Assembly: GCA_023475265.1 (NCBI GenBank)
Contig: JAMCWE010000249.1
Coordinates: 1-38,802, forward strand
DNA from: Bacteroidota bacterium
Lineage (GTDB): Bacteria > Bacteroidota > Ignavibacteria > Ignavibacteriales > Ignavibacteriaceae
DNA length: 38,802 nucleotides
Direction: 5' to 3'
Within the stretch, counting starts at the first letter, position 1, and each line of letters starts with the position of its first letter. The notes under the pieces were generated by a model. The model saw only the letters and a program-made list of their open reading frames with translations. It searched no databases and was not told where the DNA came from. Made by a program: the position numbers and the translations under genes. This document shows, piece after piece, positions 1-38,802 of the stretch.

Positions 1-271
1 TATCGAAAGTTTTTTTAATGTTGTGCATTGTAAGTTCCTAGTTGTTGTAAGTGATTTTGCAACCATCTTTAAACAACTTTTAAGCCAACTTCTTTGCACA
101 ACTGTTTTTAGTTTCGAACAACGGGTTAGAATTATGAAATTTTAAAGCTTCTTATAGAAAATATTGCTAGCCTAACTTAGGACATTTAAGTACAATACAA
201 GAAATTTTTGGAATTCTTTGCGTATCTTTTAAATTATCATTACTTTTTGCACCTAAAATTTTCGATGTAAT
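1..271. other. Upstream non-coding region
   Basis: No convincing gene is visible here. The stretch is AT-rich. It contains an 8-bp inverted repeat (GTTGTGCA at 20-27 and TGCACAAC at 95-102) separated by 67 bases, which may be chance. It presumably holds the promoter of the operon that begins at 272. I could not place a clean Bacteroidota-type -33/-7 pair; the nearest is TTG at 218-220 followed after 20 bases by TACTTTTTG, one T too long for the consensus. Confidence 0.4.
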
Positions 272-970
272 TTGGACTTAAAAATAAAAGACATAGTTGA
301 TCTTCTTCATATTTCTGAAAAGACAGTTTATAGATGGATCAAAGAGAAGAAGATTCCGTGCTACAAAATAAACCATCAATATAGGTTTAACCGCTCTGAA
401 ATTAACGAGTGGATTTTAAGCAGCAAAATTGAGCTTAATGCAAATGTCTTATCACTTTCTTCACAATCAACTTCACCAATATTATCTTCTCTTTTAGATT
501 CAGGAGGTATTTATAAAAATATTTCCGGGAAGTCAGTAAAAGAAATTTTAAAAAATGCAATTAGTATTATTTCAACTCCCACGTCTATTCCGAAAGAAGA
601 AATATTAGCTGCACTTCTAAGCCGCGAGGAAATGATGACCACAGCAATCGGCAGAGGGATTGCAATTCCTCATCCAAGGAATCCAATTATTACTGAAGCT
701 GGCGATTCAAATGTTTCAATTTGCTATCTGGAAAACTTAACAGATTTTAATGCATTAGATGGACAGCTTGTTCACACTTTGTTTATAGTTTTATCTAACA
801 GCCCGAAAAAACATTTGGAAACACTTTCAAAAATTTCTTCTTTGTGCCAAATAGATGAATTTATTGAAATGTTAAAGCAAAAAGAATCGAAGGAAAATAT
901 ATTGAAATTTATTCAAGCAAAAGAGATTGAATGGCAAGGCTTACCAATAGGCAGAAAGATAGGAAATTAA
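272..970 (+). CDS. Excisionase-type HTH fused to PTS EIIA (PtsN-like) domain regulator
   Basis: This 232-residue protein joins two domains. Residues 1-50 form an excisionase/MerR-like helix-turn-helix (KTVYRWIKEKKIPCYKI, then YRFNRSEINEWI). Residues about 85-232 form a PTS EIIA domain of the fructose/PtsN type, with the motif AIGRGIAIPHPR holding the phospho-acceptor His134. The start is TTG at 272; an in-frame ATG is lacking and the nearest upstream ATG is followed at once by a stop. The gene ends 5 bases before the hydrogenase-like operon, so it is probably co-transcribed with it. It is probably a DNA-binding regulator whose activity depends on EIIA phosphorylation. This is inferred: neither the phosphodonor nor the target is visible here. 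Confidence 0.85.
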   Translation: MDLKIKDIVDLLHISEKTVYRWIKEKKIPCYKINHQYRFNRSEINEWILSSKIELNANVLSLSSQSTSPILSSLLDSGGIYKNISGKSVKEILKNAISIISTPTSIPKEEILAALLSREEMMTTAIGRGIAIPHPRNPIITEAGDSNVSICYLENLTDFNALDGQLVHTLFIVLSNSPKKHLETLSKISSLCQIDEFIEMLKQKESKENILKFIQAKEIEWQGLPIGRKIGN

Positions 971-975
971 TTTAA

Positions 976-2958
976 ATGGATTATTTTCTTTTAGGATGTT
1001 TGCTTTTCGTTATCGGCGGATTAGTTGCAATTTTTTTTAAAGGAAATGTTAAAGGAATTTCATTTTTACTTTTTGAAGTTGCTGCACAATTTTTAATTCT
1101 TCCTACGGCATTTAATGCATTGATTGGTGGAATCGGTACGGAAAAATTAATTTCTTTCTCTGAACCAATTGGAACCGCTGCTTTTAGATTAGATGCGTTA
1201 TCAGCATTTTTTGTAATCATCATTTCAGTTGGATCATTGCTGGCTGCCGTTTATTCGATTGGATATTTGAAACATTACGATGAAAAAAAATATTCATTTT
1301 CATCCTTTTATTTTTTCTTCGGTGTGCTGGCAGCTTCCATGCTGCTTGTCGTAGTTGTACAAAATGCAATTTTATTTTTGATTGTTTGGGAGTTGATGTC
1401 AGTTTCATCTTTCTTCCTGGTCGGTTTTGAAAATGAAAAAGAAGAAGTAAGAAAAGCGGGAATATATTATTTAATCTCGATGCAGATTGGCGCTTCATTT
1501 TTGATTGCAGCATTTGCATGGTTGAGCAGCTTAACCGGAAGCTACGATTTTAATACTTATAAAAATATTTTGGGCACGCAAGGAACAGTTTCTATAATTT
1601 TATTTTTACTTTTTTTTATTGGCTTTGGAACAAAAGCCGGTTTCGTCCCATTCCACACGTGGCTGCCGCGGGCCCATCCTGCAGCGCCATCCGGCGTTTC
1701 TGCAATTATGTCCGGAGTTATGATTAAGACAGGCATTTACGGAATTTTAAGAATTATTTTGTTATCCGGAATTCCAGAAAAAGGTCTAGCATTTAGTGTT
1801 TTCATAATTGCATTGATCACCGCCATAATCGGAATCTTAAATGCAATTTCACAAAAAGATATTAAAAAGCTTCTTGCATATTCCAGTATTGAAAATATCG
1901 GTATCATCGGTATGGGCATTGGGCTTGGAATGTTAGGGCTCGCTTACAATATTCCAATAATTGTTTTGTTTGGATTTTTTGGCGCGCTGCTTCATACTTT
2001 AAATCATTTCTTATTCAAAAGCATATTGTTTTATGGTGCAGGAATTGTGTATCAAAAAACGGGGACAAGAAACATGGAAAAGCTTGGCGGACTTATAAAA
2101 TATTTGCCAATAACTTCAATAATTTTTCTTGCAGCAGTAATGGCAATTAGCGGTCTGCCTTTGCTAAATGGATTTATTAGTGAATTTGCAATTTATCTTG
2201 GTATGGCAAATAGCCTTTCTTATAACAATGCTTCATTAAATATTTTGATGATCATCGGATTTTCCGGTTTAGCTTTAGTTGGTGCAATGGCATTGATTGG
2301 ATTTACAAAATTATTTGGAGTTACTTTCCTTGGAACTCAACGTGAAAAATTTGAATATCAGCCTAAAGAAGCAAATGCTCTTTTTCTAATACCAATGATA
2401 TTTAACTTAGTTTTTGTTTTTATTATCGGACTTTTTCCGGCAACAATTATTCAGATAATTTCAGGAGTAATTAATCAATTTACTCAAACAAATTCAACGA
2501 CTGAATTCAACGCAATTCTGACCGTATATTATTCTTTATCAAAAGGGTTGCTCTTATTTATTGCGATTTTTCTTTTCTTTTTTCTTATTAGATATTTCCT
2601 ATTGCGGAAAAGGGAAATTAAAAATTTCAAAACTTGGAACTGCGGCTACCAATTAGAAAGCAGCAGACTTCAATATACCGGAAGTTCCTATTCTCTTCCT
2701 TTCCTTGAATTGGTTGCAGCTTTTGTACCACAAAAAACGACTGTCGAAACGGGAAAAGAAATTTTCCCGGTAGAGGTAAAGTTAAAAACTTCACAGCATG
2801 ATTTTGTGGAAAGAATTTTTATCCAACCAATGCTCAAATATGTCCGTTCGTTTTTAAATTTATTTGCTTGGGTACAAAGTGGAAGAATGCAGCAATACAT
2901 TCTTTACGGATTAATTTTTCTTGTTTTGATTTTGATTTGGATAATAGGAGTAAGATAA
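976..2958 (+). CDS. hyfB: Hydrogenase-4 subunit B-like antiporter subunit (NuoL/MrpA type) of an Ehr complex
   Basis: This 660-residue polytopic membrane protein is of the NuoL/M/N-MrpA-HyfB family, which forms proton- or sodium-translocating modules of complex I and group 4 hydrogenases. Visible markers are a membrane glutamate in IVWELMSVSSFFLV, the lysine-bearing signature FGTKAGFVPFHTWLP followed by RAHPAAPSGVSAIMSG, and the quinone-oxidoreductase helix pattern LLAYSSIENIGIIGMG. The C-terminal part (WNCGYQLESSRLQYTGSSYS) is typical of HyfB and not of NuoM. Its length matches HyfB. The stop codon directly abuts the start of the next gene at 2959, indicating a single operon. Ion specificity cannot be read from the sequence. 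Confidence 0.9.
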   Translation: MDYFLLGCLLFVIGGLVAIFFKGNVKGISFLLFEVAAQFLILPTAFNALIGGIGTEKLISFSEPIGTAAFRLDALSAFFVIIISVGSLLAAVYSIGYLKHYDEKKYSFSSFYFFFGVLAASMLLVVVVQNAILFLIVWELMSVSSFFLVGFENEKEEVRKAGIYYLISMQIGASFLIAAFAWLSSLTGSYDFNTYKNILGTQGTVSIILFLLFFIGFGTKAGFVPFHTWLPRAHPAAPSGVSAIMSGVMIKTGIYGILRIILLSGIPEKGLAFSVFIIALITAIIGILNAISQKDIKKLLAYSSIENIGIIGMGIGLGMLGLAYNIPIIVLFGFFGALLHTLNHFLFKSILFYGAGIVYQKTGTRNMEKLGGLIKYLPITSIIFLAAVMAISGLPLLNGFISEFAIYLGMANSLSYNNASLNILMIIGFSGLALVGAMALIGFTKLFGVTFLGTQREKFEYQPKEANALFLIPMIFNLVFVFIIGLFPATIIQIISGVINQFTQTNSTTEFNAILTVYYSLSKGLLLFIAIFLFFFLIRYFLLRKREIKNFKTWNCGYQLESSRLQYTGSSYSLPFLELVAAFVPQKTTVETGKEIFPVEVKLKTSQHDFVERIFIQPMLKYVRSFLNLFAWVQSGRMQQYILYGLIFLVLILIWIIGVR

Positions 2959-3879
2959 ATGCTGATTCTATTTCAAATATTTATTTTATTTTTTGCACCT
3001 TTTTTATTCTTAGGATTAATTAATCGTATCAAGGCTATTTGGGCTGGTAGAAAAGGATCGCCAATTCTTCAACCGCTGTACGACTTTCTAAAACTTTTAA
3101 AGAAGGATGAAGTAATAAGCAAAACCACTTCATTAGTTTTTCGAATTGCACCTACATTCAATATCGCCGCAGTAATCTTTGCTTTTTTGCTGATTCCTAT
3201 TCCTTCATTTGGATCAACAATTAGCTTTAACGGTGATTTTATTTTATTTGCATACATCCTTGGCCTCTCAAAATTTTTAATGGTGCTTGCTGCACTCGAT
3301 ACCGGAAGCAGCTTTGAAGGAATGGGTGCAAGCAGAGAAGTTACTTTTTCATCAATTGTTGAACCCGCATTTTTTATATTGATTGGAACGCTTGCATTGT
3401 TAACCGGACAAACTTCATTTGTTTCAATCTTCTCATTATTAAATCCCAGCGCTGGTTATACTGAATTGATCGAAATACTTTTTTCTGTTGCGCTGTTCAT
3501 AATGATTTTAACTGAAGGTTCACGCGTCCCGGTTGATGATCCGAATACACATTTGGAATTAACAATGATTCATGAAGTTATGGTGCTTGATTATTCCGGG
3601 CCTGATCTGGGATTTATTTTATATTCGGCTGGCATGAAGATGGTTCTGCTTTCAACTCTGGCAGCAAATTTAATTATACCGGAAAATTTATCACCGGCTT
3701 TAGCAATTATTTTTCTAGTAGTAATAATTTCTGTTACTTCAATTTTAATTGGAATAATTGAATCGTTAATGGCGCGGGCTCGGATGTCGCATGTTCCGCA
3801 ATTTATATTTTTGATGACTGCACTTTCATTTATTGCTTTTGCTGTAGTTATTTTTTTCATAAGAGGAGGAATTAGATGA
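2959..3879 (+). CDS. hyfC: Hydrogenase-4 subunit C-like membrane anchor (NuoH family)
   Basis: This 306-residue NuoH/HyfC-family integral membrane protein has about eight hydrophobic segments. Family marks are GRKGSPILQPLYDFLKLLKK near the N-terminus, the acidic loop LDTGSSFEGMGASREV, and EGSRVPVDDPNTHLELTMIH with its conserved acidic residues. In complex I and group 4 hydrogenases this subunit joins the hydrophilic arm to the pumping subunits and conveys redox energy to them. The ATG follows the hyfB stop with no gap, and the end overlaps the next start by four bases (ATGA), so translation is probably coupled. Confidence 0.9.
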   Translation: MLILFQIFILFFAPFLFLGLINRIKAIWAGRKGSPILQPLYDFLKLLKKDEVISKTTSLVFRIAPTFNIAAVIFAFLLIPIPSFGSTISFNGDFILFAYILGLSKFLMVLAALDTGSSFEGMGASREVTFSSIVEPAFFILIGTLALLTGQTSFVSIFSLLNPSAGYTELIEILFSVALFIMILTEGSRVPVDDPNTHLELTMIHEVMVLDYSGPDLGFILYSAGMKMVLLSTLAANLIIPENLSPALAIIFLVVIISVTSILIGIIESLMARARMSHVPQFIFLMTALSFIAFAVVIFFIRGGIR

Positions 3880-4511
3880 GCAACATATTAATTATTCTTC
3901 TCGGCACAAGCATCCTTTATGTTTTTGCAGCAAGCAGAATAGAATCATACGTCAAAACTTTAGCATTTCAAGGATTGATTTTATTCCTTCTCGTCATTCT
4001 TGATCTTAAAGAAATTAACTGGCTGAACATTGCTTTTCTTGCGGTCGAAACTTTAGCAATCAAAGGATTCATCATTCCATTCTTTTTGCTTAGAGTAATC
4101 CGGAAAAACGAAATCGGTAGAGAAGTTGAACCGTACATTTCACAATTCTATTCAATGTTGATTGCTAGCGGAATTTTTATTCTTGGTTTTGTGGTTGCTT
4201 ATTGGTCAGCTAAAATTGGATCCGGAGTAAAGCCGCTTTACTTCGGCGTTTCAATTGTCTTAATCGTTGCAAGTTTGTTTTTAATTGTAAACAGGAAAAG
4301 AATTATAACTCATATTTTATGTTATATGATTCTTGAAAACGGAATATTCCTTTTATCGCTTTCGGTGGCAAATGAAATGCCGCTGCTGGTCAATCTTGGT
4401 GTGCTGCTTGATCTGTTCGTCGGTATTTATCTGTTTGTAATTTTCTTCAATAAGATTCAGGAAATGTTTGATGGAAACCATATTGATATTCTCACTGAGT
4501 TGAAGGACTAA
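3876..4511 (+). CDS. hyfE: Hydrogenase-4 subunit E-like membrane protein (NuoK-related)
   Basis: This 211-residue membrane protein has the HyfE pattern: several hydrophobic helices, a C-terminal NuoK-like half (CYMILENGIFLLSLSV, with the membrane glutamate) and a final acidic segment. Position between hyfC and hyfF supports the call, since this order recurs in group 4 hydrogenase and Ehr clusters. An AGAGGAGG-like Shine-Dalgarno sequence lies inside the end of hyfC, and the ATG overlaps the hyfC stop. It is probably a small antiporter-associated subunit of the membrane arm. Confidence 0.82.
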   Translation: MSNILIILLGTSILYVFAASRIESYVKTLAFQGLILFLLVILDLKEINWLNIAFLAVETLAIKGFIIPFFLLRVIRKNEIGREVEPYISQFYSMLIASGIFILGFVVAYWSAKIGSGVKPLYFGVSIVLIVASLFLIVNRKRIITHILCYMILENGIFLLSLSVANEMPLLVNLGVLLDLFVGIYLFVIFFNKIQEMFDGNHIDILTELKD

Positions 4512-4513
4512 CG

Positions 4514-5944
4514 ATGGTAAGCATTTTATTATTTCTGCCGGTAGTATTTGGAATAATTGTACTTCTTTCGAACAATAAAATTGTCACAAGAATTTCGCTG
4601 CTATTTATTCCAATAATTTATATTACCGTTTCGGTGCTGGAATGGTTTGGTATAAATTGGATAATTCTTCCAGGCTGGCTGAATATTTATTTTAATTTTG
4701 ATTCGATAGGAATTCTATTTCTAACTGTTCTATCGATAGTATTTTTGGCTTCAGCAATTTACAGCATCTTTTATTTTGATGAACATAATTATTCCGCACA
4801 ACAAGAAACTGTTTACACTTCAACAATATTTCTATTTGCCGCTGCAATGGCTGGAGTTCTGCTTTCGACACATTTAGCTTTAACCTGGGTTTTTATTGAA
4901 GCAACAACTTTAACAAGTGCGCTGCTGATTTATTTTGAAAAGAAAAAATCTTCGCTCGAAGCAGCATGGAAATATATTTACATTTGTTCGATAGGTATTA
5001 CTTTAGCATTTGTTGGAATAATAATTCTTTCGATAGGAAGCAGGTCGTTTAATTCTCTTTTCTTTTCAGATTTATATCTTCACGCTGCGGAAATAAATCC
5101 TTTCTGGCTTCAAATAAGTTTTGCATTTATTCTTGTCGGATTCGGAACAAAGATCGGGATTGCACCAATTCATGCTTGGCTGCCGGATGCCCATTCAGAA
5201 GCGCCGTCACCGGTTTCTGCAATGCTATCCGGTACACTTCTTAATACGGCATTTTTAGGACTTATCCGGGTGCAGGGAGTTATGGTTCATGCACACAAAG
5301 AATCATTCTCAAATTTTTTGCTTCTAATTACCGGCTTTCTTTCTTTGCTTATCAGCGCAGTATTTATGCTGCAGATAAAAAATTACAAACGAATGCTCGC
5401 TTATTCTTCCATAGAAAATATGGGAATTCTTTTCATTGGCATTGCACTTGGCAAGCCCGGAATTTTTGCGGCGATGATTTTACTTGTGGCTCATTCACTT
5501 TCAAAAACTTCTTTGTTCTTAACTTCCGGAAATATTCTTCATCTTTTCAAAAGCAAAAAAATAAATAATGTTCAAGGACTTTTGAAGAAAGATTCTATAA
5601 CAGGATGGATTTGGATAATTTCTTTGTTATCAATTTCCGGACTGCCGCCTTTCCCGGCATTCATAGCAAAGTTTTTAATTGTGAAAGCATTCTTCGCTGC
5701 CGGCTTAGCCTGGTTAGCCGTTCCATTTTTCATTTTGCTTGCGGTTATTGTTTATGGAATGGGAAGTGCTTTTTTCAAAATGTCATTTGGCGAAATTGAA
5801 ATTGAAGACAGAAATAAATTAAGATTGAATTACTCTGCTTATGCCGGGCAAATTATTTTACTTTTTTTGTTGCTAATTATTGGAACAAATATTCCGTACG
5901 CCGTATTAAATCTTTTAAAGAACGCAGCTGGCTTTTTATATTAG
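4514..5944 (+). CDS. hyfF: Hydrogenase-4 subunit F-like antiporter subunit (NuoM/N type)
   Basis: This 476-residue polytopic protein is the second antiporter-like subunit of the cluster. The key motifs are LTWVFIEATTLTSALLIYFE with its membrane glutamate, FGTKIGIAPIHAWLPDAHSE with the functional lysine, PSPVSAMLSG, and YSSIENMGILFIGIALG. It is shorter than HyfB and has no C-terminal extension, as expected for HyfF. Two such subunits imply more than one ion pathway per complex. The start lies two bases after the hyfE stop. Confidence 0.9.
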   Translation: MVSILLFLPVVFGIIVLLSNNKIVTRISLLFIPIIYITVSVLEWFGINWIILPGWLNIYFNFDSIGILFLTVLSIVFLASAIYSIFYFDEHNYSAQQETVYTSTIFLFAAAMAGVLLSTHLALTWVFIEATTLTSALLIYFEKKKSSLEAAWKYIYICSIGITLAFVGIIILSIGSRSFNSLFFSDLYLHAAEINPFWLQISFAFILVGFGTKIGIAPIHAWLPDAHSEAPSPVSAMLSGTLLNTAFLGLIRVQGVMVHAHKESFSNFLLLITGFLSLLISAVFMLQIKNYKRMLAYSSIENMGILFIGIALGKPGIFAAMILLVAHSLSKTSLFLTSGNILHLFKSKKINNVQGLLKKDSITGWIWIISLLSISGLPPFPAFIAKFLIVKAFFAAGLAWLAVPFFILLAVIVYGMGSAFFKMSFGEIEIEDRNKLRLNYSAYAGQIILLFLLLIIGTNIPYAVLNLLKNAAGFLY

Positions 5945-5957
5945 AAGGAGTTTGTAA

Positions 5958-7445
5958 TTGATTTGGACTGAAATAAAAAACCTTCAATCTGTTTCTCTTA
6001 AGGAAATTCCGAATTTGGAATTCCATAAGCTGAGGGAACAGATTGTTGAAATGATTTCAAAAGGATGCCGGTTAATTCAATTCTTTGGTGAAAAAATTAA
6101 TTCCGGCGTAATTCTTTATGTCGTTCTTGCGGATGACGAACAATCAAAACTCTTTATCGCATCATCAAATTTTAATGACGGTGATTCTTTCGATTCCATA
6201 ACTCCAGAATTCAAATCCTTCCATCTTTTTGAAAGAGAATTTTATGAGCAGTTTGGAATTAAGCCTCAAGGCCATCCATGGTTGAAGCCGGTTCGAAAAG
6301 GAATTGCCGGAATTTCTAAAGAAGAAATTCCATATGAATTTTTTAAAATGATCGGAGAAGAAGTTCACGAAGTTGGCGTCGGTCCAATTCATGCCGGAAT
6401 AATTGAACCTGGACATTTCAGGTTTTCTTGTCACGGCGAACAAATTCATCATCTTGAAATTGAACTTGGATTTCAACACCGAGGAATTGAAGAATTATTT
6501 ATTCGTAATAAAAATAATCCGGTTTATCTTTTAAAGCTTTCCGAATCAATTGCCGGTGATACGGTAGTCGGTCATGCCGGGACATTTGCCCGAGCTATTG
6601 AATCACTAAGTGAAAATAATATTTCCCGCCGGGCAATGGTAATAAGAACTATCGCTCTTGAACTCGAAAGGATCGGAATTCATCTTGGCGATCTTTCTGC
6701 ACTATCCGGAGATGTTGCTTATCTAACCGGTAATGCTGCATTTGGTGCGTTAAGAACAAAAGTAATAAATACAACTCTTGCAATTTGCGGCAGCCGATTC
6801 GGACACGGAATGATTGCTGTTGGCGGTGTGAATTATGATATTAGTTCTGAATTGAAAGAGAAAATTTTAGACACAATAAATAAGTTAGAAGAAGATGTTG
6901 AAATTGCTGCCGAGGTTTTATTTTCATCGGCATCTGTTCTTGCAAGGTTTGAAAAGACCGGAATAATTACAAATGAAATTGCTAAAGAAATTGGAATGGT
7001 TGGGCCGGCAGCGCGCGCTAGCGGTGTTGCAATTGATATTAGATCGGATCATCCATTCGGCGGTTTCTCACTGTTCCCGGTTCATAAATTAACTTTAAAA
7101 TCCGGCGATGTATTTGCACGAGCTTATATTCGTTATATCGAAATAACTCAATCAATTAAAATAATTAAAGAACAGCTGGAAACTTTTAGCGAAGGTGAAT
7201 TGAAAAAAACTTCTTCGGAATTAAAGCCTAATCATTTTGTAATTTCGTTGGCTGAAGGCTGGCGCGGAGAAATTTCTCATACAGCAATTACTGATGAAAA
7301 CGGACGACTTAGAAAATATAAAATAAAAGATCCGTCATTTAATAATTGGCTTGCTGTTGCTTTGTCGGTGAAGAATAATGGTGTATCTGATTTTCCGTTG
7401 TGCAATAAGAGCTTTAATCTTTCGTATAGCGGTTTCGATCTTTAA
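5958..7445 (+). CDS. hyfG: Hydrogenase-4 large-subunit-like protein (NuoC-NuoD fusion) lacking the NiFe ligands
   Basis: This 495-residue protein combines a NuoC-like N-terminal domain (to about residue 120, containing HLFEREFYEQFGI and GHPWLKPVRK) with a NuoD/NiFe large-subunit domain. The sites that hold nickel in hydrogenases are altered. The first CxxC site reads ESIAGDTVVGH (residues 196-206), with Ala199 and Thr202 replacing the cysteines. The C-terminal DPCxxC site reads DPSFNNW, with Ser460 and Asn463. The fold is retained but NiFe catalysis is not expected. This fits energy-converting hydrogenase-related (Ehr) complexes. The start is TTG at 5958, supported by AGAAGGAG eight bases upstream. 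The electron acceptor is unknown. Confidence 0.87.
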   Translation: MIWTEIKNLQSVSLKEIPNLEFHKLREQIVEMISKGCRLIQFFGEKINSGVILYVVLADDEQSKLFIASSNFNDGDSFDSITPEFKSFHLFEREFYEQFGIKPQGHPWLKPVRKGIAGISKEEIPYEFFKMIGEEVHEVGVGPIHAGIIEPGHFRFSCHGEQIHHLEIELGFQHRGIEELFIRNKNNPVYLLKLSESIAGDTVVGHAGTFARAIESLSENNISRRAMVIRTIALELERIGIHLGDLSALSGDVAYLTGNAAFGALRTKVINTTLAICGSRFGHGMIAVGGVNYDISSELKEKILDTINKLEEDVEIAAEVLFSSASVLARFEKTGIITNEIAKEIGMVGPAARASGVAIDIRSDHPFGGFSLFPVHKLTLKSGDVFARAYIRYIEITQSIKIIKEQLETFSEGELKKTSSELKPNHFVISLAEGWRGEISHTAITDENGRLRKYKIKDPSFNNWLAVALSVKNNGVSDFPLCNKSFNLSYSGFDL

Positions 7446-7462
7446 TAATTTTGGAATATGGA

Positions 7463-8221
7463 ATGTTAGATTTATTTAAATTAAGAATCAGACATGGGAA
7501 ACAGGCGATCCCAAACATTCGTAAAGCAGAAGTTCTTGAAACTTTTAAAGGGTTTCCAATTATTGATGAAAGCAAGTGTGCAGATAAATGCAAAGATTGT
7601 AAGGACGTTTGTCCTACCGAAGCGATTGAAGTTAATCCGTTAAGACTAGATTTAGGCAAATGTATTTTTTGCGGAGAATGTGAAAAAGTTTGTTCCAGCG
7701 GAGCGATTAAATTTACAAATCAATATCAGCTTGGAAGTACAAATCGTAATTCTTTAATAATTTCTTCCGGAAAAACATTTGAGCAATTTGAAGAAGAAGC
7801 GGTCGATGCAAAAAAAGAAATTCATAAATATTTTGGCAGGTCGTTGAAACTGCGTCAGGTTTCCGCAGGCGGATGCAACGGTTGTGAATTGGAATTAGCT
7901 GCAACGACAAATGTTAATTTCGATATGGGAAGATTTGGAATTGACTTCGTTGCTTCACCAAGACATGCTGATGGAATTGTTATTACCGGACCAATATCAG
8001 CTAACATGGCTCCCGCTTTGAAGGATGCATATGAAAGTATAAGCGATCCAAAGATTGTAATCGCTGTCGGCGTCTGTTCAATAAGCGGCGGGTTATTTGC
8101 AAACTCAAATCATGTTAATAGAAATTTCTTTGATGAAATTCCGGTTGATCTTTTTGTACCAGGCTGCCCGCCGCATCCGCTTACATTCATTCATGCGCTG
8201 CTTGATTATATAGGGAAATAA
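7463..8221 (+). CDS. hyfI: Ferredoxin-NuoB fusion: hydrogenase-4 small subunit-like (HyfH-HyfI fusion)
   Basis: This 252-residue protein has an N-terminal two-cluster ferredoxin domain (Cys39, 43, 46, 50 and Cys67, 70, 73, 77; pattern CxxCxxCxxxC in the second) and a NuoB/HyfI domain from about residue 125 with GGCNGCE (Cys138, Cys141), VGVC (Cys205) and PGCPPHP (Cys235). It can therefore carry three [4Fe-4S] clusters and pass electrons to the large subunit. In most group 4 complexes the ferredoxin-like subunit is a separate gene; here it is fused. I chose ATG 7463, with GGAA about six bases upstream, over an in-frame TTG at 7451 that has no ribosome site. This is the last gene of the operon. 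Confidence 0.86.
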   Translation: MLDLFKLRIRHGKQAIPNIRKAEVLETFKGFPIIDESKCADKCKDCKDVCPTEAIEVNPLRLDLGKCIFCGECEKVCSSGAIKFTNQYQLGSTNRNSLIISSGKTFEQFEEEAVDAKKEIHKYFGRSLKLRQVSAGGCNGCELELAATTNVNFDMGRFGIDFVASPRHADGIVITGPISANMAPALKDAYESISDPKIVIAVGVCSISGGLFANSNHVNRNFFDEIPVDLFVPGCPPHPLTFIHALLDYIGK

Positions 8222-8621
8222 TTTCTACTGACAAAAAATTAATAAAGCAGCAAATCAATTTTTTAGCATGACTTTGATTATTAAATTTTATCCTCTTCAA
8301 ATTTCAAGAGCTCTTAAAATACAGTTTTTGGATCAATACATTAATTAAAAACTTTCCCAAGTTTTTGATCAAAGGTTTGAAATTTTATTCCTATTCTAAT
8401 CCTTAGAAAAAAATTTTCATATTTGGGAAACCAAATGTAGAATTAAGATTAAAATTCAAATTTTTAGTTGCATTGATGGAAAAGTAAATCGATAAAAAAC
8501 AATTCTAATGGCACAATTTATGGTTTATATTCTTTTGTAAAATTGGCAGATTAAACAATTTATGATCAATTAATTTATTTCTCTTAAAAAAAGAGACAAA
8601 TTAAAGTGGAGACAAAATAAA
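8222..8621. other. 400-base intergenic region between the Ehr operon and the malic enzyme gene
   Basis: No gene is visible. Candidate regulatory marks are a CTCTT (8293-8297), AAGAG (8306-8310), CTCTT (8311-8315) series that can pair in two mutually exclusive ways, and a 10-bp palindrome TTTGATCAAA at 8364-8373. No clear T-rich intrinsic terminator follows the first operon. The length suggests that the promoter of the malic enzyme operon lies here. A ribosome site (GTGGAGAC) lies just before 8622. Confidence 0.35.
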
Positions 8622-10889
8622 ATGAAAATAAGCAAAGAAGAAGCACTCGATTATCATAGTCAGGGTAGACGTGGCAAAATAGAAGTAATTCCAACTAAGC
8701 CATGTTTAACTTCAAGAGATTTATCTCTGGCTTATACTCCTGGCGTAGCTGAGCCATGCCGTGCAATTGAAAAGAATGATGACGAAGTTTATCATTATAC
8801 AGCAAAAGGAAATTTAGTCGCTGTTATTTCAAACGGAACTGCAGTGTTGGGTTTGGGAGATATTGGTCCGCATGCAGGCAAACCTGTTATGGAAGGCAAA
8901 GGGGTTCTATTCAAAAGATTTGCAGACATCGATGTTTTTGATATTGAACTTAAAAGTAAAGATCCTAAGGAAATTATTAGAGCCGTTCAAATGCTTGAAC
9001 CAACTTTCGGCGGAATCAATTTAGAAGATATAAAAGCTCCTGAGTGCTTTGAAATTGAAGAAACTCTTAAAGCGACAATGAACATTCCTGTTTTTCATGA
9101 CGACCAGCATGGAACTGCAATAATTTCTTGCGCTGCTTTAATCAATGCTGCTGAAGTTGCCGGAAAACTTTTACCTGATCTTAAGATAGTTGTAAATGGA
9201 GCCGGCGCTGCGGCAATTTCTTGCTGCAAACTTTATATAAGAGCCGGTGCAAAAAGAGAAAATATTTTAATGTTTGATTCAAAGGGATGCATAACAAAAG
9301 ATAGAAAAGATCTGAACAAATATAAAATGGAATTTGCAACTGAAAAATTCCATGGCTCGCTTGCAGATGCTTTTAAAGGCGCCGATGTATTTGTTGGACT
9401 TTCAGTCGGCGGTGTGGTTTCTAAGGAAATGATAAAAGTTATGGCTTCTAATCCGATTGTCTTTGCAATGGCTAATCCAGATCCGGAAATTACTTATGAC
9501 GATGCTGTATCTGTAAGAGATGATTTAATTATGGCAACAGGAAGAAGTGATTATCCGAATCAAGTAAATAATGTTCTTGGCTTTCCATTCATCTTCCGCG
9601 GCGCTTTGGATGTAAGAGCAACAGCAATAAATGAAGAAATGAAAATGGCTGCTGTTGAAGCATTGGCTTGTTTGGCAAAGAAAAAAGTTCCTGAAATGGT
9701 TATGAATGCATACGGCGGAGAAAGTTTTGAGTTTGGTAAAAATTATATAATTCCAAAACCGTTTGATCCGCGAGTCCTTTGGCATGTTGCGCCTGCGGTA
9801 GCCAAAGCTGCAATCGAAACTGGTGTCGCTAGAATTAAAATAGAAAACTGGATTGCTTACGAAGAAGAATTGAAAGAAAGACTTGGACTTTCTAAAGAAA
9901 TAATGCGGGTTATGATTCATAAAGCTCAAAAAAGTCCAAGACGGGTTGTTTATCCTGAAGGCGAAGAAGAAAAAATAATTCGCGCGGCTCATGTTGCTTT
10001 TACCGATAACATTGCAAAACCGATTTTACTAGGCAATGAAAAGAAGATAAAAGATACGATTAAAAATCTTAATTATGATGAAAATGAATTTGAAATTTTT
10101 GATCCGGAAACTTGCCCTAAAGTAGAAAGTTATGCACTGGCATTCTTTCACAAAAGAGAACGAAAAGGTTCAACTTTAAATGAAGCACGAGAACTTTTAA
10201 AAAGTTCAATCTATTACGGTTCAATGATGGTTGATCAGGGAGATGCAGATGCATTAATAAGCGGCTTAACAACTCATTATCCAAATACAATAAAGCCAGC
10301 GCTTCAATGCGTCGGGGTTAAAGACGGATTTAAAGTTGTGTCCGGACTTTATATTGTTATAACCAAGAAAGATGTTTTCTTCTTTTCTGATACAACGGTA
10401 AATGTAAATCCAACTGCGGAAGAACTTGCAGAAATAGCAATTTCTACCGCAGACGCTGCTCAAGCATTTGATGTTGAGCCTAAAGTTGCAATGCTTTCAT
10501 TCAGCAATTTTGGTAGTACAAAATATCCTGAAGCAATTAAGGTAAGTCAAGCAGTAAAAATAGTTAAAAAGCTTCGGCCAAATTTGGTTATTGATGGTGA
10601 AATGCAAGCTGATACTGCGGTTGTACCGGAGATTTTGCAAGATGTATTTCCATTTTCCGATCTTAAAACAAGAGCTAATGTATTAATTTTCCCGGATCTT
10701 AATTCCGGAAACATTGCTTATAAACTTATGGCAAGAATCGGCCAGGCAACTGTAATTGGCCCAATATTGATGGGTATGAAAAAATCTGTTCATGTTCTTC
10801 AAAGAGGTGCAACAGTTGAAGATATAATTAATATGACGGCAGTTGCCGTTGTTGGCGCAAATAACAGACTCAAACAAACAGCAATATAA
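8622..10889 (+). CDS. maeB: NADP-dependent malic enzyme with phosphotransacetylase-like C-terminal domain (MaeB type)
   Basis: This 755-residue protein oxidatively decarboxylates malate to pyruvate, usually with NADP+. Residues 1 to about 425 are the malic enzyme module: [28 protein letters not shown] with the catalytic lysine region, HDDQHGTAI with the metal and substrate site, and the nucleotide fold [12 protein letters not shown]. The remainder resembles phosphotransacetylase ([15 protein letters not shown], then [13 protein letters not shown]). In MaeB enzymes that tail is generally regulatory, responding to acetyl-CoA, rather than a working transacetylase. Full length matches the family. 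It is followed two bases later by the Nfn genes, which suggests that its NADPH feeds that transhydrogenase (inferred). Confidence 0.95.
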
Positions 10890-10891
10890 AT

Positions 10892-11761
10892 ATGTACAAA
10901 ATACTTTACGCAGAATTCATCGCACCAAATATTAAAAAGTTCAGGATTGAAGTTCCTAAGATTGCTAAAAAAAGACAAGCAGGGCAATTTGTAATTATTA
11001 GAGTTGATGAGAATGGAGAACGAGTTCCCCTAACAATTTCCGATTCAAATATTGAGGAAGGTTCAATTACCATCATAGTTCAAGGTGTAGGAAAAACAAC
11101 AATGCAGTTAAATGAATTGGAAACCGGTGATTTTATTTTAGATGTTGTCGGGCCTTTAGGTAAACCATCTCATATAGAAAATTTTGGAGTAGCCGTCAGC
11201 ATAGGTGGAGGAGTAGGAACAGCAATAGCTTATCCCACCGCGGTTGCTTTGAAGAAAGCCGGAAACTATACGATCTCAATTATTGGCGGCAGAACGAAAG
11301 ACTTTGTTATTCTTGAAGATGAAATGAAGGAAGTCTGCGATGAAGTTTTTGTTACAACTGACGATGGAAGTTATGGTTATCATGGATTTGTTACTCAAAA
11401 ATTAAAAGAGCTGATTGATGCAAAAAGACGAATTGACTTTGTGCTTGCTATCGGTCCAATTCCAATGATGAAAGCTGTTGCTGAAGTTACAAGGAAACTA
11501 AAAATTAAAACTGTTGTCAGCTTAAACCCGATAATGGTTGACGGAACCGGAATGTGCGGCGGCTGTCGCGCAACAGTTGATAACAAAACAGTATTTGTGT
11601 GCGTCGATGGTCCTGAATTCGATGCACATAAAGTTGATTTTGAATTACTTGAAAGAAGAAACCGAACATACAAAAAAGATGAAGAGCAAGCGCTAAGTTT
11701 TTATACATGCCATTCAAATGAAACGATTTTAAATTCGGTTGAAAGCGAAATAAAAAAATAA
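10892..11761 (+). CDS. nfnA: NfnA-like ferredoxin/NAD(P)H transhydrogenase small subunit
   Basis: This 289-residue flavoprotein is of the ferredoxin-NADP+ reductase/PyrK/SudB type. An FAD-binding barrel (RVPLTISD near residue 45) is followed by a nucleotide-binding domain (SIGGGVGTAIAYP; AIGPIPMMKAV). A [2Fe-2S] site lies near the C-terminus in VDGTGMCGGC and FVCVDGP, giving the unusual one-Asp three-Cys set Asp217, Cys222, Cys225 and Cys237 that is typical of NfnA. With the next gene it forms the two-subunit NADH-dependent ferredoxin:NADP+ oxidoreductase, which can bifurcate electrons from NADPH to NAD+ and ferredoxin. SudB of sulfide dehydrogenase is a close relative and cannot be excluded. 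Confidence 0.87.
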   Translation: MYKILYAEFIAPNIKKFRIEVPKIAKKRQAGQFVIIRVDENGERVPLTISDSNIEEGSITIIVQGVGKTTMQLNELETGDFILDVVGPLGKPSHIENFGVAVSIGGGVGTAIAYPTAVALKKAGNYTISIIGGRTKDFVILEDEMKEVCDEVFVTTDDGSYGYHGFVTQKLKELIDAKRRIDFVLAIGPIPMMKAVAEVTRKLKIKTVVSLNPIMVDGTGMCGGCRATVDNKTVFVCVDGPEFDAHKVDFELLERRNRTYKKDEEQALSFYTCHSNETILNSVESEIKK

Positions 11762-11803
11762 TCAGCGGCAGACTATTAATTTTAAATTATTCGGAGAGTT
11801 GAT

Positions 11804-13225
11804 TTGGAGAAATTGTCAAATAAAGAGAGGATGAAAATTGTTCGTCAGTCAATGCCTGAGCAGGATAGCAAAGTAAGACGAAATAATTTTGAAGAAGTAA
11901 ATCTTGGCTTTACAGAGGAACTGGCAAAATTAGAAGCGCTCAGATGCATTCAGTGTCCAAAGCCAACTTGTGTAGAAGGTTGTCCTGTTGGAGTAAAGAT
12001 TAAAGATTTTATTGCTCTTGTTGCTGAAGGAGATTATTTAGTTGCTGCTGCAAAAATAAAAGAAGATAATATGCTGCCAGCAGTTTGCGGCAGAGTTTGC
12101 CCGCAGGAAGAACAATGTGAAGTGAAATGTGTTGTCGGCAAAAAAAATGGACCCGTTGCAATTGGACGATTAGAAAGATTTGTAGCTGATTTTGAAAGAG
12201 AACATGTAGGAATTAGAACACCTGACTTAAAACCAAGAACCGGAAAGAAAGTTGCTATCGTTGGAAGCGGTCCTGCAGGATTGAGTTGCGCAGGGGATTT
12301 AATTCAAATGGGACATGAAGTAACAGTATTTGAAGCTCTTCACGACCTTGGTGGAGTTTTGATTTATGGAATTCCAGAATTTCGTCTTCCAAAAGAAATT
12401 GTAAAAGCTGAAGTTGAATCATTAAAAAAATTAGGAGTGGATTTTCAAACTAATGCCGTAATCGGATTAACTGATACAGTCGATGAACTTTTACAAAATG
12501 GTTACGATGCTGTTTTCATTGCTGTTGGCGCGGGGCTTCCTTACTTCCTAAATATTCCTGGTGAAAATTTGAATGGAGTTTATTCAGCAAATGAATTTCT
12601 TACCAGAGTTAATTTGATGAAAGCATATAAGTTTCCATCGTTTGATACTCCGGTATTTCATTGTAAAGATAAAAATGTTGCTGTTTTCGGCGGCGGGAAT
12701 ACAGCGATGGATGCGGTGCGGACATCAAAAAGATTAGGTGCAAAGAATGCTTATATAATTTACCGTCGTTCAGATTTAGAAATGCCGGCAAGAAAAGAAG
12801 AAATTCACCATGCAAAGGAAGAAGGAATTGAATTTATTTATCTTTCAAACCCTGTTGAATTTGTTGGAGATAAAAATGGCTGGTTAACTGGAGTTAAAGT
12901 TCAAAAAATGGAATTAGGTGAGCCTGATTCTTCCGGTCGGCGTAAACCAATTCCAATTTCCGGTTCTGATTATATAATTGATATTGATATGGCTGTTATT
13001 GCAATTGGAAATGGTTCTAATCCGATAATTCAAAAAACAACTCCTGATCTTCAATATACAAAATGGGGGAACATAGTTGTTGATGAATCAACAATGAAGA
13101 CAACTAAAAAAGGAGTATTTGCCGGAGGTGATATTGTTACCGGCGGTGCGACTGTTATTTTAGCGATGGGTGCCGGTAGAAAAGCTGCCGCAGCTATAAA
13201 TGAATTTCTAAGGGGTTCAAAATAA
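11804..13225 (+). CDS. nfnB: NfnB-like ferredoxin/NAD(P)H transhydrogenase large subunit (GltD family)
   Basis: This 473-residue protein is of the glutamate synthase small-subunit family. N-terminal cysteines bind two [4Fe-4S] clusters (Cys48, 51, 56, 60 and Cys95, 99, 105, 109). An FAD fold follows (AIVGSGPAGLSCAG), then an NAD(P)H fold (AVFGGGNTAMDAVR), and a C-terminal FAD contact (GVFAGGDIVTGGATVILAMG). No glutamate synthase large subunit is adjacent; the partner is the NfnA-like gene just upstream, which decides the call. The start is TTG at 11804, supported by CGGAG about eight bases upstream. Automatic pipelines may label it GltA or GltD; the operon argues for a transhydrogenase. Confidence 0.87.
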   Translation: MEKLSNKERMKIVRQSMPEQDSKVRRNNFEEVNLGFTEELAKLEALRCIQCPKPTCVEGCPVGVKIKDFIALVAEGDYLVAAAKIKEDNMLPAVCGRVCPQEEQCEVKCVVGKKNGPVAIGRLERFVADFEREHVGIRTPDLKPRTGKKVAIVGSGPAGLSCAGDLIQMGHEVTVFEALHDLGGVLIYGIPEFRLPKEIVKAEVESLKKLGVDFQTNAVIGLTDTVDELLQNGYDAVFIAVGAGLPYFLNIPGENLNGVYSANEFLTRVNLMKAYKFPSFDTPVFHCKDKNVAVFGGGNTAMDAVRTSKRLGAKNAYIIYRRSDLEMPARKEEIHHAKEEGIEFIYLSNPVEFVGDKNGWLTGVKVQKMELGEPDSSGRRKPIPISGSDYIIDIDMAVIAIGNGSNPIIQKTTPDLQYTKWGNIVVDESTMKTTKKGVFAGGDIVTGGATVILAMGAGRKAAAAINEFLRGSK

Positions 13226-13342
13226 TTTTTTTATTATCAATTTTTAAGAAATTGTTTTTAATTCATTCTGTTCATTTGAAATAAATCTTTTTATATTTAC
13301 GCAAATATTTTTTCATAATGAATTTAGATTAAACGGGGTCAT

Positions 13343-14698
13343 ATGAAAATTAATAAGTACAGTAAGATTTTTGTTATCTTATTTTCGATCATCCTTTTCG
13401 ATCATCAAATTTTCCCACAGCAGCGCGATACTCTAATTTTATCTCTTGATGAAGCTATCACAAAAGCGCTTGATAATAATTGGGATATTCAAATTTCTAA
13501 AAAAGACATTCAAAAATCTCAAGAGCAAATAGACGAAGCATATTCAAACGCATTTCCAAGAATAGATTTCACTGGTAATTATACGAGAAATATAAAATTG
13601 CCTGTTCTATTTATTCCACCCGACAATGCATTTAATCCAACTCATAATACTTTAACAATGGAGCTTGGTTCAAAGAATAGTTTCTCCGGAACGATTGGGC
13701 TAACTCAAGTTCTTTACAGTCAAAAAGTAAATACCGCAATTCAAATAGCAGGCGAATATTCTGAATTTTCCAAAGCTGGGAATCAAGCTACACAGGAAGA
13801 AGTTATCCTTTCAGTTAAAAAAAATTTTTACACAATCTTATTAGCAAAACAGTTGGTAAAAGTTAGTAAAGAGAATTATGAGGCGGCAAAAGCAAATTTT
13901 GAAAATGTTTCTGCATTATTTAAACAAGGAGTTGCTTCCGAATATGATTACTTGAGGTCGGAAGTACAAGCAGCAAATACTCAGCCGATGTTAATTCAAT
14001 CGGAAAATAATTTAAATCTTGCTAAGAGTTCGTTGAAAAATCTTTTAACAATTAATATCGACCAACCGTTTGATATTAAAGGAGAATTTGTTTTTCAAGA
14101 AGTGCCGCAAGAAATAATTTTAGAAAATAGCCAAGATGCGATTAACAGAAGCCCGTTGGTGAAACAATTGGAATTGCAGGAATCATTGCTCGATAAAAAT
14201 ATTTCAATTCAGAGAGCAGATTATTTCCCGACACTTGCATTATTCGGCCAATATCAATTTCAAACTCAAGATAATACATTAAAAATTAATCGTTATTTGT
14301 GGCCGCAAAGTTTTATGGTCGGGTTGCAAATTTCATATCTTTTATTTGACGGCTTCAGCAGAAGCGCAAGAGTTCAGCAAGCTATTATTGATAAGGAAAA
14401 AATTAGTTTAGGAAGAAAGAAACTGGAAGAAGGACTTAAAGTTCAAGTGCTGCAAGCACAAATGAAAATGAATGAGTCTAAGAAAAGAGTTCAAGCACAA
14501 GAAAAAAGTTTGCAACAAGCTGATAAAGCATTAAAGATTGCAAACACCAGGTATAAAAGCGGCGTTGGTACGCAGTTAGAAATAATTGATACTCAAGCTG
14601 CATTAACATTTGCACAAACAAATTATTTCCAGGCGATTTATGATTATTTAATTGCTAAATCTGAATGGGAATATGCTGTCAGCATTAACTCAAATTAA
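13343..14698 (+). CDS. TolC-family outer membrane efflux protein
   Basis: This 451-residue protein has an N-terminal signal peptide (about 25 residues, ending near IFPQQ) and two repeated TolC/OEP segments rich in Gln, Ala and Lys with a heptad-like pattern (ALDNNWDIQISKKDIQKSQE at the start; ALKIANTRYKSGVGTQLEII near the end). The motif TRYKSGVGT.LE..DTQ.AL is a hallmark of the family. It forms the outer membrane channel for the MFP and RND genes downstream. It stands 117 bases after nfnB, so it probably has its own promoter. Confidence 0.92.
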   Translation: MKINKYSKIFVILFSIILFDHQIFPQQRDTLILSLDEAITKALDNNWDIQISKKDIQKSQEQIDEAYSNAFPRIDFTGNYTRNIKLPVLFIPPDNAFNPTHNTLTMELGSKNSFSGTIGLTQVLYSQKVNTAIQIAGEYSEFSKAGNQATQEEVILSVKKNFYTILLAKQLVKVSKENYEAAKANFENVSALFKQGVASEYDYLRSEVQAANTQPMLIQSENNLNLAKSSLKNLLTINIDQPFDIKGEFVFQEVPQEIILENSQDAINRSPLVKQLELQESLLDKNISIQRADYFPTLALFGQYQFQTQDNTLKINRYLWPQSFMVGLQISYLLFDGFSRSARVQQAIIDKEKISLGRKKLEEGLKVQVLQAQMKMNESKKRVQAQEKSLQQADKALKIANTRYKSGVGTQLEIIDTQAALTFAQTNYFQAIYDYLIAKSEWEYAVSINSN

Positions 14699-14729
14699 AA
14701 ATTAATTTATTATTTGAAATGAGGGAAAA

Positions 14730-15830
14730 ATGATTTTCGCAAATCTAATTAGAATCCGAAACGGAAATTTATTTTCAAGACAGGTTTCCTTAATTGTATT
14801 ATTCCTTTCTTTAATATTTATCATTACGCTGAATATTAATTGCAGCTCAAAAAAGGATAACGGAACTACTAAAAATTTAACCGAGCTAGATACAGTTGCT
14901 GTAAAAGTATCTAAAGCAAAGATTAATAATATCCGGCTTATAAAAACTTTTACTGGTACTCTTGAAGGAGAAGAGCAAGCAAATATTGTTTCAAAAATTC
15001 CCGAAAGAATTACGGAAATAAAAGTTCAGGTTGGCGATAATATAAAAGCTGGGCAGCTGCTTATAGTATTAGATAAGTCTGGTGCATCATCTCAATTTTA
15101 TCAAGCCCAAGCCGGTTACTTAAATGCCAAAAAAGATCTTGAGAGAATGGAAGCGCTTTTTAAAGAAGGCGCAATCTCACAGCAATTATTTGATGGAACT
15201 AAAACAGCATTCGAAGTTGCCAGAGCAAATTTCGAAGCGGCTAAAAATACTGTTGAACTTACTTCGCCAATCGGCGGAATAGTAACAGCTATAAATAATA
15301 ATGTTGGTGAATTAGCTAGCCCGGGTTTACCATTAATAATAATTGCAAATATTCAGAGGATGAAAATTGTATTTGATGTTGGTGAAGAAGATATACCGAA
15401 CTTGGCCATCGGTCAAAATTCAGAAGTATATTCTGAATTAAAACCTGAACTAATCCAAAAAGGGAAAATATCTCAAATTTCAAAATCAGCCGATATTCAA
15501 TCGCGCAGCTTTGAATTAAAAACTCTCTTTACAAATACTTCAGATAAATGGTTTAAGCCGGGTATGTTTTGCCGTGTAAATGTTGAGTTAAAAAATAAAA
15601 AGAATATTCTTACTATACCAAACGCTGCGGTAACAGTTATTCAAAATACTAAAGGTGTATTTGTAATAAATGGTCATAAGGCTTCATTCCGAAAAATTGA
15701 AACCGGAATTACTGACGGTATAGACACGGAAATATTATCAGGATTGAAAGGCGGCGATGTTGTTGTTACGCTTGGAACAAATGATTTGAAAGAAGGAAGC
15801 CCGGTTTATATTTCTGAACAAACAAATTAG
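14730..15830 (+). CDS. RND efflux periplasmic adaptor (membrane fusion protein)
   Basis: This 366-residue AcrA/MexA-type adaptor has an N-terminal hydrophobic segment ending in a possible lipidation cysteine (Cys38, in LNINCSS; the lipobox is not canonical). The lipoyl halves (VSKIPERITEIKVQVGDNIK; TSPIGGIVTAINNNVGE) flank a coiled-coil hairpin, followed by the beta-barrel (KPGMFCRVNVEL) and membrane-proximal domains. The gene is complete, but its last 67 codons (from 15627) lie inside a 1019-bp tandem duplication, so the same tail recurs at the end of the next reading frame. GAGGG precedes the start. Confidence 0.93.
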   Translation: MIFANLIRIRNGNLFSRQVSLIVLFLSLIFIITLNINCSSKKDNGTTKNLTELDTVAVKVSKAKINNIRLIKTFTGTLEGEEQANIVSKIPERITEIKVQVGDNIKAGQLLIVLDKSGASSQFYQAQAGYLNAKKDLERMEALFKEGAISQQLFDGTKTAFEVARANFEAAKNTVELTSPIGGIVTAINNNVGELASPGLPLIIIANIQRMKIVFDVGEEDIPNLAIGQNSEVYSELKPELIQKGKISQISKSADIQSRSFELKTLFTNTSDKWFKPGMFCRVNVELKNKKNILTIPNAAVTVIQNTKGVFVINGHKASFRKIETGITDGIDTEILSGLKGGDVVVTLGTNDLKEGSPVYISEQTN

Positions 15831-16645
15831 TTATACAATGTTTCTGATAAATTTTTCAATTAGAAAAAAATGACAGGTAGAATATGAAATTAGCTGATGT
15901 ATCTATCGAACGACCTGTGTTTGCAACTATGATGATATTAGCACTTATAGTGCTTGGACTGTTTTCTTATTTGAAATTAAATGTCGATCTATTTCCTAAT
16001 GTTGATATTCCTTATGTAATTGTTACCACTGTTTTACCAGGTGCAGGTCCAGAGCAAATAGAAACAGATGTTACTAAAAAATTAGAGGATGCAGTTAATC
16101 CTATTGAAGGAGTTGACTGGATTCAATCTTATTCACGCGAAGGTGTTTCAATTCTTGTAGTAGCTTTTAAACTTGAAATAGACGGAAAAATTGCAGCGCA
16201 AGATGTACGAGAAAAGTTATCTGCAATCAGAGCAGATTTACCAACAGATATTGAAGATCCAATAATTCAAAGATATGATCCGGCTAGTTTTCCAATCATG
16301 TCATTAACTGTTTCAGGTCAAAGATCGGAAAAAGAAATAACTGAATACACGAAGAATGTTGTTAAGAAACGATTGGAAAATATTCCCGGTGTTGGCTCTG
16401 TAGATTTAGTTGGCGGTGCAGAAAGAGAAATTGAAATTGCTATCGATCCATCAAGATTGAAAGCATATAATTTATCTATTCAGGAAGTAATACAAAGTAT
16501 TGGTGCATCCAATGTAGAAGTACCCGGTGGAAATTTAATAAAGGGACCAAGACAAGTAATTCTCCGTACAATGGGAAAATTTAAAAACATTGTGGATTTC
16601 AATAAAGTAATAGTTGCAAATCCAAAAGGGAAAGTTGTTTACTTA
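15627..16645 (+). repeat. Tandem direct repeat, copy 1 (1019 bp)
   Basis: Copy 1 starts at codon 300 of the MFP gene (GCGGTAACAG) and runs to codon 254 of the first RND reading frame (GTTTACTTA). The next base begins copy 2 directly. By eye the copies appear identical throughout. There is no shared microhomology at the edges: the base before copy 1 is T and the last base of the unit is A; the first base of the unit is G and the base after copy 2 is T. Confidence 0.95.
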
Positions 16646-16849
16646 GCGGTAACAGTTATTCAAAATACTAAAGGTGTATTTGTAATAAATGGTCATAAGG
16701 CTTCATTCCGAAAAATTGAAACCGGAATTACTGACGGTATAGACACGGAAATATTATCAGGATTGAAAGGCGGCGATGTTGTTGTTACGCTTGGAACAAA
16801 TGATTTGAAAGAAGGAAGCCCGGTTTATATTTCTGAACAAACAAATTAG
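15884..16849 (+). CDS. Chimeric reading frame: RND pump N-terminus fused to MFP C-terminus
   Basis: This 321-residue frame is a by-product of the tandem duplication. Residues 1-254 are identical to the first 254 residues of the RND pump that follows (first membrane helix and first porter subdomains). Residues 255-321 are identical to the last 67 residues of the MFP. The junction at 16645/16646 falls exactly on a codon boundary in both parents, so the frame stays open. The upstream sequence, including the ribosome site, is the same as that of the intact pump gene. It lacks the funnel, the TM4 aspartates and most helices, so it cannot pump. It is probably a non-functional remnant, or an assembly artefact. 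Confidence 0.85.
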   Translation: MKLADVSIERPVFATMMILALIVLGLFSYLKLNVDLFPNVDIPYVIVTTVLPGAGPEQIETDVTKKLEDAVNPIEGVDWIQSYSREGVSILVVAFKLEIDGKIAAQDVREKLSAIRADLPTDIEDPIIQRYDPASFPIMSLTVSGQRSEKEITEYTKNVVKKRLENIPGVGSVDLVGGAEREIEIAIDPSRLKAYNLSIQEVIQSIGASNVEVPGGNLIKGPRQVILRTMGKFKNIVDFNKVIVANPKGKVVYLAVTVIQNTKGVFVINGHKASFRKIETGITDGIDTEILSGLKGGDVVVTLGTNDLKEGSPVYISEQTN

Positions 16850-17664
16850 TTATACAATGTTTCTGATAAATTTTTCAATTAGAAAAAAATGACAGGTAGA
16901 ATATGAAATTAGCTGATGTATCTATCGAACGACCTGTGTTTGCAACTATGATGATATTAGCACTTATAGTGCTTGGACTGTTTTCTTATTTGAAATTAAA
17001 TGTCGATCTATTTCCTAATGTTGATATTCCTTATGTAATTGTTACCACTGTTTTACCAGGTGCAGGTCCAGAGCAAATAGAAACAGATGTTACTAAAAAA
17101 TTAGAGGATGCAGTTAATCCTATTGAAGGAGTTGACTGGATTCAATCTTATTCACGCGAAGGTGTTTCAATTCTTGTAGTAGCTTTTAAACTTGAAATAG
17201 ACGGAAAAATTGCAGCGCAAGATGTACGAGAAAAGTTATCTGCAATCAGAGCAGATTTACCAACAGATATTGAAGATCCAATAATTCAAAGATATGATCC
17301 GGCTAGTTTTCCAATCATGTCATTAACTGTTTCAGGTCAAAGATCGGAAAAAGAAATAACTGAATACACGAAGAATGTTGTTAAGAAACGATTGGAAAAT
17401 ATTCCCGGTGTTGGCTCTGTAGATTTAGTTGGCGGTGCAGAAAGAGAAATTGAAATTGCTATCGATCCATCAAGATTGAAAGCATATAATTTATCTATTC
17501 AGGAAGTAATACAAAGTATTGGTGCATCCAATGTAGAAGTACCCGGTGGAAATTTAATAAAGGGACCAAGACAAGTAATTCTCCGTACAATGGGAAAATT
17601 TAAAAACATTGTGGATTTCAATAAAGTAATAGTTGCAAATCCAAAAGGGAAAGTTGTTTACTTA
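16646..17664 (+). repeat. Tandem direct repeat, copy 2 (1019 bp)
   Basis: This is the second, head-to-tail copy of the unit at 15627-16645, offset by exactly 1019 bases. It ends at codon 254 of the intact RND gene, where the sequence changes to TCCGATATTGC and continues as normal pump sequence. It repeats the MFP 3' end, the 53-base MFP-RND spacer and the pump 5' end. Confidence 0.95.
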
Positions 17665-20016
17665 TCCGATATTGCAACAATTACTGACGGCATAAAAGAA
17701 CAAACCAGCTTAACAAGAGTTAATGGCAGCATTGCAGTCGGATTGAATATTATTAAACAATCAGGAAGCAATACAGTTAAAGTTGCAGATGAAGTAAATA
17801 AACAGATTGCCAGATTGAGAACTCAACTTCCTACTGATATTAAAATTAATTTAGCTCAAGATAATAGCGTTTATATCCGTGATACAATCAATGATGTCTT
17901 ATTTGATATTTTTTACGGCGGATTGCTCGCAGTAATAGTTATTTTCCTTTTCCTCGCAAATTTAAGAGCTACAATCATTAGTGCATTTGCTTTACCTACA
18001 TCAATTATAGCAAGCTTCATTATTATGTATGCATTTAATTTTACTTTAAATATGATGTCGCTTCTTGCTCTTTCTCTTGCTGTCGGTTTGTTAATTGATG
18101 ATGCAATAGTTGTAATCGAAAATATTTATCGTCATATGCATCAAGGCGAAACTCCGTTGGAAGCTGCAAAATCAGCGTCACAAGAAATTGGATTAGCTGT
18201 AATGGCAACCACTTTTACAATTGTTGCCGTATTTATTCCTGTAGCTTTCATGCCCGGCATCGTAGGACGATTTTTCTATCAATTCGGTATTACTATTTCG
18301 GCGGCGGTGCTCGTTTCTTTGTTCGTAGCTTTTACATTAACTCCGATGCTTTCATCAAAATGGCTGCATAGAGAAGACGAAGCACTATCCAAACAAGGAA
18401 ATATTCTTCAAAAAATACTTTATTACTTTAATCATTTCTTTGAAATATTAAGCGTAAAATATAAGTCAGCATTGGGATGGTCATTAACACATAGAAAAAT
18501 TGTAATTATTACTTCGATCGCAATTTTTCTTTCAAGCATAACGATAATGGGATTGTTGGGTAATCAATTCTTTCCTGAAACAGATAGAAATGAATTTACC
18601 ATCACTGTTAATGCAGCACCGGGTAGTTCACTGGAACAAACAAGTAATCTCTGTGCTCGAGTTGAAAATGAATTAGGAAAATTTCATGAAGTAAAAACTA
18701 TTTTAACAACAATTGGCGCCGGTAATGATCCGGTTACAAGAGCTAATATTTTAGTAAAATTAGTAAATAAGAATGAACGAAAAAAAAGTGACAAAATTTT
18801 GATGGCTCAATTGAGAAAGCAGCTAAGATTTTTGCCAGGTGTAAATATTAGTTATGGCATTCAAGGAGGACCGGGCGGAGGCGGCAAACCTGTTGAAATA
18901 AGTGTTAGAGGAGAAAATATAGATCAACTTAGTAAATATGCAGATAACATTGAGGCGATCGTAAGATCAACTCCGGGAACAGTTGATGTTGAAAACAGTC
19001 TGGAAACTTCTAAACCCGAAGTTCGTTTATTGATAGACAGAGCGAAAGCATCGGATCTTGGAGTAAACCCAATGTTAATTGCTTCTTCTGTTAGAGCTAT
19101 GGTTGATGGATTTGTTGCAACTCAATATCAAGAAGGTAATGAACAATTTGATGTTCGGGTAAGATTGAAAAAAGAAAATAGAACCGGTATTGCAGATATT
19201 CCAAACCTCATGCTAAAAAGTACCAAGAAGGCTGATGATGGAGGTTCAATAATGATTCCAGTTACTGATGTTGCTAGAGTTTCGGAAGGAGTTGGGCCTT
19301 CGGAAATAAATAGATATGCAAGACAAAAAGAAATTCGTATCAACGCAAATTTATCCGGTAGATTTCTTGGTGATGTTTTGCAAGATATTCAAAAAGAAAC
19401 TAAAAAAATTAATTTTGAACCAGGCTATTCCGCTAGTATTGTTGGTGAAGGAGAAATGCAATCTGAATCATTCGGAAATATTTTTCTTTCATTTGGACTC
19501 GCAATAGTTTTCGTTTACATTGTTCTTGCTGCACAGTTTGAAAGTATAATGCATCCGTTTTCTATCATGCTGGCATTACCGATGGCTATAATTGGGGCAG
19601 TGTTGATGTTATTAATTTTCGGAAGTTCAATTTCAGTTGTTTCTTTAATCGGAATTATAATGTTAATGGGGCTTGTAACAAAAAACGGAATTCTTTTAGT
19701 CGATTACACAAATGTTCTAAGAGGAAGGGGATTAACAAGATTGGAGGCTTTGTTAAAAGCCGGACCAACTAGATTGCGCCCGATTTTGATGACAACTTTT
19801 GCAATGATATTCGGAATGATGCCCGTTGCTCTTGGGCTAGGTGAGGGGGGAGAATTTCGAGCGCCGATGGGCCAAGCAGTTATCGGCGGTTTAATTACAT
19901 CAACCTTACTTACATTATTTATAGTTCCTGTAGTTTATACTTTACTTGATGATGTTTCAGTTAAAAATTTTGTAAAATTATTTAAAAGATTTTTTCCTGG
20001 AAAAAATAAATCCTAA
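16903..20016 (+). CDS. RND multidrug efflux pump, HAE1 (AcrB-like) family
   Basis: This 1037-residue inner-membrane proton antiporter drives efflux through the MFP and TolC-like partners. It has the full family plan: the first helix ([15 protein letters not shown]), two large periplasmic loops and twelve predicted helices. The proton-relay pair is in TM4 ([18 protein letters not shown], near residue 400), and the C-terminal helices carry [15 protein letters not shown]. Length is normal. The first 254 codons are duplicated upstream. Drug-type (HAE1) rather than metal-type (CusA) is inferred from overall resemblance; the substrate is unknown. Confidence 0.95.
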
Positions 20017-20048
20017 GATGTCTTTTAACTTAATCGAATGGTATTAAG

Positions 20049-20348
20049 ATGAAAATAGCATTTTTAATTTATCATGATATTCTTGAAGATCGAATTAATA
20101 ACCTTCTTGAAAATTTGAAGATTGATTATTTTACTGAATGGGAAAATGTAAAAGGAAGAGGCCATTTAACCGATCCTCATCTAGGATCAAGAACGTTTCC
20201 AGGCTTTAATACTGTAAGGATGATTGCATTTCAAGATGAAAAAATTTTAGCTGATTTACAGAACGGAATAATCGAATTGAATAAAGATGTATTAAGGGAA
20301 GATGATAAAATAAGATTATTCCAATTGCCGCTAGAAAAGATTGTCTAA
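20049..20348 (+). CDS. PG0541-type, PII-like transporter-associated small protein
   Basis: This 99-residue soluble protein lies 32 bases after the pump. It has the pattern of the small proteins that follow RND pumps in Bacteroidota (PG0541 type): a MK..F..Y opening, then WENVKGRGHLTDPHLGSRTF and a run of VRMIAFQDEKILADL. The arrangement of strands and the GRG loop recall PII/CutA-like trimeric regulators. No ligand-binding residues can be assigned with confidence. A role in tuning the pump is inferred only from its position. Confidence 0.72.
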   Translation: MKIAFLIYHDILEDRINNLLENLKIDYFTEWENVKGRGHLTDPHLGSRTFPGFNTVRMIAFQDEKILADLQNGIIELNKDVLREDDKIRLFQLPLEKIV

Positions 20349-20364
20349 ATACATTATCCCTGTT

Positions 20365-21122
20365 TTATTCAAGATGGCCAAAATAAACTTCAGTATTATA
20401 ATTAAAATCAACCTTCCTGTCATTTTCATATTTATTAAATAATCTTTCTAATTCATTTATCATATTTTGAAAGCTTGTTGAGGAATATATGAAGATGAAA
20501 GCAGCCTGCCTTTTAAACCTTCAATGTTGAATGATTGAGAATTCGGAAAATTTTTAATCTCTTACTTTTTGTAGAATTTTTGAAATACTTTTCTATCAAT
20601 ATTCTGATGAGAAATTTTTTTATAGTCGATAGAAAATTTCAAAAGGAATTTTTCATAATCCTTCATAAAAAGTGAATCGAATTTTCTTGAGTTCCAAATT
20701 AAAAATACCCAACCTTTTGGTTTTAAGATTCTTAAAAATTCTTTTCTTGTTTTAGTAAAATCAAACCAATGAAAAGATTGTGCAGCCGTTATAAAATCTA
20801 CGCTTTGAAAATTTAAATTAGTTGATTCAGCAGTTCCATTTAAGCTAATAAAGCTCGGATAATTTATTAATAATTTTTCTGCGGCGCCTCTCATCTCATT
20901 GTTTGGTTCAATTCCAATTACTTTAAATCCATTCTGTAATAACATCTCTGAAAAAATTCCCGTCCCGGAATCAACATCTGCAACGGTATCTTTTGTACTT
21001 AACTTTAATTCATTCCGGAAAAAATCTATAATAGATTGAGGGTATTTGGGTCTATATTTAATGTAATTATCAACTCGATTTGAAAATCTTTTTAAAGGAT
21101 TTGTTTCGAACTTGTTTGTCAT
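20365..21122 (-). pseudogene. Class I SAM-dependent methyltransferase, broken by a stop and a frameshift
   Basis: The intact first part (186 codons, 21122 to 20562) encodes a methyltransferase related to UbiE/COQ5-type enzymes: FSNRVDNYIKYRPKYP, motif I as VADVDSGTG, ITAAQSFHWFDFTKTR and LKPKGWVFLIWNSR. After the TAA at 20562-20564 the same frame continues with family-like sequence (EIKNFPNSQSFNIEGLKGRL, then LSSSYIP). Near 20475-20485 the frame shifts, and the C-terminus resumes (FQNMINELERLFNKYENDRK, then VDFNYNTEVYFGHLE) to a stop at 20365. The total, about 252 codons, fits the family. In motif I the first glycine is Asp. Three lesions suggest true decay rather than one sequencing error. 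Confidence 0.8.
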
Positions 21123-21259
21123 AGTTTTAATTTTATCAAAATTATTATCTGCAATTTATTTCACTTAAAATTTAATTTAAAATCATTAAATTTTTAAATA
21201 ATTAATCAATTCATAGCCATTATTTTCAAATTGAAGATGTATTAAAAATGGAGTAGTAT

Positions 21260-21519
21260 ATGGGTGATGAAGAATTCTTAAAAAATTATCGATTTAATGT
21301 AGACCCAACAAAAGCAATATTTAATTTGTTCTCAAAAACCATTTCAATCCAGGCAACTTTATCTTCATTAAAGATATTGTTTTTAAAAACCTTAAAGAAT
21401 ATGCCGGAAAAAATGAAGAGGAACTGTTAAAAGAATTTGAAATTATTTATAGTGTTCATAAACAGGAACTTTTAATTGATTTTATAACTAAATATGGTCA
21501 GATAAATTCACCAGATTAA
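21260..21519 (+). pseudogene. Small hypothetical protein gene with a frameshift in an A-run
   Basis: The frame opens at ATG 21260 (MGDEEFLKNYRFNVDPTKAI, then FNLFSK) and meets TCAAAAACC. One extra A there would continue into NHFNPGNFIFIKDIVFKNLK, EYAGKNEEELLKEFEIIYSV and HKQELLIDFITKYGQINSPD, stopping at 21517-21519. Without it the frame runs into an unconvincing tail. The restored protein has about 86 residues, is charged and soluble, and I do not recognise its family. The cause is either a genuine homopolymer deletion or a sequencing error. Confidence 0.5.
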
Positions 21520-21852
21520 AAATGTTTTGGAAAAATTTCTGACTATGAAAATTATTTTTAAAAAAAATTAAACAGAAATAAATTGTTGATAATTGTAAAA
21601 AAAATTTTCTTTTACCATTTGTAGATAATTGTTTCGTTGGTTAATATTCTGCAAATGTAATTTCGATTCAATAAGACACTTCTTTTCATTCAACAGTAAT
21701 TTGCCTCATAATTAAACTTTATCTCAAATTTACCGAAGATATAAAGTAATTATTACGCTTATCTATTTATTTATTTTGATTTTTATTTGTTTTAGCGTGG
21801 TATAAAAATTGTAGTTTCTATTGTTTAATTTGAAGGAATAGATACATCTAGT
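21520..21852. other. Intergenic region without visible genes
   Basis: This is AT-rich sequence of 333 bases. I found no reading frame of protein-like composition, no strong hairpin and no clear repeat. It probably holds the promoter of the STAS gene; GAAGGA at about 21832-21837 is a weak, distant ribosome site for ATG 21853. Confidence 0.4.
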
Positions 21853-22251
21853 ATGGATTTTACCGGTGAATATATAAAAGATATTTTTGTTGGAAAGGTT
21901 TGGATTAAGAAGGCCACATTTTTAGAAGCTGAACAATTTCGGAATTTTCTTTCCACAGCAATGAATAATGATGTTAAAAAATATATAATTGACTTATCAT
22001 GTTGTATTTCTATCGATCCAATTTTTATTGGTGTGATTATTCAAACTTATAAAAAATTAATAAACATTAACGGAAATTTAAAAATCATTCGCCCTAAATT
22101 GGCCATTCATTCAAATCAAAATTTTGAAAATACATTAAGAATATTTGAGACGTTTTTGTCAATTGAAGAAGCAGTTGATAGCTACAAAAAAATATTTGTT
22201 AAGCCTGCCGAAGAACTTATCACTAATCGAGTCGCGTTAGCTGTAACTTAG
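21853..22251 (+). CDS. STAS-domain (anti-sigma factor antagonist-like) protein without the phospho-serine
   Basis: This 132-residue protein has a STAS-type core (residues 10-110): KKYIIDLSCCISIDPIFIGVI matches the beta-strand plus loop of SpoIIAA-like antagonists, followed by INGNLKIIRP and a final helix around ENTLRIFETFLSIEEAVDSY. In classical members the loop reads D-S-S-G-L-G-V and the second serine is phosphorylated by an anti-sigma kinase. Here it is D55-P-I-F-I-G-V, so control by that phosphorylation is not expected. No kinase or phosphatase partner is adjacent. The gene stands alone. Confidence 0.7.
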   Translation: MDFTGEYIKDIFVGKVWIKKATFLEAEQFRNFLSTAMNNDVKKYIIDLSCCISIDPIFIGVIIQTYKKLININGNLKIIRPKLAIHSNQNFENTLRIFETFLSIEEAVDSYKKIFVKPAEELITNRVALAVT

Positions 22252-22420
22252 ATTATTTTTCGAACCTAATAAAATAAAACCTTATTGTGTCCCTTTCTAC
22301 ACAGAACATTAAATAATTTTTTCAATTCTTTTTTCCTGAAGTACCAATTATAATAAATTACATTAATTTATTGAATAAACAATTTGAAATGAATTGAAAG
22401 AGAAATTGAGCTTTTAAAAT

Positions 22421-22558
22421 CTAATTCTTTTGTTTGTTGATGTGAAAGCCCTCCTCATCCTCCCATCCGGAAGGAGCAGATTTCATAAAGTAAAGTAATA
22501 TGCCCGCAGAAATTAAAGATACGGTTATATAAAAAATTATTATTGATATCATGTTCAT
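22421..22558 (-). CDS. Short single-pass membrane protein (45 residues), unrecognised
   Basis: An ATG at 22558 on the minus strand opens a 45-codon frame. It has one hydrophobic helix (SIIIFYITVSLISAGILLYF, residues 5-24), then a polar, acidic tail (MKSAPSGWEDEEGFHINKQK). AGAAAAG lies just upstream as a weak ribosome site, and AAGGAAG lies further back. The sharp division between helix and soluble tail, and codon use like its neighbours, suggest a real small gene, but I know no family for it. A perfect inverted repeat lies about 35 bases upstream of its start. Confidence 0.45.
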   Translation of the reverse strand: MNMISIIIFYITVSLISAGILLYFMKSAPSGWEDEEGFHINKQKN

Positions 22559-22964
22559 CTTTTCTAAATTTAGTTATACTTCCTTATAAATACTTTTACC
22601 ATAACTTATTAACTGGTAAAAGATTTGATATAATTATAGCCGTTCAATAATCAGACCAAAATAAATATTTAACTTCATTCTGTATGGTTTGGAAAATTTT
22701 CCGAATTAACTTGATATTACTTTTATTTTTTAACAGATATGCACACAATTACATTTTCCTATATGAAAAGTAATACTTAATCCTAACTTGGCTTATGCTA
22801 TTAATAAATTTTCATGAATTATTTAAGCAAAAATTACCGGTAGTATTTATCATTGGTTTTTCTTTATACTTTTTAAAATCATATTTGGATTTTGTTGTTT
22901 TATCATTAATCGATATTTATATTTAAATAATCATTCATTACTGTTTTTCAAAAAAAAGATTTAT
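22559..22964. other. 406-base intergenic region before purC
   Basis: This region probably holds divergent promoters for the small minus-strand gene and for purC. Its one clear structure is the inverted repeat at 22593-22622 (separate entry). I see no further protein-like frame; a 29-codon frame at about 22684 is too short and of poor composition. Confidence 0.4.
22593..22622. promoter_or_regulatory. Perfect 9-bp inverted repeat, possible operator
   Basis: CTTTTACCA (22593-22601) and TGGTAAAAG (22614-22622) are exact reverse complements separated by 12 bases. The centre-to-centre spacing of about two helical turns suits a dimeric repressor. There is no T-tract typical of a terminator on either side. 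It lies 35 bases upstream of the start of the 45-residue membrane protein gene. Confidence 0.35.
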
Positions 22965-23861
22965 ATGACAAACAAAATTATTCTTCAGACTAATTTTCCA
23001 AAGCTTAATTTGGTTAAAAAAGGAAAGGTTCGAGATATTTATGAAGTTGGGGAATATTTCCTAATTGTTTCAACAGACAGGCTTTCTGCCTTTGATGTTA
23101 TAATGGCTCAAGGAATTCCATTCAAAGGGCAAGTTCTAACAAAAATTTCGGAATTCTGGTTTAATTATACTAATGATTTAATAGACAATCATCTTATAAG
23201 TACAAACGTTGATGACTTTCCATCTATTTGTAGTGAATACAAAAATGATTTGTTTGGCAGATCAATGCTCGTTAAAAAGGCTGAAGTAATTCCCATCGAA
23301 TGTATCGTTAGAGGTTATATTTCCGGTTCCGGATGGAATGATTACAAAAAGACTGGTGAAATTTCCGGGATTAAATTAGCTGCAGGACTTTCTGAATCAG
23401 AAAAATTTTCAGAACCTATTTTCACGCCTTCAACTAAAGCTGAAATAGGTTTGCATGATGAAAATATTTCGTTTGCCCAAGCAGAAAAAATAACAGACAA
23501 AAAATCATTAAATAAAATTAAACAAGCTTCAATAGATATTTATAACAAATGCTCAGATTATGCTTTGACAAAAGGAATAATCATAGCAGATACTAAAATG
23601 GAATTTGGTATTTATAATAACCAAGTAATTCTGGTTGACGAGCTATTAACTCCAGACTCTTCGAGATTCTGGCCTAAAGCAAAATATAAAATTGGCGGTG
23701 CTCAAGAAAGTTATGATAAACAATTTGTTCGGGATTATTTAATTTCCATAAAATTTAACAAACAGCCGCCGCCTCCTCAATTGCCGGAAGAAATTATACA
23801 AAAGACTAGCGAAAAATATCTTGAGGTTCTGTATCAATTAACTGGCGAAAGAATTAGTTGA
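22965..23861 (+). CDS. purC: Phosphoribosylaminoimidazole-succinocarboxamide synthase
   Basis: SAICAR synthase joins CAIR and aspartate with ATP in purine synthesis. The 298-residue protein is of the longer (about 300) class. Motifs are [10 protein letters not shown] at the start (ATP site), [40 protein letters not shown], and [12 protein letters not shown] before [14 protein letters not shown]. The stop TGA is directly followed by the ATG of the DUF971 gene. No other purine gene is in the window. Confidence 0.97.
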
Positions 23862-24167
23862 ATGAAACCTGTTTTGATAAAAGTTCATAATCAAAAAGAA
23901 CTTTTTATTAACTGGGATGACAATACAGTTACAAAAATTGAATTAAAAAAACTTAGAAGATTTTGCCCTTGTGCTACATGTGCAATGAATAGAGAAAATG
24001 AAAGTAAAACTTATATCCCGCTGTTTACATCAGACCAGATAAAGGTTTTAAGAATTTTTGAGGTTGGAAGTTACGCGATCGGAATTACTTGGAATGATGG
24101 GCATAATACGGGGATTTATGAATTCCCATATCTTAATTACATAGCTAAAGAAAATGATTCTTTATAA
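23862..24167 (+). CDS. DUF971 domain protein (GBBH-like N-terminal domain)
   Basis: This 101-residue protein has the domain found at the N-terminus of gamma-butyrobetaine hydroxylases and alone in many bacteria. Visible marks are LFINWDDNTVTKIELKKLRR, the cysteine group FCPCATC (Cys35, 37, 40), a probable metal site together with a later His, and YAIGITWNDGHNTGIYEFPY. Single-domain forms have been connected with iron-sulfur protein maturation and Mrp/ApbC ATPases, but no such partner is nearby. It abuts purC. Confidence 0.85.
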   Translation: MKPVLIKVHNQKELFINWDDNTVTKIELKKLRRFCPCATCAMNRENESKTYIPLFTSDQIKVLRIFEVGSYAIGITWNDGHNTGIYEFPYLNYIAKENDSL

Positions 24168-24173
24168 CGAATT

Positions 24174-24770
24174 ATGATACTTCCAAATCAGCTAACTATT
24201 TTAAGAATAATATTAACTCCAATATTTTTAGTATTATTTTTAGCAAATGATCCGTTATTAAAACAGATTTCTTTAATTGTGTTTATCGTTGCCGCATTGA
24301 CTGATTGGTACGATGGTTGGCTGGCAAGAAAGTTTAACTATATTACAAATTGGGGAAAGTTTTGGGATCCGCTTGCAGATAAGGTTTTAACCTCTGCGGC
24401 TTTTCTGGGTTTTGTTTTTCTAAAAATCCTTCCCTTATGGATGGTAATTATAATAATTTTAAGAGATTTTTTAATTACAGGTTTACGGGCATTTGCAGAT
24501 TATAAAGGTCATTCTTTCCCAACAAGCATTTATGCAAAGTGGAAAACCTTTATTCAAATGGTTTTTCTTTATTATCTGCTTATTGTTTATGTCGGGCAAA
24601 ATACCGTTCAGATTTACACTGGCAATGAAAAATTATTCCATATATTAATGCACGGCACTTTTATATATACCGCCATGTTGATTATAACAATTATTACTTT
24701 TCATTCAGGAGTTACATATCTATATCAAAGCAGGCAATTAATAAAAAATCTTTTTAACCGTGAAAATTAA
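24174..24770 (+). CDS. pgsA: CDP-diacylglycerol-glycerol-3-phosphate 3-phosphatidyltransferase
   Basis: This 198-residue membrane enzyme makes phosphatidylglycerophosphate. It has the complete CDP-alcohol phosphotransferase motif D44-xx-D47-G48-xx-A51-R52-x8-G61-xxx-D65-xxx-D69, and about five to six hydrophobic helices. PgsA rather than another CDP-alcohol transferase is supported by the opening NQLTILRIILTPIFL and by the next gene, which encodes the matching phosphatase PgpA and overlaps this one by 11 bases. Confidence 0.93.
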   Translation: MILPNQLTILRIILTPIFLVLFLANDPLLKQISLIVFIVAALTDWYDGWLARKFNYITNWGKFWDPLADKVLTSAAFLGFVFLKILPLWMVIIIILRDFLITGLRAFADYKGHSFPTSIYAKWKTFIQMVFLYYLLIVYVGQNTVQIYTGNEKLFHILMHGTFIYTAMLIITIITFHSGVTYLYQSRQLIKNLFNREN

Positions 24771-25218
24771 TTTTTTCGAAAAATTTATTGGCTCAGGATT
24801 TTATACCGGATATATTCCATTTTCTTCCGGAACGTTTGGTAGTTTAGCCGGTTTGATAATTTATTATATTCCAGGATTCGAAAAACCATTTATATTGATT
24901 CCTGCAATAATTCTTTTTACTTTTTATGGCGTTTATGTAGGAACTAAATTTGAAAAAGTTTATGGCGAAGATCCTTCTGAGTGTACAATTGATGAAGTAG
25001 TTGGTATGTGGATTTCGTTATTGTTTGTTCCCAAAAATTTAATTATTTCAATTATAGCTTTTTTAATATGGCGCTTTTTTGATATAACAAAACCATCTCC
25101 GGCAAGGCAAATGGAAAAACTTAAAGGCGGATTTGGTATAATGATGGATGATGTAGTTGCTGGTTTTTATTCTTTAGTTCTTGTTCATTTAATTTTGTTT
25201 ATTTTTGTGCGCTTATAA
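24760..25218 (+). CDS. pgpA: Phosphatidylglycerophosphatase A
   Basis: This 152-residue membrane protein removes the phosphate from phosphatidylglycerophosphate to give phosphatidylglycerol. Family marks are SGTFGSLAGLIIYY, EDPSECTIDEVVGMW with its acidic metal-binding residues, FDITKPSPARQMEKLKGGFG, and IMMDDVVAG. The start is GTG at 24760, inside the last codons of pgsA. The overlap points to translational coupling of two consecutive steps in phospholipid synthesis. Confidence 0.92.
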   Translation: MKINFFEKFIGSGFYTGYIPFSSGTFGSLAGLIIYYIPGFEKPFILIPAIILFTFYGVYVGTKFEKVYGEDPSECTIDEVVGMWISLLFVPKNLIISIIAFLIWRFFDITKPSPARQMEKLKGGFGIMMDDVVAGFYSLVLVHLILFIFVRL

Positions 25219-25241
25219 ATTATCAACTATCCGAGAGGGAA

Positions 25242-26498
25242 ATGAATGCTCAAATTGTAACTATTGGCGATGAATTATTAATTGGACAAACCATTAATAC
25301 AAATTCTTCTTTTATCGGTGAACAACTTTCGAATATTCAAATAGATGTTAGAAAAATTTCAGTTGTAGGTGATGATGAAACCGAAATCTTAAAAGAATTT
25401 AAATCATCATTTAAAGAAAATGATTTGGTAATTGTTACAGGCGGACTAGGGCCAACGCATGATGATGTTACTAGAAAATGTGTCGTAAAATTTTTTCACA
25501 CCGAGCTTGTTCCAAATAAAGAAGTTCTTGAAGATTTGAAAACATTCTTTAAAAAAAGAGGACGGAATTTAACAAAGATAAATGAAGATCAAGCTCTTGT
25601 TCCTAAAATTGCTAAGGTTATAAGAAACGAATTCGGAACTGCACCGGGTATGTGGATTGAAAAGGATGAAAAAATTTTTATTGTTCTTCCCGGTGTGCCA
25701 TCTGAAATGAAAGGAATGATGAACTCGATTGTTATTCCTAACCTTAAGGAAAAAATTGTTGGACAAGAATTCGTAATTAAACGAAGTAATGTATTAACAA
25801 CCGGAATACCGGAATCAATGTTGTTTGAAAGATTAGGCAATTTAGATGAAATCTTAGAAGGGGCAAAGCTGGCTTTTCTTCCGAGTCAGTTTGGCGTTAA
25901 GTTGAGAATTACTGTCAAAGAATCTGATGAAGAGCAAGCTATAAATAAGCTAAGCGAAATAGAACAAAAAATTAGAAGCAAAGTTGGAAGATTTATTTAT
26001 TCGATAAACGATGAAACTTTAGAACAAGTTGTTGCTCGATTGCTAAAAGAAAGAGGACTTACAATTGCAGTTGCAGAATCTTGTACCGGCGGTATGATTT
26101 CAAACTTACTAACAAATATAAGCGGCAGCAGCAAGTATTATGATCGTGGAGTTATTACTTACAGTAATGTTTCCAAAATTAATTTGCTTAAAGTGAAGGA
26201 AGAAACAATTGAACAGTACGGCGCTGTAAGTTTGGAAGTTGCTCGCCAGATGGCAGAAGGAATTAGAACTATTAGTGGAACAGATTTAGGATTATCCGTC
26301 ACCGGTATAATGGGACCAACCGGCGCAAGTGCTGATAAACCAATTGGGCTTGTTTATATCGGCCTGTGTGATGATAAAACATGTACTGCTAAGAAATTTC
26401 AATTTGGTGATGATCGTATTTTAAATAAACAAAGAACCACTCAAACAGCTTTGGATATGATTAGAAGATATTTATTGGGAATTCCATTTAATGAATAG
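25242..26498 (+). CDS. cinA: CinA: MoaB-like domain plus NMN amidohydrolase (PncC) domain
   Basis: This 418-residue two-domain protein has an N-terminal MoaB/COG1058 domain (IGDELLIGQTINTNSSFIGE; VTGGLGPTHDDVTRK; FIVLPGVPSEMKGMM) and, from about residue 260, the CinA C-terminal domain (VAESCTGGMISNLLTNISGS, then YDRGVITYSN and VTGIMGPTGAS) that deamidates nicotinamide mononucleotide. Length is normal. GAGAGGG lies just before the start. It precedes thpR, recA and recX, resembling the competence-recombination clusters of other bacteria where cinA precedes recA. Confidence 0.94.
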   Translation: MNAQIVTIGDELLIGQTINTNSSFIGEQLSNIQIDVRKISVVGDDETEILKEFKSSFKENDLVIVTGGLGPTHDDVTRKCVVKFFHTELVPNKEVLEDLKTFFKKRGRNLTKINEDQALVPKIAKVIRNEFGTAPGMWIEKDEKIFIVLPGVPSEMKGMMNSIVIPNLKEKIVGQEFVIKRSNVLTTGIPESMLFERLGNLDEILEGAKLAFLPSQFGVKLRITVKESDEEQAINKLSEIEQKIRSKVGRFIYSINDETLEQVVARLLKERGLTIAVAESCTGGMISNLLTNISGSSKYYDRGVITYSNVSKINLLKVKEETIEQYGAVSLEVARQMAEGIRTISGTDLGLSVTGIMGPTGASADKPIGLVYIGLCDDKTCTAKKFQFGDDRILNKQRTTQTALDMIRRYLLGIPFNE

Positions 26499-27039
26499 GC
26501 TTTTTATTGCGTTAAAAATTCCGGATGAAATAAGAGAAAAAATTATTAATTTACGGAATGAAGCCTTTCCGAATTTTCAAAAATTTAAATGGGAATCTGA
26601 AGATAAGATTCATCTTACATTAAAATTTATTGGTGAAGTTAGTGAAGAGCTTACACAGCAAATTGCAGATCAAATTAATTTTATTGAGGAATATAAAAAG
26701 TTTAATTGTTCTTTAACTAATTTTGGATTTTTTTATAAGCAAGATGTTGCAAGGATAATGTGGATAGGGCTTTCAATTAATAGTAAAATAATCGAATTAG
26801 TTGATAAGTTGAATATTGAACTTGAAAAATTTTCTATTCCTCGTGAAAAAAAGAAATTCCAAGCACATATTACAATTAAAAGATTGAAAGGTGATGAAGG
26901 GAATTATTTTATAAACAGTTTTGAAAAATTTAGAATTCCGAAAATTGAGTTTGAAGCCGGTCAAGTTATATTGATGAAAAGCGATTTACTTCCAACCGGT
27001 TCTAAATATACTGACATTAAATCATACTTATTAAAATGA
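26491..27039 (+). CDS. thpR: RNA 2',3'-cyclic phosphodiesterase (LigT family)
   Basis: This 182-residue protein of the 2H phosphoesterase superfamily has both catalytic motifs: HLTL (His41, in KIHLTLKFIGEV) and HITI (His126, in FQAHITIKRL). The opening MNRLFIALKIPDEI is typical of ThpR/LigT. It hydrolyses 2',3'-cyclic phosphodiester ends of RNA in known members; the physiological substrate is uncertain. It overlaps cinA by eight bases. Confidence 0.9.
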   Translation: MNRLFIALKIPDEIREKIINLRNEAFPNFQKFKWESEDKIHLTLKFIGEVSEELTQQIADQINFIEEYKKFNCSLTNFGFFYKQDVARIMWIGLSINSKIIELVDKLNIELEKFSIPREKKKFQAHITIKRLKGDEGNYFINSFEKFRIPKIEFEAGQVILMKSDLLPTGSKYTDIKSYLLK

Positions 27040-27051
27040 ATTGGAGGAAAA

Positions 27052-28140
27052 ATGAGTTCCGACAGAGAACAGAAACTAAAAATAATTGAAGACGCCATTG
27101 CAAGTATAGAAAAGACTTACGGCAAAGGTTCAATAATGAAACTTGGCAATGGAGTAATAGCCGATGTTGAATCAATTCCAACTGGCGCTCTTTCTTTAGA
27201 TTTTGCACTTGGAATCGGCGGAGTGCCGAGAGGAAGAGTAACTGAAATTTTTGGCCCCGAATCAAGTGGCAAAACAACCTTATGTCTCCACATAATTGCT
27301 GAAGCACAAAAGACCGGCGGGCTCGCTGCGTTCATTGATGCTGAACATGCACTTGACGTTAATTATGCCAAAAGATTAGGAGTTGATACTTCAAACTTAC
27401 TTTTGTCGCAGCCAGATTTTGGCGAACAAGCTTTAGAGATCACCGATACTTTAGTTCGAAGCAATGCATTAGATATAATCGTAATCGATTCTGTTGCTGC
27501 GCTTGTCCCGAGATCAGAAATTGAAGGTGAAATGGGTGACGCAACCATGGCTGTTCAAGCTCGTTTAATGTCTCAAGCATTAAGAAAGCTTACCGGCGCA
27601 ATTTCTAAATCAAAAACTTCAGTAATTTTTATAAATCAATTAAGAAGCAAAATTGGAGTAATGTTTGGAAATCCGGAAACAACAACCGGCGGTAACGCTT
27701 TAAAGTTTTACGCTTCCTTGCGTTTAGATATTAGAAGAGTGGCCGCTATAAAAGATGGAACTGAAGTTATTGGTAATAGAACTCGTGTTAAAATTGTCAA
27801 AAGTAAAGTTGCACCGCCATTTAAGGAAGTTGAATTCGATATCTTATATAATGAAGGAATAAGTAAAACCGGCGACTTGCTTGACTTAGCTACTAACATG
27901 GGAATAATAAAAAAGAGCGGCGCTTGGTTCACTTATGATGAAGAAAGATTTCAAGGTAGAGAACAATTCAAGCAAAAACTTATCGAGCTTCCGGATTTAA
28001 CTTTAAAATTGGAAAAAGAAGTTAAAGAAAAACTTGGCATGCATAAAGCTCAATCAGCTTCCGGTAAAGAGGAAAAAGAAAAATCTGAAGAGAAACCAAA
28101 AGAGCAAGCAACTGGAACTGGAAAGAAAGCTGCTAAATAG
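27052..28140 (+). CDS. recA: Recombinase RecA
   Basis: This 362-residue protein is a full-length RecA. Walker A is GPESSGKT (residues 68-75); Walker B lies in [15 protein letters not shown]; loop L2 contains [20 protein letters not shown]; and the C-terminal domain is followed by a lysine- and glutamate-rich tail. It catalyses homologous pairing and strand exchange and promotes LexA cleavage. TTGGAGG precedes the ATG. I see no obvious SOS box in the short spacer, and the gene is probably read through from cinA and thpR. Confidence 0.98.
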
Positions 28141-28157
28141 TTTATAAAATATAAGAA

Positions 28158-28787
28158 ATGAGAATTGTAAGAGTAGAAAAGAAAGATGAAAAAAATGTAG
28201 TTATTTTTTTTGACAACGAAGAAAAGCTATTCTTATCTTATGAAATATTTTTGAAAAACGGCTTAAAGAAAAATGATGAAATTTCTGAAAGCCGTTTTTC
28301 TTTATTAATTGAGGAAAACCAAAAGTTCCATCTTAAACAAAAAGCATTTCGATTACTTGGTAGAAGGCATCATTCATCATTTGAATTAAAAGTTAAGCTT
28401 AAACAAAAAGGCTACGATGAAAATTTTATAAATGAAATTATAAATGATCTCAAGTCGAATGGTTATTTAAATGATTATGAATTTGCTTTGGTCTATGCTG
28501 AAGAAAACATTAAAAATAAATATTGGGGCAAAAAGAAAGTTGAAGCCGAATTATTTAAGAGAGGAATTGAAAGAAATATTATTGCTCAGGTTGTGAAAGA
28601 AAATTTTCCATCAAACGATGATTTAAGTAATGCAGTTGAACTTGGGAAGAAAAAATTGAATTCTTTATTGACCAGAAAAATTGAAAAGGAAAAAATTAGA
28701 ACAAAACTTTATTCATTTCTTTTATCAAAAGGATATGATTATGAGATTTGTAAAAAAGTTATTGAGGCCTTAATATCTGAGGAATAA
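28158..28787 (+). CDS. recX: Regulatory protein RecX
   Basis: This 209-residue protein has the tandem three-helix repeats of RecX: KAFRLLGRRHHSSFELKVKL, then GYDENFINEIINDLKSNGYL and a later repeat around AELFKRGIERNIIAQVV. RecX caps RecA filaments and limits their activity. Its place 17 bases after recA matches the usual arrangement. It ends five bases from the convergent NUDIX gene. Confidence 0.92.
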   Translation: MRIVRVEKKDEKNVVIFFDNEEKLFLSYEIFLKNGLKKNDEISESRFSLLIEENQKFHLKQKAFRLLGRRHHSSFELKVKLKQKGYDENFINEIINDLKSNGYLNDYEFALVYAEENIKNKYWGKKKVEAELFKRGIERNIIAQVVKENFPSNDDLSNAVELGKKKLNSLLTRKIEKEKIRTKLYSFLLSKGYDYEICKKVIEALISEE

Positions 28788-28792
28788 ATGAT

Positions 28793-29203
28793 TCATTTAA
28801 ACTTTGATCCGAGTGAAGAAATCATATTTGAAATTTCCTTAGTCCGGATGTTATTTGCAGCTTCTTTAACCGGGAACCATTTCCTTTTTCTTTTTTCTTT
28901 ATCAGGATAATTTTCTAAAACTTCTATAACTTCCATCGCAAAAACCTTGACATGACAAATACCAATTGATTTCCGATTTTCAAAATGCCCGAGTTCTATT
29001 GTTTCATTCGTTCCATAAACCCCAGCTTCTTCAAATGCTTCTTTCTTTGCTGATTCGAATGGCGTTAAATTAAATTCAACAAAGCCTTTTGGAATTATCC
29101 ACCTCTTTTTCTTGAGTGAAGTTATAAGTAAAACTTCCAATCCTAGTTTTGTTTTACGAAATGGGATTACTCCCGATTGATTAAAATTAAATTCGAGTTT
29201 CAA
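28793..29203 (-). CDS. NUDIX hydrolase
   Basis: This 136-residue protein has a Nudix box at residues 40-62 (GFVEFNLTPFESAKKEAFEE, then AGV). The core KEAFEEAG binds metal, with Lys in place of the usual Arg. The first conserved Glu of the textbook box (GX5E) is Leu, while a Glu sits three positions after the first Gly, as in many DIPP-like members. Substrate is unknown; diphosphoinositol or dinucleoside polyphosphate hydrolases are the closest in style. It is convergent with recX. Confidence 0.85.
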   Translation of the reverse strand: MKLEFNFNQSGVIPFRKTKLGLEVLLITSLKKKRWIIPKGFVEFNLTPFESAKKEAFEEAGVYGTNETIELGHFENRKSIGICHVKVFAMEVIEVLENYPDKEKRKRKWFPVKEAANNIRTKEISNMISSLGSKFK

Positions 29204-29234
29204 CTTTTAGCTTCTATAAACATTATTTCGAAAA

Positions 29235-30563
29235 TTATTTTTCAACCTTGCTCAAAATATTTTCTGCTTTTAAAATATCCATTGTAACTTCATCAATTAC
29301 TACCGGTTGTTTCTTATTATCTAATTCGACTACAACAATATAACCATTTACATCACCGGTTGATTTTAATGCTTCGATTAATGCTTCCTGGTCGCTTACT
29401 GCTCTAGTCCCATGATCTGACCAAATTTCGTTTGCACAAAGACAACCAACTGTTGGAGTGCTTGGGTAATAGGTCTTACCAAAATAAAATGATGGGTCGA
29501 TAGTAGTTCCGTGAGAAATTATTTCAGTTCTACCAGCCTTCCCTGCATAAAAAGTTCCCCAGATTGGAAAATATTTTCGCCATGATTCCGGTAATAAATT
29601 TTTATATAAATTATTTCCCCAAATGTTGTTATTAATTTTATCGTGGAAAAATACTGAAGGTGAAGTTTCAAAAGGCATAATCAATTGAATATTTGGTGTA
29701 CGCCCGATGAAAATTTTTTTAGAAGTATCAATTCCTTGCATTGAAAAAATTCCTTGCGGTGTATTTCCATTAGTCAGGTAAGTGGGCAAATTTGTTATTG
29801 ATCGTGCAAGCTGCGGAATATTAAAAATTGTCCCATCGGCCTTCCTTAAAAATTTACCGTCAGGTTTTCTAATGATAGCTATTCCTTTATAATCACGATC
29901 ATTTCTTTGCAAGCTAAAAATAATTGTACATTTTCTTTCGAAGTTATACGAAAATAAATCTGTTAATGATGGACGTTCTTTTGAAAAAACTTCCGGAGAT
30001 TTGGTTAAATAAGTACCAAGAGAAAATAAAATCGGATTATCCTTCCAATCAGAAAATTTCTTATTGAGCAACTCTAAATAATAATCGTTATTGTATTTAT
30101 TATTTTGGTCTTGCTTAAGATAATTGATTCCCATTGCAAAAAGTTTTGGATTTTCTGTCTTCTGAGTTACATCTAAAACTTCATTATAAAAATCATTCGG
30201 ATATAAAGTGAATACAGTTTCCAGCAGATATCTTTGAAAACTTAAACTTCTTTTTTCAAATTGAGCAAATGCCGATTTCATATTTGATTTGTAAGCTTCA
30301 TCAGCATCGAGTGATACTTCCATCGCATCAAAAGCATCCATCCAATTGCTTTCTGTCTTTTCGCTAAGTGCAAGCGAAAGATTTTTAGCAATCTCATTAT
30401 TATAAAGATTTTTTTTGAATTCTTCTCTGAAAGTTTTAGTTGTATGCGGATCCTTAATTATACTTTCATCATTCAAAGTATTTTTTTGGATCGAACAGGC
30501 GACAAAACTCATCAGAAAAAATATTGCAATATATTTTATTGATTTTAATGAAATCATATTCAA
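29235..30563 (-). CDS. Lipoprotein with L,D-transpeptidase-like (YkuD) domain
   Basis: This 442-residue protein has a lipoprotein signal (hydrophobic stretch then FVACS, lipidated Cys23). The N-terminal half is helical and not recognised. The C-terminal part resembles YkuD L,D-transpeptidases: HGTT with His351, then TVGC with Cys374, a spacing of 23 residues close to the HX(14-17)SHGC arrangement. However, the usual GC[IV]R ending is GCLC and an HG[AT] precedes it, so catalysis is likely but not certain. L,D-transpeptidases cross-link peptidoglycan or attach proteins to it. It lies two bases after galM, probably in one operon. Confidence 0.55.
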   Translation of the reverse strand: MNMISLKSIKYIAIFFLMSFVACSIQKNTLNDESIIKDPHTTKTFREEFKKNLYNNEIAKNLSLALSEKTESNWMDAFDAMEVSLDADEAYKSNMKSAFAQFEKRSLSFQRYLLETVFTLYPNDFYNEVLDVTQKTENPKLFAMGINYLKQDQNNKYNNDYYLELLNKKFSDWKDNPILFSLGTYLTKSPEVFSKERPSLTDLFSYNFERKCTIIFSLQRNDRDYKGIAIIRKPDGKFLRKADGTIFNIPQLARSITNLPTYLTNGNTPQGIFSMQGIDTSKKIFIGRTPNIQLIMPFETSPSVFFHDKINNNIWGNNLYKNLLPESWRKYFPIWGTFYAGKAGRTEIISHGTTIDPSFYFGKTYYPSTPTVGCLCANEIWSDHGTRAVSDQEALIEALKSTGDVNGYIVVVELDNKKQPVVIDEVTMDILKAENILSKVEK

Positions 30564-30565
30564 TT

Positions 30566-31579
30566 TTATCCTTTTGAAATTTCAAATCCAAATTCAAATG
30601 AGGAAGTTTCTCCAGGCAACACAGTTATATCATTTTTTAATTCCTCACGATTAAAAGCGTTTGTAATAAACTGCATAGGTTCAACAGCGATGGATTGTCG
30701 AATTCTTCGAGACAAAGTATCACCAGTGAAAACCAAAGTTACGCCGCCTTTTTGAAAGAGTGTAATAGTCAAACCATTATCCGGATCAAAAATAGCTGCT
30801 CTTGAAAAATTTTCTTCATCGGTTCGAAGATCAGCAAAACAATTATCAATTTTTCTTCCGTTAATTTTTCTTTTATCAATTGATATTTGACTACTGAAAT
30901 TAAGCTGTGGGATATTTTCGATTTTCTCATAAGCCTGCGAACCTTTTAATGGAATCAAATTGTTATCAACTAAAATAATTTTGTTTGCATCGATTGTTAA
31001 AATTAAATTCTCAATTCCATTTTCTGAAGTTTTAAAATAAGGATGCCAACCGGTTTGGAAAGGAGCGGGCACATCTCCAATATTTTCGCCGCTTACTTGA
31101 ATGCAAATTTTGTTTTTTTCTAATTTATATTTGACGAAGATATCCATAGCAAATGGATAGCCATTAAATTTACCAGGTCTGATTTTATCATAAAGAAATG
31201 TTGCTTCAACAAAATTTTCATTTAATTCTACGTTAGATAAATTAAATATTTCCCGTGAAGTTAGTCCATGAATTACTTGGGTACGCGGCGGAATTGGTTC
31301 CAATTGCAAATCCATTCCATTAAAATTATAAGCGCCATTAGGAATTCTATTTGCGAAAGGTGTCATTATCCAACAGCGGGCGCCGCTTCCGGCTTTCACT
31401 TCATCATCATTACTTAAGCCGTCTAAAATATTGAATGGTTTGCCGTTAATTTGTGTTATAAAATTTAAAGGAGTAGCGCCGCTTAAAAGTACTTCAAATT
31501 TGTTCCCGGTTTGACTATCGGAAAGAGAGATGGTTTTATAATTACCAAACATCCCCTCAATAAAATTAAATCTGCTCAT
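30566..31579 (-). CDS. galM: Aldose 1-epimerase family protein
   Basis: This 337-residue beta-sandwich protein belongs to the GalM family. Visible marks are ANRIPNGAYNFNG, VIHGLTSREIF with the catalytic-type His, FQTGWHPYFK with the second His, and the late acidic segment before IAVEPMQFITNAFN. GalM interconverts alpha and beta anomers of hexoses. Sequence alone does not decide galactose against other sugars. It is the first gene of a short minus-strand operon, divergent from murB. Confidence 0.87.
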   Translation of the reverse strand: MSRFNFIEGMFGNYKTISLSDSQTGNKFEVLLSGATPLNFITQINGKPFNILDGLSNDDEVKAGSGARCWIMTPFANRIPNGAYNFNGMDLQLEPIPPRTQVIHGLTSREIFNLSNVELNENFVEATFLYDKIRPGKFNGYPFAMDIFVKYKLEKNKICIQVSGENIGDVPAPFQTGWHPYFKTSENGIENLILTIDANKIILVDNNLIPLKGSQAYEKIENIPQLNFSSQISIDKRKINGRKIDNCFADLRTDEENFSRAAIFDPDNGLTITLFQKGGVTLVFTGDTLSRRIRQSIAVEPMQFITNAFNREELKNDITVLPGETSSFEFGFEISKG

Positions 31580-31823
31580 TTTTATTATTAGGTTAAATTA
31601 TTAAATGAATTTCCTTTTTTCAATTTCAAAAAGAATTGTAACAAAGATAAAATCAATAGTTTAATTTAACCAATCAAAAAATATAATTCGTCATGAAAAT
31701 TTATTTAAAATATTTCTTGATTATGATTTATAAAATACATTAAAAAAATATTTGCACATGAATTTAACTAATCGATTTTATCACGAATTTATTTATCTTT
31801 CCGGTAAATTATGAGTTAAGTTT

Positions 31824-32840
31824 ATGAATATCTTGCAAAACATACCATTAAAAAATTATAATACTTTTGGAATTGATTTATCTGCCAAAGCTTTTGTTGA
31901 AGTTTTTACAGAAGAAGATTTAAATGAAGTTTTAAGTTCGACTGAAGGGAAAAATAGTAAAAAGCTTATCCTCGGCGGAGGAAGCAATATTCTATTAACT
32001 AAAGACTTCGATGGATTAGCAATAAAAATTTCTATTCCGGGAATAAAAATAATTGAAGAAGATAATGATTTTGTTTTATTAAAAGCCGGCGCCGGTGTTA
32101 ATTGGAATGATCTAGTAAACTTTTGTGTGGGAAAAAATTTTGGAGGCGTTGAAAATCTTTCGTTAATCCCTGGAACTGCAGGTGCTGCACCAATTCAAAA
32201 TATCGGAGCTTACGGGCAGGAACTGAAAGAAGTATTTTATTCTCTGCAAGGAATTTTCATAGAAAATTTAGAAGAAAGTATTTTCAATAATGGTGATTGT
32301 AAATTCGGATACAGAGACAGCATTTTTAAAAATGAATTAAAAGGGAAATTCATTATCACTTCAATTAAATTAAAATTGCATAAACACCCAAAAATTAATT
32401 TAACCTATGACGCAGTTAAAAATGAAATTGAAAAATTGAAATTAGGAAGAGTTACTATCCAGGATGTGAGTAAAATTGTTTGTGATATCAGAATGAAGAA
32501 ACTTCCAAATCCTAATGAAATTGGGAACGCCGGAAGCTTCTTTAAAAATCCTGAAGTAAATGCGAAAAAGTTTTTAGAATTAAAAAAAGAATTTCCCGAT
32601 ATTATCGGGCATAAAATTGAAGAAGGGAAAATTAAAATTGCCGCTGGTTGGCTGATCGAAAATACTTCATGGAAAGGAAAACGTTTTGGAAATGCCGGGG
32701 CGCATACTAATCAATCCTTAGTATTGGTTAATTATGGCAATGCCACCGGAAAAGAAATCCTTGAACTTGCTAATGAAATCGAAAATTCAGTACAAAATAA
32801 ATTCGGGATAACTCTTCACAAAGAAGTAAATATTTATTAG
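31824..32840 (+). CDS. murB: UDP-N-acetylmuramate dehydrogenase
   Basis: This 338-residue flavoenzyme reduces UDP-GlcNAc-enolpyruvate to UDP-MurNAc in peptidoglycan synthesis. The FAD site LGGGSNILLT (residues 50-59) and VENLSLIPGTAGAAPIQNIG are clear. YRDSIFK and AGSFFKNP with the proton-donating Ser mark a type I enzyme, as does the length. It stands alone, with a 244-base divergent spacer to galM. Confidence 0.96.
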   Translation: MNILQNIPLKNYNTFGIDLSAKAFVEVFTEEDLNEVLSSTEGKNSKKLILGGGSNILLTKDFDGLAIKISIPGIKIIEEDNDFVLLKAGAGVNWNDLVNFCVGKNFGGVENLSLIPGTAGAAPIQNIGAYGQELKEVFYSLQGIFIENLEESIFNNGDCKFGYRDSIFKNELKGKFIITSIKLKLHKHPKINLTYDAVKNEIEKLKLGRVTIQDVSKIVCDIRMKKLPNPNEIGNAGSFFKNPEVNAKKFLELKKEFPDIIGHKIEEGKIKIAAGWLIENTSWKGKRFGNAGAHTNQSLVLVNYGNATGKEILELANEIENSVQNKFGITLHKEVNIY

Positions 32841-32992
32841 AAGTGATTTAAAGTATTTTTTGATTTTTATAAGCTTTTATAAATCAAAGTCTATTGAATT
32901 TATAAGATTTGATTTTTAAGTTCTATAAAAAACAAAAACAATAATTTTAAGAATTCTGCCAAAAGCAATTGATCTTAAAAAAGGAGACTTTA

Positions 32993-33811
32993 ATGTCAAA
33001 CTCAAAAAATGATAAAGGTGTTTTATCTGCGTATGAAAAAGCCTTTGCAGAAGGCATTGACCCGAGATGCATTCCTCAAAAACTAAATGGCCCGGTACCG
33101 GAAGACAACAAAATTATATATCCAAATTATCCTGATTCTGATCATGAAATTTGGAATTTCCTTTACAATCGCCAAATGAAATATTTACCAGGACGAGTTT
33201 GTGAAGAATATCTTACTGGCGTTGAAAAGTTAAAATTCTCTCCAGGAAAAATTCCAGCATTAAGGGATTTAAGTTCTGTGTTTAACAGAACTACGAGATG
33301 GACGGTTGCGCGAGTTCCAGGCTTGATTGATGTTGACGATTTCTTTGCTTTACTTAAAAGAAAAGTTTTTCCTTCCACTGATTATATTAGAGGAAAGGAT
33401 GAGCTTGATTATACGCCAGCTCCGGATTTATTTCATGACATGTTTGGACATATGCCATTATTAACAGATAAAAACTTTGCTTCATTTTATCAAAAATTTG
33501 GTGAAGCTGCACTCCATGCAAAAGGTAATGATCGTAAAGATCTTGAAACATTTCATTGGTTTACTGTTGAATTCGGATTGATTAAAAAACAAGAAGGAAT
33601 GAGAATTTATGGTGCAGGTATTGTCTCTTCTTTAGGTGAAGTTCAGCATGCTCTTTCAAATGAAGTTGAAGTAAAAAGTTTTGATCCGGATATAATAATA
33701 AAACAACAATATGATGTTTGGCATCTTCAACCTGTTTTGTTTGCGATAGAATCTTTCGAACAGCTTGAAGATGGTTTCATGAAATGGACTAAGAGCAGGG
33801 GATTGTTATAA
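32993..33811 (+). CDS. phhA: Tetrahydropterin-dependent aromatic amino acid hydroxylase (phenylalanine 4-monooxygenase type)
   Basis: This 272-residue single-domain hydroxylase lacks an ACT domain, as in bacteria. The iron site is PDLFHDMFGHMPLL (His148, His153) with Glu193 in WFTVEFGL. Start ATG 32993 is chosen because AAGGAG stands seven bases upstream; an in-frame TTG at 32969 has none. The enzyme needs a tetrahydropterin, and genes for making one follow directly. Phenylalanine is the most likely substrate. Tryptophan or tyrosine hydroxylation cannot be excluded from sequence alone. A pterin carbinolamine dehydratase is not in the window. Confidence 0.9.
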   Translation: MSNSKNDKGVLSAYEKAFAEGIDPRCIPQKLNGPVPEDNKIIYPNYPDSDHEIWNFLYNRQMKYLPGRVCEEYLTGVEKLKFSPGKIPALRDLSSVFNRTTRWTVARVPGLIDVDDFFALLKRKVFPSTDYIRGKDELDYTPAPDLFHDMFGHMPLLTDKNFASFYQKFGEAALHAKGNDRKDLETFHWFTVEFGLIKKQEGMRIYGAGIVSSLGEVQHALSNEVEVKSFDPDIIIKQQYDVWHLQPVLFAIESFEQLEDGFMKWTKSRGLL

Positions 33812-33959
33812 ACTAAAATCATTTTGTGTCTTATAATATACAATCTTTATTCAAACTTGAATGTACTTTTATAAATGGGTAATTTTAATTAATCTTTGGC
33901 AAGAATCTATTATTAAAATTTTTTAATCATCAGCATTTAAATTTATTGAGGAAAATTTT

Positions 33960-34442
33960 ATGTCATTAAAAAATGGTGATAAAGCGCCATCATTTAAATT
34001 AAAAGATCAGAATGGGAAAACAATTTCACTTAAAGAATTTGTAGGGAAGAATGTCGTACTATATTTTTATCCAAAGGATGATACATCCGGTTGCACTGCT
34101 GAGGCTTGCAATTTTAGAGATGAGTTCCCAAAATTTGAAAATATTAATGCTGTTATACTTGGTGTAAGTCCTGATTCGGTTCAGTCGCATAAAAAGTTTG
34201 TCGACAAATATAATTTACCTTTTTCGCTTCTTAGCGATGAGGGTAAAGAAGCGTTGAATGCTTATGAAGTTTGGAAAGAAAAAAGCATGTATGGAAGAAA
34301 ATATATGGGAGTAGAAAGAACTACTTTTATTATTGATGGAAACGGGAAAATCAAAAAGATTTTTAATAAAGTAAAAGTGCAAGATCATAACAAAGAAGTA
34401 TTTGAAGCAATAAAAGATGAAAATACTTCCAAGAAGAATTGA
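33960..34442 (+). CDS. bcp: Thioredoxin-dependent peroxiredoxin, Bcp/PrxQ type
   Basis: This 160-residue peroxiredoxin has the peroxidatic cysteine in PKDDTSGCTAEAC (Cys45) and the resolving cysteine five residues later (Cys50), which marks the atypical two-cysteine Bcp/PrxQ group. The C-terminal MYGRKYMGVERTTFIIDGNG is typical. It reduces hydroperoxides using thioredoxin. It sits between the hydroxylase and the pterin genes, which could protect oxygen-sensitive tetrahydropterins (inferred). Confidence 0.95.
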   Translation: MSLKNGDKAPSFKLKDQNGKTISLKEFVGKNVVLYFYPKDDTSGCTAEACNFRDEFPKFENINAVILGVSPDSVQSHKKFVDKYNLPFSLLSDEGKEALNAYEVWKEKSMYGRKYMGVERTTFIIDGNGKIKKIFNKVKVQDHNKEVFEAIKDENTSKKN

Positions 34443-34459
34443 AAGAAAAAGGGAACAAA

Positions 34460-34867
34460 ATGTTTTATGTAACAAGGCGCGAAACCTTTAGTGCGGCTGA
34501 ACCGAATCAGGACTTACACCAAGTAGATGAAGAAAATGAAAGGCTATATGGGAAATGCAGTAATCCAAATTGGCATGGACACAATTACACTTTGGAAGTC
34601 ATAGTTGCCGGTGAAGTTAATCCGGAAACAGGATATGTTATCGATCTAAAAATTCTAAAACAAATTATTATTGATAATGTGATCAAAAAAGTTGATCATA
34701 AAAATTTGAATATTGAAACAGATTTTATGACGGGAATAATTCCTACTGCTGAAAATATTGCGGCCGCTATTTGGAGTCAGCTTGTAAATAAAGTTCCAAG
34801 TGGTAAATTATATTCCGTTAAAATTTATGAGACTGAAAATAATTATTTTGAATTTAAAGGAGATTAA
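34460..34867 (+). CDS. 6-pyruvoyl-tetrahydropterin synthase/QueD family protein
   Basis: This 135-residue protein closely resembles [17 protein letters not shown] (catalytic-type Cys33; Zn ligands His39 and His41), VDHKNLN (Asp79, His80) and KIYETENN (Glu124). The first zinc His of the family, in F-S-A-[AS]-H-R, is Glu14 here (FSAAEPNQ). I chose ATG 34460, with AAAAAGGGA upstream, over the TTG at 34439 that lies within bcp. Next to folE and a dehydrogenase it probably makes 6-pyruvoyl-tetrahydropterin from dihydroneopterin triphosphate. QueD for queuosine is the alternative; no other que gene is near. Confidence 0.83.
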
Positions 34868-34869
34868 AG

Positions 34870-35436
34870 TTGAATCGTAAAAATTTAGAGAATTTGATTT
34901 CTCAATTATTAAAAGAAATTGGAGAAGACCAAAGCCGTGAGGGTTTGATAGATACACCTAAAAGAGTGTCTCAAGCTTATGAATATTTAACTTCAGGTTA
35001 TGACAAAAAAATTGAAGATGTTTTAAATGATGCAATTTTTACTGAAAAATATGATGAGATGGTAATTGTAAAAAATATAGATTTTTTCAGTCTTTGCGAA
35101 CATCACATGCTTCCATTTTACGGAAAAGTTCACGTGGCTTATTTACCAGATGGAAAAATTTTAGGACTAAGCAAAATACCTCGGATTGTAGAAGTATTTG
35201 CAAGAAGGCTTCAAGTCCAGGAAAGAATGACACAGCAAATTGCTGACACAATTAATAAATATATTCAACCCAAAGGTGTAGCGGTCGTATCCGAAGCATA
35301 TCATATGTGTATGATGATGCGCGGAGTTGAAAAACAAAATTCATCTGCTACGGCAAGTGCTGTTCATGGCATTTTCAAAGAAGATGCAAGAACAAGATCA
35401 GAATTTCTAAACTTAATTTCTACGAAGAATTTATAA
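34870..35436 (+). CDS. folE: GTP cyclohydrolase I
   Basis: This 188-residue enzyme converts GTP to dihydroneopterin triphosphate, the first step to folate and biopterin. Zinc ligands are Cys76 and His79 in [10 protein letters not shown] and Cys147 in [30 protein letters not shown] and [10 protein letters not shown] are typical. The start is TTG at 34870, preceded by AAAGGAG at good spacing. The TAA shares a base with the ATG of the dehydrogenase (TAATG), which suggests coupling. In this context it more likely serves tetrahydrobiopterin than folate. Confidence 0.96.
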
Positions 35437-36152
35437 TGGATGGGAAAAAAACCGGTGTTTGGATTACCGGGGCTAGTTCGGGAATTGGCAGAGCCGCAGC
35501 TATTGAATTCGCACGTGTGGGAGCCAATGTTTGTGCAACCTCCAGAAGGGCTTCGGAATTACAAAGATTAAATTCAGAACTGAATCAAGAAAAGCTTGGC
35601 GTTAATATTTATCCTTGTAACATAGCTTCTGCGGCTAATGTAGATCAAACTGTAAAAAAAATATTTGCAGAAAATCAAATTGATTGTTTGATAAATAATG
35701 CAGGTGTAACTTCATTTAAAAAGGCTGAATCAAACTCCATCCAGGAAATAAATGATATAATTAATACAAATCTACTCGGTTCAATTTATGCAATTAAATA
35801 TATTTTGCCGCATATGATCGAGCAGGGAAGCGGTACTATAATAAATATACTTTCGATTGTAACAAAAAAAACTTTTACACACAGCAGTGCTTATGCCGCA
35901 TCTAAAATGGGTTTGCTTGGATATACAAATTCATTAAGGGAAGAAGTTAGAAAATATAATATTAGAATAATCAATGTAGTGCCGGGTGCTACCGATACTT
36001 CAATGTGGTCATCTGAAGTTAGAAAAAATAATACCGATAAAATGATGAAGCCTGAAGATATAGCTCGCTTAATTGTTTGGCTCTATCTGCAAAAAGGAAA
36101 TATGGTAACTGAAGAAATTATGGTTAGACCAATTACCGGAGATTTAGATTGA
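35436..36152 (+). CDS. Short-chain dehydrogenase, candidate sepiapterin reductase
   Basis: This 238-residue Rossmann-fold SDR has TGASSGIG (residues 11-18), NNAG (87-90), catalytic Ser140, Tyr153 and Lys157 (YAASK). SDR sequence does not fix the substrate. The position, overlapping the folE stop and following a PTPS gene, makes reduction of 6-pyruvoyl-tetrahydropterin to tetrahydrobiopterin the best guess. Its stop TGA overlaps an ATG (TGATG) that opens the remnant of another SDR gene. Confidence 0.85.
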   Translation: MDGKKTGVWITGASSGIGRAAAIEFARVGANVCATSRRASELQRLNSELNQEKLGVNIYPCNIASAANVDQTVKKIFAENQIDCLINNAGVTSFKKAESNSIQEINDIINTNLLGSIYAIKYILPHMIEQGSGTIINILSIVTKKTFTHSSAYAASKMGLLGYTNSLREEVRKYNIRIINVVPGATDTSMWSSEVRKNNTDKMMKPEDIARLIVWLYLQKGNMVTEEIMVRPITGDLD

Positions 36153-36233
36153 TGGTAGAAAAAAAATTATCAGTAATAACCGGCGCAAGCTTTGATAAGC
36201 GAAGTTGATATCCGACCTGCTAACCCGAAATAA
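36152..36233 (+). pseudogene. Remnant of a second short-chain dehydrogenase gene (internal deletion)
   Basis: The ATG at 36152 overlaps the previous stop and starts an SDR-like N-terminus (MVEKKLSVITGAS), which ends out of frame at 36206-36208. In another frame the next bases read ALISEVDIRPANPK and stop at 36231-36233. This is a typical SDR C-terminus and lines up with VTEEIMVRP at the end of the preceding SDR. About 200 or more internal codons are therefore missing, with the break near 36188-36191. An 18-codon frame may still be translated. Confidence 0.7.
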
Positions 36234-36453
36234 TTTATAACTACCTGAACAAATTCAATTTTCAAAATTTTATCTAGTGTGAATTATTTTCACTTCCAGC
36301 GTTATTATTTCGTAGTAAAATTTTAAATATAATTTCACAAAAGAAAAATGATCGATAAATTTATATTTTTTGAATCATTTGATAATAATTTGTAATGGCA
36401 TAGGACATGTTAAGTTATGTAAAGAAATAAGTTGCATAAGGAGGCGTTAGGAA
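36234..36453. other. Intergenic region upstream of the lipoprotein gene
   Basis: This is 220 bases of AT-rich sequence without a gene. A strong ribosome site, AAGGAGG at about 36438-36444, stands nine bases before ATG 36454. No clear terminator follows the SDR remnant. Confidence 0.4.
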
Positions 36454-37203
36454 ATGAAAGCATTAAAAATATTTCTTACAGTTTGGGCTCTTGTAACAAT
36501 CTCGTTTATTTTATTTCTTCTTGATGGCTGCTCTAATAGCGCAGGTCCACAGTCAGGTAATTTTTCTATGAGCGTTAAATCGGGAAATCAATTATCAAAA
36601 GTTCAATCGGATACTTTAATGATAACATCTGCTGCAATTTTGGTTGAAGATTTAAAATTAAAAGGCACCACAACCTCTGTCGCAAATGGTGATGACGATT
36701 CAGTTGTAGTTTTTAGAGATGACCACTCAGAAGATAATGAAGTTGAGTTAAAAATGGGACCATTTGTCATCTCATTAAATTTAAATGGTGCAGTCAATAC
36801 TTTTGCGGTGAATAACGTACCTCCAGGTACATATGTTGGTGCTAAATTTCAGATACATAAATTAGATAGAGATGAAGTCCCACCTGATTCAATTTTTGCT
36901 GATAGTTCTTTTAATAACGGCGGTTATTCTGTTGTAGTAAAAGGATTTTATAATGGAGTGCCGTTCATTTATAAGTCAAAGGTTACTGCAAACGAAAGAG
37001 TATATTTCGCAAAACCGATTGTAGTGAGCAATATTAATTTTATAAATGTAACCTTGCAGGTTGATCCGTATTCGTGGTTTTATGTTGATGGTCATTATCT
37101 TGCCCCTAATAATATAAATAATAGTGAAACGATTGATTGGTTAATTAGACATTCGTTTAATAAGGGCTTTGAAGATGATCATAAAGATGGACACGAAGAT
37201 TAG
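36454..37203 (+). CDS. Secreted lipoprotein with beta-rich domain (DUF4382-like)
   Basis: This 249-residue protein has a lipoprotein signal with LLDGCS (lipidated Cys26). The mature part is rich in beta-strand patterns: DTLMITSAAILVEDLKLKG, then VELKMGPFVISLNLNGAVNT and FAVNNVPPGTYVGAKFQIHK. This order resembles DUF4382-type envelope lipoproteins, but the match is by eye only. The last 14 residues (NKGFEDDHKDGHED) are acidic and His-rich, which could bind metal (inferred). It stands alone and ends in a strong terminator. Confidence 0.65.
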   Translation: MKALKIFLTVWALVTISFILFLLDGCSNSAGPQSGNFSMSVKSGNQLSKVQSDTLMITSAAILVEDLKLKGTTTSVANGDDDSVVVFRDDHSEDNEVELKMGPFVISLNLNGAVNTFAVNNVPPGTYVGAKFQIHKLDRDEVPPDSIFADSSFNNGGYSVVVKGFYNGVPFIYKSKVTANERVYFAKPIVVSNINFINVTLQVDPYSWFYVDGHYLAPNNINNSETIDWLIRHSFNKGFEDDHKDGHED

Positions 37204-37232
37204 GAAAAGATACTAATGTACTGTCAACAATA

Positions 37233-37256
37233 GGCGGCATTTTTGCCGCCTTTTTT
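37233..37256 (+). terminator. Rho-independent terminator
   Basis: GGCGGCA (37233-37239) pairs with TGCCGCC (37244-37250) around a four-T loop, followed directly by TTTTTT. It ends transcription of the lipoprotein gene. The group II intron begins five bases after the T-tract. Confidence 0.93.
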
Positions 37257-37759
37257 ATTTTGTGCGCCCGGCAGGGCGCTTGCACTATAGGGTGAAAGTC
37301 CCGAATGAGCCTGGTAAGAGGAATCATTAGCTGAACGGCAAGGGTGTCCGCCGTAAGGTAGAATCTGAAGGAAGCCGAAAGCAAACCACTGGGCCGACGA
37401 ACAGAAACCACATAAGAGGCATGTATACTGGATGAGGAGGCAAATAACTCACAAAGTCCAAAACTTACCCGGAAAGTATGCAAGTATATGAGGCGGTTAT
37501 AAGTGAGAAAGTGCAGCGCATTACCCGGGGAGATCTCTAAGACTTTCTTATGAAATAAGAATATCGTCATCAAGAGGTGACGAGAAGGTAATAGAGAAGT
37601 CAGCAGAAGTCATAGTAGTCCGGCAAACGCCGGAGGAAGGACTGAACTTAAATTTAGGAAAAGGAACAATTATTCATAAGGAAGACAAACCATAGAAAAG
37701 AAAGTTGAAATACTTGAAGCTTATAGAAGAAGTATTGTACGGAATTCGAGAGGTAATCT

Positions 37760-38728
37760 ATGAGTGTGGTAAATTCCATATCGAATAAGGAAAATCCATT
37801 CCCTGAAAGGCCAGCACTGATTGAGCGTATATTAGAACGCAAGAACCTGGAGGAAGCTTATAGGCAAGTAGTAAGGAATAAGGGAACAGCCGGAATAGAT
37901 AATATGACGGTAGAACAATTAAAACCTTACTTACAGAACCATTGGGCTTCAATCAAAGAGGAGTTGTTAACCGGAAGTTACAGACCGAAAGGGGTGAGGA
38001 AAGTAGAAATACCAAAACCTGGAGGTGGAATAAGAATCCTTGGAATTCCAACAGTAACAGACCGGATGATACAACAGGCAATCCACCAAATTCTAAGTTC
38101 CATATTTGATGCAGAGTTTTCAGAATTCAGTTACGGATTTCGAGCTGGCAGAAGTGCCCATCAGGCGATATTGCGAGCTAAGAAATACCAAGAGGAAGGA
38201 AGAAGATATGTAGTAGATATGGACATAGAGAAATTCTTTGATGAAGTAAACCACGACATACTGATGAGCAAAATATCACGGAAGATAAAAGACAAGAAAG
38301 TCATGAATCTGATCCGAAAGTATTTGCAATCAGGAATGATGATAGGAGGAATAGAAACCCATAGAGAAAAAGGGACACCGCAAGGAAGCCCGTTATCTCC
38401 GCTATTATCAAACATAATGTTAGATGAGCTCGATAAAGAACTGGAGAAAAGAGGTCACAAGTTCTGCCGTTACGCGGATGACTGTAATATATACGTCAGA
38501 AGTGAAAGGTCGGGACAAAGAGTATTAAAATCCATAAGAAAATATGTGGAGAAGAGACTCAGACTAAAATTAAACAGTTCAAAGAGCAAGGTGGCAAGAG
38601 TGCATCAAAGAAAATTCTTAGGTTACACATTCACTAAAGAAAAAGAGGTAAGAATAAAAGTAGCCAAAGAAAGTATACAGCCGTCCAATTCTTCTGCAAA
38701 ATTCCTTACCTCCGATAGCTTGAAGTAG
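37760..38728 (+). CDS. ltrA: Group II intron reverse transcriptase/maturase, truncated
   Basis: The frame has 322 codons, whereas full maturases of this type have roughly 400 or more. RT motifs are present: NKGTAGIDNMTVEQL, VEIPKPGGGIRILGIPTVTD, FSEFSYGFRAGRSAHQA, VDMDIEKFFDEVNHD, GTPQGSPLSPLLSNIMLDEL and the catalytic YADD in CRYADDCNIYV. The maturase region begins (RKFLGYTFTKEKEVRIKVAK, then ESIQ) but ends abruptly at 38680. The remaining residues to the stop are not maturase; they come from reading the inverted segment on the wrong strand. Protein made from this frame would lack domain X and so should not splice. Confidence 0.9.
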   Translation: MSVVNSISNKENPFPERPALIERILERKNLEEAYRQVVRNKGTAGIDNMTVEQLKPYLQNHWASIKEELLTGSYRPKGVRKVEIPKPGGGIRILGIPTVTDRMIQQAIHQILSSIFDAEFSEFSYGFRAGRSAHQAILRAKKYQEEGRRYVVDMDIEKFFDEVNHDILMSKISRKIKDKKVMNLIRKYLQSGMMIGGIETHREKGTPQGSPLSPLLSNIMLDELDKELEKRGHKFCRYADDCNIYVRSERSGQRVLKSIRKYVEKRLRLKLNSSKSKVARVHQRKFLGYTFTKEKEVRIKVAKESIQPSNSSAKFLTSDSLK

Positions 38729-38802
38729 TTTATCCAACCTCTTATAAAAGGTGTTAATTCCTCTTTTATGAACTTGCCGATATTTCTTCCTCTTCCCTTT
38801 CT
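38681..38802 (-). pseudogene. Maturase domain X fragment in inverted orientation
   Basis: Read on the minus strand, bases 38802 to 38681 encode RKGRGRNIGKFIKEELTPFI, then RGWINYFKLSEVRNFAEELD and G. This is the group II maturase domain X stretch that should follow about 11 residues after KESIQ in the plus-strand frame. It therefore represents the downstream piece of the same type of protein, flipped. It has no start or stop and runs off the window. Confidence 0.85.

Follow-up and report, generated by a model that had tools for sequence, protein, structure and literature searches.

The founding papers on energy-converting hydrogenase-related (Ehr) complexes are reportedly those of Coppi in 2005 and Marreiros in 2013. 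Ehr complexes that lack the CxxC motifs and are of unknown function are already in print (PMC6349859, PMC4378227, PMC7304191 and PMC10284858, in the sections available), and a Nitrospira group 4 complex without a CxxC motif, not termed Ehr, appears in the available part of PMC12542776. According to the accessible text of PMC7894505 the role of Ehr was never investigated in Geobacter sulfurreducens, and that of PMC8691401 reports a coculture with higher Ehr abundance. The Pyrococcus Mbx/MBS complex (6u8y) is hydrogenase-related and is grouped with Ehr in the available portion of PMC6349859.

Within a window of 38,802 nucleotides of Bacteroidota DNA (contig C22 of a 4.77 Mb genome, G000, with a completeness rating of 96.8%), we found an operon spanning positions 272–8221, with intergenic gaps of at most 13 bp, that encodes a complex of this kind (Table 1). 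It shares with described Ehr complexes–Geobacter Ehr GSU0739-45 and those of PMC6349859, PMC4378227 and PMC10284858, as far as the available text of these papers goes–the loss of both CxxC motifs and the same subunit types. Compared to E. coli hydrogenase-4 and formate hydrogenlyase (FHL; HyfB-I, HycC-G), it has equivalents of HyfB, C, E, F, G, H and I, HycE/HyfG form its sister clade, and FHL HycE (7z0s_E) has the nearest solved fold, but it lacks the NiFe ligands and the C-terminal tail, there is no HyfA or HyfD in the operon, and the HyfH and HyfI equivalents are fused. With complex I (NuoD/NuoB/NuoH/NuoL-N), Ehr has the fold and pump residues in common, whereas it is without the quinone-headgroup residues and its proximal cluster is of the hydrogenase CxxC type; among the 10 proteins annotated at positions 272–13225 we found no NADH module next to the core genes. 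HycE, MbhL and many complex I chains match the large subunit better than does the Mbx/MBS chain 6u8y_L (1e-38).

Table 1. Features of the Ehr operon, with positions in the window.
Feature	Position	Strand	Evidence
HTH_17 + PTS_EIIA_2 (PtsN-like) protein, 232 aa	272..970	+	Pfam PF12728, PF00359
Phospho-acceptor-type His134 of the HTH-EIIA protein, conserved	codon 671-673	+	H134 in 42/42 EIIA sequences
HyfB-like antiporter-type membrane subunit, 660 aa	976..2958	+	NCBIfam/Pfam; alignment to E. coli NuoL/M/N, HyfB/D/F
HyfC/NuoH-like membrane subunit, 306 aa	2959..3879	+	PF00146; alignment
HyfE-like membrane subunit, 211 aa	3876..4511	+	NF008556, under that model's curated cut-off
HyfF-like antiporter-type subunit, 476 aa	4514..5944	+	NCBIfam/Pfam; alignment
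Ehr large subunit (NuoC-like + NuoD/HycE-like), 495 aa, TTG start	5958..7445	+	Domain matches, alignment, tree, structure model
A199-G-D-T202 in large subunit, replacing first CxxC	6552..6563	+	Alignment; G200, D201 invariant in 89/89
DPSFNNW of large subunit, general fold motif away from ligand site	7329..7349	+	Alignment
N483-K-S-F-N-L-S489-Y-S-G492-F-D-L495, at place of hydrogenase SxDPCxxCxxR	7404..7442	+	S489, G492 are the lost-ligand positions
Ehr small subunit, 256 aa: HyfH/NuoI-like 2x[4Fe-4S] domain fused to HyfI-like domain (C142, C145, C209, C239)	7451..8221	+	Pfam, alignment

The operon has the content of an Ehr locus, with antiporter-like, NuoH-like and HyfE-like membrane subunits as well as a large and a small subunit. 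Names such as HyfB should be read as "like" only, because most NCBIfam matches of the operon proteins fall under the models' own cut-offs; the HyfE-like protein falls in a cluster to which 63 loci, the window counted in, contribute one sequence each. For comparison we assembled 89 Ehr large subunits–the best 80 of at least 585 loci, 8 more from a genome search, and the window itself–of which 88 are complete at the C-terminus, together with 12 hydrogenases and 9 NuoD proteins. In 13 of the 80 loci (L030, L040, L052, L059, L062, L065, L066, L068, L071, L081, L087, L089 and L097), and also in L143, a second HyfB-type antiporter gene lies ahead of the remaining operon; the extra gene would make a longer variant of the pump.

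The first-pass annotation of this DNA had claimed that all four nickel ligands of the large subunit are replaced. That conclusion stands, with different residues for the second pair: where [NiFe] group 4 enzymes have four cysteine ligands (present at all four positions in 12/12 hydrogenases), the window protein has A199, T202, S489 and G492. The first motif had been placed correctly, as ESIAGDTVVGH begins at residue 196 and the first CxxC of HycE falls on its A199 and T202. The second pair had been taken to be S460 and N463 in DPSFNNW (residues 458–464), but this segment aligns with AATYANW of HycE and not with the second CxxC. In its columns, position 460 is T or S in all 12 hydrogenases and S in all 9 grouped NuoD proteins, and position 463 is N in the former and N or H in the latter. 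In HMMER alignments with the solved HycE, the true second pair lies 29 residues further downstream, where DPCYSC of HycE falls on NLSYSG (487–492), and a 112-row alignment agrees with this placement. We also looked for four cysteines displaced to nearby positions, an outcome that the annotation had named as contrary to its claim, and found that the window protein has only C37, C158, C277 and C482. C482 occurs in 83 of 88 relatives and C491 in 69 of 88, at which position the window has Ser; we found no class-level difference between the window protein and other Ehr.

The same replacement is seen throughout the class. At position 199 the 89 Ehr rows have Ala (67), Cys (14), Ser (7) or Val (1), and at position 202 Thr (66), Ser (21) or Ala (2), while all 88 rows complete at the C-terminus have Ser at 489 and Gly at 492. 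The second cysteine of the first motif is thus missing in 89/89 rows, the window included, and both cysteines of the second motif in 88/88. To judge from these alignments, the loss of cysteine across Ehr is not chance. Two or more cysteines are found within residues 478–495 in 66 of the 89 Ehr rows, but two within residues 193–208 in none. The 14 large subunits that keep C199 are L023–L029, L032, L036, L054, L056, L057, L067 and L078, and 12 of them also have C491. The Arg of the RxCGxC motif, present in 12/12 hydrogenases and 9/9 NuoD, is mostly replaced at Ehr position 197 by Thr (41) or Ser (38). No Ehr row has any sequence past alignment position 495, whereas 6 of the 12 hydrogenases have 32–42 residues more; the other six hydrogenases and all 9 NuoD also end there. 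Specific proteases cleave hydrogenase catalytic subunits (PMC7654741, available text), and the tail-less C-terminus of Ehr is consistent with there being no need for nickel-dependent processing, although it is not proof.

Conservation of the replaced site is strict. G200 and D201 are invariant in 89/89 Ehr rows, and N483, K484, S489, Y490, G492 and D494 in 88/88, compared to a mean column identity of 49% in a 48-row Ehr alignment. From position 136 on, 13 residues reach a conservation of 95% or more in Ehr and occur in none of the 12 hydrogenases or 9 NuoD (H137, A146, I149, F156, Q173, D201, D458, N483, K484, L488, S489, G492 and L495), and seven of these sit within the two old ligand loops. 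Because the replacement is both shared and strict, it argues for a re-tasked site and against decay.

Assignment of the complex to Ehr, as first proposed, is supported by motif, operon content and phylogeny. In the alignments the large subunit is group 4-like and is without both the N- and C-terminal CxxC ligands. In a tree of 73 rows (52 Ehr, 12 hydrogenases and 9 NuoD, rooted on NuoD and with the motif columns retained), the Ehr rows form one clade with support of 100/100, and HycE/HyfG is its sister (99/96). A single loss of the nickel site in a Hyf-like ancestor is therefore the simplest account. The Ehr clade includes Melainabacteria sequences and those of Geomonas (Geobacteraceae; L055 and L066), which represent Geobacteraceae Ehr in our comparison in place of GSU0739-45. 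Record titles indicate that Ehr complexes are spread over many phyla; in a sample of the window's phylum, 12 of 198 genomes had matches at 1e-30, comprising by motif 10 Ehr and two NuoD-like proteins (L016 and L017). A deep-branching Ehr subtype, L014 and L015 (L139 and L140), carries ISGDS and PVINKSFNLSYSGNDR; its small subunits are likewise fused, each in a single frame (L139, 294 aa; L140, 292 aa).

The electron-transfer and pumping parts of the complex have been kept. All 12 cluster cysteines of the small subunit are present in the window, forming ligands for three [4Fe-4S] clusters, and each is retained in 74–100% of 76 rows, the least retained being C43, C47 and C50 of the first cluster (about 75% of rows). 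By alignment, the proximal-cluster ligands have the CxxC spacing of hydrogenases, unlike the double Cys of NuoB. The HyfB-like subunit retains E139, K220, K251 and E403, and the HyfF-like subunit retains E129, K213 and K386, with N244 the same as in E. coli HyfF. An AlphaFold model of the large subunit (mean pLDDT 88.9) has FHL HycE as its closest fold (Z 43.8, 475 residues aligned, 2.6 A), and complex I 49-kDa chains rank next (Z 39 to 41). The loop at residues 142–155 has pLDDT below 50 in the isolated chain, yet most of its residues are invariant, as might be expected if the loop depends on the partner subunit.

We also searched for the NiFe maturation protein HypD. It had no match in the window genome and was not found in 23 of 50 other Ehr-carrying genomes, including 4 of the 8 rated at least 90% complete. 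HypD is present in the remaining 27 of 50, among them G078, whose Ehr is among the closest relatives, and it is also missing from 10 of 14 control genomes. The survey shows only that Ehr can exist without the NiFe cofactor pathway. The near-invariance of the replaced site, the retention of Fe-S ligands and pump residues, and the genomes in which HypD was not found all support the earlier suggestion that the complex has been maintained for some other reaction.

The annotation had also considered a quinone-linked reaction, and this is weakened by our results. His38 and Tyr87 of Thermus Nqo4 (numbers counted from our alignment) are what we take to be the quinone-headgroup residues of complex I. 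The corresponding positions have H and Y in 9/9 grouped NuoD, but I149 and G200 in 89/89 Ehr, the window included; of two ungrouped NuoD-like rows, L017 has H and Y, and L018 has T and V. A UbiE/MenG match at 1e-20 was found in 36 of 49 carrier genomes (above its cut-off in 31), so in many of them the partner may be a quinone. It was missing in 13, eight of which belong to the Melainabacteria set of 14 genomes (11 named by title and three by nearness: L027, L054 and L067), although UbiE/MenG is a loose marker that matches 12 of 14 controls, and some of the carrier gaps may reflect incomplete drafts. The UbiA family was uninformative as a quinone marker, matching 47/49 carriers and 14/14 controls. 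A HycE query at 1e-25 has a single match in each of the L023 and L027 genomes, the Ehr itself. Taken together, the headgroup positions and marker gaps make a quinone less likely as acceptor. For the donor, the cluster domain and gene content suggest ferredoxin. A 2-oxoacid:ferredoxin oxidoreductase domain occurs in 49/49 carriers, which is compatible with ferredoxin, but the domain is common (11 of 14 control genomes).

The HTH-EIIA gene ends only 5 bp ahead of the HyfB-like gene, the first of the pump genes in the window, and a similar arrangement is frequent elsewhere. Using a profile of the full HTH-EIIA protein, we examined the 60 loci in which 900 bp or more are visible ahead of the first membrane gene. 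An EIIA gene lies directly upstream on the same strand in 35 of them, with gaps of 11–386 bp, and between HyfB and HyfC in one more (L069). Outside the 60, L098, a relative of L069 in the tree, has EIIA at the same inner place, and L060 has it immediately after the small subunit. The two Geomonas loci differ, as the operon of Geomonas limicola (L066) includes the EIIA gene and that of Geomonas edaphica (L055) lacks it. No EIIA was found in the other 24 loci, comprising 11 of the Melainabacteria set (11/11 of those with visible upstream DNA), five of one Bacteroidota group (L079, L087, L089, L091 and L094) and eight others, so it is not obligatory. Among seven further loci, EIIA is upstream in L135, L136 and L143 and missing in L139, L141 and L142, while L140, which ends just ahead of the first gene, has a SulP transporter with an EIIA domain between the large and small subunits. 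By comparison, none of 20 control loci from carrier genomes (10 hydrogenase and 10 NuoD loci, 13–20 kb) has an EIIA match anywhere; the difference between 36/60 and 0/20 has P = 5e-7 by Fisher's test if loci are taken as independent despite their kinship. Mapped onto the tree, the EIIA label changes 7 times over 42 rows (L009, L012, L013 and L014 unlabeled).

The frequency of this neighbor hints that Ehr may be controlled by the cell's phosphotransferase system (PTS), and the window genome has enzyme I and three EIIA_2 genes. Transcription control and direct binding are both possible roles for EIIA. In E. coli, unphosphorylated PtsN inhibits the K+/H+ antiporter YcgO (PMC11808508, available text), which could serve as a model for EIIA action on Ehr, not as a test of it. 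A limited literature search, by title or start of abstract, found no report tying EIIA or PtsN to an Ehr-type complex.

At the sequence level, then, the window complex has no nickel ligands. It does have three sets of [4Fe-4S] ligands and the antiporter-type pump residues, its replacement site is conserved, and a PTS EIIA protein that retains its histidine is linked to it. The reading that we prefer, and to which we give a probability of about one half, is that it is a ferredoxin-linked Ehr ion pump under PTS control that reduces an acceptor, probably not a quinone. The common ancestor of Ehr would have been a Hyf-type (hydrogenase-4) complex that lost its NiFe site and gained a new conserved pocket in its place. 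Electrons from reduced ferredoxin, or another low-potential donor, would enter at the fused ferredoxin domain and reach the former nickel cavity by way of the proximal cluster. A small acceptor would be reduced there, causing a movement that may drive the transport of H+ or Na+ by HyfC, HyfB and HyfF. Running backwards, the complex would use ion influx to drive electrons uphill onto ferredoxin. The HTH-EIIA protein may couple expression, activity or both to the PEP/phosphotransferase state. A bolder and more doubtful version would have the ex-nickel cavity as a wholly new site for a non-quinone acceptor, formed by the invariant Gly-Asp plus Thr/Ser opposite Asn-Lys-Ser...Ser-Tyr-x-Gly, with unphosphorylated EIIA switching the pump by binding, by analogy to PtsN on a cation antiporter.

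A possible, if tentative, alternative is that the complex is a ferredoxin:quinone oxidoreductase, resembling complex I without the NADH module, in which different residues hold a quinone within the same cavity. The fold shared with NuoD would fit, as would the UbiE match and two more 49-kDa-type genes in the window organism and the UbiE/MenG matches in most carriers; the Ile and Gly at the headgroup positions of all 89 Ehr speak against it, as do the carriers without UbiE, even if some of these are draft gaps. That a separate formate dehydrogenase feeds the complex seems unlikely. This has been put forward for the Ehr of Riflemargulisbacteria and Saganbacteria (PMC6349859, available text), Ehr subunits of G. 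sulfurreducens were more abundant on formate than with hydrogen (PMC7894505, available text), and the sister of Ehr is the formate-hydrogenlyase-type HycE/HyfG, but neither a formate dehydrogenase nor a HyfA-like gene is among the 10 annotated proteins at 272–13225, and none of the six Pfam-annotated clusters of recurrent neighbors is a formate dehydrogenase.

It is quite unlikely that redox chemistry has been lost altogether and that the complex now works simply as an EIIA-regulated cation/proton antiporter. The retained antiporter-type residues and the inhibition of YcgO by PtsN (PMC11808508, as above) would suit such a protein, but a redox arm that had died would have no use for cluster ligands or a distinct pocket, and both are conserved over many phyla. 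We regard a cryptic [NiFe] hydrogenase with other ligands as very improbable. Some relatives do have C199 and C491 together (12/89) and most have C482, and H2 production from formate was suggested in the available text of PMC7894505; against this, none of the 89 Ehr has two cysteines in the first motif, and HypD was not found in the window genome or in 23 of 50 other carriers. The H2-production suggestion conflicts with the missing ligands, provided that the Geobacter protein shares their loss.

The window complex thus belongs to a known class, and the core of the first description of it was right once the second motif is corrected. What our analysis contributes is an exact signature, tests of NiFe maturation and of the quinone site, and the association with EIIA. 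The signature sets Ehr apart from both hydrogenases and complex I; one proteomics paper, in its available text, still discusses Ehr as possible hydrogen makers (PMC7894505). The EIIA link offers a handle on when cells use Ehr.

Genes for SulP anion transporters adjoin or interrupt some Ehr operons. They lie ahead of EIIA in L031, L033 and L136, inside the operon in L140 (6939–9140, where the protein also has STAS and EIIA domains) and behind the small-subunit gene in L142, and occur also in L049, on the opposite strand, and L040, as a weak match. In total they occur in 4 of 80 loci and 3 of 7 further ones, and in neither the window nor any of the 20 control loci. The association is a lead only; if unphosphorylated EIIA does gate a pump with a wholly new acceptor site, it would hint at a small anion (for example, bicarbonate) as substrate or counter-ion.

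Other neighbors were considered and set aside. The malic enzyme–phosphotransacetylase fusion and the NfnA/NfnB-like pair downstream of the operon (8622–13225) are only local: these genes were not found beside the operon in L135, whose large subunit is 68% identical, in L136 or in the 80 loci, the sole exception being a 36% malic-enzyme match in L091. We found no terminator between positions 8221 and 8622, and read-through into the malic enzyme gene is therefore possible. Among clusters of neighbors that recur in at least three loci, beyond the operon genes and EIIA, several look by position like antisense ORFs of GC-rich loci, and two include window genes (an efflux fusion protein and a MurB-like protein, identified by eye). 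Six were assigned by Pfam: porin, SulP transporter, sensor kinase, integrase, glycosyltransferase and helicase.

Elsewhere in the window, an exact direct repeat of 300 nt occurs at positions 15627–15926 and 16646–16945, 1019 bp apart. The ORF at 15884–16849 arises from this repeat, with a start like that of the RND-type pump gene at 16903 and an end like that of the fusion-protein gene at 14730–15830; the repeat is either a tandem duplication or an assembly artefact. At the edge of the window, a frame at 37760–38728 resembles, by eye, a group II intron reverse transcriptase.
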